From a virus: DNA of 45,189 nt. The notes beneath the pieces are model-generated. The model made no database searches, was not told the origin of the DNA, and saw only the letters and a program-made list of their open reading frames with translations. Location of the stretch: positions 1 through 45,189 of the IMG/VR virus record IMGVR_UViG_3300004369_000035. One strand, 5' to 3'. Each line of letters begins with the position of its first letter. Position 1 is the stretch's first letter. Both the position numbers and the translations under genes were made by a program. Shown here one piece after another: positions 1-45,189 of the stretch.

Positions 1-91
1 GACATAGGAACACACCAAGCCCGCCGCCCAGCGGCCCCGACTGCTCAACTTATTTCGTTGTACGGCAGCGGGGCTGGCATGGCGGGTGGCG

Positions 92-105
92 CATAATGAC
101 CGATA
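92..105 (+). promoter_or_regulatory. start-associated element copy 1
   Basis: CATAATGACCGATA, first of 26 copies. The element consists of a -10-like hexamer (CATAAT, CATTAT or CAAAAT), then RACCGATA, then a G-rich ribosome-binding stretch, with the ATG 24-25 nt from its first base. Here the ATG is at 117. No conserved -35 box is visible; many copies have GTTG-rich DNA just upstream. The promoter role is inferred. Confidence 0.7.
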
Positions 106-116
106 GGGTGACGCAG

Positions 117-185
117 ATGAAGTTATCCACAGGCAACCGCAAGTGCGCTAGTTCGCAGGTTGTGGCTGAGCATAATAACCGATAG
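117..185 (+). CDS. 22-residue ORF
   Basis: ATG lies 25 nt after the start of the element at 92, the same geometry as the larger genes. The predicted peptide begins MKLSTGNRK and ends AEHNNR, the last residues and stop being read from the next start-associated element. No function can be assigned. It could equally be a decayed gene remnant; only the geometry supports it. Confidence 0.35.
   Translation: MKLSTGNRKCASSQVVAEHNNR
123..131 (+). other. DnaA-box-like nonamer
   Basis: TTATCCACA is a perfect match to the classical DnaA box, inside the 22-residue ORF. It stands alone here; one more exact copy (32174-32182) lies inside a CDS. A single box does not define an origin. Confidence 0.25.
171..184 (+). 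promoter_or_regulatory. start-associated element copy 2
   Basis: CATAATAACCGATA, 25 nt before the ATG at 196. It overlaps the last codons and stop of the preceding ORF. Confidence 0.75.
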
Positions 186-195
186 CGTGGGAGAC

Positions 196-558
196 ATGAG
201 CAACCTAACCAACACAGCAGATACCTACAAGCAGGCGTATGACGCTCTCAAAGAGGCTGAGGAAGCCCTTGCGAAAGCACGAACCACGCTGGAAGCCGAC
301 TATGATTTGGCTGGCATCACACGCCACGCCACAAGCGACGGTCACATGGTCGCTATTGAGGAAGTAGAACGCCGAGAGTTTGACATAAACGCTCTCAAAG
401 TTCACGCCCCAAATGCGTTTGACAAAGTGACCGCTCTCAAAGTAGAAACCAAAGCGTTTGACCGTGAAGTGAAGGCGGGCAACATCTCACCCGAAGCCAT
501 TACGGCGAGCGTGAAGGTGAAGCCACACAAGCGAGTGACGGTGGGGGTGGCGGTCTGA
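196..558 (+). CDS. hypothetical protein, 120 aa, helical
   Basis: Not recognised. The protein is charged and predominantly helical in its first half (an Ala/Glu/Lys-rich stretch around residues 10-40, possibly coiled coil). A basic segment with PHKR lies near the C-terminus. ATG 196 is chosen because it sits 25 nt after the start-associated element and behind a GGGAG ribosome-binding site; upstream GTG/TTG codons in frame would run through the element. The stop TGA (556-558) overlaps a possible CTG start of the next gene. Confidence 0.75.
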   Translation: MSNLTNTADTYKQAYDALKEAEEALAKARTTLEADYDLAGITRHATSDGHMVAIEEVERREFDINALKVHAPNAFDKVTALKVETKAFDREVKAGNISPEAITASVKVKPHKRVTVGVAV

Positions 559-617
559 CCAACACCATCTACACACATCACCCGACACTTACAGCGTTCT
601 TAGACGCAACCGCCAAC

Positions 618-884
618 TTGACAGCCGAGGGGCGCCCCGCACATCAAATGACGGTGGAAGCCTACATACTTGCGCTACTTGTGCGCTGGCAACTAGAAGA
701 TGAGGGCGTAGCACCCGATACACCTGCGCTGGTGGATACTATGCGTGACTTGGCGGAACTGAACGAGGAGATGACAGACGACGAGCGCGGGGCCGTGATG
801 CGCCAACTCATAGTCTGGATTACCAACGGCGACGGCTGGTTGCGTGATTATCTCGCCCGTGTGATTACGCATAATGACCGATAA
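618..884 (+). CDS. hypothetical protein with uncertain start
   Basis: Acidic helical protein of unknown function. The frame stays open back to a CTG at 555 that forms a CTGA overlap with the upstream stop, behind a G-rich stretch. This gives 109 aa and would make it the only gene coupled by a CTG in this part of the arm. TTG 618 (88 aa) is the conservative start and ATG 648 a third option. The last residues THNDR and the stop are supplied by the start-associated element at 870. Confidence 0.65.
   Translation: MTAEGRPAHQMTVEAYILALLVRWQLEDEGVAPDTPALVDTMRDLAELNEEMTDDERGAVMRQLIVWITNGDGWLRDYLARVITHNDR
870..883 (+). promoter_or_regulatory. start-associated element copy 3
   Basis: CATAATGACCGATA, 25 nt before ATG 895. 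It is also read as the final codons of the upstream gene (HNDR then TAA). Confidence 0.75.
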
Positions 885-894
885 GGTGGGAGAC

Positions 895-1116
895 ATGACC
901 ACACAACTCCAAATCCACACCAACGAAATCCCCACATTTGAGTTCACAAATCACGGCTCATTCCAAGTCGTTCGTCTAATCGTGAACACCAGCAAGGGCG
1001 AGGAAACGCAAGTTACGGTGTTCCTGCCCGAAGGCTCAACGCACGGCGACATTCTGAAATCGCTTGCTGATGCCGTTATCCAAGCACCCGAAGCGAAGCA
1101 AGAGGTGATGTGCTGA
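895..1116 (+). CDS. hypothetical protein, paralogue of the gene at 6411
   Basis: 73 aa of unknown function. It resembles the 63-aa product at 6411-6602: both begin MT, carry an IHT motif near the N-terminus, share an F..(V)N..SF segment, then a V.F.LP/AKG pattern, and end with a DIL-containing helix rich in Ala/Glu. This suggests duplication of a gene together with its start-associated element. The ATG is fixed by the element spacing and a GGGAG site. The gene stops two bases before the next element. Confidence 0.72.
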   Translation: MTTQLQIHTNEIPTFEFTNHGSFQVVRLIVNTSKGEETQVTVFLPEGSTHGDILKSLADAVIQAPEAKQEVMC

Positions 1117-1117
1117 G

Positions 1118-1131
1118 CATAATGACCGATA
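1118..1131 (+). promoter_or_regulatory. start-associated element copy 4
   Basis: CATAATGACCGATA, 24 nt before ATG 1142, immediately after the TGA of the previous gene. Confidence 0.75.
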
Positions 1132-1141
1132 AGGTGACAGT

Positions 1142-1330
1142 ATGAGCCACCCTTCTTATCCGAACCACCGAGTTCCGTTCCCGAAAGACCACGACTACGC
1201 AGGCGTAGAGTGCGTGGACTGCTCGAGCCCCGAAGTCATCTGGCACGACAAGCAAGCACTGGAAGTTGAGTGCTATGAGTGCGGGTGTCTTTACCTTCTA
1301 GCGGTTGGCGTTGAGCATAATAACCGATAG
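1142..1330 (+). CDS. small zinc-ribbon-like protein
   Basis: 62 aa with two CxxC-type knuckles, CVDC near residue 25 and CYECGC near residue 45, spaced as in short zinc ribbons. It is one of several short Cys-rich proteins in this arm (also 5951, 6165, 7239, 8386, 14758). Metal binding is inferred from the cysteine spacing; the role is unknown. The C-terminal EHNNR and stop are read from the start-associated element at 1316. Confidence 0.72.
   Translation: MSHPSYPNHRVPFPKDHDYAGVECVDCSSPEVIWHDKQALEVECYECGCLYLLAVGVEHNNR
1316..1329 (+). promoter_or_regulatory. start-associated element copy 5
   Basis: CATAATAACCGATA, 25 nt before ATG 1341. It overlaps the 3' end of the zinc-ribbon gene. Confidence 0.75.
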
Positions 1331-1340
1331 AGTGGCAGTC

Positions 1341-1832
1341 ATGGGATACACACATTACTACTCACGCAACACCAAAAATCTAGGCTCAGCCTATTTCTAC
1401 GGCAAACTTGCGCTTGACGCTAAGGCGATTATTGCCGAGGCTCAAAAGCGAGGCATCACCATTCGTGGTGGCGACGGCGAAGGCGAACCCGAATACAACG
1501 AGGGCTATTTCTCACTCAACGGCAACGCCGAAGCGGGCGAGGACTTTGAGACCTTTATGTGGGAAGCCTTGCCCGAGCAACCCGAGTGGCAACGCCAACA
1601 CTTCTCAGCGAGTGGGAAAAATCCAAACGAAATCTTTGACTTCTGCAAGACCGCCCACCGACCCTATGATGCCGTAGTCACGGCGATACTCATTCGGGCG
1701 AAGGTCATCTACGGTGACTGCGTAGAAATCCGCTCAGACGGTGACTGGTCGGACTGGCAGGCAGGGCGAGACCTTTACGAGGCAGTATTCGGAGAACTCG
1801 CACCCAACCCATTTGTCATGGTCAGCGCATGA
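1341..1832 (+). CDS. conserved phage protein of the MGYTHY family
   Basis: 163 aa. The N-terminus MGYTHYYSRN, the central GDGEGEPEYN segment, the FCKTAHRPYDAVVTAIL helix and the later SDGDWSDWQ signature are what I recall of a phage-encoded hypothetical family found in many actinobacterial and other phages. No biochemical role is known to me. Length is full for that family. The start follows the element at 1316; the stop overlaps the next gene by ATGA. Confidence 0.82.
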   Translation: MGYTHYYSRNTKNLGSAYFYGKLALDAKAIIAEAQKRGITIRGGDGEGEPEYNEGYFSLNGNAEAGEDFETFMWEALPEQPEWQRQHFSASGKNPNEIFDFCKTAHRPYDAVVTAILIRAKVIYGDCVEIRSDGDWSDWQAGRDLYEAVFGELAPNPFVMVSA

Positions 1833-2011
1833 CGAAGCGGGGCTTGGTGGAGCGACTACATAAACTCGCCAAGATAGAGGGCGACCTTATCCGTGCTATT
1901 GACAAGCACAGTATTTCGGCTGAACGGCATGGTGCTTTCACCTACATACCAGAGGACAAACTTAGGGAAATCGCACAAGACTTGCTGAAAAAACTTGACA
2001 AACTGAAATAG
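1829..2011 (+). CDS. hypothetical protein, 60 aa
   Basis: Basic, helical protein starting in an ATGA overlap with the MGYTHY gene, so translation is likely coupled. Ends in KKLDKLK. Not recognised. It is the last gene before the first copy of the 31-nt intergenic element, which starts 2 nt after its stop. Confidence 0.7.
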   Translation: MTKRGLVERLHKLAKIEGDLIRAIDKHSISAERHGAFTYIPEDKLREIAQDLLKKLDKLK

Positions 2012-2013
2012 TC

Positions 2014-2044
2014 CTTTCCACCACCGTAACGATAGAGATAAGAC
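2014..2044 (+). repeat. 31-nt conserved intergenic element, copy 1
   Basis: Consensus across six copies: CTTTCCGCCACCGTAAAG followed by ATAGAGACAAGAC. Five of the six lie directly after a plus-strand gene. Each is followed by a GC-rich block with GGGCC/CCCCG words, and 112-132 nt later by a start-associated element. This copy has CCACC and TAACG variants. Confidence 0.75.
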
Positions 2045-2144
2045 TTTCCCACTTGGGCCCCGCGTTGCGTTTGTTTGGTCTATCGCCGCACACCTGCGGC
2101 GGGGCCGTGGTGGCTGGCACGGCTTGGGTCGGGTTGTGATACAG

Positions 2145-2158
2145 CATAATAACCGATA
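2145..2158 (+). promoter_or_regulatory. start-associated element copy 6
   Basis: CATAATAACCGATA, 25 nt before ATG 2170, closing the first composite intergenic cassette. Confidence 0.75.
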
Positions 2159-2169
2159 GGTTGGGGGGC

Positions 2170-2397
2170 ATGAGAAACACAATCAAACCACGCAAGAGCC
2201 GAGCAGTCACGGAACTCCGTTATGACAAGCGAGAGCGTACCCTTATCGTTGAGTACACCAACGGTGGGCGATACCTTTACGCAAGCGTCACGCCGAGTGT
2301 CTGGCGACTTGTGAAGCGTCATGGCAAGGAAAACGGCTTCGGTAGAACCGTGAACCAAATCGTCAAGCCCAACCACGAAGTACTGAGGGTGGGCTGA
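2170..2397 (+). CDS. KTSC-domain protein
   Basis: 75 aa. After a basic N-terminus the protein has a strand pattern LRYDKRERTLIVEYTNGGRY followed by LYASVTPSVW, a helix and FGRTVNQIV. This matches the small KTSC domain (single-domain proteins of unknown function, proposed to bind nucleic acid). ATG 2170 fits the element spacing and a GGGGGG ribosome-binding stretch. One base separates its stop from the next ATG, so the two genes are probably co-translated. Confidence 0.75.
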   Translation: MRNTIKPRKSRAVTELRYDKRERTLIVEYTNGGRYLYASVTPSVWRLVKRHGKENGFGRTVNQIVKPNHEVLRVG

Positions 2398-2398
2398 C

Positions 2399-2686
2399 AT
2401 GGGGCGACTTGGCGCAGAGAGCATGAGAGAGATTGGCGACGACATGGGCGTAAGCCTTCGCCAGCAACTGTCATGGCATTTGACGGGCAACCACTATCCA
2501 CCCGTACCGACCAGCATGATTGAGCCGTGTATTCAGGCGATTGAGGCGGTACGAGAGTATGACTTTGAGCGTGAAATCGCACTCCCCGAAGGAGTGTTGT
2601 GGCGGGGCCGTGAGGCAGCACCAGCGCACGCAATCGTGTCGGCACACCACCTAGAAACATGGTGCGACGAAGATGAGTACGAGTAA
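2399..2686 (+). CDS. hypothetical protein, 95 aa
   Basis: Unrecognised; acidic C-terminus (CDEDEYE). It follows the KTSC gene with one intervening base and no start-associated element of its own, so the two form an operon. Confidence 0.7.
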   Translation: MGRLGAESMREIGDDMGVSLRQQLSWHLTGNHYPPVPTSMIEPCIQAIEAVREYDFEREIALPEGVLWRGREAAPAHAIVSAHHLETWCDEDEYE

Positions 2687-2700
2687 AGGTTGCCGTTACA

Positions 2701-2714
2701 CATAATGACCGATA
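2701..2714 (+). promoter_or_regulatory. start-associated element copy 7
   Basis: CATAATGACCGATA, 24 nt before ATG 2725; the ribosome-binding part is CTGAAAGT instead of the common G-rich form. Confidence 0.75.
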
Positions 2715-2724
2715 ACCTGAAAGT

Positions 2725-2955
2725 ATGACAAACAAACCAGAAAGCAGAACCCACAGCGTCAAGTTAGAAGTGCTTGTCACTATGGAAGAAATGGAAAGTA
2801 CGCCAGAAGTGTCGGCAGAAATCGCCATGAACATTACTGATGAAATCCTTGCTGAACAAGCACCCCACTGGAACGCCCAAGTGACCGTCATGGAAGCATG
2901 GGATACCGACGAACAAGAAGTAACACAGAGGAGTATTTACTATGGAACAGAATGA
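2725..2955 (+). CDS. hypothetical protein, 76 aa
   Basis: Acidic small protein, Glu/Met-rich between residues 15 and 45. Not recognised. Its 3' end overlaps the next gene by 14 nt and contains that gene's ribosome-binding site (GAGGAG), indicating coupled expression. Confidence 0.7.
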   Translation: MTNKPESRTHSVKLEVLVTMEEMESTPEVSAEIAMNITDEILAEQAPHWNAQVTVMEAWDTDEQEVTQRSIYYGTE

Positions 2956-3253
2956 ACTAACGCCAGCATGGATTGACCACACGGTAAACCGAGAGCCAAT
3001 CCCCCCAGTCACCGAGCCCCGACTATTCGTGAATGACATTTACTTAGCAGCGGGCGGTGGTGGTGGGCGACAAGAAGTGCTAACCAAGAAGCCACGCAAG
3101 CCACGCAGGCGCAAGGAAGTCACGGCAGACAAGTTTATTGTCTTACGGGTGACTGAGCAGTTGTACCAACAGGTACAGTCAGCGTCGGAGTTGGCAGGCA
3201 CAGACACAAGCAAGTGGGTGCGCCAAGCAGTCGTAGAACAGTTGGGCAAGTAA
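2942..3253 (+). CDS. ribbon-helix-helix (CopG/Arc-like) DNA-binding protein
   Basis: 103 aa. Residues about 62-103 fit an RHH fold: a short strand FIVLRVTEQ, a helix LYQQVQSASELAG, then the second helix TSKWVRQAVVEQL. Ahead of it lies a Gly run (GGGGG) and a very basic linker (KKPRKPRRRK) that could contact the DNA backbone. RHH proteins act as dimeric repressors, so this is a candidate regulator of the arm. Its stop TAA overlaps the next ATG (TAATG). Confidence 0.75.
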   Translation: MEQNELTPAWIDHTVNREPIPPVTEPRLFVNDIYLAAGGGGGRQEVLTKKPRKPRRRKEVTADKFIVLRVTEQLYQQVQSASELAGTDTSKWVRQAVVEQLGK

Positions 3254-3411
3254 TGGGTATCATCTCAACCTTATTGGCTTACCAAGCGGGCAAGGGAAGC
3301 GAACGACGCAAGCGGGGCCGCAAGGAACGCCGTGCGGAGTTCTTCCGTGAGTGGAACGAAGCCAGAGAGCCAGAGCAGTACTACGCAGACGACAGCGACG
3401 GCAGCGAGTAG
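3253..3411 (+). CDS. small basic-then-acidic protein, 52 aa
   Basis: Starts in a TAATG overlap with the RHH gene. A short hydrophobic start (MGIISTLLAYQ) is followed by an Arg/Lys-rich central region and an acidic tail (DDSDGSE). Unknown function; probably co-expressed with the RHH protein. Confidence 0.65.
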   Translation: MGIISTLLAYQAGKGSERRKRGRKERRAEFFREWNEAREPEQYYADDSDGSE

Positions 3412-3416
3412 TTGTA

Positions 3417-3430
3417 CATAATGACCGATA
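3417..3430 (+). promoter_or_regulatory. start-associated element copy 8
   Basis: CATAATGACCGATA, 25 nt before ATG 3442, preceded by GTTGTA. Confidence 0.75.
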
Positions 3431-3441
3431 GCATGGCAGGT

Positions 3442-3669
3442 ATGACCACATCAACCCTAATCGTCAAAGAAATCACCCAAGCCCTTGCTGATAACTATCT
3501 CGGTATCGGCTCAACGCCAGAGAGCGCTATTGTCTCTCTTACTGATGACCTACTCAATAATCGCCTAAACGCTAGAAGCGCCTCAGAGTGGGATGCAACA
3601 CAAGACGAACTGCTGATGGCTATCGGAACGCTGCTGATGGAAATCATGGATAGGGCGTTAGCCGCCTAG
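3442..3669 (+). CDS. hypothetical protein, 75 aa
   Basis: Helical, slightly acidic protein beginning MTTSTLIVKEIT. The MTT-then-VKEI opening also occurs at 7563, possibly a shared N-terminus. No family recognised. Ends 12 nt before the second 31-nt element. Confidence 0.7.
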   Translation: MTTSTLIVKEITQALADNYLGIGSTPESAIVSLTDDLLNNRLNARSASEWDATQDELLMAIGTLLMEIMDRALAA

Positions 3670-3681
3670 CGGCGCAAGTCG

Positions 3682-3712
3682 CTTTCCGCCACCGTAGAGA
3701 TAGAGACAAGAC
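3682..3712 (+). repeat. 31-nt conserved intergenic element, copy 2
   Basis: CTTTCCGCCACCGTAGAG variant, followed by a GGGGCCCCGAG palindromic word and a CGGGGCC word before the next start-associated element. Confidence 0.75.
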
Positions 3713-3800
3713 CCCCATCTGGGGCCCCGAGTATTCGTTTCGCTCGCTATTGGCAGCGGGGCCGTGGTCGCCATGCGCCGACGGGCGAGTTGGCGTTGTA

Positions 3801-3814
3801 CATAATAACCGATA
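3801..3814 (+). promoter_or_regulatory. start-associated element copy 9
   Basis: CATAATAACCGATA, 25 nt before ATG 3826; upstream TTGGCGTTGTA is shared with several copies. Confidence 0.75.
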
Positions 3815-3825
3815 GCGTGAGTGGC

Positions 3826-4080
3826 ATGACCACAACAGACACCACATTCGGATTAGTTCTTACTTGCGTGAGCAACGGTAAGCGTCTCGCAGTATGGGAG
3901 AGCGGCGATAAGCAACTCAAAGTGATACTGCGTGACCACTACACGGGCAAACTAATCGCTAGTAAGACATTCCGTGATTGCGAGACACAGCACCACGACA
4001 GCGAGCGTTGGCTCAACGACAAGGTTGGCTACCCCAACGACTTCGCTGGCTTGCTCAGCGAGAGGGCGTGGGATAAGTGA
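3826..4080 (+). CDS. hypothetical protein, 84 aa
   Basis: Mixed alpha/beta small protein with an aromatic/basic core (VWESGDKQLKVILRD). Not recognised. Monocistronic: own element upstream and another element 20 nt after its stop. Confidence 0.7.
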   Translation: MTTTDTTFGLVLTCVSNGKRLAVWESGDKQLKVILRDHYTGKLIASKTFRDCETQHHDSERWLNDKVGYPNDFAGLLSERAWDK

Positions 4081-4099
4081 GCGCACCTAAGTTGTTGCA

Positions 4100-4113
4100 C
4101 ATAATGACCGATA
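4100..4113 (+). promoter_or_regulatory. start-associated element copy 10
   Basis: CATAATGACCGATA, 24 nt before ATG 4124. Confidence 0.75.
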
Positions 4114-4123
4114 GAGTGGCAGT

Positions 4124-4324
4124 ATGAACGAGACACAAAAACTATTCGTTGATTACTGGGGCTTAGTGATAGACCAACTCGGCGGTTCGCCGTCGTGGGG
4201 AGACATAGCCGAACTCACGCACGAAACACAAGTAGCCCTATTTGGGTGGTGCGGGTGCGAGGATAACGAGGGCAACGAAAACCCATACGAGGACTGCCCG
4301 ACATCGGGGCCGTATTACCTCTAA
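4124..4324 (+). CDS. hypothetical protein, 66 aa
   Basis: Acidic, Trp-rich; the C-terminal third carries GWCGCEDNEGNEN and CPTSG, so a Cys pair is possible. No family assigned. Its stop codon overlaps the end of a convergent minus-strand ORF. Confidence 0.68.
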   Translation: MNETQKLFVDYWGLVIDQLGGSPSWGDIAELTHETQVALFGWCGCEDNEGNENPYEDCPTSGPYYL

Positions 4325-4473
4325 CGACTAGGGCAACAAGATGACCCACGCTGAACTGGCTGAATGAAGCGTGGAACTTGCTTATCTTTTCTTACGGTAA
4401 TAACCGTATCCGTGCTTGGCTTGGGCGGGGGCCCCGATGGTTCAGTCTGGGGTTCATTAGGCTCAGTAGTCAT
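4321..4473 (-). CDS. small Pro-rich protein, 50 aa
   Basis: Minus-strand ORF beginning MTTEPNEPQTEPSGPPPKPS, then a basic segment. It starts 3 nt after the stop of the 87-aa gene upstream, whose last codons provide a GGTGGA ribosome-binding site, so the two form a leftward operon embedded in the rightward arm. The stop overlaps the stop of the plus-strand gene at 4324. Confidence 0.5.
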   Translation of the reverse strand: MTTEPNEPQTEPSGPPPKPSTDTVITVRKDKQVPRFIQPVQRGSSCCPSR

Positions 4474-4476
4474 AAG

Positions 4477-4740
4477 TTAGTCCACCTTGTGAGGCGACTC
4501 GGGAAGTACGACACCGCCGATAGCCACGCCGTTACTACCGATAGTTCCTGCGATGCTGGCAAGCGAGCGTTCACGGGGCTCGAGCGGCGCACCCCAGAGT
4601 TGCTTGGCACGAATGTCTTGTTCCAGTCGGGCGACAATAGTTTCTAGTTCGTTGACCCTGCGCTCCAAAATCGCCTCACGGCTAATCCGTGCGTCAACTC
4701 GGTAGTCCCGAGAGTCGTCATCTTCGTAAGAGTTGCTCAT
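4477..4740 (-). CDS. hypothetical coiled-coil protein, 87 aa
   Basis: Starts MSNSYEDDD; residues about 15-45 form an amphipathic helix (AILERRVNELETIVARLEQDIR) likely to be a coiled coil, followed by a Gly/Val-rich tail. It lacks a start-associated element; the third 31-nt element lies 22 nt upstream of its ATG, so its promoter may be in that cassette. A longer in-frame reading upstream would pass through the element and is not favoured. Confidence 0.65.
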   Translation of the reverse strand: MSNSYEDDDSRDYRVDARISREAILERRVNELETIVARLEQDIRAKQLWGAPLEPRERSLASIAGTIGSNGVAIGGVVLPESPHKVD

Positions 4741-4761
4741 GTAGTGAGAGTACCACAAAGG

Positions 4762-4792
4762 CTTTCCGCCACCGTAACGATAGAGACAACAC
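4762..4792 (+). repeat. 31-nt conserved intergenic element, copy 3
   Basis: CTTTCCGCCACCGTAACG variant. The only copy not directly downstream of a plus-strand gene; it is upstream of the leftward gene at 4740. Followed by (GTGCGC)-type purine/pyrimidine alternation. Confidence 0.75.
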
Positions 4793-4873
4793 ATTCTGCC
4801 CCCCAGCCCCGCGTGCGCGCTGCGGGTGCGGGTGCGCTTGCGCTTGCGCATGGGTGCGTGGGTTGTCGTTGTA

Positions 4874-4887
4874 CATAATAACCGATA
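4874..4887 (+). promoter_or_regulatory. start-associated element copy 11, start codon changed to ACG
   Basis: CATAATAACCGATA followed by GCGTGGGGGGT. The base exactly 25 nt on begins ACG (4899-4901) where other copies have ATG. Confidence 0.7.
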
Positions 4888-4898
4888 GCGTGGGGGGT

Positions 4899-4964
4899 AC
4901 GCCCGCGCCACACGAAGCGCGACCACCTAGCGGGCGGGGGGGTCGCGGGAAGGGGAAAGCATGA
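4899..4964 (+). other. possible 21-aa leader ORF starting with ACG
   Basis: Read from the ACG at the position normally occupied by ATG, the frame runs TPAPHEARPP and ends Lys/Gly-rich, with its TGA overlapping the ATG of the next gene (ATGA). Either a leader peptide with a weak start or a gene silenced by an ATG-to-ACG change. Confidence 0.3.
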
Positions 4965-5095
4965 AGTCGCAACGCATCGCGTTGGCGCTCGCCTTGCTCG
5001 CCACGCTGGATAACAGCGTGTCGCTCAAGGGCTGGCACGGCTCGGCTCGCCTGCGGGCGTATGTCGCCCGTGCGGTCGCCGACCTGCTCGCCTAG
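4961..5095 (+). CDS. small Ala/Leu-rich helical protein, 44 aa
   Basis: Strong ribosome-binding site GGGAAGGGGAAAGC directly before ATG 4961. The N-terminal half (MKSQRIALALALLATL) is hydrophobic and could be a signal or membrane segment; the C-terminal half is Arg/Ala-rich. Unknown function. A stable hairpin lies 12 nt past the stop. Confidence 0.6.
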   Translation: MKSQRIALALALLATLDNSVSLKGWHGSARLRAYVARAVADLLA

Positions 5096-5106
5096 CGAGT
5101 GTCGGG

Positions 5107-5132
5107 GGCGGGTGGGGGAAACCCCACTCGCC
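5107..5132 (+). terminator. GNRA-capped GC hairpin
   Basis: Stem GGCGGGTGGGG pairs with CCCCACTCGCC (11 bp, one G-T) around a GAAA loop. No U tract follows, as is common for actinobacterial terminators. Between it and the next promoter lies a second hairpin. Confidence 0.5.
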
Positions 5133-5219
5133 CACCGCTTACGCCCGCCCTACCGTCGTTTGCTTATCCCCCCTTCGCATCGGCGGTGGGGCGTGTGCGA
5201 CAGCCCCGAAGGTGGTTTT

Positions 5220-5237
5220 GTTAGCATTTGCGCTAAC
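5220..5237 (+). terminator. hairpin with short T run
   Basis: GTTAGC and GCTAAC arms around six bases, followed by AGTTTT; fits a weak intrinsic terminator upstream of copy 12. Confidence 0.45.
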
Positions 5238-5279
5238 AGTTTTCTCGGGGCCGTGGCTGCGCCAACGGTTGTCGTAGCA

Positions 5280-5293
5280 CATAATAACCGATA
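5280..5293 (+). promoter_or_regulatory. start-associated element copy 12
   Basis: CATAATAACCGATA, 24 nt before ATG 5304. Confidence 0.75.
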
Positions 5294-5303
5294 ACATGGA
5301 AGT

Positions 5304-5447
5304 ATGACCAAGAGACATAAATGGCTACCACAAGAGCGTCAAGCGCATCAAGACGGTGTGCGAAGCAAGGCGCAGACCTTTGCTGACCGACGCAAGAAGT
5401 CGGACAAGGAAGCGTGTCGCAAGTGGAAATGGAACGGAGTAGGGTGA
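5304..5447 (+). CDS. small highly basic protein, 47 aa
   Basis: MTKRHKWLPQERQ onward, dominated by Lys/Arg and Gln and ending KWKWNGVG. Possible nucleic-acid-binding peptide; family unknown. Position 24 nt after the element supports the start. The TGA overlaps the GTG of the next gene. Confidence 0.65.
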   Translation: MTKRHKWLPQERQAHQDGVRSKAQTFADRRKKSDKEACRKWKWNGVG

Positions 5448-5734
5448 GTGCCATGCTTGACCGCCCCGCTATTGAGAAAGCCCTAGAAGACGCAGACATG
5501 AACTTGCTACTCATGGATGGCTTTGACGAAGCCTTCATCGGTTTCACAACACGCATCAACGAACCAGATGTCGCCGTGTATGATTACGACAAGATGGTTG
5601 AGACACTCATGTTTCGGGACTCTATGTCCGCAGAAGAAGCCGAGGAATACATTGAGTACAACTGTCAGGGTGCTTGGGTGGGCGAACAGACCCCATACAT
5701 CGTGAGAGGGCTATCGCATCTTGGCATCGCCTAA
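5444..5734 (+). CDS. acidic hypothetical protein, about 96 aa
   Basis: GTG 5444 gives a GTGA overlap with the upstream stop; ATG 5453 is an alternative only three codons later. The product is strongly acidic with a helical EEAEEYIEYN stretch around residue 65. No recognised family. Acidic small phage proteins are sometimes DNA mimics, but nothing here proves that. Confidence 0.68.
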   Translation: MSAMLDRPAIEKALEDADMNLLLMDGFDEAFIGFTTRINEPDVAVYDYDKMVETLMFRDSMSAEEAEEYIEYNCQGAWVGEQTPYIVRGLSHLGIA

Positions 5735-5957
5735 CTACTCGTACACGGCGTTTTTGGCTGACCTAGCCATACTGTATGACGCACACATCAAGGCGACACC
5801 GCCTAACAAACTTTTGCGTCTGGGGCAGTTCTACTTCACCTTGCTCGTCACCAAGCGCCCCGATGTTGCAGACAGTGTTTCAGGAAGCGAGTTTGACCCG
5901 TTCTATCAAGAGGTACTGTCGTCAGAACTTCACGAGAAGGTGGAGTTGCTGTGGTAG
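5721..5957 (+). CDS. hypothetical protein, 78 aa, TTG start
   Basis: The only plausible start in this frame is TTG 5721 (a stop lies six codons upstream), with GAGAGGG about 10 nt before it. Helical protein with aromatic residues (FYFTLLV). Overlaps both neighbours by short stretches, indicating a translationally coupled run 5304-6151. Confidence 0.65.
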   Translation: MASPNYSYTAFLADLAILYDAHIKATPPNKLLRLGQFYFTLLVTKRPDVADSVSGSEFDPFYQEVLSSELHEKVELLW

Positions 5958-6151
5958 CACCACCCCTGTATGTCTGTGAGTTGTGTCGTCACGGAATAGA
6001 CCCGAAGGGGCATAACACCATACGGCTCGCTACGACATGGGTGCGGGGCCAGGGCAAGACCCTGTTCTCAGTTGAGCAAGAGCATTACCGTTATCGCCAC
6101 GACTTTTGCGTGGATAAAGAGATTAGAGAACAGCAGGAAACGCTGTTCTAG
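5951..6151 (+). CDS. small Cys/His protein, 66 aa
   Basis: GTG start overlapping the previous stop. CELCRHG near residue 9 and a HDFC near residue 50 could form one metal site. Unknown function. Last gene of the run; it is followed by a convergent minus-strand gene 13 nt away. Confidence 0.65.
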   Translation: MVAPPLYVCELCRHGIDPKGHNTIRLATTWVRGQGKTLFSVEQEHYRYRHDFCVDKEIREQQETLF

Positions 6152-6164
6152 CCCCGAGCGCGGG

Positions 6165-6335
6165 TCATACTCCTCTTATCGTTTTCCCGCACTCCACGCA
6201 GGCTGTGTCGTAGGCAGCCTCAACGCACCCGAACCAGCCCTCGTAGAGGGGGTCAGTCTGAGCGCAGGTATCTGAACAGTAGGTGTTGACATCCACGGTA
6301 TCGCCGTGGTCGTCGGTGATAAGTACGATGTTCAT
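6165..6335 (-). CDS. small Cys-rich protein on the minus strand, 56 aa
   Basis: MNIVLITDDHGD start, then CSDTC and CVECGK pairs consistent with a zinc ribbon. It is the only minus-strand gene with its own start-associated element at the usual 25-nt distance, showing that the element travels with genes in either orientation. Confidence 0.7.
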   Translation of the reverse strand: MNIVLITDDHGDTVDVNTYCSDTCAQTDPLYEGWFGCVEAAYDTACVECGKTIRGV

Positions 6336-6346
6336 AACGCCCACCC

Positions 6347-6360
6347 TATCGGTTATTATG
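6347..6360 (-). promoter_or_regulatory. start-associated element copy 13 (minus strand)
   Basis: CATAATAACCGATA on the minus strand, 25 nt before ATG 6335, back to back with copy 14. Confidence 0.75.
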
Positions 6361-6385
6361 TAAAACAGCACAGGTTGTCGTTGTA

Positions 6386-6399
6386 CATTATGACCGATA
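6386..6399 (+). promoter_or_regulatory. start-associated element copy 14
   Basis: CATTATGACCGATA, 25 nt before ATG 6411; upstream GGTTGTCGTTGTA. Confidence 0.75.
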
Positions 6400-6410
6400 G
6401 AGTGGTGGGC

Positions 6411-6602
6411 ATGACCAACACAGCAATCAATATCCATACCACCAAAGAGTCCCTGCCCGATTTCCGCATCGTGAACTTTGACAGTTTCACCACGCTAGAA
6501 ATCAAATCGGGGCCTTCATCAGTGATTTTCCACCTCGCCAAAGGCGTCACCCTCTCCGACATACTCGGTGCGGTGTGCCAAGCCGAAGTGAAGGAGGTGT
6601 GA
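6411..6602 (+). CDS. hypothetical protein, paralogue of the gene at 895
   Basis: 63 aa; shares the IHT, F..VN..SF, VIFHLAKG and DIL pattern with the 73-aa product at 895-1116. Role unknown. It ends shortly before the fourth 31-nt element. Confidence 0.72.
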   Translation: MTNTAINIHTTKESLPDFRIVNFDSFTTLEIKSGPSSVIFHLAKGVTLSDILGAVCQAEVKEV

Positions 6603-6628
6603 CGAACCTCGAGCCCCGATAGGTGGGG

Positions 6629-6659
6629 CTTTCCGCCACCGTAAAGATAGAGACATAGG
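6629..6659 (+). repeat. 31-nt conserved intergenic element, copy 4
   Basis: Matches the consensus with a CATAGGT end; followed by GGGGGCGGGGCCCCCGCG and a long alternating (GCAC) tract to 6740. Confidence 0.75.
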
Positions 6660-6689
6660 TCGGGGGCGGGGCCCCCGCGCGGGTACACG

Positions 6690-6740
6690 CACGCGCACGG
6701 CCCCGCGTGTACGCACGCACGCACGCGCACGCGCACGCGA
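6690..6740 (+). repeat. alternating purine-pyrimidine tract
   Basis: About 50 bases of CGCAC/GCGC alternation with one CCCCG interruption; the kind of sequence able to adopt Z-DNA. It lies between the fourth 31-nt element and start-associated copy 15. Confidence 0.6.
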
Positions 6741-6755
6741 GGGGTTGCCGTTGTA

Positions 6756-6769
6756 CATTATGACCGATA
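6756..6769 (+). promoter_or_regulatory. start-associated element copy 15
   Basis: CATTATGACCGATA, 25 nt before ATG 6781; upstream GGTTGCCGTTGTA nearly identical to copy 14. Confidence 0.75.
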
Positions 6770-6780
6770 GGGTAGGGGGC

Positions 6781-7047
6781 ATGACCACAACCACCAACCC
6801 AACGACCAAGCGCGTTGACGAAGTAAGGTTCGTCTTGCGCCAACTACTTGCCCAGATAGAGGCAGCCGAGGCGGAAGCAGCGGATACCAAGTGGGAAGAA
6901 GAGCAAGACAGCATTCTTCACGGAATGATGAGCGCGGTGTCCTCGCGGTGCAGCAACCTCGCCTACGAGATGGCACACTCAGGAGACAGTGTGCTGACCA
7001 AGCGCGAGACGGAGCAGTACATAATGACCGATAAGGTGGGGGCATGA
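6781..7047 (+). CDS. helical hypothetical protein, 88 aa
   Basis: Ala/Glu-rich helix between residues 20 and 45. No family recognised. Its 3' end runs through start-associated copy 16 in a frame that reads QYIMTDKVGA, and its TGA overlaps the next ATG; the element therefore codes for the C-terminus in a different frame from the HNNR cases. Confidence 0.7.
   Translation: MTTTTNPTTKRVDEVRFVLRQLLAQIEAAEAEAADTKWEEEQDSILHGMMSAVSSRCSNLAYEMAHSGDSVLTKRETEQYIMTDKVGA
7020..7033 (+). promoter_or_regulatory. start-associated element copy 16
   Basis: CATAATGACCGATA, 24 nt before ATG 7044, entirely inside the upstream CDS. Confidence 0.72.
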
Positions 7048-7229
7048 CCCAAATCCTCGCCTACAACACGGTGTATTCATGCCTAGATGACCAACAAGAC
7101 GCGCCATACGGTGTCAGGGTGTGGGGTGAGACCACCCAGACATTCTGGTTCGCCACCTACCAAGAGCGCAACGCTGTCGCAAACACGCTGACCGCGATTG
7201 GGATTGCGATTGAGCATAATGACCGATAA
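7044..7229 (+). CDS. hypothetical protein, 61 aa
   Basis: Aromatic-rich small protein (VWGETTQTFWFATYQ). Starts in an ATGA overlap and ends IEHNDR, the tail being read from the next start-associated element. Function unknown. Confidence 0.7.
   Translation: MTQILAYNTVYSCLDDQQDAPYGVRVWGETTQTFWFATYQERNAVANTLTAIGIAIEHNDR
7215..7228 (+). promoter_or_regulatory. start-associated element copy 17
   Basis: CATAATGACCGATA, 24 nt before ATG 7239; supplies the HNDR tail and stop of the gene before. Confidence 0.75.
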
Positions 7230-7238
7230 GATGGAAGT

Positions 7239-7361
7239 ATGACCAAGACCAAGACAACCACCAAAGCGAAGTGCAAAGAATGCGGGCGAGTATTCAACAT
7301 GCTTGACGAAGATGATGCCAACGAGTATTGGTACGGGCACGATTGCGAGGAGCAGGAGTAG
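7239..7361 (+). CDS. small zinc-finger-like protein, 40 aa
   Basis: MTKTKTTTKAKCKECGRVF then an acidic stretch, WYGHDCEEQE at the end. CKEC plus HDC suggests a single zinc site as in short zinc-beta-ribbon proteins. A GGGCC-GCAA-GGCCC hairpin follows the stop. Confidence 0.65.
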   Translation: MTKTKTTTKAKCKECGRVFNMLDEDDANEYWYGHDCEEQE

Positions 7362-7370
7362 CCCCCATCG

Positions 7371-7384
7371 GGGCCGCAAGGCCC
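7371..7384 (+). terminator. GCAA-loop hairpin
   Basis: GGGCC and GGCCC arms around GCAA, followed by TGATTTG, 10 nt after a stop codon. Confidence 0.4.
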
Positions 7385-7537
7385 TGATTTGTATTCGTAT
7401 TATGCGGTTTCACGCGCGATGAATGCGCCGTAGGTGCAGAACGCGCGGAGCCCCGAACGACAGAAAGTTCGCAAACGCCAAGCGGGGCAAAGAGCAGCAC
7501 ACACATAGGGGGGGGTGTTGCAAAGGTTTGCATAGTG

Positions 7538-7551
7538 CATTATGACCGATA
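7538..7551 (+). promoter_or_regulatory. start-associated element copy 18
   Basis: CATTATGACCGATA, 25 nt before ATG 7563. The 150 nt upstream (7385-7537) show no convincing gene. Confidence 0.75.
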
Positions 7552-7562
7552 GAGTGAGGGGC

Positions 7563-7808
7563 ATGACCACAACCACCACACCCACCATGTCCGTCAAAGA
7601 AATCTCCGCCCGTGTGCTGCACGCCCGTGCCGCCCTGCGTGAAGCGGCGAACGAACTGCTCGTTATCGCCCGTGCTATGGGCGACGACGAGGTGCTGTTT
7701 CAGTACGGCTCTGCTCTGAACGGCGAGGATGTCATCTCGCTCATCCGTCGGGCGCACGACGAAGCCCGCTTGGAGGGCGAGCGTTGGGAGGGGCGGGCGC
7801 AAGCCTGA
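7563..7808 (+). CDS. hypothetical protein, 81 aa
   Basis: Ala/Arg-rich helical protein beginning MTTTTTPTMSVKEISARV. Unknown role. Its last codons and stop lie in the first copy of a perfect 25-bp tandem duplication. Confidence 0.7.
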   Translation: MTTTTTPTMSVKEISARVLHARAALREAANELLVIARAMGDDEVLFQYGSALNGEDVISLIRRAHDEARLEGERWEGRAQA

Positions 7809-7840
7809 CGCACACGGGCGGGCGCAAGCCTGACGCACAC
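7791..7840 (+). repeat. perfect 25-bp tandem duplication
   Basis: GGGCGGGCGCAAGCCTGACG plus CACAC occurs twice without a gap (7791-7815, 7816-7840); the first copy holds the stop codon of the preceding gene. Confidence 0.85.
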
Positions 7841-7895
7841 CCGAAGTCGGGGCAAGCGACCCACATGCGCCCTGCGCCCCTGCGGGGGCCCCGAG

Positions 7896-7924
7896 TTGCA
7901 AAGTCAAAGAAGTTTCTGTACCAT
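7896..7924 (+). promoter_or_regulatory. sigma-70-like promoter of the Xre gene
   Basis: TTGCAA, 17-nt spacer, TACCAT. Overlapping TACCATACCAGATACC repeats could be the repressor's own operator. This is the one left-arm gene with an ordinary two-box promoter instead of the start-associated element. Confidence 0.45.
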
Positions 7925-7955
7925 ACCAGATACCAATCACAACAAGGAGATAATC

Positions 7956-8198
7956 ATGCAAAAGAAGATAGTTCAGCGCACTCGCCCAATGGTAAAGGAA
8001 CGCAAAGTAGCAAAGCGTCTACTTGACCTTCGTATTGAGCGGGGCCTCACACAAGACAAACTCGCAACCAAAGCGGGCGTAGACCGCAAGACTGTGAACC
8101 GCATTGAGAATGACCACTTCTCGCCAAGCCTCAGCACCTTCATCGGCTTGTGCAAGGCACTCAAAGTTGCGCCGTCAAAGGTGTTGGAGAACATCTAG
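7956..8198 (+). CDS. Xre/Cro-type HTH repressor
   Basis: 80 aa. Residues about 22-75 give a classic HTH_3 domain: LDLRIERGLTQDKLATKAG, then VDRKTVNRIENDHFSPSL and STFIGLCKALKV. Such proteins bind operators as dimers; alone among its neighbours it has an AAGGAG ribosome-binding site and its own promoter, so it may regulate the arm. Start ATG 7956 follows the AAGGAG by 7 nt; an upstream in-frame alternative is not supported. Confidence 0.88.
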   Translation: MQKKIVQRTRPMVKERKVAKRLLDLRIERGLTQDKLATKAGVDRKTVNRIENDHFSPSLSTFIGLCKALKVAPSKVLENI

Positions 8199-8228
8199 TT
8201 CGGGGCTCCGTGCGCGTGTAGGAAGTTC

Positions 8229-8259
8229 CTTTCCGCCACCGTAAAGATAGAGATAACAC
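8229..8259 (+). repeat. 31-nt conserved intergenic element, copy 5
   Basis: Full consensus with GATAACAC end; followed by TCGGGCCCTCGGCCCCGCG and a duplicated ACTTGTGCGCTTG word (near 8316-8345). Confidence 0.75.
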
Positions 8260-8360
8260 CTCGGGCCCTCGGCCCCGCGTACGCGGGTGCGCCCGTGCGT
8301 GGGTCGGTTATGGCACTTGTGCGCTTGTACCACTTGTGCGCTTGCGCCTAATGTATTACG

Positions 8361-8374
8361 CATAATAACCGATA
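8361..8374 (+). promoter_or_regulatory. start-associated element copy 19
   Basis: CATAATAACCGATA, 25 nt before ATG 8386. Confidence 0.75.
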
Positions 8375-8385
8375 GCGTGGGGGGT

Positions 8386-8532
8386 ATGACCACACCTACC
8401 AACAATCCACGCAACCCCAACTTCTGCGACGCTTGCTACCGAGAGATTTCGTTCTCAGGCGAGTGCGAGTGCCACAACGAGGGTGGTTGGGGCTGGGCAA
8501 CATTCCACAGCGCCGAGGGCGAGGCGGAATGA
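8386..8532 (+). CDS. small Cys-rich protein, 48 aa
   Basis: FCDACYREI near residue 13 and CECHNEG near residue 27 form two Cys pairs typical of a short zinc knuckle. Acidic tail. Function unknown. Confidence 0.68.
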   Translation: MTTPTNNPRNPNFCDACYREISFSGECECHNEGGWGWATFHSAEGEAE

Positions 8533-8558
8533 ACCCCAACAGACCACTTGACAAAGAG

Positions 8559-8572
8559 CATTATCACCGATA
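8559..8572 (+). promoter_or_regulatory. start-associated element copy 20
   Basis: CATTATCACCGATA variant; the ATG at 8588 is 29 nt away because the usual CATG is replaced by CATAGATG. Confidence 0.68.
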
Positions 8573-8587
8573 GGGTGAGGGGCATAG

Positions 8588-9139
8588 ATGGATGTATCAG
8601 ACCTAAATAATCTAGAAAGATTTACCGAAACAGCAGTTTGGATGTGCGAACAAGCCAAGACCGCCCTGTGCGTTGCGCACGGCGGCCCCGCCGACGCTCC
8701 ACCCATTCTGTTGTGGCTAGGCGAAACAGATTTGGAAATCGTGGCGTTGCCAATGCCAAGTAATGACGACCCAGAACTTATTGCGCCCCGTATTCTCGCT
8801 ACGGCTTTGCAAGAGGGCTTTGTTGAGTTTGGGAAACCAAAGTGCGTGGCGTTCGTTAGTGAGGCGTTTATGAAACTTGCCAGCAGCAATAAAGAAGTTG
8901 AGAACTTTGAGCGGGGCGACTTGCAGCGTAAGTTCCAAGACGCAATTGACTTGTCAGTTATTGAGATTATCTCTGTCTATGCGTTCAGCCCCTCCGAGAC
9001 CTTGCACAAGATAATTACCGTCAAATACAACGACGACGGGATGCCTGAGTTTGGGCGTGTCAAGGAAGATGAGCAAATCATGCGCGGGGCCATCGCAGAC
9101 GTCGTAAACCAGTTCAGGGTGTTACTGAATGTTGGCTGA
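8588..9139 (+). CDS. hypothetical protein, 183 aa
   Basis: One of the larger left-arm products. Mixed alpha/beta, no motif I can name; contains a Cys/His pair near residue 24 (MCEQAKTALCVAHGG) and an acidic C-terminal half with regular strands. The start is the first ATG after the element; spacing is slightly longer than usual. Its 3' end overlaps a membrane-protein gene by 11 nt. Confidence 0.72.
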   Translation: MDVSDLNNLERFTETAVWMCEQAKTALCVAHGGPADAPPILLWLGETDLEIVALPMPSNDDPELIAPRILATALQEGFVEFGKPKCVAFVSEAFMKLASSNKEVENFERGDLQRKFQDAIDLSVIEIISVYAFSPSETLHKIITVKYNDDGMPEFGRVKEDEQIMRGAIADVVNQFRVLLNVG

Positions 9140-9263
9140 CGCACACAACCAATACAATGCGACAAGCGTAGACATCTTCATCACACTTCTGTTGGTGTCG
9201 TGCGTAATAGTGGGTGTGTTGGTCAAACGAGTTACGAACGACGAAGAGGACTTTGGATGCTAA
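9129..9263 (+). CDS. single-pass membrane protein, 44 aa
   Basis: MLADAHNQYNATSVD, then a hydrophobic segment IFITLLLVSCVIVGVLV (about residues 16-32), then a charged KRVTNDEEDFGC tail. Nested in overlaps with both neighbours, so expression is coupled. Role unknown. Confidence 0.65.
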   Translation: MLADAHNQYNATSVDIFITLLLVSCVIVGVLVKRVTNDEEDFGC

Positions 9264-9508
9264 AAGCACTTGACCCCCTTTACCCGTGGCAGTCATGGCC
9301 CCGAAACTACGAGCCAACGGTGGCTGAGTTGGAAGCCATGAGCACAGAGGAGTACGAACTGTGGCGTGAGGAAGAAGAACGCCATAATGAGATGGCTGAG
9401 TTCCGTGCAGCGGGGCACAAGGCTTATCATGTCTACGGATGGGATGAGTTCATCAAGTCAGTAAGCAATCACCCAAGCCGCCGTGCTGTTGGGCATAATA
9501 ACCGTTAG
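9257..9508 (+). CDS. acidic hypothetical protein, 83 aa
   Basis: ATG 9257 is preceded by GAAGAGGA; a GTG start further up would run inside the membrane-protein gene. Very Glu-rich helix (EEYELWREEEERHNEM). Ends VGHNNR, read from the start-associated element at 9494. Confidence 0.68.
   Translation: MLKALDPLYPWQSWPRNYEPTVAELEAMSTEEYELWREEEERHNEMAEFRAAGHKAYHVYGWDEFIKSVSNHPSRRAVGHNNR
9494..9507 (+). promoter_or_regulatory. start-associated element copy 21
   Basis: CATAATAACCGTTA, the only copy with GTTA; ATG 9521 is 27 nt away. Confidence 0.68.
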
Positions 9509-9520
9509 GATGGGAGACAC

Positions 9521-9793
9521 ATGGATAGCACACAGATAGCGCAAGTGACAATGTCAGTAGATGAAATGGTGGAAGTCCGCCGTGCCGTCGCAGCACGCAT
9601 TGGCAATTGGATTGCCGATGGCGAGTTGCAAGAGAAGCACGAGGAATTGCAGATACTCATGCGGGCAGGCGAGAAACTGGATGCTGGAATTGACAGTTGT
9701 CTAGAAAAATACGAAGTCAATCTCGCTCGCCGTGAGGCGCAAATACTTGACGACGAGGAAGCCGTACGCAAGTTCATGGAAGGAGACAAGTGA
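9521..9793 (+). CDS. helical hypothetical protein, 90 aa
   Basis: Almost entirely alpha-helical with heptad-like leucines (residues 35-85), probably a coiled coil. Ends with an AAGGAG sequence serving the next gene. Confidence 0.7.
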   Translation: MDSTQIAQVTMSVDEMVEVRRAVAARIGNWIADGELQEKHEELQILMRAGEKLDAGIDSCLEKYEVNLARREAQILDDEEAVRKFMEGDK

Positions 9794-9915
9794 ACCCAAA
9801 AGTCAATCTCACGGGGCTCAACAACGAGGAGTACGAGCAAGTTCTTGACTTGTACTACGATTATCTAGATGGCATGGCTGACGAACACATGATGACTGAA
9901 CAAGACGGCAATTGA
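9790..9915 (+). CDS. small acidic protein, 41 aa, GTG start
   Basis: GTG 9790 overlaps the previous TGA (GTGA) and is preceded by AAGGAG. Sequence MNPKVNLTGLNNEEYEQVLD then acidic. Its own TGA overlaps the next ATG (TGATG). Confidence 0.6.
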   Translation: MNPKVNLTGLNNEEYEQVLDLYYDYLDGMADEHMMTEQDGN

Positions 9916-10187
9916 TGTCGCAGTCTGCAGTGGAAATCATCAACATGGAACTGTCGGTGGAGTCCCGAGTTGGTGATTACGCAGTCAAAATCGAGAAGGG
10001 CGACCTCAAACAAGGTGGCACGGTGTACCCAAGCATGGTGCGCCGTATAACTCTTACGAATTCGTCTGGTCAAGACACAATTCAGGTGTTTCGTGGGCAC
10101 GACTGCACCAAGAAGGCAAGTAAGTGGCTCAAACAGGTGAGCGAAGGGCAGTGGAAGCCTGAGGGAACTGAGTGGATGTGGCTGTAA
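9915..10187 (+). CDS. hypothetical protein, 90 aa
   Basis: Beta-rich start (MELSVESRVGDYAVKIEKGDL) and basic C-terminal half with KKASKWLK. Third gene of a coupled trio beginning at 9521. Ends 3 nt before the sixth 31-nt element. Confidence 0.7.
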   Translation: MSQSAVEIINMELSVESRVGDYAVKIEKGDLKQGGTVYPSMVRRITLTNSSGQDTIQVFRGHDCTKKASKWLKQVSEGQWKPEGTEWMWL

Positions 10188-10190
10188 GTC

Positions 10191-10221
10191 CTTTCCGCCA
10201 CCGTAAAGATAGAAACAAGAC
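10191..10221 (+). repeat. 31-nt conserved intergenic element, copy 6
   Basis: Full consensus with AGAAACAAGAC; followed by TTTTTGCGGGGCC and CGCGCGTGCG alternation. Confidence 0.75.
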
Positions 10222-10302
10222 TTTTTGCGGGGCCTTCACGCGCGCGTGCGAGCGTAGGGGAGTGGTTCTTCGTTACCAAGTTTGCAAAGGGTTGCGGTAA
10301 CA

Positions 10303-10316
10303 CATAATAACCGATA
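10303..10316 (+). promoter_or_regulatory. start-associated element copy 22
   Basis: CATAATAACCGATA, 25 nt before ATG 10328; it heads the operon that includes the SNF2 helicase. Confidence 0.75.
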
Positions 10317-10327
10317 GGGTGGGGGGC

Positions 10328-10567
10328 ATGACCACGATGTTCACCGCTAAGGGTTGGCAGAAGACCAACCGTCGCACCACACCCGTCTGGGTACATGTCG
10401 GGCGTGAGGCGGGCGATGTCGTCGTTGAGATTGACACCGATACGGTGCTACTCAACGAGACCTTCGCCGATGTCTCAGACGCTCAACTGTTCGTTCTGCG
10501 TATCACCAAGAACCAGAACCTTGCCGATTGGGTCGCACTCGCCCTACCTGAGGCGGTTGGCGCATGA
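10328..10567 (+). CDS. hypothetical protein, 79 aa
   Basis: Beta-strand-rich (VWVHVGREAGDVVVEIDTDTV) with a helical C-terminus. Unknown. Shares an ATGA overlap with the LysM gene, so it is the first of three coupled genes. Confidence 0.7.
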   Translation: MTTMFTAKGWQKTNRRTTPVWVHVGREAGDVVVEIDTDTVLLNETFADVSDAQLFVLRITKNQNLADWVALALPEAVGA

Positions 10568-10896
10568 GGCAACTCAGCGCACACCGTCACCGCTCTCGCC
10601 CCCTGAGGGCGGTGGGTTGGGCACTCGCCGTAGTGGCGGGCGTAGCCATCATCGGGGCCGTCTCGGACAACGCCTCACGGTTCACCTGCGAGACCGACCC
10701 TCATGTTGTGCAGTATGGCGACACGCTATGGGCGATAGCCGAAGCCAAGTGCGACGGCAACATTCAGGCAGTCACCGACAACCTCGTAGACACCTACGGC
10801 TCGGTCATTCAGTTGAGCGAAATCATCTGGCTACCCGAAAATCAAGACTGCCTACTCGTAAATCGGGGCGGCAAAGTCTACGATGAGTGTGGATGA
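10564..10896 (+). CDS. membrane-anchored LysM protein
   Basis: 110 aa. Basic N-terminus, transmembrane segment about residues 17-34 (VGWALAVVAGVAIIGAV), then residues 46-95 resemble a LysM domain (VVQYGDTLWAIAEAK, then an IIWLPEN segment). LysM modules bind peptidoglycan; orientation would place it outside the membrane. Possible roles are cell-envelope interaction or superinfection control, which is inference. Overlaps the helicase start by ATGA. Confidence 0.75.
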   Translation: MRQLSAHRHRSRPLRAVGWALAVVAGVAIIGAVSDNASRFTCETDPHVVQYGDTLWAIAEAKCDGNIQAVTDNLVDTYGSVIQLSEIIWLPENQDCLLVNRGGKVYDECG

Positions 10897-12833
10897 CCAG
10901 CCGACTATTCCTAGATGACGACAGCCTCGCCCTTGACTTTCCCTACGAGCCGAGTCAAGTAGCCGAAGTCAAACTGATACCTGATTGCAAGTGGGACAAG
11001 GTTGCCCGCTTGTGGCGGTGCCCCGTTTCCCGCGTTGACGAAGTGAGGGAGTTCGCATCAAGGCACGGCTTTGACATAGACAACGAAGTTCTACGGTTCA
11101 CCCTTCCAACCAGACGAAGCGCACAAGACACGGGCGTGTATGAAAAGGGCGACGACATCTACATTTCATTTCCTTACGACCCAGTCATGGTCAGGTCAGT
11201 AAAGCAGATACCTTCCGTGACTTGGGACAAAAAGACAGGTGCATGGCGGGCCCCGCTGACGGCAATCAACGAAGCAATCCAATGGGCTGAACGGTTTGGC
11301 AAGCCAGTTTCACCAGAGGTCGTCATCAGGGCAAAGGAAATCAACTCACAGTTACTGGAACTTGCCGAAGCGAGTCGTGCTGTTGAGTCGGACATCAAAA
11401 TCGGGGATACGGGGCTCGAACGCGCGTTACTCCCCTATCAAAAGGCAGGTGTCGCATATGCCAAGCGAGCCAAAAGGTGCTTTATCGCAGACGAAATGGG
11501 ATTGGGCAAGACTTTGCAAGCGATTGCTACGATTGAGGTACTTGCCGAGTACCCAGCCGTAGTGATGTGCCCCCCCAATTTGGTGCTGAACTGGAAAGCC
11601 GAGTACGCCAAGTGGTTGCCACACAGAAAAGTCGCCACAGTCCTCGCAGGAAAGGGTCAAAAGGAGTTCCCGCAGCGGGGCACCTACGACGTGTTGGTGG
11701 TTGGCTACTCAAATATTTCGTACTGGGAGTCACACCTTATCGGTCATTGTGCGTATGTATTAGATGAAAGTCATTACTGCAAGACACTCACGGCGAAACG
11801 AACCAAGTCGGCTCGCAAGATTGTCGCCTCATTACCCAGTGGTGGACCAGTGTTGTGTCTGACTGGTACGCCCGTGACCAATCGCCCCGCTGAGTACGTA
11901 GCGCAGTTGGACATCTTGGGCAAAATCAAGGACTTTGGTGGAACGTGGGGTTTCTACCGAAGGTATTGCGCCGCATTCCAAGACAAGTGGGGTCAATGGC
12001 ACTTGGAAGGTTCGTCAAACTTAGAGGAACTCAATCAGAAACTCAGGTCAGTCTGTTACATCAGGCGAACCAAAGACCAAGTGCTGACCGAACTGCCACC
12101 CGTATTTCATCAGGAACTCACACTCATCGGCGCGGGCCCCGCGATGGCCGATTATCACAAGGCGCAGAAAGACATCGTTGCATTTCTGGTGGAGCGAGCC
12201 AAGCAACTCGCGATAGAACTTGGAACTTCGCCACACTCGGCTGCCGTGCGAGCGAGAATGAGGGCTGAGTCGGCACAAGACCTCATACGGTTATCCGTGC
12301 TACGTCGTCTGGCAGCGAAAGCCAAGATGGAGAGCGTCATTGAGTGGGTTCAGCAGAGAACCGAAGGCGGGGCCAAGGTTGTCATCGCAGCACACCACAG
12401 AGACGTTGTAGATGAACTTGCCAATCGTTTCGGAGGACTGAAGATACAGGGCGGCATGTCAGTTGAGGAAGTGGAGGAAGTCAAACATAAGTTCCAAACC
12501 GACCCGAAGTGTCAAGTCATCACTCTTTCCATCCAAGCGGCAAAGACGGGGCACACGCTGACGGCGGCACAAGACATCATCTTTGTGGAGTTGCCGTGGA
12601 CACCAGCAGACATAGACCAGACGTACTCACGCCTTCACCGCATGGGTCAAAAAGGCTCAGTTACGGCGACTTACGCATTGTGCGCGGGCACGATAGATGA
12701 GGAGATTTACTCAATCATTGCCGCCAAGCGAAGTGTGGTCACAACCGCCATTGATGGGGGCCCCGCCGTTGATGATGCCAGCGTTGGGGCGCAGTTGGTT
12801 CTTTCACTTATTGGCTCATTAGAAAACCCGTAG
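10893..12833 (+). CDS. SNF2-family helicase with HARP-like N-terminus
   Basis: 646 aa. Two N-terminal repeats of the type 'VKxIPxxxWDKxxxxWRxP' (about residues 20-50 and 100-130) resemble HARP domains of SMARCAL1-type annealing helicases. The SF2 core follows: motif I DEMGLGKT (about 205), motif II DESH (about 290), motif III LTGTPVTN (about 330), and C-terminal motifs V-VI ending QTYSRLHRMGQKG (about 585). Expected activity: ATP-dependent DNA translocation or strand annealing during replication or recombination. Start ATG 10893 is inside an ATGA overlap. Full family length; no missing motif seen. Confidence 0.93.
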   Translation: MTSRLFLDDDSLALDFPYEPSQVAEVKLIPDCKWDKVARLWRCPVSRVDEVREFASRHGFDIDNEVLRFTLPTRRSAQDTGVYEKGDDIYISFPYDPVMVRSVKQIPSVTWDKKTGAWRAPLTAINEAIQWAERFGKPVSPEVVIRAKEINSQLLELAEASRAVESDIKIGDTGLERALLPYQKAGVAYAKRAKRCFIADEMGLGKTLQAIATIEVLAEYPAVVMCPPNLVLNWKAEYAKWLPHRKVATVLAGKGQKEFPQRGTYDVLVVGYSNISYWESHLIGHCAYVLDESHYCKTLTAKRTKSARKIVASLPSGGPVLCLTGTPVTNRPAEYVAQLDILGKIKDFGGTWGFYRRYCAAFQDKWGQWHLEGSSNLEELNQKLRSVCYIRRTKDQVLTELPPVFHQELTLIGAGPAMADYHKAQKDIVAFLVERAKQLAIELGTSPHSAAVRARMRAESAQDLIRLSVLRRLAAKAKMESVIEWVQQRTEGGAKVVIAAHHRDVVDELANRFGGLKIQGGMSVEEVEEVKHKFQTDPKCQVITLSIQAAKTGHTLTAAQDIIFVELPWTPADIDQTYSRLHRMGQKGSVTATYALCAGTIDEEIYSIIAAKRSVVTTAIDGGPAVDDASVGAQLVLSLIGSLENP

Positions 12834-12862
12834 GCTAGGGGTGCGGTTCTTCACCCCTAGCC
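12833..12862 (+). terminator. strong 11-bp hairpin after the helicase gene
   Basis: GGCTAGGGGTG and CACCCCTAGCC are perfectly complementary around CGGTTCTT. There is no T tract, so either an L-shaped actinobacterial terminator or a bidirectional one serving copy 23 as well. Confidence 0.6.
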
Positions 12863-12934
12863 AATCGGTAGGCACTCTCGTAGGAACCGCCCTATCGGGA
12901 GTGGCGCCCTCTTCGGGTTCGCTCCCTCTCACCC

Positions 12935-12948
12935 TATCGGTCATTATG
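12935..12948 (-). promoter_or_regulatory. orphan start-associated element copy 23 (minus strand)
   Basis: CATAATGACCGATA on the minus strand but no start codon 24-25 nt on. A GTG 16 nt on opens a 37-codon frame running toward the helicase 3' end; otherwise the transcript would be a short RNA ending at the 12833-12862 hairpin. Confidence 0.65.
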
Positions 12949-12973
12949 CGTAACGCGACGGGTTGTTGTTTCA

Positions 12974-12987
12974 CATAATAACCGATA
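12974..12987 (+). promoter_or_regulatory. start-associated element copy 24
   Basis: CATAATAACCGATA, 24 nt before ATG 12998, divergent from copy 23. Confidence 0.75.
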
Positions 12988-12997
12988 CACTGAAAGT

Positions 12998-13195
12998 ATG
13001 AACAACGAACTTATCACCATCGCCAATAAGTTTCTTGGTGAATGGGCAATCATCGCCAGCGACATTCCAAGCGTTGTAAAGTCATTCCGTCGCTACCTGA
13101 ACCTTGAGACTGACTACAGCGAAGCCTTAGACAGCGCGGCGGTTCACGAATGGTTTGCCCACCGCCTCAGCCCACAATGGGCGGGCAATCACTAG
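12998..13195 (+). CDS. hypothetical protein, 65 aa
   Basis: Helical, Trp-containing; no recognised motif. Monocistronic between element copy 24 and a hairpin-rich non-coding stretch. Confidence 0.7.
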   Translation: MNNELITIANKFLGEWAIIASDIPSVVKSFRRYLNLETDYSEALDSAAVHEWFAHRLSPQWAGNH

Positions 13196-13227
13196 CCCTT
13201 CGTAAGGACTTGGCGCGAGTAAAGTGT

Positions 13228-13330
13228 CAGCCCCGACTGTCGGCTCGCATCGGGCTGCGCCTTCACTCAGGGGGGCAGGGGGGGGGCAAGCCCCCCACAA
13301 CCCCCCGTCGTGGCAATTAGGCTTCGCCTA
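13228..13330 (+). other. hairpin-rich non-coding stretch
   Basis: In the gene-free interval 13196-13402: CAGCCCCGA/TCGGGCTG stem (13228-13257), a nested pair of G6 tracts (13270-13275, 13278-13286) facing C6 tracts (13291-13296, 13301-13306) with a CAAG loop, and TAGGC-TTC-GCCTA (13318-13330). Could be tandem terminators or a structured RNA; the G tracts could also form a quadruplex. Confidence 0.5.
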
Positions 13331-13402
13331 GCGGCGCAGTCCCGATGTCGCCGACGAGATGCGTTTACGAACGGGAGTCCCGAGTGGAGAGTTGTGGTAG
13401 CG

Positions 13403-13416
13403 CATAATGACCGATA
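13403..13416 (+). promoter_or_regulatory. start-associated element copy 25
   Basis: CATAATGACCGATA, 25 nt before ATG 13428. Confidence 0.75.
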
Positions 13417-13427
13417 GCGTGAAAGGT

Positions 13428-13616
13428 ATGACAAACAAAACCAAAATCAAAGGATTACCAAGAAGCATAATTCAGCAAGGAAATGTCCTGCAAATCTGGG
13501 TGGAAAGCCCTACTGGTGACAGTTCGGATAGCCAGATACTGGAAATCCGTTGTCTGGATGACGCTCAATGCGCCAACCTATTCACGGCTTGGGTGGAAAT
13601 GGCGGGTCTGAACTAA
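13428..13616 (+). CDS. hypothetical protein, 62 aa
   Basis: Short strand-rich protein (VLQIWVESPTGDS, ILEIRCLDDAQC). Unknown. A tiny GTG frame of 18 codons follows at 13619 but has no independent support. Confidence 0.68.
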   Translation: MTNKTKIKGLPRSIIQQGNVLQIWVESPTGDSSDSQILEIRCLDDAQCANLFTAWVEMAGLN

Positions 13617-13692
13617 TCGTGGCATCGCTACTCACCGTGGTCACCTTGCGTTTCCCAAAGCGCAAAGGCGAGTAAGCGAAATCACCCGACTC

Positions 13693-13725
13693 ACCCAGCC
13701 GACCCCTTCCCTTCCACGGCTGGGT
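13693..13725 (+). terminator. 9-bp hairpin terminator
   Basis: ACCCAGCCG and CGGCTGGGT around a 15-nt loop, followed by GGGTTTC, between the 62-aa gene and element copy 26. Confidence 0.55.
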
Positions 13726-13763
13726 GGGTTTCGGGGCTCCGTTGTCTCAATGTGAAACAAGTA

Positions 13764-13777
13764 CAAAATAACCGATA
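13764..13777 (+). promoter_or_regulatory. start-associated element copy 26
   Basis: CAAAATAACCGATA, the only copy with CAAAAT; 24 nt before ATG 13788. It would drive the SSB operon, and its weaker hexamer may lower expression. Confidence 0.7.
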
Positions 13778-13787
13778 GGATAAAAGT

Positions 13788-14030
13788 ATGAGCGAAATAA
13801 CCAAAGAAGAAGCGCAGTTGCTGGTGACAAAGCATCTCAGCAAATGCATACAAGAGTGGGCTGGCGGAGAAGGCACAGAAGAAGACCAAGAAGCAGGCGA
13901 CGAATTTGCCCGTTTGGTCATTGACGCATTAGACTTACAAGTAGTTGCAGTTGAGCACCTCGGAGACGGTGGGGCTTACACTGCACGAATAAACCTAATC
14001 ACGACAACCAAGGAAGCGAGTACCAAGTAA
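13788..14030 (+). CDS. hypothetical protein upstream of SSB, 80 aa
   Basis: Acidic helical N-terminal half (KEEAQLLVTKHLSKC), then a strand segment. Stop TAA overlaps the ATG of SSB (TAATG), so the two are translated together. Function unknown; a replication-associated role is only suggested by position. Confidence 0.72.
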   Translation: MSEITKEEAQLLVTKHLSKCIQEWAGGEGTEEDQEAGDEFARLVIDALDLQVVAVEHLGDGGAYTARINLITTTKEASTK

Positions 14031-14494
14031 TGGCAACAGCAACACTTACAATTTCGGGGAATGTCACCAACGACCCTGAACTCCAAATCACGCAAAGCGG
14101 GGCTGGCCGTCTTTCGTTCGGAGTAGCAGTCAACTACGGGTATACAGATGCCCAAGGCGAGAAGCAAGAGAAGACCTCGTACTTCAATGTCACCGCATGG
14201 CGTTACTTGGCGGAGAACTCAGCACGCACACTTGAAAAAGGTATTGGCGTTGTCGTCACAGGTCGCCTTGAACAGCGTTCGTACGAAGACAAAGAAGGCA
14301 ACAAGCGTTCAGCAGTGGAACTGATTGCCGAAGAAATCGGCATTGCAACACGTTCGCTGGAAAGCGTTGAGCGCCGTGCCAAGCAGGAAAACGGTGGCGG
14401 TCAGCAGTCTCGCCCAGCATCATCGGCCCCGCGTACACGCCCAGCAACAGCGAAAGTCGCAGTGGGAGTAGAGCCTGAGGGCGAGCCGTTCTGA
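14030..14494 (+). CDS. ssb: single-stranded DNA-binding protein
   Basis: 154 aa. N-terminal OB fold of bacterial SSB type: TLTISGNVTNDPEL, FGVAVNYGYTD, SYFNVTAWRYLAENSARTL, KGIGVVVTGRLEQRSYEDKEG (residues 1-105). A low-complexity Gln/Gly/Pro linker follows, and an acidic tip EPEGEPF replaces the usual DDDIPF while keeping the terminal Phe that recruits partner proteins. Protects ssDNA during phage replication. Expressed from element copy 26 with the 80-aa gene. Confidence 0.95.
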   Translation: MATATLTISGNVTNDPELQITQSGAGRLSFGVAVNYGYTDAQGEKQEKTSYFNVTAWRYLAENSARTLEKGIGVVVTGRLEQRSYEDKEGNKRSAVELIAEEIGIATRSLESVERRAKQENGGGQQSRPASSAPRTRPATAKVAVGVEPEGEPF

Positions 14495-14694
14495 ATCGAA
14501 TCCGCACGTCCGTCTTGTGGTTCGTCTACAAACGTTTTGACGACATCTCCACGTGGTTTGGATTGAAATCCTTGCGTATTGTCAGGAAACTGAATAAGCA
14601 AGACCCAAAGCACACGGATAAACGATGGGCTAGGGGGTCACAGTGGGCTGGAATGTACAACCAGAAGTCAAAAGCGTCATGGGGTTCCGACTGA
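14491..14694 (+). CDS. basic hypothetical protein, non-ATG start
   Basis: Open frame beginning CTG 14491 in a CTGA overlap with the SSB stop, behind GAGGGCGAG; a stop lies five codons upstream, so no ATG is available. TTG 14515 is the alternative. The product is basic and Trp-rich (RWARGSQWAG). The frame and position argue for a real gene; the start is unsure. Confidence 0.42.
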   Translation: MNRIRTSVLWFVYKRFDDISTWFGLKSLRIVRKLNKQDPKHTDKRWARGSQWAGMYNQKSKASWGSD

Positions 14695-14757
14695 GTACTG
14701 CTTCGTTAATCCAATCCTGAGAGTTTGGAACGGGGCCCTCAACGTGAAAAAGGAAAA

Positions 14758-14928
14758 ATGAAATACGTCAGGTGCCTAGCAAAGACGATTAAGGGCGAGC
14801 AATGCAAGAATGGGGCCATGTGGGGCACCACTTGTTGCGGTACCCATCAAGACCAAATCCAAGTTATTTGGGATAAACCCATGAACGTTCTGAGCGCAAA
14901 AAAATCTGGTGCGACTCCCAAGACTTAG
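14758..14928 (+). CDS. small Cys/His protein, DUF5763-like
   Basis: 56 aa. RCLAKTIKGEQCKNGA then CCGTHQDQ resembles short proteins with the pattern RCxAxTKxGxxCxxxA...CxxH, seen in phages and mobile elements. Probably one zinc site. ATG 14758 has an AAAAAGG ribosome-binding site 5-6 nt upstream. Its stop overlaps the stop of the convergent gene at 14925, marking the border between the plus-strand arm and the minus-strand block. Confidence 0.65.
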   Translation: MKYVRCLAKTIKGEQCKNGAMWGTTCCGTHQDQIQVIWDKPMNVLSAKKSGATPKT

Positions 14929-15227
14929 TACTTAAAGTCCTCTGGGTTGGCGTCTTTGTTCCGTTGGAAATAAAGTGAGTGCGCCCTATCAGGGTCGCTG
15001 TGTGTCTCATTCATGTAGTCGAGTGCTTCTTTGACGAGGCTCCCATACTTGTATCGGGCCGTGTCGTGTCGCCACGCCTTTATCAATTCTCTGTAGCGAC
15101 GCCTAACTTTCTTTTTCGTGAGTGGCGGGAAATTGGACAATTCGCCCAGAAGTATGTGCTCCTGCTCACGAGGGGTGATGTACCAATCCCCGTCTTTGTC
15201 TACTTCGTTTGGGTCCCACTGCGTCAC
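14925..15227 (-). CDS. hypothetical protein, 100 aa
   Basis: Last gene of the leftward block. Helical and charged; KKKVRRRYRELIKAWRHDTARYKYG resembles a J-domain-like or HTH helix but without an HPD motif. It overlaps the DUF5872-like gene by ATGA. Confidence 0.72.
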   Translation of the reverse strand: MTQWDPNEVDKDGDWYITPREQEHILLGELSNFPPLTKKKVRRRYRELIKAWRHDTARYKYGSLVKEALDYMNETHSDPDRAHSLYFQRNKDANPEDFKY

Positions 15228-15712
15228 GATTTGGCCCTGTACTTCTTTGCAATCTTAGCGACACTCTCGGTGTTGCGCACGAATTGCTTGCCGCCTTGCA
15301 ACTTCTTTTTGTTTGTGGCAGCACGTTGTGATGGGGTGAGACGCTTCCATACCCTGTCTGGCAGGTAGCGCCGCATCTTGCCGCCCCGCCCTGCAGGTTT
15401 GCCATCAGAAGTTCTCCAACGCTGACGAGTCCACTTCTTTAGCGAACGCTGTTGTCGTGTGCGCTTGCCCGTACGATAGCCACCGCCCGCTTTGCGGTAT
15501 TCCTGTGCAACCATCTGCGCCTTGCGAGCAGACCATTGTCCAGGTCTGCCACCAGACGACCCAGCCATAATGCGACGCTTGATGCTCTCACGCAGGGCTG
15601 GTTTGGTGTAGTTACCGTCTTTGTACTCGAGCGGGGCGTTGGCCAAGAAGTCTTTGACCGAATCGTTCACCCACTTTTGGGTGCGCTGGCTATTTCTTTC
15701 TTCTCTGTACAT
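15224..15712 (-). CDS. DUF5872-like protein
   Basis: 162 aa, very basic. The conserved stretch YTKPALRESIKRRIMAGS then GGRPGQWSARKAQ, EYRKAGGGY, SLKKWTRQRWRTSDGKP, RYLPDRVWKRLTPSQ and GKQFVRN matches my memory of the DUF5872 family, found in giant eukaryotic viruses, phages and some bacteria; no biochemical function is known. High Lys/Arg content suggests nucleic-acid binding or packaging. Its first 23 nt overlap the 66-aa gene. Confidence 0.82.
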   Translation of the reverse strand: MYREERNSQRTQKWVNDSVKDFLANAPLEYKDGNYTKPALRESIKRRIMAGSSGGRPGQWSARKAQMVAQEYRKAGGGYRTGKRTRQQRSLKKWTRQRWRTSDGKPAGRGGKMRRYLPDRVWKRLTPSQRAATNKKKLQGGKQFVRNTESVAKIAKKYRAKS

Positions 15713-15890
15713 CTGGGTTCCGCTGTTTCTTGTCGTTTTTCATTCTGCGAAGCATTGACTTTCTGACCCCAAGGCGCCACATTTGGTGTTCGCCTTCTTG
15801 TATTTCCATCATGTCGTCTTTTTCTTGGTCTGTGAATCCATCCCAAATCAACTCGGAAATGGGCTTTTTCTTTGGCTTATCCTGATTCAC
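15690..15890 (-). CDS. small charged protein, 66 aa
   Basis: MNQDKPKKKPISELIWDGF, acidic centre, then basic C-terminus. Unknown. ATGA overlap with the 111-aa gene; middle of the five-gene leftward chain behind the giant gene. Confidence 0.68.
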   Translation of the reverse strand: MNQDKPKKKPISELIWDGFTDQEKDDMMEIQEGEHQMWRLGVRKSMLRRMKNDKKQRNPDVQRRKK

Positions 15891-16222
15891 GGCAATTTGT
15901 CCAAATCTTCTTTGTATCTCACCTTTAGGTCGGGATACTTATCAACCATATCGTTGATGGCGCGAACGATATCCACCAGTTTACGCTTTGATTGGCGCTT
16001 ACGGCGCTCGTATTCACTCCCTGTTCGCTCCATTGTGGACTGCTCATCGTCCTCGTACCCACGCGGCGGGGCGCCCGTGATGTCAAGGGCAAAACGAAGC
16101 AGATTATGGAAATCTTCTCGTTGTCTGGAGGTTGGCGACTGCTTAGTTGGCTCGTATGTTTCCGCTTCTTTTAGGATTTCGGCGAGTTCCACACCATCCA
16201 TTGAGTCTATTTTCTTAACCAT
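15887..16222 (-). CDS. hypothetical protein, 111 aa
   Basis: ATG 16222 lies in an 8-nt overlap with the 3' end of the giant gene (ATGGTTAA), indicating translational coupling. An apparent longer reading into the giant gene is rejected because it would use another frame of that gene. Sequence MVKKIDSMDGVELAEILKEA with a basic middle (YERRKRQSKRKL). Function unknown; probably a late protein made with the polyprotein. Confidence 0.75.
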   Translation of the reverse strand: MVKKIDSMDGVELAEILKEAETYEPTKQSPTSRQREDFHNLLRFALDITGAPPRGYEDDEQSTMERTGSEYERRKRQSKRKLVDIVRAINDMVDKYPDLKVRYKEDLDKLP

Positions 16223-19200
16223 TTGCGGTTTGCTCCATCTCTCTTCTCGAACGAAGGGTTGCTTCATACATTTCGTCAACGCTACCAACGAGTTCGTGAT
16301 ATTCGGACACGACCATACCTTGCTGTCGGAGGGTGAAGCCCATCTTTTCCCAGTACGGCCTACTGCTGTCGGTGGTCTCCAGGAACACTTTCTTTCCATT
16401 CTTGCCCGTGGAATCCTCGAGTACTTTCTGGAACAAGAAACTCCCCATTCCCTCAACATTTTGGAAACTGACCAAATAGTCAACGTATGCCATGCGCCCC
16501 GTGATTCTGTCTTCTGGCGGAAGTGAAGTGGCATCTCCTCCTCTTTGCGACGGGATGCCTGGCGCCTCAAAGGTCACGTCTACACTCAGGAAACCCCACA
16601 TGGCCATTCCAGCAAGCGTTCCGTCGGCATTCTTGATGATTACGTACTTATTATCGTACTGGTCTCCTCTTGGGCGAGCGGAGTTGGCCTGTAGGTTTCT
16701 CATCATTAGGCGTGCGAGTCGGTTCGCTTCCATGCCTCTGTTGATTACCTCTTCTTTTCTGTCAAGGTCTTCCAACTGTTCTTCAATGTCGCCAAATTTC
16801 CATTCGTCCCTGAAGGGCAATTTGCCCTCATCCTGCATTTTTTCGAGTCTGTAATACCGTTCCTGCAAGGCTAACCGTTTGTCCTCTAGCATCTCAAGTG
16901 CTCGGTCGAGTTTTCTATCGGTGCCATCCAGCAGAAGATTGACTTCGTCAAACTCTTGTTTGCTGAACTCACTTTCTTTCTTGATGTTAATCTCAATACC
17001 TTCCAGTGATGCCCGTGCTAATTCTGCACGGAAGCCGACACCTTCCAGTTCGACCTTTACTGGGTCACTAAGAGAGATGTCTCTTCGCGACGGTTCGCCA
17101 ACCGAACGAAGCGACCCTGATGGGCGCAGTGTGCTCTTCTGTCTGTCGACCGTGTTCGACGCGGCCCCGCTAGAACGCAGGCTGCTGCTTGATGCTTCCG
17201 TGCGTTGCCATCCAATGTCAGACGGTTCAATGCGCACGAATGGGTCCCATGGCGTATCGGTGAACATCCTTGAGATGTGTGGGTCATCCTCATTCAACGG
17301 GTCAAGACGCAATGCCCGTAACACCTCTGGTGTAAGGTCTCGCTCCATCGCTTCTTGTAATTGTCTTTGTGTACCTGAGGAAAGGGGTCTCTCTTCAAAC
17401 AATTGCGTTTGACTAAGGCCAGTAATTATCTCCGCCTTTTCAATCTCGTCAATTGTTGGGTCGTCTTGAACACTCGTGATGATGTCGTTGAGGAACCTGT
17501 CCATGTCGCTTCTTTTTGCTTCTGTTTTACCGCTCTTGGAGCCCGTGACGGAAACAAGGCCAGAACTTTCCAGTAAGTCTCTGGTCTCTTTGGATAGGGA
17601 GTCATACAAATCTCTTTGTTCCCTTGTCCACCTTAGGCCAAGACCCTCTTCCATGGTCATTCTGTCAAAGAAGTCAGACTGAACTGCTTGGCTATCTACG
17701 AAGTCGCGCCAGAACTCGGGGCCCATAGTCGCGTAAGGCCATAAGTTTGACATGAACTCACCATGTCTGGTGAATGCCTGCCCTAACACGAAGTGTCCTA
17801 TCTCATGGGGCCCGCTATTGAGTGCGTCGGAATCGGTGAGTCGTGGCATGTTGCGCGAGCCCAAACGCATGGACATGAATGCGCTCAATGCAATTTCAAA
17901 CATCGAAAGCATCGAAATTTCAGATGCTGGTGAGCCATTTTGGAACATGTCATTAGTTCTCGTCGCTGCATTCACGAGTTTTTGGAGTCTTTCGGCTACT
18001 TCGCTCTTTGAGAGCCCTTCTGATTCTCGCAGCAAGTGGACAAATCGCTCCCCGAGTCTTTCGTACATCTGGATATGGCTTTCAATTCGCTTAAGTTCCA
18101 TGAATACCATGTTTTCCATGTGGCGGCCAGCAGGAGTTGGAGCGAATTCCATCATCTGCGCGTGCTCGCGCGCCTTGGCGAGGTGAGTTCTAATTGCAGT
18201 CAGGCCGCTCGTTACATTTAAGGCGTTTTCTCCTTCTTCGGCGAATTCGTTTTCGCGCCGTATGGAAAAATCTGTGACACCAACCGCATTAAACATCGCC
18301 TCTACAACAGCATCATTGGTACCCGAATACCCGTCTCTGCCCTGGGCCAACATTTCCACCAGATATCTAGGGCTTTCTGACTGACCCTCTTTTCTTTCTG
18401 CCAATTTCCTGTTCACCGACATCACCAAGTTTCCTCTGGTGTCGTAGTAGCGCACAAAATCTCCGTCAAACTTTGGGTCGCCGAAAAGCATGAACGACTC
18501 GTATGAGCCGCTTTCGCCCTTAAGGTCAGACCCAACCCTGCTGACGGCCCCGTTGTCATCACGTGATTCATAAGCGCCAAACATCTTGTTTAAACGATTG
18601 ACCGTTCGTGCCCACGCGCCGTGGATACTGGCCAGACGCTCGTATGTGGGCGCACCCATGGCGCGAATCATGGCTAAGTCAACTTCGTCAACAAGAACGT
18701 CGGCAATTTCTTCGTGAACAGGCCCATTGATTTTCTTTACTCTGTGGCCTTCAATGGCTTGGATACCCCAGCCTGATTGAGCGGCAATCTTGGCCGTCTC
18801 TTTGACTATTTCCTTGAGCACCTCTCTATCTTCGTCAGTTAGTGGCTCTGGCAACATCTCGTCCAATGGCATACGACTACCGAAACCAACTTCAATTTCT
18901 TTATCGGAATTATCAATTATGTCTTGTAGTTGGTCAATACTGAGCGGGTCTTGTGGTGACAGGAGAAGGAACATAACTCTGCCGTATTTCCCGTCAATCA
19001 TGAGGTCTTGTTCTTTTACGTCGTACTTGCCTAGTCGCTCAAGTAGCCGTGAGTGGAAGCGGTCTCCTCTTGGAACACTTGGTCGTTCAGGCGGGGCCCC
19101 ACGTGATGCAAGTCCCTGTGAACGCAGGTTGACACCACGAATCATTGGAAGTTTGGCACCGCGCCCAGACGAGCGAAGTGTCAACACATAGTCGTCATCT

Positions 19201-22200
19201 GCGAGGTCTGGTCTGTGCGGTTCAAGCAATCGCTTTGCTGAATTGAGTGCGTTGTCCCTTTCTCCCTCGTAAGGTGTGCTACGAGCAAGTCGTGCTGACG
19301 CAATAATCTTCCTCCACACTTTGAGTGGAACCCCCTTGGGCACCCGTGAGGGCTCGGAGGGTGTTGCGTCAATGAGCGCCTCTTCGTATTGGGCGTTGTA
19401 TTCCTCGCGAAGAAGGTCATCGTGACGTGCGCTCCATGTCTGCCTTTCTCCTCTTGTAATGTCTTTGATTATGTCCCTAAACTCCATTTCACGAGCGCTA
19501 AGTTCTGGTCTGGTGAATAGATACCCGCGCTCTTGATTCTTGCGCCAACTTTCGTATTCTGGGTCAAAGAATGAACGGTAGATTTCCTCAAGCGCCCTGT
19601 CTGCATACAAATCTGCGTCTTCGTCTCGTGCATAAAGGGTTTCGTCGATTTCGTCCATTTCCCACCTGATATCGAATTCGTCGTCAAGAAGGTCTTGTAG
19701 CAACTTGTGGCGCATTGATATTTCCGATTCAGGTATTGCTTGTTCCTCGAGTTTGGCTAGTAGGTCAGCAAGTTTGTTCCTGTAATCCTCGGGTACGTCT
19801 TGGGACGCGGGTTCGTTCAGGAACTTTCTCAACGCGAGTATGAATCCTTGCTCTTTCTCCCATTCCTCGATGACGTCATTAACGGTGGCGATATCTTGTG
19901 CGATGGAGTCGGAGAAATCCTTCATGTCCATTTCTTTTTCGGTTTTCAAATCTGTTCTATCGTTAATCTCCTGAGTGATTGACGCATCTAGTTCTGGCGT
20001 TAGTTCCCCAGCCTCGTCTAGTTCGATGAACCTGCTTTCAAGTTCCATGATTTCGTCATCGAGTTCTTCAATCTCGTTTGATAGTTCTTTGTAACCTCTC
20101 ACCCTTCGAGAAAGGTCAAGCATGTATTCGCCCTTTGATGAGCCAGGCAACATCGGGTTGGGTTTGCGTCTTTCTTCACGCCCACTTCTCCAAGCCTTTA
20201 GCCTCTTTGCCAAGTCGGTGTTACCACTACTTCTCAGTGAGGTGGACGGTGGGTTTATTCCGTAATCTTGTCTTAGCAAACGGCTGTACGAACGAGACTG
20301 AAGTCGTAGTGGAGTTATGTCGAGTGGGTCGTTCATGCGCAACAACGTCGGGGCCCCGTCATCACCGAGCATCATTGTCGTGGCCACTCCACTGCTGCGT
20401 AACGAGCGAGGGTTCCGAGGGGTTACGGTTATGCCCGCGATTTTGCTGATGTCCGCCAGCGAAAGTGGTTCGTCGACCATTGTCAAGGCACCTCTGTTGA
20501 GCACGGCAATTCGCTTTCGTGTTTCGCCAGCACCCGTTTCGTCAAGGAAGTCATAACCAAGCAGTGTCGCAATTGTTTGCTTTCTACGCTGAATGCCTGG
20601 CTGTGAAAGCCCTTCAGTCAACAGTTTGGATATCCATTTAAATTGCTCCTCAATTTTGTCTCTGTCCGTATCATTCGCTGCTCCTCTGAGCATTGTGAGG
20701 TGGTCGGCAAAACTTCCAAATATCGCACGCATGTCCGATTGTCTTGCTTCTGGAAAGTATTCGTCAAGAAACTTTACAAAGTTTTCGTCGTGGAGGATGA
20801 AAACGTCTTTCCCTGTTTCTCTGTCTTTGACTTTGATGTAGATGGGTCGGCCCCTATGGGTGAACCTATCTGCGTTGAGCAAGTCTTCTCCAGAAATAGC
20901 CATCAATTTATTAAGGGCGTCTTTCGCGTCACTTCTGGTTTGCGTGACCTCGTCACTTGTTATCCATTTTGCATTTTGGTCTGTGACCCCCAATAGCCCG
21001 ACTTTGTTTGTTGCTGGGTCAACCGATGGGTCGTTGGGGTCGGCAAAACGTTCCACGTATTCCCCAGGCGTTGTCGTAAATATTGGGTCAAAGGTGAATC
21101 GCTTATCTTCGTTATCCCATTGCCTACCCCTCGTTGCGTGCAAGAAATTGCCAGCCGTTTCTATGAGTTGAGGAACATCGCTTCTACGCCGTGAGTCTTG
21201 ACCTATGCCTACGAGCACGAAAGACTCCAATGTGAGTGCTCTGCGTCGTATCAGGGACGGGGCGCTGCCAACGTCTATGAGTTTGGGAAGAGCGTCTCCG
21301 CCAGCAATTTCGCGAGCCAAGAGCGTCTCTGAGGTGCTGATGGCTCGAGTAGTTGTATCATTCGTTGAATTGTCGCGCAAGGTGGACAAACGAGATACCC
21401 TGGCTACAACTTCTCGTGCATCAATTCTGTCGCTGTCAGCAGCGTAAGAAGCACCCGTATTCCATGTCATTGGAAGGAACATGTCCATGGGGCCACCCTG
21501 GCTACGTTCCTCGGCTATTGCGATTCTTCGTGCGACTACGGCTCCAGTTGGGTCTTCGTCGTCTATGACGAAAGAGGGGAGATAGTCGGGGTCATCATTA
21601 TTCGAATTATCAAGTTGTATCTTGAACGTTCCCTCGTAAACACCTCGGAATAGACCCTTCCATTCTTCGAGTTGCGCGTTACTCATTTCGGACGTATCAA
21701 GAAGATTTGCCAACATAACCATGTTGGCTCTTCTTGGTTTTTCGGGGTCACGCTGTTCATCTTGAATTGCAAGCGCCAACCAAAGCGCCAGACGTTCGCG
21801 TAATCGCTTGTCGCTATCCGCTAAGTTGAGAGAAGAACCGCCTAAATTTGTGTACCTAATATTGCCTTCTCTGTCGATACGGCCAGCAATGAGTTTTTCA
21901 AATCCAAGAGGGGGTGGGTATGTTGACTCTCTTGTCTTTTGGTTAGGCGAAGTTGCGGCAATGATGAATTCCACGGCCTTTCTGAGTTGTGTGTAATTAA
22001 CTGCCGAGCCTGGGTCGCGCCCGTTTTTATCTCTGGCTGTATGGAACCCGTGACGTGGCCAAACAATCGGGCCATCGTTGGCTGCAGATAGCAGAACCTG
22101 AGTTTCTGGAACTTGCTTCCACCACTGCCACGAATGCTGATTGATTATCGTTGCTGCTCCGCCGCCCGCACCCTCCATGTTTATGTTGGAGTGCTCAACT

Positions 22201-25200
22201 GTAATCACTCCATTATTGACCGACACAAAGCGATTGAAATTGCCTACGAACACGTCACCGCGACGTACTTCGCCCGCAAACCCGAATTGCTGATACTTCA
22301 GGTCGGGAGCAAAGCCTCTATCGGCATAGAATTCTGGGGAGGAAAGTCTGAAAAAGAATTTCGGTTCACCTCTGTATGGGTCTGAAAAGACGGTGAGTGG
22401 CGTGTCACTGGAAGTAAATGTTTGAGGGTTGTTGGTATCTATCATGTAGGCGCGTGAGCCAACTCTCATGAAATCCCTTATGCCCGCTAAAACTTCTCGT
22501 TCTTCATTGGTTAGTGAAACTGTAACGCTCGCGACTAAATCTCCTCTTTGCAGACTGCCACGTCGGATTACGAGGCCATCTGCCCCACGTGAGCCAGTCA
22601 CGGTGTACGGCATGGTTACCTCTAGTTCGCCCCTTGCAATAAGAAGGTCCAATTGCCTGCCTGTAAGACTGCCAGAATAACCCTCAAAGCGTGCTGCTGC
22701 CGCTTCTCTCTCTTCGGGATTGGAATTTGGGACCCACTGCACTGCGTCCGTACGCCCGCCCAACAGTGCCGTGTCCATGAGGCGTTCTTTCATTCGTTCA
22801 ATAATGTTGCTCAAGACTTCTTGTCTTCGCTCTGGGTCTGACGACACAAACTTACTGATTGCTTCTGCGTCCTCTCTCCATGGCTTGGAGTCTCCATACA
22901 TTTCTCGTAGTGATTCGCGTGCTTTGTCCAGCCGTCTGTCAACTTGGTTCTGCAGTTTTTCGCGAACCTTTGCCCGCAGCGCTGTCACTATGTTTCTGGC
23001 CGACTTAGAGCGCTCGCTCGTGTCGCTGATGAGGTTATCTATTTCGTCATCAACCTCGCTCCCAAACCCACTTGAGCCAGATGAACGTAAACCAGAAATT
23101 TGCTTGCTTATCTGCGCTCCGTCCATGCGTCGCGCAAGGTCGACCTCCATGCGCTGCTGTTCCTGTTGGGTGTAGCGAGGTTGTGGTGAGCCAAACTTGC
23201 GCATTGCGCCTGGTTTGTCGGAGAACCTATCAACGGGGCGCATGGCGTCATGGCGTGGGTCGTATGTTTCTACATGCTTGAGTGTCGCCGTGACCTGCCC
23301 GTCGACCCTGTCTAGCGACACGACCTCAAACGTTCCCTGTGTAAGAAACTGTCCATCCAGAACGTCGATTGCTTTGGCTCCGCGTTGTATGCGGATGACC
23401 ACATCGCCCGCATCAACGCTCGGGCGCGTGCGCGAGAAGGCAGTGATTGGCATTGGGATGCGCTCGCCCACTTCGAGCCCTTCCACAAATGTACGTGGGT
23501 CTACTTTGACCACTCGATACAAGTCGTTCTTGTTTGGCGTTGCTGACTGCACCGCTGAATGTATGTGCGTGACGTTCTTCAGCGCTCTTTCTATGCGAGT
23601 CCTTGACGATTGTGGCAGGTCTGCAATTTGACCAGTGACCAGGCCTCGTAGCATGCCTCGGTCTGATTCTGATGTTGTTGCGTACGTGGGCATGTCATCA
23701 ACGAACATGCCGAATTGTGTTGCCGACATCGCGCGCATCATGTCGCCGTCGTGTGGCCTGTTGCGGTTTACGAACACCCGTCCAGCAAGAAAGCCGACCT
23801 CAGCACGATACCGAGGGGTAAGCGCTTGCGAATAGGGGACGCCATCGTCGTAGAAGTGATAATCACCGATGGCCAGCGTGCGTGCACGTGCCCTGAAGTC
23901 CGACACGGTGATGGGAGTATCAAACGCATAGAGGCGCTCGTCTGTGTCCAGCCCGATGTTGCTGGCACCAGAGCGCAAGCGACTGCGCTCGTCTGCGTCG
24001 AACCGCATGAAACGTGACTGCACATTGCTGACGCGACCCTGTGAGCGTGATGTGCTTCTTAGCCCGTCTGGACCACGTCTTTCTTCGGGGAGAATCGTGC
24101 GAATTGTGGAGGTTGCTTCTATCGACTCGGTTTCATCAAGGTATGCGTTGCGTTCAGACACTCCACGTGCCGTGTTTTTCTTTCTTCTTCGGAAAATGGT
24201 GATGCCGTGTTTTTCTTCCAGCGGACCATCTTTATCTCGACGCATGAAGAACGTGTTCAGAAGGCGAATCATTGCGTCGTTGTTCATGAACGGGAGGTTT
24301 TTGAATTGGCTGAGGAAAGCACCAACCGCACCTTCCGCAATTCTCTCTGATTGCAATGTTTGCCCGTATTGTGTTCTCACGTACGGCTCGTCGCTGGTTT
24401 TGGCAGCCTCGGCGACTCTCTTTCTTTCTCGTCGCAAGTCTCCGCCTTGTAGTTTGTCTCCGTCGTGTGCGTGCAATCTTTGCAGCAAACCACCTGGCTC
24501 ATACCCAGATTGCTGGAGTTGCTGAAGCGCAAAGAGGAAATCATCTTCCATTTCTTCTCTGGTGGAGTATCCACGACTTTCGTAATCGTCGAAGTCGATT
24601 ATTTTGCGATGCCGTGGGTAGTCGGTTTCGTTGAGCCTCCATCGTCGCCCTGAAACTGGGTCTATTGGACTGCTCTGTTTCCACAAATCCGCCCATGAGG
24701 TATTCCCATATCTGCCAGGGGTAATTCCGAGTTCTTTTTGGATTTCCCCAAAAGCCTGCCTCGCTAGTTGTTGTGCTTCGCCTGGCGTTGCCCCCCTAAG
24801 TATGAGGTTCTTCTCCATTTCGGCGAATCGACGCTCAAGTATTCGTAGCGCCTCGCCTTTTGCCAATTCGTCGTACCAGTGAACCCATTCGTGAAAAATT
24901 GTTGCTCCACTTCCCATGCCGTACATCGATGAGTATCCAGGGCTGGTATCGACAATTCCCTCTTCTGCTTTTACTGGGAAAAGTATTCCGTTCACAAGCG
25001 ACATCATGTCGATTTGTAGTACCCCTGTACCCTGATAATACGAACCCCCAATACCCTGCATCGACGTTGCTCCGAAAAGCACTGTCGGGTCATTCGCTCT
25101 GTCGTAGAGGTTCGTGAGCGCAACGGCGCCATCGTCGCTCCGCATTATGGGCGCCAATCTGCTCAAAGAATAACCGAGTACACCATTGGCCTGTCGAGGG

Positions 25201-27098
25201 AAAAACCTCTCGAGTATTTTTGGGGTTTTTCGGTTGCGACCCTGCCTTTTTTCCGCCTGTTCGAACGCCATCTTGCCATTCAGGAAAATGTTGGCTTTTT
25301 TGAGTTTGTCAAACACATCACGCAATCTTCTTTTCCCTCTTTTGGACTTGTCTGTGATGAGGTCGGGCGTAACCACCACATCATTTGGAAGGTCCATGTA
25401 GTCGCCTGATGAAATCGGGTGGATGATTCGTATGGAAGGAACACCAAACTCCCGCCACAGAGCCAACACCTGTGGATTGCTGCGTAGCATTTCTGCAACT
25501 GCCACCCGTGCGAGTTCTAGCGTTTGGGGGTCCGATGTGTGTGGCATGGAGCCTTGGACAATGTTTTCTACTGCTGACCTCATGTCTGGCCACTCGTTAT
25601 GCTCACCTCCGAGAACACGGTTTGGCAGCATTCTGTCGGCTGTTGGGTCGTAAAACGTCTCGCCAGGGAATGCAAAAGGCAGTGCCTGTTGCACGAGTGG
25701 CTGTTTTGCGGCGATGTCGTATCTCGCCTGCACTTGTTCACGACTTGGCAAGTTTCCGTCTGTGCCATCACGGGTGATACCCCTAGTGACCATTGCATCT
25801 TGTTTTGCCGCCCAATCGTAGTAGTCATTGGCGACCATGACCATTATTTCTTTTGCCGTCATGTTTTGCGAGTTCCAGGAACGGCGAACCACTTTGTTTA
25901 GTTCATGTTCTGCCCCTCTGACTCGGCTGTAATCTACTCCCCAAGATTGCTTGTGTTTTTTTACTGTGTCTGGAGCAAGGATGTTTGAGAAAAATGCTGG
26001 GATAAAATTGAGCGTCGGCAATCGCGCTTGTCCATTGCGGTCAACTGTCGTAAATAATTGAGCGTCTCTTTTTGTGTTCATGAGTGCCGTGTAAAGTTCA
26101 CGTTTCCATGCAGGCACGTTGGGGTCGGCGAGCATCTCCGAAACAAAACGCCTCTGAGACACTGAATCCAGGGGTGTCATGACGGGAGTAGTGAGTGAGT
26201 CACCACGTGGCGGTGGGAAACTGGATTCGTTCTGGCCGCCTGTGTCTGGCGTTCCCAACAACAACGAATGAACTACTGCATCACCAATAAGTTCTTTCAT
26301 TCGGTCTGCTAGTCGTTCTCTGTTCCTGTGCATGTCTTCGTCAAAAGCACCCGTACCGTGTTTTTCGTCGTACGCCTCTTTTACTGCTTCGTATCCATCT
26401 CTTACGTTCATCAGACGTGCCAAGTGCGTCGCAGCGACATTCCTTGCGGTCTCATACGCCTGCTGTGGGTTGGGTGCGTCTGCGTAGTCATCTGGGTGAC
26501 CAACGATTGAGGCGATGGCATGTTCGTCTGATTCCTTGCCTGGGGGGCGCACTGCTAGTTCAGCCAACTCCTCTGGGGACATGTCTAGGGTGGAGCCTCG
26601 TTTGCGATGGTCTTTTTCTGCGAGTTCCTTCGCTCTGTCTCTTGGCGCTGTGGAAGTGCCCGTGGCGGCTTGGCCAGTTACCTGCGGCTGCGTGGAGGTG
26701 ACGTCATCCTGTGTGTCTTGTTCATCGGGTGCGCCATCCTCGGGTGCGACTTGCCTTGGTGGCGTTTCATCGCCACTTGACCTGAGGCTTTCTCTTCTTC
26801 TCTGCCTGCCATCACTAGGCGCAATGCTGCGTGCTTCATCACGGACATTGAGTGACTCAGCCTGTGCTGTAATGGCGCTTGGCGCTATCTGTGCGCTGAC
26901 TACTGCGGGTCTTTCCCAAGGTGAGCCGTCTTGTATGAGACCATCACCATCGCCGTCAAATGCGTTGGGGTCAAACGCCTCTACTGCGCCGCCTGCACTG
27001 CGAACTCTTTTACCTATGCTGCTGCCTAGTGTTCTGAGGCGACGACCTAGGCGATTGCCTGCCTTTACGTCAAGTTCATACTTTTCGGTGTAATCCAT
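16215..27098 (-). CDS. giant multidomain protein, 3,627 aa, probable polyprotein
   Basis: A single uninterrupted frame. Residues 41-66 contain FDPNAFDGDGDGLIQDGSPW, a calcium-loop-like motif (DGDGDG, 48-53) that I recall from actinophage capsid-protease/MuF fusion proteins. Residues 70-180 are low-complexity. HEWVH (736-740) and HEIGH (3098-3102) are zinc-metallopeptidase HExxH motifs. Residues about 1194-1256 look like an ADP-ribosyltransferase core (FSRT, then QFLTQGTFEV), but the catalytic Glu appears replaced by Gln. Coiled coils lie near 2330-2470 and 3385-3450. A GNAT acetyltransferase-like domain closes the protein (about 3480-3600, with VEGMGSFLFQKVLE and PYWEKMGF). Six exact LRSSG motifs (105, 1337, 2233, 2288, 2641, 3307) and five variants mark domain borders. 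Likely a virion or in-head polyprotein. Start follows a GCAGGT site; -10-like GATAAT 52 nt upstream. Confidence 0.85.
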   Translation of the reverse strand: MDYTEKYELDVKAGNRLGRRLRTLGSSIGKRVRSAGGAVEAFDPNAFDGDGDGLIQDGSPWERPAVVSAQIAPSAITAQAESLNVRDEARSIAPSDGRQRRRESLRSSGDETPPRQVAPEDGAPDEQDTQDDVTSTQPQVTGQAATGTSTAPRDRAKELAEKDHRKRGSTLDMSPEELAELAVRPPGKESDEHAIASIVGHPDDYADAPNPQQAYETARNVAATHLARLMNVRDGYEAVKEAYDEKHGTGAFDEDMHRNRERLADRMKELIGDAVVHSLLLGTPDTGGQNESSFPPPRGDSLTTPVMTPLDSVSQRRFVSEMLADPNVPAWKRELYTALMNTKRDAQLFTTVDRNGQARLPTLNFIPAFFSNILAPDTVKKHKQSWGVDYSRVRGAEHELNKVVRRSWNSQNMTAKEIMVMVANDYYDWAAKQDAMVTRGITRDGTDGNLPSREQVQARYDIAAKQPLVQQALPFAFPGETFYDPTADRMLPNRVLGGEHNEWPDMRSAVENIVQGSMPHTSDPQTLELARVAVAEMLRSNPQVLALWREFGVPSIRIIHPISSGDYMDLPNDVVVTPDLITDKSKRGKRRLRDVFDKLKKANIFLNGKMAFEQAEKRQGRNRKTPKILERFFPRQANGVLGYSLSRLAPIMRSDDGAVALTNLYDRANDPTVLFGATSMQGIGGSYYQGTGVLQIDMMSLVNGILFPVKAEEGIVDTSPGYSSMYGMGSGATIFHEWVHWYDELAKGEALRILERRFAEMEKNLILRGATPGEAQQLARQAFGEIQKELGITPGRYGNTSWADLWKQSSPIDPVSGRRWRLNETDYPRHRKIIDFDDYESRGYSTREEMEDDFLFALQQLQQSGYEPGGLLQRLHAHDGDKLQGGDLRRERKRVAEAAKTSDEPYVRTQYGQTLQSERIAEGAVGAFLSQFKNLPFMNNDAMIRLLNTFFMRRDKDGPLEEKHGITIFRRRKKNTARGVSERNAYLDETESIEATSTIRTILPEERRGPDGLRSTSRSQGRVSNVQSRFMRFDADERSRLRSGASNIGLDTDERLYAFDTPITVSDFRARARTLAIGDYHFYDDGVPYSQALTPRYRAEVGFLAGRVFVNRNRPHDGDMMRAMSATQFGMFVDDMPTYATTSESDRGMLRGLVTGQIADLPQSSRTRIERALKNVTHIHSAVQSATPNKNDLYRVVKVDPRTFVEGLEVGERIPMPITAFSRTRPSVDAGDVVIRIQRGAKAIDVLDGQFLTQGTFEVVSLDRVDGQVTATLKHVETYDPRHDAMRPVDRFSDKPGAMRKFGSPQPRYTQQEQQRMEVDLARRMDGAQISKQISGLRSSGSSGFGSEVDDEIDNLISDTSERSKSARNIVTALRAKVREKLQNQVDRRLDKARESLREMYGDSKPWREDAEAISKFVSSDPERRQEVLSNIIERMKERLMDTALLGGRTDAVQWVPNSNPEEREAAAARFEGYSGSLTGRQLDLLIARGELEVTMPYTVTGSRGADGLVIRRGSLQRGDLVASVTVSLTNEEREVLAGIRDFMRVGSRAYMIDTNNPQTFTSSDTPLTVFSDPYRGEPKFFFRLSSPEFYADRGFAPDLKYQQFGFAGEVRRGDVFVGNFNRFVSVNNGVITVEHSNINMEGAGGGAATIINQHSWQWWKQVPETQVLLSAANDGPIVWPRHGFHTARDKNGRDPGSAVNYTQLRKAVEFIIAATSPNQKTRESTYPPPLGFEKLIAGRIDREGNIRYTNLGGSSLNLADSDKRLRERLALWLALAIQDEQRDPEKPRRANMVMLANLLDTSEMSNAQLEEWKGLFRGVYEGTFKIQLDNSNNDDPDYLPSFVIDDEDPTGAVVARRIAIAEERSQGGPMDMFLPMTWNTGASYAADSDRIDAREVVARVSRLSTLRDNSTNDTTTRAISTSETLLAREIAGGDALPKLIDVGSAPSLIRRRALTLESFVLVGIGQDSRRRSDVPQLIETAGNFLHATRGRQWDNEDKRFTFDPIFTTTPGEYVERFADPNDPSVDPATNKVGLLGVTDQNAKWITSDEVTQTRSDAKDALNKLMAISGEDLLNADRFTHRGRPIYIKVKDRETGKDVFILHDENFVKFLDEYFPEARQSDMRAIFGSFADHLTMLRGAANDTDRDKIEEQFKWISKLLTEGLSQPGIQRRKQTIATLLGYDFLDETGAGETRKRIAVLNRGALTMVDEPLSLADISKIAGITVTPRNPRSLRSSGVATTMMLGDDGAPTLLRMNDPLDITPLRLQSRSYSRLLRQDYGINPPSTSLRSSGNTDLAKRLKAWRSGREERRKPNPMLPGSSKGEYMLDLSRRVRGYKELSNEIEELDDEIMELESRFIELDEAGELTPELDASITQEINDRTDLKTEKEMDMKDFSDSIAQDIATVNDVIEEWEKEQGFILALRKFLNEPASQDVPEDYRNKLADLLAKLEEQAIPESEISMRHKLLQDLLDDEFDIRWEMDEIDETLYARDEDADLYADRALEEIYRSFFDPEYESWRKNQERGYLFTRPELSAREMEFRDIIKDITRGERQTWSARHDDLLREEYNAQYEEALIDATPSEPSRVPKGVPLKVWRKIIASARLARSTPYEGERDNALNSAKRLLEPHRPDLADDDYVLTLRSSGRGAKLPMIRGVNLRSQGLASRGAPPERPSVPRGDRFHSRLLERLGKYDVKEQDLMIDGKYGRVMFLLLSPQDPLSIDQLQDIIDNSDKEIEVGFGSRMPLDEMLPEPLTDEDREVLKEIVKETAKIAAQSGWGIQAIEGHRVKKINGPVHEEIADVLVDEVDLAMIRAMGAPTYERLASIHGAWARTVNRLNKMFGAYESRDDNGAVSRVGSDLKGESGSYESFMLFGDPKFDGDFVRYYDTRGNLVMSVNRKLAERKEGQSESPRYLVEMLAQGRDGYSGTNDAVVEAMFNAVGVTDFSIRRENEFAEEGENALNVTSGLTAIRTHLAKAREHAQMMEFAPTPAGRHMENMVFMELKRIESHIQMYERLGERFVHLLRESEGLSKSEVAERLQKLVNAATRTNDMFQNGSPASEISMLSMFEIALSAFMSMRLGSRNMPRLTDSDALNSGPHEIGHFVLGQAFTRHGEFMSNLWPYATMGPEFWRDFVDSQAVQSDFFDRMTMEEGLGLRWTREQRDLYDSLSKETRDLLESSGLVSVTGSKSGKTEAKRSDMDRFLNDIITSVQDDPTIDEIEKAEIITGLSQTQLFEERPLSSGTQRQLQEAMERDLTPEVLRALRLDPLNEDDPHISRMFTDTPWDPFVRIEPSDIGWQRTEASSSSLRSSGAASNTVDRQKSTLRPSGSLRSVGEPSRRDISLSDPVKVELEGVGFRAELARASLEGIEINIKKESEFSKQEFDEVNLLLDGTDRKLDRALEMLEDKRLALQERYYRLEKMQDEGKLPFRDEWKFGDIEEQLEDLDRKEEVINRGMEANRLARLMMRNLQANSARPRGDQYDNKYVIIKNADGTLAGMAMWGFLSVDVTFEAPGIPSQRGGDATSLPPEDRITGRMAYVDYLVSFQNVEGMGSFLFQKVLEDSTGKNGKKVFLETTDSSRPYWEKMGFTLRQQGMVVSEYHELVGSVDEMYEATLRSRREMEQTANG

Positions 27099-27149
27099 AC
27101 CTGCGGCGTTCTATGAGTGGGCAACGACATTGCGCCTTACGACACATAG

Positions 27150-27155
27150 ATTATC
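27150..27155 (-). promoter_or_regulatory. -10-like box before the giant gene
   Basis: GATAAT on the minus strand, 52 nt before ATG 27098. No clear -35 box at 16-18 nt. Confidence 0.35.
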
Positions 27156-27206
27156 TCACATGGGCAATGGGGTGGGGGCAGTGCCAGATGGGTGCGGGCA
27201 TGACGG

Positions 27207-27220
27207 CGAACACCTGTTCG
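27207..27220. promoter_or_regulatory. LexA/SOS-box-like site 1
   Basis: CGAACACCTGTTCG fits CGAAC-N4-GTTCG, the Gram-positive/actinobacterial LexA box. With site 2 it lies between the giant gene and the divergent small membrane-protein gene. Confidence 0.55.
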
Positions 27221-27240
27221 GAGGGGTGGGTGGGGTGGGG

Positions 27241-27254
27241 CGAACACCTGTTCT
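27241..27254. promoter_or_regulatory. LexA/SOS-box-like site 2
   Basis: CGAACACCTGTTCT, identical to site 1 except the last base; 34 bp apart, about three helical turns. Confidence 0.52.
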
Positions 27255-27347
27255 GCTCAGGGTGAGAGGTGAGACCTTTTAGCGGGACTTTTCCGAGCAG
27301 CCACCCAGCACTGGCCGCACGTGAGACAAATTTTGAGACCCACCAAC

Positions 27348-27365
27348 TTCTGGTTAGATTTATCC
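27348..27365. promoter_or_regulatory. TTAGATTTATC operator-like repeat, copy 1
   Basis: TTCTGGTTAGATTTATCC. Minus-strand reading GGATAAATCTAACCAGAA is shared with copies at 28270 and 28819; core is a near-palindrome TTRGATAAATCTAA. It may serve the plus gene at 27382 or the giant gene. Confidence 0.5.
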
Positions 27366-27381
27366 AATATCCGATGTGTGG

Positions 27382-27543
27382 ATGAAACGGTTATTTAGTG
27401 CTAAAATCATGAACCCTATGAACATTGCACAATTCTTATTGATAATTGCTTTGGTATTTGGAGCAGCATCAGTCTTCGGCTCATACGACGAACAGCCACG
27501 CATCTACGATGAAGACCACAGGGTCAACAAGCGCAAAGATTAG
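27382..27543 (+). CDS. small single-pass membrane protein, 53 aa
   Basis: Plus-strand gene inside the minus block. ATG 27382 or the in-frame ATG 27409. Hydrophobic segment FLLIIALVFGAASVFG (about residues 17-32), then an acidic/basic tail YDEDHRVNKRKD. The stop overlaps the end of the convergent AdoMetDC-like gene. Unknown role. Confidence 0.55.
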   Translation: MKRLFSAKIMNPMNIAQFLLIIALVFGAASVFGSYDEQPRIYDEDHRVNKRKD

Positions 27544-28022
27544 TGTCGAAGGTGCTTGGGCAGTGGCTTGGGCAGTGGCCTGTACAACTTGATGATGTCA
27601 TCCACTGAGTCGCCAGTTGACATTTTCTTGAAGCCTTTTTCTCGGTCATAGAACGCCCAATCGATTTCGGTGATTTGTAGTTCATTGACAACACGGTAAA
27701 GAGTTTCATACACGTTTAATCCACTACAGGTGTAGATATCAAATTGAATGTGTGCTGGTTGTGGTTCGTCCCATACATGCAATGCGATATGGGACGTTTC
27801 AATCATCACTACTGCTGTCAGTCCCTTGTTGCCAGGCTTGTTGACGTAATGAACAAATGGGCCCGCGATTTTGTGCATTCCGATTTGCTCTACTAGCAGG
27901 GTGAGCCACTTTTTCATTCTTCTTTTGCTTGTGAGCGTCGACTTATTGGCGCAGTTGGCCATACTCTTGGCGTTAATCAGCAGGTGATTGTGCTGAGGCT
28001 CTCTCCTGTCATTGTCTTTCAT
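27540..28022 (-). CDS. S-adenosylmethionine decarboxylase-like protein
   Basis: 160 aa. The core segment IETSHIALHVWDEP followed by FDIYTCSG matches the prokaryotic SpeD signature: the Ser of SHI is the pyruvoyl precursor, followed by the catalytic His and Cys positions. The reaction would give decarboxylated AdoMet for polyamine synthesis. An N-terminal HNHLLINAKS strand and a C-terminal Lys/Pro-rich tail flank the core. ATG 28022 is chosen for its AAAAGGAG site in the upstream gene; a longer frame to 28085 lacks one. Could be a divergent phage member with another role; self-cleavage is untested. Confidence 0.72.
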   Translation of the reverse strand: MKDNDRREPQHNHLLINAKSMANCANKSTLTSKRRMKKWLTLLVEQIGMHKIAGPFVHYVNKPGNKGLTAVVMIETSHIALHVWDEPQPAHIQFDIYTCSGLNVYETLYRVVNELQITEIDWAFYDREKGFKKMSTGDSVDDIIKLYRPLPKPLPKHLRH

Positions 28023-28260
28023 CCTTGTACTCCTTTTTGACAAGTGCCAAGAGTAGTTCTTGTGCCCACTCACAGAACGTAACAACTGTCATTGCTGGGT
28101 CGCAATCAAGCGTTAATAGGTGGTTGTAAAGGATGCGGTTATTGATGAAGTCGCCCCTGAATACCAGCACAGTGTCTCCACCAGACCACTTGCATGTCCA
28201 AACATCTTTGCTGTCACCCAAAACATCCAGTGCCACTTCGTGGCTGTCTACAAAATGCAT
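28009..28260 (-). CDS. hypothetical protein, 83 aa
   Basis: Mixed alpha/beta (VLGDSKDVWTCKWSGGDTVLVF). Its leader carries the CCAGAAACGGAG motif, which both belongs to the repeated operator-like element and provides the ribosome-binding site. Overlaps the SpeD-like gene by 14 nt. Confidence 0.7.
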   Translation of the reverse strand: MHFVDSHEVALDVLGDSKDVWTCKWSGGDTVLVFRGDFINNRILYNHLLTLDCDPAMTVVTFCEWAQELLLALVKKEYKDERQ

Positions 28261-28269
28261 TGCTCAACT

Positions 28270-28293
28270 CCGTTTCTGGTTAGATTTATCTAA
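28270..28293. promoter_or_regulatory. TTAGATTTATC operator-like repeat, copy 2
   Basis: Minus-strand TTAGATAAATCTAA is a perfect inverted repeat with a 2-nt centre, followed by CCAGAAACGG, directly before the 83-aa gene. Confidence 0.6.
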
Positions 28294-28802
28294 AGTTCAC
28301 TCATCTTATTTGCCTTGTTCTTGTGCAAGCGCCAGGACTTCTCCATGCGTTCGCCCTGCTGGGCAATTTCGTATCCGTGAGCCCAACACACCGCCCTGTA
28401 ATTCACCCCAACCCAGCCGTTTTCTGGGTTTCGCCGTGTTCGATGGCGCAGGCCGTCCATCAGCAAAACGTAGACGGCATCTTGGTCGTCCCAATCTGAC
28501 AAGCGAAGCATATTGTTGCCGAATGAGTAGCGAACTTCCCATCCTGATACATCTTTTACCGTCTTGAATTTGTTGACATGAGGGACAAAGTCGTTCATCC
28601 CACACATGCGCGCGAAGGCAAGTTCGGCGCCAGCGCATACTGCATGCTGCCACATCTCCCAAACTTCGCCCTCGTAGTAGTTGCGGTTGCGTTCAGGTTG
28701 AGCGAACATCGGCAGTTGTCGTTCATATCCGATACGTGCAACAGTTGCTTCTTCTTCTGGAGTGAGCGCATATTCAAAAAATGTTGGAATGATGGTCGTC
28801 AT
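28290..28802 (-). CDS. conserved phage hypothetical protein, 170 aa
   Basis: GAELAFARMCGM, then DVSGWEVRYS, LRLSDWDDQDAVYVLLM and GWVGVNYRAVCWAHG: an arrangement I recall from actinophage proteins with a PD-(D/E)xK-like nuclease fold (E...D...ExR). Assignment is tentative; no complete active site can be asserted. Own operator-like repeat 17 nt upstream. Confidence 0.68.
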   Translation of the reverse strand: MTTIIPTFFEYALTPEEEATVARIGYERQLPMFAQPERNRNYYEGEVWEMWQHAVCAGAELAFARMCGMNDFVPHVNKFKTVKDVSGWEVRYSFGNNMLRLSDWDDQDAVYVLLMDGLRHRTRRNPENGWVGVNYRAVCWAHGYEIAQQGERMEKSWRLHKNKANKMSEL

Positions 28803-28818
28803 AAACTTAAACTAATCC

Positions 28819-28842
28819 CCGTTTCTGGTTAGATTTACCTAA
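28819..28842. promoter_or_regulatory. TTAGATTTATC operator-like repeat, copy 3
   Basis: Minus-strand TTAGGTAAATCTAACCAG then AAACGG, 17 nt ahead of ATG 28802; one mismatch from copy 2 in the palindrome. Confidence 0.6.
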
Positions 28843-28844
28843 TT

Positions 28845-29162
28845 TCATCCCCTTAATCTAGTGTCGCACTTCAAACAAAACTCGGCCCAAGGGTAATAAC
28901 GCCTTTGGTTGACTGGATGTGAACATTCAAGGAGTTCAGTTGCCCTTGCGTTGAGTAAATCTCTAATGAACTGCGATAGGGGTACGCCTTCTTTTGCTGC
29001 CGCTTGCTTCCAGCGGTTTCGTTCTGGTTCGGTCGTGCGGATTAGGACCTGTTTATCTGCAGGGCCGTCATCATTCTTGCTTATCGTCGACACCGTCGGG
29101 TTGAGCGTCTCCGTCACCTTGTCCATCGCCGCTTTCAAGTTGTCTTGGTTCTGTTGGTTCAT
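28845..29162 (-). CDS. RHH protein with C-terminal Cys/His motif
   Basis: 105 aa. Residues about 37-72 form a ribbon-helix-helix: VLIRTTEPERNRWKQAAAKEG then LSQFIRDLLNA. The C-terminal CSHP...CLKC could bind zinc. Start uncertain: ATG 29162 overlaps the HTH gene by 92 nt, while ATG 29126 gives 56 nt. Likely DNA-binding regulator. Confidence 0.75.
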   Translation of the reverse strand: MNQQNQDNLKAAMDKVTETLNPTVSTISKNDDGPADKQVLIRTTEPERNRWKQAAAKEGVPLSQFIRDLLNARATELLECSHPVNQRRYYPWAEFCLKCDTRLRG

Positions 29163-29757
29163 TTTCTACCACCTCAGCATCGATAATAGGTGCTTGTCCA
29201 AGCATCTGGGCGACAGTTTCTCGAGGCAGAACTCCAGAGACGGCCATGAGTTCCAACAACTTCTTGGCTTCAGATTCTGGGTCAAAGGAGTTGATTTGCT
29301 TGGGCATTCCATCCTGACCAGCAAGAGTTGCTCGGATTGGTGTTCCCTGAATACTTTGTTGCACATCGGCGGAAACGTTGATATTCGTTTGCTCCATGCC
29401 CAAAAGTTTTGAGCGCCTATCCATAATCGCCAACACCTGCTGCACGGCCTTCATGTCTGGCTCGACGGAGACCTCCGTTCCGTCATCCAGTGTTACCTTG
29501 CGATGCTGGGTGAGTGGCCATAGGGCCGACTGCATGGCGTCGAGTCGCTCCAACTCCATGCGCAATACCTCTGGGTATGCAAGCGACGTTTCTTTATTGA
29601 GTTTTTCTAATTGTCGCGAAATGGCCAAGGAAACAACCTTGGTGGAGATGCTAAATCTTTTTGCAATTTCCGATACCGCAACCCCAGCCTGGCGCATTTT
29701 AAAAATACGCGAATCGCGCTCCGCGAGAAATTCTTTTGTCATTGGCGTGTTGCTCAT
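29071..29757 (-). CDS. HTH protein, possible small terminase subunit
   Basis: 228 aa. An HTH near residues 15-45 (MRQAGVAVSEIAKRFSISTKVV) is followed by a helical segment LRMELERLDAMQSALWPLTQ and AVQQVLAIMDRRSKLLG. That layout is typical of actinophage HTH/small-terminase-like proteins. The C-terminus is acidic and Gly/Asp-rich. Starts in an ATGA overlap with the primase-helicase. If it is a terminase subunit, the large subunit is outside this window. Confidence 0.65.
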   Translation of the reverse strand: MSNTPMTKEFLAERDSRIFKMRQAGVAVSEIAKRFSISTKVVSLAISRQLEKLNKETSLAYPEVLRMELERLDAMQSALWPLTQHRKVTLDDGTEVSVEPDMKAVQQVLAIMDRRSKLLGMEQTNINVSADVQQSIQGTPIRATLAGQDGMPKQINSFDPESEAKKLLELMAVSGVLPRETVAQMLGQAPIIDAEVVENEPTEPRQLESGDGQGDGDAQPDGVDDKQE

Positions 29758-31478
29758 GTTGGCACTTTCAGCGAGGATGGCCAATCAACCACCTCAAATG
29801 GGAATCGTTTTCCCCTCTTAATTCTAGTGGGCCATTGGCGCTCATCTCGTGCACCTCGGAAATGGCGAATGTCGTAATGAAATGCCATGCCAGTTGAGTC
29901 GGGCTGAAGTGCAATTCCAAACTCTGGCCAACGAGACCACACAGCCGAACCGAACGGCCGCAGTTCGCGCGTCGTCATGGAGGTTCCGAGAGGAGCGTGG
30001 TGTTCTAGCCACATCGCGCACTGGTAGATATCCCGTATAGTGTCAAGATATCTAGCAACTTCAATCGCCACCGCTTCACTTGTTCGCCCACCTGGGTCAA
30101 TGAAAGACTTATATAAAGGTCCCATTACCAAAATTGCTGGCTGGGTCTTTTCTATCATTTCCTCCAACACCGCCCTGTCTTCTGGGAACAGCAAATTCAA
30201 ACCTTGTGGCTTGATAAGCAAATGCGCCTGTGGTTTGTCATTTTTTGATACCGAATAAGCGGCTCCGTAAATAGAACGAGACGTGCGGCGGATGATTCTT
30301 TCTGGGTTTTCAAGGTCAACCGAAAGGGTGGTCTGCGGCCTTATTGGCTGGTACGTAAATGGGTGAATACCCATTCCCACACATATAGCGACTTGTCTGG
30401 CAAGCATTGTTTTACCCACACCCTCAGCCGCAACAACAATTACTCGTTCATTGCGTTCCAGCAGTCCAGGAATTACCCAATCGTAGGAATCGTCGTCCGT
30501 TTCATTTACAAAATCAGACCAGGAAACCAAACGCCCAGTATCGACAATCTTGGTGCTGGATGTCCTGGAAATAATGAGTTGAGCCCGCGAAAGTTTTTGG
30601 CTTTCCGACATATCGTCGCGGTCAAGGAGGTCAACAATCTCGTTGATTGCACGACCCTCGTGGGTGTCACTGACCACTCGAACTTGCTCTTTTATTTCAT
30701 TGCTGATTGAACCTAAATCAACTTGCTGCAGTTCCTCAATCGCGCCGCCCATGGCAACATGTTCGGTGATGTCTTTGCCTTTTTTGCACACCCAAACTTG
30801 CGCGTCGCAACCAGCATCGGCTAGTTCTTCGTAAACACCTTTTGCATGCCTGAGTCCTGCTTCGTCGTTGTCTGCGATGATTTCCACAACTGCACCAGCG
30901 AGGGCTTCGGTGTGGATGGGCAACCATGTTCCAGCCCCATTGGGCATAGTCGTCGCACATATACCCATTTTGACGAGAGTGTCGGCATCTTTTTCTCCTT
31001 CTACAACCCAAATGGGTGCTCCAGTGGATTTTGCTTTAATTACTTCGGGCAAATTGTAAAGAACTCGCGGCGTATCCCCTAACTTGTATTCCCAGCCACC
31101 TTTTCCATCTGGCTTGCGTTGACGAAATTCCTTTTTGCCAGTTGACGAATCGATATATCGGAGTTTTTCAAATAACAGCGTGCCTGTTTCGTCAAGGTAA
31201 CGATATTTGGCGACGAGTTCAAGTTTTTTTGGTTGTTTTGGTGGATACAAATCCGACATGGTGATTCCCATCGATTCACACGCCTGTTTGGTGTCGCACC
31301 TACCTGCGTGGCAGTAAACCACGACTTTACCACTTTCTCCTTCCGATATCGAGAATGATGGATTGTCATCGTCACTACGACATGGGCACTTCGCCTGAAA
31401 GCCGCCAGAGACACGAACAACGCCCTGCAGGCGGTCCAGTACGTTCTGGAGTTGGGGCGAAATTGCCGCGCTAGACAC
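29754..31478 (-). CDS. bifunctional primase-helicase
   Basis: 574 aa. N-terminal zinc-binding primase segment (CPCRSDDDNPSFSI...YCHAGRC, about residues 31-65). TOPRIM follows (WVVEGEKDADTL near 165, IIADNDEAG near 205). The C-terminal RecA/RepA-like ATPase has Walker A AAEGVGKT (about 352) and Walker-B-like AILVMGP (about 445). Expected to prime and unwind at the phage fork together with SSB. GTG start overlaps the WhiB stop by 8 nt; ATGA overlap with the HTH gene downstream. Confidence 0.88.
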   Translation of the reverse strand: MSSAAISPQLQNVLDRLQGVVRVSGGFQAKCPCRSDDDNPSFSISEGESGKVVVYCHAGRCDTKQACESMGITMSDLYPPKQPKKLELVAKYRYLDETGTLLFEKLRYIDSSTGKKEFRQRKPDGKGGWEYKLGDTPRVLYNLPEVIKAKSTGAPIWVVEGEKDADTLVKMGICATTMPNGAGTWLPIHTEALAGAVVEIIADNDEAGLRHAKGVYEELADAGCDAQVWVCKKGKDITEHVAMGGAIEELQQVDLGSISNEIKEQVRVVSDTHEGRAINEIVDLLDRDDMSESQKLSRAQLIISRTSSTKIVDTGRLVSWSDFVNETDDDSYDWVIPGLLERNERVIVVAAEGVGKTMLARQVAICVGMGIHPFTYQPIRPQTTLSVDLENPERIIRRTSRSIYGAAYSVSKNDKPQAHLLIKPQGLNLLFPEDRAVLEEMIEKTQPAILVMGPLYKSFIDPGGRTSEAVAIEVARYLDTIRDIYQCAMWLEHHAPLGTSMTTRELRPFGSAVWSRWPEFGIALQPDSTGMAFHYDIRHFRGARDERQWPTRIKRGKRFPFEVVDWPSSLKVPT

Positions 31479-32082
31479 CCTGTGTTAAACGCTTCTTTAC
31501 AATTTTTGAACGACCGAATTGCATGTCGTAACTTTCGATAAGCGATGGAGACTGGAAGCCAAGCCGCGCCTTTCTGGCTACACGGCCCAAACTAACTTCC
31601 CTGACGCAATTAATCCCCAATTTGCTTCGCAGGTATTCGCGCTCTATTTCTGTTGTTCCGCCCCAAATTCCGTAAGGCTCTGCTTTGAGCGCATAATCAA
31701 GGCATTGCTCTTGAATGGGGCAAGAAGTACAGATTTGTATGGCGTTGTCGATGCGCTCCTGATGCTTTATTCTGGCTATCCTGCCCATCGGTTGGCCCTC
31801 AATGAAAAATGCCTGTGTTTCTGCACCTCGGCAAATGGCTCCAGAAAAATCTGGGTAATCAACTATTATCGCTTTGGGTTCGGCAGTTACGTTTTGCCTT
31901 GGCGCCCGATTGTTTTGATAACAATCCATTCCGTTCTCTTTAAGGTGTCTGCGCACTCGCTCTTTTCCAACCATCAGAATTGCAGCGATTGTGTCGGTGG
32001 ATTTCCCCTCTTCGCGAAGAGATTCTATGAGGCGTTTCTGGTCCTCATCAAATTCCTTCCGTTGTGATTGTCCTGTTGGCAC
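31471..32082 (-). CDS. WhiB-family iron-sulfur regulator with N-terminal HTH
   Basis: 203 aa. The WhiB region (about residues 82-155) has AICRGAETQAFF, the CTSCPIQEQC cysteine set for a 4Fe-4S cluster and the GIWGGTTEIERE turn. An added N-terminal HTH-like segment (STDTIAAILMVGKERVRRHL) makes it longer than usual (typical WhiB 80-130 aa). GTG start, ideal AGGAGG site. WhiB proteins bind the host sigma factor and are confined to actinobacteria and their phages, which sets the host range. Probably switches transcription of this replication block. Confidence 0.92.
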   Translation of the reverse strand: MPTGQSQRKEFDEDQKRLIESLREEGKSTDTIAAILMVGKERVRRHLKENGMDCYQNNRAPRQNVTAEPKAIIVDYPDFSGAICRGAETQAFFIEGQPMGRIARIKHQERIDNAIQICTSCPIQEQCLDYALKAEPYGIWGGTTEIEREYLRSKLGINCVREVSLGRVARKARLGFQSPSLIESYDMQFGRSKIVKKRLTQGV

Positions 32083-32100
32083 ATTGACCTCCTAGAAGTG

Positions 32101-32499
32101 TTAACCGATGAGGCTACGAACGTCGCCTTCCGAAAGAAACACAACAGCACCAGAAATTTTTTGCTCACCAAATTTATCCACAACTGAAACCTCCACCTGT
32201 TCCAAAGATACGTTGAGGGTGTGAGCAATTGCGGCTTTTGCACGCGCTATTTGTATTTCGGTTTTTTGAACATCTATTTCTATTGTTTTTGCTGGTGAAG
32301 ATAGAGACCTTATTTCTATTTCTTTTGCTTGTGAGCGCAAGCACCAAGCACATGCAAGACTTTTTGACGACGCGGCTCTGGGTCTTCTCTCCGTGTGGCC
32401 ACACTCAAGGCGGTGTTCGTATATAACATTTCCCCACGAACCCACCCTGCGTATTTCCACGACCCTTCTGCGTGGCGCTTTTCTATGTTCCGTGGTCAT
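32101..32499 (-). CDS. Cys/His-containing protein, 132 aa
   Basis: LECGHTERRP and ACAWCL form a CxH...CxxC metal site (about residues 33-53); a helical, Glu/Lys-rich second half follows. Unknown function. ATGA overlap with the gene upstream. Confidence 0.68.
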   Translation of the reverse strand: MTTEHRKAPRRRVVEIRRVGSWGNVIYEHRLECGHTERRPRAASSKSLACAWCLRSQAKEIEIRSLSSPAKTIEIDVQKTEIQIARAKAAIAHTLNVSLEQVEVSVVDKFGEQKISGAVVFLSEGDVRSLIG

Positions 32500-32918
32500 T
32501 CTGGTGGCACAACACCGAAAATTTCATCACCCGACACTTCGTCCACCAACTTCCAACCATCTTTTTCGTATTCTTCAGCCAATGTTTTATATAAACCCTC
32601 CTTTAACATAAGTTTTCCAGCCTTGCCCGTAATCTCGCAGGTCTTTTCGGACAGGAACATGTACTTTTCGGAGACTTTCCACATCATAAACTCTTTCAAA
32701 TCGGTCGAGCGAGTGCCAAAGTAGTACCTAAGTGACCCGAATTTCTCTTTTACTTGGAAAACTTCGTAATTTGGGTCCATGGCCAGCAGTTCAAGATGGC
32801 ATTTGCATACCAATTCGTGCCAGCCAGGGTCACACGCAATGACTTTTCCGTATGCCGAGTTAATTCTGGATGTGATTTGCTCCAAAATTAGAGGAACATC
32901 AATTTCTTCTTCGCTCAT
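32496..32918 (-). CDS. conserved phage protein with KEKFGSLRYY motif
   Basis: 140 aa. CDPGWHELVCKCHLEL, QVKEKFGSLRYYF and CEITGKAGKLM match a phage/prophage hypothetical family I recall; the WH...C...CH and C..TGK residues might bind metal. No known activity. Confidence 0.72.
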   Translation of the reverse strand: MSEEEIDVPLILEQITSRINSAYGKVIACDPGWHELVCKCHLELLAMDPNYEVFQVKEKFGSLRYYFGTRSTDLKEFMMWKVSEKYMFLSEKTCEITGKAGKLMLKEGLYKTLAEEYEKDGWKLVDEVSGDEIFGVVPPE

Positions 32919-33184
32919 AGCGCCAATTCCTCTTCTTCAAAGTCGCGCCAAAACTTGGCCTGCAGCGCGCCGTGCCACTTTGCTGTTAGCAGCATCTTTT
33001 CGTACAGTTCTTGTTGGATTTCGGTCAGTGCGTGTGCACTGCTCCGCCACAGTTTGGCGGTACCTCGACCAAAAAGGTCAGGTTCCGACTCCTCGGCCAT
33101 CCTCACCACCATCGATATTTGGACATTGGTGCTCATTTCCTTCCTGTATTCCTCAATGTCGTGTGTGTCGCAACTGCTTCCCAT
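32915..33184 (-). CDS. hypothetical protein, 89 aa
   Basis: Start set at ATG 33184, behind GGAGGAC; the longer frame would lie inside the HNH gene. Helical, acidic C-terminus (DFEEEELAL). Unknown. Confidence 0.68.
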   Translation of the reverse strand: MGSSCDTHDIEEYRKEMSTNVQISMVVRMAEESEPDLFGRGTAKLWRSSAHALTEIQQELYEKMLLTAKWHGALQAKFWRDFEEEELAL

Positions 33185-33656
33185 TTTGTCCTCCAATTGA
33201 TTTTTTTTTGAGATACTTGGTTCTTCTGGCTTCCTTGCCCCAACAAGCATTGCAGTATCTGTGTCCTTGTTTATTTATCAGTGTATTTGTTGGTGTGAAT
33301 TCATGCCCATTTTTGCAATGCGTTTTACTGGCCTCAAAGTGTCTTCCCTTGTTGATGCAATCAGTCATGTTATCGCTGCCTGTCCCCAGGAATAGGTGGT
33401 CAGGGCGACAGCATTTCTTGTTGTCGCACTTATGGCAGACGAAGACATCTTTTGGTATGCGGTGACCGAGGTGCATTTCATAAATAACCCGATGAGACGT
33501 TTTGGCAGTTCTAACTCCGCCTTGCCAAATTTCGGTTTTGCCGTATCCGTTCGGGCTACAAGCGCCTTGCCACTCCCAACACTCGTCACCCTCGACAACT
33601 TTGACGTTTTTCCAAATCCTTTTTTGGTCTTTCAGCCTGAAGGTGATGTCACTCAT
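33153..33656 (-). CDS. HNH endonuclease (HNH_3 type)
   Basis: 167 aa. The region CWEWQGACSPNGYG, HRVIYEMHLG, VCHKCDNKKCCRPDHLFLGT is the typical HNH_3 core, with the catalytic His in HRV and zinc-binding cysteines. The C-terminal THCKNGHEF and YCNACW add a zinc site. Such proteins are usually free-standing homing endonucleases. Overlaps both neighbours; possible late insertion, as its gene interrupts a run of small proteins. Confidence 0.88.
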   Translation of the reverse strand: MSDITFRLKDQKRIWKNVKVVEGDECWEWQGACSPNGYGKTEIWQGGVRTAKTSHRVIYEMHLGHRIPKDVFVCHKCDNKKCCRPDHLFLGTGSDNMTDCINKGRHFEASKTHCKNGHEFTPTNTLINKQGHRYCNACWGKEARRTKYLKKKSIGGQNGKQLRHTRH

Positions 33657-33976
33657 TGGAAAATATCATTCTTTTCTTCACGACACTCGCACTCCCAACC
33701 CAAAGCGCCATAGCCGATTGCGTCTTTCCAGTGGTCTTCCTCATTTGGCGTCCAAGTGAGGCGTGCAAGTTTGAGCAACATCATCATCGCGGCGACATCG
33801 TGCGGCGATAATTTCAATTCACCCCTGCGGGCAGTTATTCGGCGAAGATAGGTTTCCCAAAACTGTGCAGTAGTCGTGAAGTCTTGAACTGGGTCGCCAT
33901 AATCAACATTGCGTTTGCCGTTGATGATTGCTTCTGTTTCTGAGAGGATTTTTCCTCGGATGTTGTCTTTTGTCAC
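33653..33976 (-). CDS. DUF6378-like protein
   Basis: 107 aa. NVDYGDPVQDF, LSPHDVAAMMMLLKLARL and DAIGYGALGWECE match DUF6378-type phage proteins. Function unknown; occurrence near nucleotide-metabolism genes is common. First gene of the sub-operon 32101-33976. Confidence 0.75.
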   Translation of the reverse strand: MTKDNIRGKILSETEAIINGKRNVDYGDPVQDFTTTAQFWETYLRRITARRGELKLSPHDVAAMMMLLKLARLTWTPNEEDHWKDAIGYGALGWECECREEKNDIFQ

Positions 33977-34001
33977 TCGGCCATGTTAGCCGCCGAACCG
34001 A

Positions 34002-34616
34002 CTAGGGCTTGGTTTTATTGCAACGGTGCGCCCACTCTTTGCCCCAAGTGCAGGGGTCCCATGGGGCCCAGCCAGCCTCTTTGTAAAGGATGTAGCCAAC
34101 CTTTAAATTGGTCAGTGCATCCAGCAAGGGTTTCTGAGTGCAAATGTCCATCTTGCGGCAGGCAATAGCCCACTTATTGCGCTTGAGGTTGTAGTTGATT
34201 CCGTTGATTTGGAGCAACCCAGTGTCGGACCTGTGGTTCCACTCGGTTACGTGTGTGATATTGCAGTTTTCGTCAACTGCGTCACCGCCACGAACATTTG
34301 GGCACCCACCTGATTCCCGCAGGATAATTTTGGCCAATGTTTTGTGAGTTTCTGATGGCCAGCCAGCCTCGGTTGCCAGTGCCGATAACCAGGAGAGGTC
34401 GCCGTGTCTAAAGGCTATACCAGGGGTCTTGGGCTCTGTATTGGGCTTTGTTCGGAGATGGTGAAACCTTGCGACTTCCCCTTCATCATTGGCATGATTG
34501 GGAAGTTCTGGCACAGAAACCACCATCTGTGGAATTGGCGCCTTTGCTTCGGCGGGTATGTTCACACCTAGGGCAAGGAGGGTAAAAGATAACCCCCAAC
34601 CAATAAAGTTGTTCAA
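34002..34616 (-). CDS. secreted lytic transglycosylase-like protein
   Basis: 204 aa. Signal peptide MNNFIGWGLSFTLLALGVN with cleavage near AEAKA. Residues about 100-195 follow the lysozyme/SLT pattern: IILRESGG (catalytic Glu), TGLLQING, LTNLKVGYILYKEAG and WAPWDPC. It would cleave peptidoglycan outside the membrane at virion release or entry. Distinct from the GH25 lysin at the right end. Confidence 0.82.
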   Translation of the reverse strand: MNNFIGWGLSFTLLALGVNIPAEAKAPIPQMVVSVPELPNHANDEGEVARFHHLRTKPNTEPKTPGIAFRHGDLSWLSALATEAGWPSETHKTLAKIILRESGGCPNVRGGDAVDENCNITHVTEWNHRSDTGLLQINGINYNLKRNKWAIACRKMDICTQKPLLDALTNLKVGYILYKEAGWAPWDPCTWGKEWAHRCNKTKP

Positions 34617-34718
34617 CGTGTCTCTCCTGTGTTTGGGGATATGGACTGGCGGCAGATAGTACGAACCGCGTGTTGTATCTCAGTAGCAGACTACTTCAAT
34701 TTTAGCAGAAAAGGGTGC

Positions 34719-35015
34719 TCAGCGATGTTTTTTGCTAAAACGTTTTACAAATTCGTCACCGTCTATGATAATTTCGGGGATGAGGTCTTCAATTTCTTTG
34801 ATTAATTGTATTACATCAATTATTTCCACTCTCTTGTGCCCCAACCACATCAAATTCAAAAGTTCCCCGAGTGATTCGTCTATGAGGTGATAAACGCTTT
34901 CATTTTGTGGTTCCTTCATACTGTCAACACTACCCATGAAATCATCAAATCCACAATTTAGTTGTTGCTGATTACTGTCATTTCTTTTAGATTTATCCGA
35001 TATAGTTGTTGTCAT
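34719..35015 (-). CDS. acidic hypothetical protein, 98 aa
   Basis: Starts in the CATG shared with the divergent DUF932 gene (ATG 35015 on minus, ATG 35014 on plus). An internal ATG near 34939 would avoid this. Acidic, helical; ends FSKKHR. Unknown. Confidence 0.55.
   Translation of the reverse strand: MTTTISDKSKRNDSNQQQLNCGFDDFMGSVDSMKEPQNESVYHLIDESLGELLNLMWLGHKRVEIIDVIQLIKEIEDLIPEIIIDGDEFVKRFSKKHR
34982..35000. promoter_or_regulatory. TTAGATTTATC operator-like repeat, copy 4
   Basis: TTCTTTTAGATTTATCCGA, the most divergent copy; sits just before a -10-like TATAGT for the DUF932 gene. Confidence 0.42.
35001..35006 (+). promoter_or_regulatory. -10-like TATAGT, predicted leaderless start
   Basis: Only 7 nt separate TATAGT from ATG 35014, so the mRNA would begin at or next to the start codon. 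Confidence 0.4.
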
Positions 35016-36033
35016 GGCACACAACATCGAAATTGGAAAACTTGGAAAAGCAAAGATGGCTTACGCCGATAGGGAAATCCCCTGGCACCGCCTTGGGGTT
35101 CCCATGAAGGGCCTACAGACATCGGCGGCGATGCTTGCTGCTGCCGAGGCCGACTTTGATGTGGTGTTGGCAGAAGTTGCCGCAGTTGATGCCAATGGCG
35201 AGATTCTTCGCAATCCAGATGGGACAATCGTAAAAATCACTGATTCACGGGCGACCTTGCGGATGAATCCTGATGGCACTTTTGACGGGTTATCCACCGT
35301 TGGTACTCGTTTTACTATTCAGCAAAACCGCGAGGTAATGGATAGGGCTATGGATGTGGTTGGCGCCACGGACGGAGACGCCGTGGTCGACACGTGTGGC
35401 GTTCTTGACGAAGGCCGAGAGTTCTTTGCCTGCATCGACCTTGGGGCGCTGGTTATTGACCCCCTAGGCGTAAATGACCAGATTCAACGCTATTTGCTGG
35501 TCAGAAATGGCCACAACGGCAAAACACCAATTACGTTCGCAAATACCAGCATTCGGGCCGTATGCAAGAACACCGTCATGGCTGGTCTGTCGTCTGCGCA
35601 GAGCGTGTTCACTGCTCGTCATACCCGTAATGCTGACAATGCAATGGAGGAGGCTCGCACTATTCTTGGGATGTCGGTTGAGTGGGCAAAGGCGTTCACC
35701 AGTACGGCCAACAAACTCTTGGCCATACCCATGAATCCAGTCAAGATTGACAAGGTTGTGCAAAAAACTTTCCCCATGAAAAAAGATGAAACACAGCGCC
35801 AGAAAAATAACCGTGAAGAAATTTGGTCAATGGTGAAGGGGTTGTACGTAAATTCCAACAACGCTGGTGGCTATGGGCAAAACGGTTGGTCGATGTACAA
35901 CACGATTGGCGAATACCTGGACCATTATCGTGATGGCAACGCAACAGATAGGGCAAATGCCTCCATGAGTATTTATTCCTGGGTGACAAAAACCAAAAAA
36001 GAAACTGAGCAATACATCCTGTCACTGGCGTGA
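35014..36033 (+). CDS. DUF932 protein
   Basis: 339 aa, full length for DUF932, a phage/plasmid-borne family of unknown function. Characteristic elements: IPWHRLGVPM near residue 25, TVGTRFTIQQNREVMDRAMDV, QRYLLVRNGHNGKTPITFANTSIRAVCKNT and a C-terminal NTIGEYLDHYR. Faces away from the minus-strand block and is followed by a GTGA overlap. Confidence 0.9.
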   Translation: MAHNIEIGKLGKAKMAYADREIPWHRLGVPMKGLQTSAAMLAAAEADFDVVLAEVAAVDANGEILRNPDGTIVKITDSRATLRMNPDGTFDGLSTVGTRFTIQQNREVMDRAMDVVGATDGDAVVDTCGVLDEGREFFACIDLGALVIDPLGVNDQIQRYLLVRNGHNGKTPITFANTSIRAVCKNTVMAGLSSAQSVFTARHTRNADNAMEEARTILGMSVEWAKAFTSTANKLLAIPMNPVKIDKVVQKTFPMKKDETQRQKNNREEIWSMVKGLYVNSNNAGGYGQNGWSMYNTIGEYLDHYRDGNATDRANASMSIYSWVTKTKKETEQYILSLA

Positions 36034-36503
36034 GCCGCTTAAATGCGATAATATCATCAGGGGAATTCCCCAGATTGGCGGTCGCTTTTATGTCTGAAGA
36101 ACAAGGCGAAGACATTTTTGGTGACGACGGGCCAGATAGAAACGAACTGCTGAACTATCTTTCGGAATTCATGAGAGAGGGGCGACACATGGAAAAGATG
36201 TATCGCGAGAATTTTTGTGAACTTGTGGTCAACAAAATCTTTGAGGACTTCGGTTACGAGGGCCTGTGCAATTTGATGGTGAAAATAGACGGTAAGGCAA
36301 ATTGGATTTCCGATATTCTCATTGAAAACTCCGACTTTGATGACGTTATGTTCAAGAAGTACGGCACCTATGATGCCGCGGTGTGCGACAAGGCGAGAAA
36401 CACTGATTCCTTCATGGAGATGAACAGCAAAATCTGGCGCTTGAGGAAAAAATATGCTGGGATTATTGTGGACGAAATCATGACTGGAGTCGAAAAAAAA
36501 TAA
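36030..36503 (+). CDS. acidic hypothetical protein, 157 aa
   Basis: GTG 36030 is in a GTGA overlap with DUF932; ATG 36090 is an alternative. Acidic, helical; no family recognised. Confidence 0.68.
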   Translation: MSRLNAIISSGEFPRLAVAFMSEEQGEDIFGDDGPDRNELLNYLSEFMREGRHMEKMYRENFCELVVNKIFEDFGYEGLCNLMVKIDGKANWISDILIENSDFDDVMFKKYGTYDAAVCDKARNTDSFMEMNSKIWRLRKKYAGIIVDEIMTGVEKK

Positions 36504-36772
36504 TGAGACAAAGCCCATTTAGAAGCGGAAGCCCAATAAGCGACCCTTTGGGGTTTGTCGGCACCGCTCTCGGCAAGCGAACGCTAGAAGAGGCAAAAAA
36601 AGCACAGGCCGAAATCCGTGCCATTTCCAAAGACATGTCCATGAATGAGGCCAATCAGTGGCTCAAGGAAAATTACCCAAATTGGCCTTGGCTGAAGGTC
36701 ACTCCAGAGAAATTCAAGATGGATGACAACGAAAGATTTCCCAACTCAGAAAAAAGAGTCCATATCGGCTGA
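36503..36772 (+). CDS. hypothetical protein, 89 aa
   Basis: TAATG overlap with the previous gene. Contains a helix LEEAKKAQAEIRAISKD and an NYPNWPWLK aromatic cluster. Unknown. Ends against a convergent HicA-like gene. Confidence 0.7.
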   Translation: MRQSPFRSGSPISDPLGFVGTALGKRTLEEAKKAQAEIRAISKDMSMNEANQWLKENYPNWPWLKVTPEKFKMDDNERFPNSEKRVHIG

Positions 36773-36773
36773 A

Positions 36774-36998
36774 CTAAAGAAATCTGTTGGGGTCTAGTTC
36801 AACCCCGTAAATCTTTCGAAAATCCGCACACAGGGGCTTAATGGCTTTCGTTGTTCCGTGCGTGAAATATTTGCGAGTGCCGAGGTGCGGCGGTGGTGTT
36901 ATCACGTATTTGTTTCTTGTGTTTTCAACGGCGAAACCAAGTCTTTGGATTTCCCTGATGAACTTATTGATTTGCTTACTTCCGTGTCTTCTCGTCAT
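36774..36998 (-). CDS. HicA-like small protein
   Basis: 74 aa. GSKQINKFIREIQRLGF, then KYVITPPPH and YFTHGTTKAIKP, echo the HicA/dsRBD-like toxin fold (strand-His segment). No adjacent HicB-like antitoxin is visible, so it may be an orphan. ATG 36998 preferred over TTG 37013. Confidence 0.5.
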   Translation of the reverse strand: MTRRHGSKQINKFIREIQRLGFAVENTRNKYVITPPPHLGTRKYFTHGTTKAIKPLCADFRKIYGVELDPNRFL

Positions 36999-37112
36999 AG
37001 TAACGCCATTCAACCAGCACTAATTGCATAAGACAACGTGGTGTCAACAGTCACAGTAAAACTCTCAAAGGAGGTTGGTTGCAACGATTGACGCCGATAG
37101 GTTATAGGCACT

Positions 37113-37952
37113 ATGAAAAACAAACACACCCCATCACCCGAAGTAACAGCCTCAATCGAGGTAATCACACCAGTGATTGCCAAGAAAATGCTTGAGGGCA
37201 ACATTGACAACCGCAAACTCCGAAAGACTCGTGTCGCGCAATATGCCGACGCGATGAAGCGTGGAATGTGGGACGTTCAGAACGACGCAATCACCATCTC
37301 CAACACTGGCAAACTGCTGAACGGTCAACACCGCTTGAGCGCCATCGTTGAAGCCGACGAGGCCTGTCAGTGCCTCGTTCTGCGTGGCGTGGAAGATAGC
37401 GCCTACACGGTAATTGACTCAGGTCTTTCACGCTCAGTGAATGACGCTCTCATGGGTGCGGGAATGGGTGCAAATGCGACCCACACCACGCCAATAGCGA
37501 AGGTCCTCATTGCATTTGAGGCTGGCCTCAACATCTACGACACCAACGCCATGGCGCTCGTTCAGCGTCAGGACGTAGTGGACTACATCTCCAAGAACAC
37601 TGAACTCATTGATTGGGCACTTATCCAGGCACGAAAAGCCGACCTCAACCTCGGCGGAATCCGCAGTGCATGGGGTGTGTTCTCCATCCTCGCTGCCCAA
37701 AAGCATGGCAAGGACAAAGTTGAAGAGTTCATCAACCTGTGTGTTGATGGCGTTGGACTCAAGACGGGCGAGTCACCGCTTGCCCTGCGCAACTGGATTA
37801 GTCGTCAACGTGGCTCGTGGCCTCGTCAGGCGAGCAAGAACAACGTTGCTATCTTCATCGCCGCCTTCAATAAGTGGATGACCAATGAAAAGGTGAGCGT
37901 CATCCGCCCATCGGGCACCACATGGGAGACATTCCCAGAAGTCGTTGACTAA
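37113..37952 (+). CDS. ParB-like phage protein
   Basis: 279 aa. The N-terminal region carries the NGQHRLSAIV motif (about residues 70-80), the ParB/sulfiredoxin-like nucleotide-binding signature, preceded by an ITISNTGKLL strand. The C-terminal half is helical. In phages such proteins are often annotated as ParB-like nuclease or modification proteins; activity unknown. TATAGG lies 4 nt before the ATG, and CCGATAGGTT just upstream resembles part of the left-arm start-associated element. Confidence 0.78.
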   Translation: MKNKHTPSPEVTASIEVITPVIAKKMLEGNIDNRKLRKTRVAQYADAMKRGMWDVQNDAITISNTGKLLNGQHRLSAIVEADEACQCLVLRGVEDSAYTVIDSGLSRSVNDALMGAGMGANATHTTPIAKVLIAFEAGLNIYDTNAMALVQRQDVVDYISKNTELIDWALIQARKADLNLGGIRSAWGVFSILAAQKHGKDKVEEFINLCVDGVGLKTGESPLALRNWISRQRGSWPRQASKNNVAIFIAAFNKWMTNEKVSVIRPSGTTWETFPEVVD

Positions 37953-38095
37953 TTTAGTCTCTTAAAAGAGTCACGGCCAATCGTTACGGCGCGAATCAGT
38001 TCCTCGGCCCTATCGTCGTTCATCCGACGCGAGGTTTTGTCACCGAGGAGGTTCGCGACCAACGAACTCCGTTTGCTTTTTGACTTCTTTTTCAA
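37949..38095 (-). CDS. small basic protein, 48 aa, TTG start
   Basis: TTG 38095 overlaps the TGA of the gene upstream (TTGA). Sequence MKKKSKSKRSSLVANLLGD, helical C-terminal half. The stop overlaps the convergent ParB-like stop. Unknown function; a nucleic-acid-binding role is possible given the charge. Confidence 0.5.
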   Translation of the reverse strand: MKKKSKSKRSSLVANLLGDKTSRRMNDDRAEELIRAVTIGRDSFKRLN

Positions 38096-38331
38096 CTGAC
38101 CTTGAACCAAGATTTGATTCGGGCGAGCAAGCCCTTTTTGGTTTTCTCTGTCAACTTAAAGTCGTCAGCCTGAATGGCTTTCCATGTATCCGCAAAAAGG
38201 TCCTTAACTTCGTCGGCGGTGGGAATGTCAATTTCGACTTTGTCAACCTTGGGAAGTTGCTTCTTTTTTGCAGGGGCCTTCTTCGCACCTGACGATTTCT
38301 TTTTTGCTGGTGTTTTCTTTTTGTTGCTCAT
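38092..38331 (-). CDS. Lys/Ala-rich protein, histone-H1-tail-like
   Basis: 79 aa. Residues 1-25 (MSNKKKTPAKKKSSGAKKAP...) resemble bacterial or phage H1-like DNA-binding tails; the rest is an amphipathic helical segment ending ARIKSWFKVS. May condense or coat DNA; inferred from composition alone. Confidence 0.65.
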   Translation of the reverse strand: MSNKKKTPAKKKSSGAKKAPAKKKQLPKVDKVEIDIPTADEVKDLFADTWKAIQADDFKLTEKTKKGLLARIKSWFKVS

Positions 38332-38389
38332 GTCTTGACCTTAATCCATTATCCCCTACATCTGTTGTAACTATTGCTACTGTCTGTGG

Positions 38390-39016
38390 GTGGACTCATA
38401 TCTAGACCCTTTTTCAAAGATTGCCTTGACGCTCACCGCGTCTCAAATGGCTAAAAACCTCATCGTGAGGTCCGAAGGTATCGGGGAGGACCTGGCCTTC
38501 AACTTTTTCGCGTGGCGAAATGATAAACCCTTTGCCTGCATTCAAATGGAGACAAGGTGCATGAAAGAGAGCCACCTAAAAAGATTTGGTAGATGCTATG
38601 AACTTATGAGGATTTTAAGATTTAGGCTTGGAGTACAGTCCCTCACGTTCATTGCAGAGGGATATGTGGCCGACACAAAACAGGAAAAAGAGTTATCCCT
38701 GGCTTTCCTGGAACCAAACTCATCAGTAAAAGAGTGTTTAACGGTTATTCATTGCGACGAATCTAGGCCCTCTGCGTCTCCAGACACTTACCTGTTTTCA
38801 ATGCCTTATGCATACGGTCTTGGCAAGGAGGTGAGATGGGGCCATTTAATGGAGTTTTCCCAAAACGCAGCGAAAACGATAAAAAGATATTCGTATCCAG
38901 CCATGCTACATGCCGCCTTTTCCATACCAATCGATGTCGAAATTTCAAGCACGGACCTTGATGCTGAGATAATCAATGAAATAATCGGCCATGGATTCTT
39001 GATTCAAGAGTTCTAG
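38390..39016 (+). CDS. hypothetical protein, 208 aa
   Basis: GTG 38390 gives the full frame; ATG 38447 is an alternative. Mixed alpha/beta with a Cys-containing centre (CIQMETRCMKESHLKRFGRC). Not recognised. Confidence 0.68.
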   Translation: MDSYLDPFSKIALTLTASQMAKNLIVRSEGIGEDLAFNFFAWRNDKPFACIQMETRCMKESHLKRFGRCYELMRILRFRLGVQSLTFIAEGYVADTKQEKELSLAFLEPNSSVKECLTVIHCDESRPSASPDTYLFSMPYAYGLGKEVRWGHLMEFSQNAAKTIKRYSYPAMLHAAFSIPIDVEISSTDLDAEIINEIIGHGFLIQEF

Positions 39017-39039
39017 TCGTGAGTCGGGCGGGAAAGGCC

Positions 39040-39045
39040 TATAAT
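39040..39045 (+). promoter_or_regulatory. consensus -10 TATAAT, predicted leaderless start
   Basis: Perfect TATAAT, 5 nt before ATG 39051; no recognisable -35 box. Confidence 0.5.
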
Positions 39046-39050
39046 TGTTC

Positions 39051-39359
39051 ATGGTCTTTTATAAAAATGATTTTTTGAGGACATACACCATCGGTGACAA
39101 CATTAGTATAACTCCAGCCGATAGGAGCCCGTGCCCAGTGTGCGGCCATCCCACTGGGGACTGCGCTGGTGATTCTCCAAAGCCCGACCACATTGCTGGC
39201 ATGGGCACGAATATGCTTGAATCATCTCAAACATATCTTGTGGAAGAAGACATAATTATTGAACGACAGTTGACAAACTCAATAAAAACAAAAGTTCTTG
39301 TCCACCCCAAAGGAAAAGTCATCTCTGTGACTGAAGCCAGAAAATTCGGTTTAATTTAG
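39051..39359 (+). CDS. Cys-rich hypothetical protein, 102 aa
   Basis: CPVCGHPTGDC near residue 28 forms a CxxC...C knuckle; the rest is beta-rich and ends VTEARKFGLI. Sits just upstream of the reductase gene, so the two may act together. Probably translated from a leaderless transcript. Confidence 0.68.
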   Translation: MVFYKNDFLRTYTIGDNISITPADRSPCPVCGHPTGDCAGDSPKPDHIAGMGTNMLESSQTYLVEEDIIIERQLTNSIKTKVLVHPKGKVISVTEARKFGLI

Positions 39360-39424
39360 ACCCTTTCTGTATTCGGCCCTGTGGTACTCTGGGCAATTCC
39401 AAATAACCAAGACGGGGAAATGTC

Positions 39425-41344
39425 ATGCTTGAACAATCTTTTGTGGACTCCTATTCTCAAAAAACACCCCCCTGGGGTTTTGGCGGACTTGGCGAAATAG
39501 TTTTCTTGCGCACCTATAGTCGCAAGAAGGATGACGGTGACAATGAGACGTGGATTGAAACATTGCAGCGTGTCATCAATGGCGCCATCGAGGCTGGAGT
39601 TTCTTTTACGAAGGAGGAGGCAGAGGCGCTTTTTGACCACTGCTTCAATCTTCGTTGTTCATTTTCTGGCCGCTCACTTTGGCAAATGGGAACTCCGCTG
39701 GTCAAAAAGTTCAATGCCACTTCACTCAACAACTGTTACTTCACCAATATCGAGACAATCGAAGATTTTGAACTGTTGTTTGAGTACTTGATGCTTGGCG
39801 GCGGCGTTGGTTTTTCGGTGGAACGTTCCAAAATCCACGACCTACCCAAGGTCAAAGGCGGAGTGTCAATTTCTCATGAACGAACAAATGATGCCGACAT
39901 TATTGTCCCAGATTCACGTCATGGGTGGAAGCGACTGCTCCATGCCGTGCTCAAGTCGTATTTTGATACTGGCAAGTCGTTTACGTACTCGACAATTTTG
40001 GTCCGAGAGTACGGCGCACCGCTAAAGACATTTGGCGGCACGGCGAGTGGACCTGGCGCGCTCATCGAGGGAGTAAAAGATATTTGCAATGTAATGCAGA
40101 ATCGTGAAGGAAAGAAACTTCGTTCAATCGATGTTTTGGACATATGCAATATCATCGGGCGAATTGTCATTTCTGGCTCATCACGACGTTCGGCACAAAT
40201 TGCAATCGGTGACCCAGATGATGTTCTTTTCATCCGTGCAAAGAACTGGTCTTCTGGCTCGGTTCCAGCGTGGCGCGCCAATAGCAACAACAGCATCTAC
40301 GCAGACTCTTATGAAGAAATCATGCCCGAACTGTGGAAGGGATACGACGGCTCTGGGGAACCGTACGGCCTAGTGAATCGCAAGTTGGCCCGCAAGTACG
40401 GTCGACTTGGTGAGCAAAAGACCGACAATTCAATTGAGGGCTTCAACCCATGTGCTGAAATTGGTCTTTCGGATGGTGAGTCGTGCAACTTGGCGACTAT
40501 TTTCTTGCCAAACGTTGAATCCAAAGAGCAGTTGTTTGAAATTTCAACTCTTTTGTACAAGGTGCAAAAGCACATAACCACCATGTCGTACCCGTACGAA
40601 AAGACGACCAATATCGTGCGAAAGAACGCACGTCTCGGTCAGTCGGTCACTGGCATTTTGCAGTGCTCGGATGAGCAGATTTCGTGGCTGGATGACGCTT
40701 ATGCGCATCTTGAAGACTTCGATGCCGAGTGGAGCCGCAGCAACAGCCTTCCAAAATCTGTTCGTCTCACCACCGTTCAGCCATCGGGAACCTTGTCGCT
40801 TTTGCCAGGTGTTACGCCAGGAATACATCCCGCATACGCCAAGTTCTATACACGTCGCGTTCGCTTTGGTTCTTCCGACCCGCTGGTGGAGGCCTGCCGT
40901 AAGCGCGGTTACAAAGTGCAGTGGGATATTGGGATTGATGGTCGCGAGGACCACACTCGCTATGTAATTGACTTTCCATGCAAGTCGCCAGATGGGGCGG
41001 TATTGGCATCTGAGATGACGGCAATTCAGCAGTTGGAGTGGGTCAAGAAGATGCAAACCATTTGGGCTGACAATGCGGTTTCGGTAACTGTTTATTACAG
41101 AATTGAGGAATTAGCGGAAATTAAGGATTGGTTGTCTAAGAATTACGACTCATCGGTAAAATCGGTTTCTTTTCTTTTGCATACCGACCATAATTTCCCG
41201 CTTCCTCCGTATGAACAAATAACCGAAGAGGAATATAATAAGTCAGTATCAAAAGTGGATATGTCGGTTACTCTTATCCAGCGCTCTTTTGATGGAGAAC
41301 TCACCATGGACGACTGTGCAACTGGGGCCTGCCCAATAAAGTAG
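39425..41344 (+). CDS. class II (adenosylcobalamin-dependent) ribonucleotide reductase
   Basis: 639 aa, the length of monomeric RTPR-type enzymes. Landmarks: SLNNCYFTNI (about 98), GGGVGFSVE (about 125), SGSSRRSAQI (about 253), the catalytic loop NPCAEIGLSDGESCNLA (about 341), VQPSGTLSLLPGVTPGIHPAY (about 452) and the C-terminal redox pair CATGACPIK. Reduces ribonucleotides (NTPs in this family) to deoxy forms using host B12, feeding phage DNA synthesis. RBS ACGGGGA. Intact; no intein or intron seen. Confidence 0.93.
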   Translation: MLEQSFVDSYSQKTPPWGFGGLGEIVFLRTYSRKKDDGDNETWIETLQRVINGAIEAGVSFTKEEAEALFDHCFNLRCSFSGRSLWQMGTPLVKKFNATSLNNCYFTNIETIEDFELLFEYLMLGGGVGFSVERSKIHDLPKVKGGVSISHERTNDADIIVPDSRHGWKRLLHAVLKSYFDTGKSFTYSTILVREYGAPLKTFGGTASGPGALIEGVKDICNVMQNREGKKLRSIDVLDICNIIGRIVISGSSRRSAQIAIGDPDDVLFIRAKNWSSGSVPAWRANSNNSIYADSYEEIMPELWKGYDGSGEPYGLVNRKLARKYGRLGEQKTDNSIEGFNPCAEIGLSDGESCNLATIFLPNVESKEQLFEISTLLYKVQKHITTMSYPYEKTTNIVRKNARLGQSVTGILQCSDEQISWLDDAYAHLEDFDAEWSRSNSLPKSVRLTTVQPSGTLSLLPGVTPGIHPAYAKFYTRRVRFGSSDPLVEACRKRGYKVQWDIGIDGREDHTRYVIDFPCKSPDGAVLASEMTAIQQLEWVKKMQTIWADNAVSVTVYYRIEELAEIKDWLSKNYDSSVKSVSFLLHTDHNFPLPPYEQITEEEYNKSVSKVDMSVTLIQRSFDGELTMDDCATGACPIK

Positions 41345-41354
41345 TATTTCGGCC

Positions 41355-41585
41355 ATGACACCAAGTCAATGGTCGTGGCTACTCGCCTTTATGGGCGTTT
41401 TGGGCATGTATTTTGTTGGCAAGAGGCGCTGGGAAGCGTTCCTGTGGCTAATTGTTATGGAATGTCTGTGGATTGTTTATGCATTGCAAACAAGGACATA
41501 TGGGTTTATTTTTGGTTCGCTCGCATATATGTTCGTGTACATAAAGAACGCGCATTTATGGAAAAAAGAAGTGAGGAATGAATGA
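41355..41585 (+). CDS. small polytopic membrane protein, 76 aa
   Basis: Three hydrophobic segments: WSWLLAFMGVLGMYFVG, AFLWLIVMECLWIVYAL and YGFIFGSLAYMFVYI. General layout of short phage transport-like or signal proteins; no specific family claimed. Confidence 0.7.
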   Translation: MTPSQWSWLLAFMGVLGMYFVGKRRWEAFLWLIVMECLWIVYALQTRTYGFIFGSLAYMFVYIKNAHLWKKEVRNE

Positions 41586-41771
41586 ATGAATGAACATTTG
41601 TCATTGGCCAAGATAACCGAAAGAATAGCGCGCTGTCAAAGAAAGATGGAAATTCTGGATTTGCAGATAACGCAATTAGAAGAAGAGGTGGCCGCGCTAC
41701 AAGCGGAGCCGAATTATGTTAGGACCAAGAAAAAAACCAAAACAGAAAAAAAGATTCCCAAAACCCCTTAA
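41586..41771 (+). CDS. coiled-coil protein, 61 aa
   Basis: Heptad-patterned helix ITERIARCQRKMEILDLQIT followed by QLEEEVAALQ, then a Lys-rich tail (KKKTKTEKKIPK). Starts in a GAATGAATGAATGAATGAAC repeat immediately after the membrane-protein stop. A small spanin- or structural-like role is possible but unproven. Confidence 0.65.
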   Translation: MNEHLSLAKITERIARCQRKMEILDLQITQLEEEVAALQAEPNYVRTKKKTKTEKKIPKTP

Positions 41772-41779
41772 TACATAAT

Positions 41780-41853
41780 GCCCTCGTAGCCCAATTGGAT
41801 AGAGCAACAGACTTCTAATCTGTAGGTTCCAGGTTCGAGCCCTGGCGGGGGTG
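41780..41853 (+). tRNA. tRNA-Arg (anticodon UCU)
   Basis: 74 nt cloverleaf: acceptor GCCCTCG/CGGGGGT (with G-U pairs), anticodon stem ACAGA/TCTGT enclosing CTTCTAA (anticodon TCT), T arm CCAGG-TTCGAGC-CCTGG, discriminator G. CCA is not encoded. Reads AGA/AGG, codons often rare in actinobacteria, so it could aid translation of phage messages. Confidence 0.92.
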
Positions 41854-41854
41854 C

Positions 41855-41860
41855 TAATAT
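41855..41860 (+). promoter_or_regulatory. -10-like TAATAT directly after the tRNA
   Basis: Two nt past the tRNA 3' end and 6 nt before ATG 41867; third possible leaderless start. Confidence 0.35.
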
Positions 41861-41866
41861 CCTTGC

Positions 41867-42508
41867 ATGCCTGAACTCAACGCAAATACCCCGCCAATTC
41901 ATTGTTTGGTTAGGGGAAACTTCCTACGTAATCAAATTGACAGTCACGACCAAAAGTTCCCCGTAGTAATTTTCGGCGTTGCATCAATAACCGATAGAGC
42001 CCCAGTCTTCCACTTCCTGATGGAGGACGGTGGTGTCTGGTGGAGAGCGCCAATAAATGCATTCTGCATGAAAGAGGACAGTCCAGTAGTCGACATTCAT
42101 GATTTGGTCATGTGGAATTGCTTTTCTCCATACATTACGGTTACCACATTTGAGCACATGCGAGGAAGGTCGATGAAGTATCTGGACCGTCACAAGAAAG
42201 ATGTCAACGGCAAGTACATGTTTACGCTTGACTGGCATCATCCCGACAACAACATTGTTGACTCCAACTACTCAATTAACTCAGCAAACCACAAATGCGG
42301 CCATGTCATCGAGCGTGAAGATGGAAATTTCGCGATTCAACCGAATAATCGAATTCACCTGTGGGACCCCTCACACACCACCAAGAAAGACGTTCACTTG
42401 ATTGACCGAATGGTTAGTGACTATATTTGGGGCGTTGAGGATGGCAGTAAGTGGCTAACATCCGATGACTACGCATACAACTATGAAGTTACAAATCTAG
42501 ATGAGTAA
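41867..42508 (+). CDS. conserved phage hypothetical protein, 213 aa
   Basis: VVIFGVASITDRAPVFHFLMEDGGVWWRAPINAF then WNCFSPYITVTTF and SANHKCGHVI. I associate such proteins with marine and freshwater phages, but no function is known. The 3' end overlaps the next gene by 8 nt (ATGAGTAA). Codons around 41982-41999 contain AATAACCGATAGAG, near-identical to the left-arm element. Confidence 0.72.
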   Translation: MPELNANTPPIHCLVRGNFLRNQIDSHDQKFPVVIFGVASITDRAPVFHFLMEDGGVWWRAPINAFCMKEDSPVVDIHDLVMWNCFSPYITVTTFEHMRGRSMKYLDRHKKDVNGKYMFTLDWHHPDNNIVDSNYSINSANHKCGHVIEREDGNFAIQPNNRIHLWDPSHTTKKDVHLIDRMVSDYIWGVEDGSKWLTSDDYAYNYEVTNLDE

Positions 42509-42779
42509 TTTAAATATCTCCACCGACAACAAAGACCTCTCCCTCTATCCGATAGTAATTAGGGAGTCTCGTTATAACGGCGTGTACGAAAAGGGCGCGT
42601 GGCACGCAATTGCTAACTGCGTATCGGAAACCTGGAATATGGAGTACTTTGAATATCTTTATGGCGACGATGAGGATGCGATTGCCTTTTGGTGGGAGTC
42701 AGATGCTGCCAAAAAGGTAGGCGTTGGCGCCACACCGAATAAAGCCCTAGAGGACCTGTTCAAAAAACAGTTTGCCTAG
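42501..42779 (+). CDS. hypothetical protein, 92 aa
   Basis: YPIVIRESRYNGVYEKGAWHAI then GDDEDAIAFWW and a GVGATPNKALEDLF ending: a small phage protein of unknown role that often follows the type of gene found before it. Its stop overlaps the stop of the MazG-like gene on the other strand. Confidence 0.72.
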   Translation: MSNLNISTDNKDLSLYPIVIRESRYNGVYEKGAWHAIANCVSETWNMEYFEYLYGDDEDAIAFWWESDAAKKVGVGATPNKALEDLFKKQFA

Positions 42780-43105
42780 CGCCTGTCTCCGCTTCCACCG
42801 ATGACTCCGCGCTGCTGCCTCGACTGCAATTTGGAGATATTCCTGTCGGCAAGTTGTTCAAGTTGCATATTTAGTTCAGAGGCAATCTGAGCAACATACC
42901 AAAGAACGTCCCCAACTTCGTCACAAAGAACCTCTGCCTCGTGGACGCCTATCACTCCACCTTTGTCTCGAATGAGTTTCTTTAGTTTTCCTGCAACTTC
43001 GCCAGCCTCTGATGCAAGGCCGAGTACTAGGTATTCGATTGCCCGTTCCTTAGGGTAAATTGCTGTTTTCTTTGCCTGCTCTTGGTATTCATTGAAGTTG
43101 GTCAT
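42776..43105 (-). CDS. MazG-like nucleotide pyrophosphohydrolase
   Basis: 109 aa. All-alpha NTP-PPase signature: LASEAGEVAGKLKKLI (E...E metal ligands) and CDEVGDVLWYVAQIASELN (E..D). Removes pyrophosphate from (d)NTPs or alarmones. ATG 43105 is chosen; the in-frame extension upstream would cross the neighbouring membrane-protein gene, which uses another frame. Likely in one operon with it. Confidence 0.85.
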   Translation of the reverse strand: MTNFNEYQEQAKKTAIYPKERAIEYLVLGLASEAGEVAGKLKKLIRDKGGVIGVHEAEVLCDEVGDVLWYVAQIASELNMQLEQLADRNISKLQSRQQRGVIGGSGDRR

Positions 43106-43107
43106 GC

Positions 43108-43245
43108 TTATTCGCCCATTTCTTGCGGTACTGACCATGATTTTGAAATATTCCTGAGCCTTTTTGCCCCCTTGACAATAATCAAGGGAAGCAGAAACCA
43201 GAATAAGGCCATTGTTTTTATTTCTTTTTTGAAATTATTTTCCAT
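43108..43245 (-). CDS. single-pass membrane protein, 45 aa
   Basis: MENNFKKEIK, then hydrophobic TMALFWFLLPLIIV (about residues 11-24), then a basic tail. GGGAAAG ahead of ATG. Two nt separate its stop from the MazG start. Unknown role. Confidence 0.55.
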   Translation of the reverse strand: MENNFKKEIKTMALFWFLLPLIIVKGAKRLRNISKSWSVPQEMGE

Positions 43246-43260
43246 AATCTTTCCCGTTCG

Positions 43261-43282
43261 TGACCGATAACTCATAAAAGTA
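43261..43282 (+). promoter_or_regulatory. possible degenerate start-associated element
   Basis: TGACCGATAACTCATAAAAG then TA: matches TGACCGATAACCTGAAAGTA of copy 7 except for a few bases, but lacks the CATAAT hexamer and a fixed ATG. Confidence 0.35.
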
Positions 43283-43301
43283 CCACACTGGATATGGATA
43301 A

Positions 43302-43505
43302 ATGTGTCAAAATTTCGGGATGATATTCCTCATTATTTCAGCACTTTTTGTCGGTGTGGTCATTCATTTGTCCAAGACTGTGAATAGATTCGATGGGCAC
43401 TGCGGATTGGCCGTATACGAACACCTGGAGCATCGTCAACCCAGGACACTGCATAACGGCAATGGTATGGTGAATCGGGCGACTCGCCCTATTCTGTTTC
43501 TATAA
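43302..43505 (+). CDS. membrane-anchored hypothetical protein, 67 aa
   Basis: N-terminal hydrophobic segment (MIFLIISALFVGVVIHL, about residues 7-23), then a His/Arg-rich part. ATG follows GGATA. Convergent overlap with the ferredoxin gene. Modest support. Confidence 0.5.
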   Translation: MCQNFGMIFLIISALFVGVVIHLSKTVNRFDGHCGLAVYEHLEHRQPRTLHNGNGMVNRATRPILFL

Positions 43506-43752
43506 AAATACATTCACCTGGGCAGTCTTCTGCCGATTGAATAACATCATCCAATAACTTGTCGGGGAACTCCGCCGTTTGAGCCATTTGGAGTTTTGGG
43601 GCTTCGCCTTTTCCATCTGGGCCAAACAAGTTGGGCCATTCCGCATTCTTCACATAGGCAAGCCCGTCCGTATGCATCATAAAAACGTCTGGCGCTAGTT
43701 CTGTGCAGAGTCCATCGCCAGTGCATAGGTCTTGGTCAATCCAGACTTTCAA
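43489..43752 (-). CDS. ferredoxin
   Basis: 87 aa. VWIDQDLCTGDGLC near the N-terminus and SAEDCPGECIFIE near the C-terminus give the C-x5-C...C-P pattern of single-cluster [3Fe-4S]/[4Fe-4S] ferredoxins that feed electrons to actinobacterial oxidoreductases such as P450s. The insert between the cysteine groups is longer than usual. Phage ferredoxins are rare; the electron acceptor is not visible here. Confidence 0.85.
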   Translation of the reverse strand: MKVWIDQDLCTGDGLCTELAPDVFMMHTDGLAYVKNAEWPNLFGPDGKGEAPKLQMAQTAEFPDKLLDDVIQSAEDCPGECIFIETE

Positions 43753-43754
43753 TT

Positions 43755-44438
43755 CTACGCACCGAATGCTTTTGTGAATCCCTCAGGGCATGTTTTCTTG
43801 CAAATCAAATCCGCGATAACAGGTGCAAATGCGGCACCGATTGCGATACCGACACCTGCTGGTGTTGCCCACAATTCTGCTGAATCTAAACTTTTAGCCA
43901 AACAATTTGAAACTATGTTGCTCAACAATGTGTGGTCAATGCTGTCGCTTACGTATGGTATGAGCAAAAATCCTTCAGTTATGATTTTGGTCATTCCCGC
44001 CACGACTGTCGCTTTGGCCGCCATGTCCTGAATATAGAGAACTGGCTGTGCCATCAGCGAAAGAGTAGACGATGTTGCTGCGCCCTCAGGTTGCGCTGGC
44101 GTAAAGAAGGCAATAACTCCAGCAGAGATTGCTGCAGTTACTGCTATGTTGCAGGCGTTTGCATCAACCCACTTGTATGCATCTACTACGCCTTGCTCAA
44201 CTCTTTCCCAGCCTTCTTCTAAGACTGGAAGGACTTCTTCCAGTTCCATGTGAAGTATGTCTTCAATTCTGTGATTCACCTCGGGGTGGGCGTGGATGTA
44301 GCGTATTGCTTTACTGTCGAGTCCCCATGTATCGCAGGAAGAACCTGGCCAATCTCCACCAAACATGTACATTCTTACATAATTATCACCACAGTCCGAG
44401 CAGTGGTAAACAATTCCGTCGCCATTTTTGTCAGCCAT
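43755..44438 (-). CDS. membrane protein with N-terminal Cys motif, 227 aa
   Basis: YHCSDCGDNY near residue 12, a helical charged region to about 90, then three hydrophobic stretches (IAVTAAISAGVIAFF, MAAKATVVAGMTKII, PAGVGIAIGAAFAPVIADLI). Downstream of the holin-like gene and ending next to ferredoxin. Function unknown; a lysis or envelope role is plausible by position. Confidence 0.68.
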   Translation of the reverse strand: MADKNGDGIVYHCSDCGDNYVRMYMFGGDWPGSSCDTWGLDSKAIRYIHAHPEVNHRIEDILHMELEEVLPVLEEGWERVEQGVVDAYKWVDANACNIAVTAAISAGVIAFFTPAQPEGAATSSTLSLMAQPVLYIQDMAAKATVVAGMTKIITEGFLLIPYVSDSIDHTLLSNIVSNCLAKSLDSAELWATPAGVGIAIGAAFAPVIADLICKKTCPEGFTKAFGA

Positions 44439-44440
44439 AA

Positions 44441-44698
44441 TTATTCATCGCCTTGTGTTGCTTTGGCACCGAAGTACCCTCCGATGATTCCGATTAGACC
44501 CACAAGGGCATTTTGGACTAAGGCGATGACCTCGGGCTGGGCTTCAACAACCTCTTCTGTTCTGGACTGCGAATACATAATTACGACGTATTCTCCACCA
44601 ATTACAAGAGCAACGAACCCTAGAACTCCCAGAGTAATGTAAAGCATTAATCTGTCTTTTATGCCTGTTTGTTTTTTGTCTTCATTTTTTTCAGCCAT
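44441..44698 (-). CDS. holin-like protein
   Basis: 85 aa. Two transmembrane segments: LMLYITLGVLGFVALVIGG (about 17-35) and VQNALVGLIGIIGGYFGA (about 61-78), charged N-terminus MAEKNEDKKQT and acidic end. Adjacent to a GH25 lysin, with AAGGAG ribosome-binding site; these features fit a class II holin that permeabilises the membrane at lysis. Confidence 0.75.
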   Translation of the reverse strand: MAEKNEDKKQTGIKDRLMLYITLGVLGFVALVIGGEYVVIMYSQSRTEEVVEAQPEVIALVQNALVGLIGIIGGYFGAKATQGDE

Positions 44699-44725
44699 TT
44701 TATTCTCCTTTATATTGCGTAATTT

Positions 44726-45189
44726 TTATAGTGTAAATCTTGCCATAGATTCTTGCTTCATAATGTTAAGGTCCAAGTGAGCAGAGGTCATTCCAAACTT
44801 CTTGCCAGCCTGATTATGGTTGGCGGCGAACTGCCAAACATCCCATGTTTTCCAGCCTTTTACCGCGGCTGGATTCTTTTGAGGCTCAAACGCATACTCG
44901 GCCCACAATGAAACATCCTTGGGAACGGGGTTGGCCTCAAATGCTTCAGCAGAGTAATGCACGTATCGAGCCACCCATAATGGACACTGCTCAACGCCTC
45001 TTTTTAGCGTTACGTGAGAGTTCCAGAAAGAAGGGTATGTGTAAATTGACGGCGGTTTGCCAAGTTCATCGGTAGCCATCTTGATACAGGTGCGGACAAT
45101 CTTTTTTAGTTCCCTAGGTCTTTTATCGCCGTGATGTTCAATGTCAATTTGTGGAATAAGGGTTGCGCCAGTTTGCTTGTGGTTATCCA
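44726..45189 (-). CDS. GH25 lysozyme (endolysin), 5' end cut by the window
   Basis: About 154 C-terminal residues are present. LIPQIDIEHHG carries the DxE catalytic pair of GH25; PSIYTYPSFWNS, CPLWVARYVH and TWDVWQFAANHN are typical later strands of this beta/alpha barrel, with a catalytic DLNIM near the end. It hydrolyses peptidoglycan at lysis. Reading frame continues past 45189, so the start is not in view. Confidence 0.9.
   Translation of the reverse strand, partial: DNHKQTGATLIPQIDIEHHGDKRPRELKKIVRTCIKMATDELGKPPSIYTYPSFWNSHVTLKRGVEQCPLWVARYVHYSAEAFEANPVPKDVSLWAEYAFEPQKNPAAVKGWKTWDVWQFAANHNQAGKKFGMTSAHLDLNIMKQESMARFTL

Follow-up and report, generated by a model that had tools for sequence, protein, structure and literature searches.

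A giant, cysteine-free phage protein divided by a recurrent linker motif: a candidate effector polyprotein with a putative protease recognition site

The 45,189-base virus record analysed here (the window) encodes on its minus strand, from 27098 to 16215, a protein of 3,627 codons that is likely to be an effector polyprotein, delivered by the virion of a large actinobacterial tailed phage and cut at a motif in its linkers, with an S78 protease as the likely cutter. An initial annotation had given the frame and length correctly, leaving the strand unnamed, and had read the protein as divided at recurrent LRSSG motifs, with two HExxH motifs in the same chain as the possible protease. Five comparative signals, independent of one another, speak for the division, namely sites that keep their positions while their spelling follows the lineage, concerted switching of that spelling, breakpoints within the motif, domains always lying between sites, and the placement of sites in low-confidence linkers, whereas the proposed protease is not supported.

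LRSSG is the top pentamer of the giant protein, with six copies at exactly the residues first reported for them (Table 1), where the composition would predict about 0.011; over 300 shuffles of the protein its mean count was 0.0 and every pentamer stayed at three copies or fewer. The five variants were likewise all present, a few of them one to three residues from where they had been placed, and several of the variant sites are degenerate. As the six LRSSG copies differ in their codons, their conservation is at the level of the protein and they do not represent DNA repeats, and LRSSG is absent from every other open frame within the window. Alternative genetic codes were considered and are not needed for the giant frame. 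Searched in full, the chain had no significant domain match in Pfam or PHROGs and no relative by tblastn against cultured phages, and a search with the DGDG tag gave no match. As to the domains first proposed by eye, both HExxH motifs are present and invariant among the aligned orthologs, the ADP-ribosyltransferase (ART)-like region is supported by a fold match of the modelled domain, and the GNAT domain has matches, although weak ones.

Table 1. Features of the giant protein and their positions in the window.
Feature	Residues	Position	Strand	Remarks
Giant gene (candidate polyprotein)	3,627 aa	16215..27098	-	no cysteine
DGDG tag FDPNAFDGDGDGLIQDGSPWERPA	42-65	26904..26975	-	common to several giant proteins of relatives
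LRSSG site	105	26772..26786	-	kept with flanks in L001
HEWVH	736-740	24879..24893	-	HExxH invariant, 7 orthologs
Variant LRSTS	1013	24048..24062	-	G001 GLRSAG, G003 GLQSST, G004 GFNSST
Variant LRSGA	1041	23964..23978	-	from alignment and structure model
ADP-ribosyltransferase-like fold	1054-1280	23259..23939	-	between sites 1041 and 1337
LRSSG site	1337	23076..23090	-	aligned: LRSSG / LRSTG / GLRSTT / GLASST
Segment of unknown kind	1342-2232	20403..23075	-
LRSSG site	2233	20388..20402	-	from seven-way alignment
LRSSG site	2288	20223..20237	-	orthologs GLRSRT, GLASRR
Probable coiled coil	2339-2425	19824..20084	-	weak matches only
LRSSG site	2641	19164..19178	-	aligned: LRSSG / LRSMG / GIRSHT / GIRSST / GLRSSS
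Variant LRSQG	2658	19113..19127	-	G001 LRSSG
HEIGH	3098-3102	17793..17807	-	HExxH invariant, 4 orthologs
LRSSG site	3307	17166..17180	-	G001 LRSSG, G003 GLRSTT
Variant LRPSG	3324	17115..17129	-	aligned with orthologs
Variant LRSVG	3330	17097..17111	-	G001 has ~300 extra residues between sites here
Probable GNAT acetyltransferase domain		16335..16649	-	weak: PF00583 E 0.038; PDB 3fb3 E 0.009

The sites outlast considerable divergence of the protein around them. A partial relative (L001), 77% identical, has retained both site 105 and site 1337 together with the flanking sequence, and through the neighbouring helicase gene five further orthologs were reached, of which G001 is 48% identical and 4,117 residues long and G003, G004, G006 and G007 are more distant. 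In the seven-way alignment, several sites are held at aligned places with letters that differ by lineage (LRSSG, GLRSTT, GLASST), while site 105 is not retained in G001. As the initial annotation had suggested that an alignment might show, the motif is the conserved part of otherwise variable linkers.

Where domains can be recognized in the polyproteins, the sites fall between them. None of 13 Pfam domain instances (S78, RNase_T, sigma70_r4, zeta toxin, NUDIX, ArdC-N, MPTase-PolyVal, KTSC and DUF3626) contains a site and all are bounded by sites, in orders such as sigma70 region 4, site, site, zeta toxin or site, NUDIX, site, zeta toxin. Whole cassettes have been gained or swapped with breakpoints within the motif: G019 has one 560-residue cassette more than G012, exactly between two sites, and G019 and G023 are ~89% identical up to site 2010 and unrelated beyond it, the divergence starting inside the site. 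Hydrophobic residues are depleted around the sites (combined Z -8.3 for 95 sites). A structure model covering residues 660-1640 places sites 1013, 1041 and 1337 in stretches with pLDDT below 50, to either side of a well-folded domain, modelled with confidence, whose fold matches ADP-ribosyltransferases. For residues 2600-3627 the model is poor, of a quality too low for a fold search, and adds little; its five sites are inside low-confidence stretches or border on them. Burial of LRSSG inside folded domains, named at the outset as evidence against processing, was thus not seen, the examined sites being in low-confidence linkers. A polyprotein of another relative (G018, 59897-74812) ends with NUDIX and zeta-toxin modules and has AEAGM between them.

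Read across genomes, the motif belongs to the phage as a whole and not to a single protein. Each relative repeats one spelling in two to six of its largest proteins, which comprise the prohead-protease fusion, head-module giants and the tape measure, and has it in its small proteins rarely if at all. In G003, a 136 kb genome with a contractile tail, 22 motifs are found in six of the seven proteins of at least 800 residues and none in the 131 smaller proteins; G019 and G015 each have 18 in large proteins against 0 in smaller ones, and the LRSSG head modules of G028 and G026 have 19 and 19 sites in their giants and 0 in small proteins. The G003 spelling, GL[ARS]S[STR]T, is used by its S78 prohead-protease fusion, its tape-measure-like protein, its ortholog of the giant gene and head-module proteins of 3,039, 2,206 and 877 residues. 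Other spellings are GF[AS]S[SRT] (G019, G023), LGSRS (G015), AEAGM (G018), PTASM (G020) and [LF]SSG (G044), each spread over at least two large proteins, so that a table of motifs by genomes is almost diagonal; the exclusivity is imperfect, with one GLRSTS in the window and four loose hits among the small proteins of G044. A set of 79 protease loci added further spellings, the protease fusion agreeing with the adjacent giant protein, and in the last site of the fusion the flank (...PRTE...TWW) is constant while the core is GLASSS, TLRSSG, GARSTS or RLASGR. In a quick tree of 37 protease domains, with a hand-assigned and perhaps mistaken label for one row (L146), the motif class switches about eight times, several of these between close relatives. 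Since unrelated proteins are re-spelt in concert, a common trans-acting partner is needed, and the position of the motif in linkers between exchangeable domains suggests that this partner is a protease, making the motif very probably a proteolytic processing site. The tape-measure-like proteins (G003 9242-14182, G028 958-5751 and G019 10814-15487) have the motif of their own phage near residues 600-700, which suggests that they may be cut too.

The composition of the giant protein resembles that of virion proteins. It has 0 cysteines in its 3,627 residues, where ~42 would be expected and smaller proteins have ~11.5 per 1000; the five orthologs reached through the helicase gene have no cysteine either, and the tape measure and other virion proteins of these phages are also cysteine-poor. 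On delivery into the host along with the DNA, this depletion and the placing of relatives in head modules bear indirectly. The DGDG segment recurs in N-terminal or linker regions of several giants of the same phages. A second tag, CPxG...FTD....C (DUF3721-like), is found in one giant and one protein of 670-700 residues per genome (34600-43716 and 44835-46898 in G003; also in G015, G018, G019 and G020), and contains most of the giants' few cysteines.

If the chains are cut, an S78 protease is moderately favoured as the enzyme responsible. In every lineage with the start of the head module on the contig (G003, G019, G015, G028, G026 and G044), S78 is fused to motif-bearing polyproteins, and in these six the spelling is common to the protease fusion and other proteins; among them is G028, the relative collinear with the window, whose S78 is encoded at 21123-24488. 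The surroundings of the S78 H and S are conserved, and the motif lies downstream of S78. S78 was unseen in G018 and G020, whose contigs both end where it should lie. The usual substrates of S78 proteases are the major capsid protein and the portal. Those of these phages were checked and have no such motif, so the giant proteins are likened to S78 substrates and not classed as proven members. The capsid N-terminus, nearly identical between a GLASST phage and an LRSSG phage, was tried as a reference for the cut site and set aside, as no motif is there. Also counted against S78 is the presence of the motif in the tape measure, a non-head protein. A motif-free capsid would be accounted for by a cutter of another kind, a HExxH metallopeptidase domain of the polyproteins (two here) acting in trans before or after injection. 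Such a domain is invariant in the orthologs, every checked genome has at least one HExxH in a motif-bearing giant, and MPTase autoprocessing has been proposed for polyvalent proteins (Iyer 2017, PMC5512222). However, HExxH is missing from most of the relatives' motif-bearing proteins, which means that cutting must occur in trans and that one copy would have to serve them all; moreover, the number and type of HExxH differ among genomes and the S78-bearing fusion proteins themselves carry the motif. We consider this cutter unlikely and infer that the S78 fused to the same type of polyprotein is a better candidate than the chain's own HExxH pair.

The concerted switching by itself would be served by any single trans-acting partner, and a motif that is left uncut and serves along the chains as a repeated short signal for binding, be it in packaging or to the scaffold or portal, would be common to several virion-type proteins of a phage, the tape measure included. 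The placement between domains in disordered linkers and the exchange of cassettes at the sites fit the release of modules better, and the separate DGDG tag already resembles a common address, making a binding signal rather improbable. The coincidence of breakpoints with motifs could also be taken to mean that the motif is a recombination seam, a remnant of domain shuffling with no role in the protein, but this is scarcely credible, as the different codons of the copies and the persistence of sites through genome-wide re-spelling, at 48% identity and lower, point to selection at the protein level.

Under processing by a phage protease, the giant protein would consist of folded effectors (HEWVH metallopeptidase-like, ADP-ribosyltransferase, unknown 890-residue, HEIGH metallopeptidase-like and GNAT segments) joined by disordered linkers, each with the recognition motif of the phage's protease, here LRSSG. 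The N-terminal DGDG segment would mark the chain for the particle and, during particle maturation, the phage protease, with the S78 prohead protease as the leading candidate, would cut every linker in trans, after which the cysteine-free pieces would be packed into the virion and enter the host along with the DNA. On balance, the comparisons favour a true polyprotein strategy in tailed phages, in which chains of 2,000-5,000 residues would carry exchangeable effector cassettes flanked by the phage's own spelling, and the protease-motif pair would have been repeatedly re-spelt with all sites in all genes following.

Such an arrangement would combine two known kinds of system. The polyvalent proteins of phages and conjugative elements described by Iyer, Burroughs, Anantharaman and Aravind in 2017 are giant chains that combine zincin, ART, GNAT, ArdC and nuclease domains; the prediction is that they reach the host cell together with the DNA and are processed by embedded peptidases (PMC5512222). 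Like them, the giant protein is a chain of several unrelated catalytic domains from this repertoire (an ART by fold, two conserved HExxH and a weak GNAT), and its relatives carry ArdC-N, MPTase-PolyVal, zeta toxin and NUDIX. A term search of the main text of PMC5512222 returned no recurrent linker motif, in contrast to the lineage-specific motif common to several proteins per genome and the S78 fused into the set seen here. The other kind is the prohead proteases SPN3US gp245, phiKZ gp175 and T4 gp21, which cut many head and ejection proteins, and also themselves, at a short motif (PMC5694885). Their processing of ejected proteins would here be applied to polyvalent proteins, as read from sequence only. 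In those phages the cuts mainly remove propeptides, whereas here a single chain would be divided into several effectors at up to ~16 sites, the protease belongs to the S78 type, and spelling differs between close relatives. The phage P1 Dar proteins (DarA, DarB and DdrB) are very large antirestriction proteins that are targeted to the head by an N-terminal signal and in some cases proteolytically processed, but they come from separate genes and have another protease (Pro), and the excerpted text of their description mentions no repeated cut motif (PMC9024508). Related S78 and capsid proteins occur in cultured actinophages (Streptomyces phage Gilgamesh gp48, Gordonia phage DalanDe gp27) with very large neighbouring or fused proteins of 4,624 and 1,633 residues, and no recurrent motif was found in the cultured S78 relatives, these two included; at the Gilgamesh gp48 entries (L221, L224), the larger is a hypothetical protein a few genes upstream of S78, with no repeated motif. 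A literature search among open-licence papers found no description of the many cuts per chain or of the re-spelling.

If this account is true, the motif would allow the largest proteins of uncultured aquatic phages to be divided into their modules by eye, and thousands of residues that are now unreadable would resolve into separate injected effectors (ADP-ribosyltransferases, antirestriction factors, kinases and nucleases). The lineages would also provide a natural series of protease-site pairs with concerted changes in specificity, by which prohead protease specificity becomes testable.

The window, itself a fragment, encodes a helicase, SSB, primase, WhiB-like regulator, ribonucleotide reductase and tRNA-Arg, and no head genes are found within it. 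G028 is collinear with window positions 27711-41854 at 68-79% identity (89% for the tRNA), and its contig stops ~0.6 kb short of the expected start of the giant gene. Its head genes are spelt LRSSG throughout, as is the head module of G026, which shares a sample code with a contig (L207) bearing the LRSSG form of the giant protein. A search for a single contig with both an LRSSG head module and the giant protein found collinear neighbours only, the on-contig case of a head module with an ortholog of the giant gene being G003, in its own spelling. The host is probably actinobacterial, judging by the WhiB-like gene and by the actinophages in which relatives of the head genes occur. Genome hits were tried as a guide to the host and yielded only two MAG contigs bearing a Gammaproteobacteria title; these do not carry the motif and are probably binned phage contigs, and so uninformative on this point. 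Positions 1-10886 of the window, nearly 11 kb, have open frames all of at most 183 residues, mainly on the plus strand and with a patchy coding signal, and gave no RNA family match. A 17-nt inverted repeat (27107-27123 / 28063-28079) surrounds the sequence immediately upstream of the giant gene, and it is within the region so bounded that the G028 contig ends.
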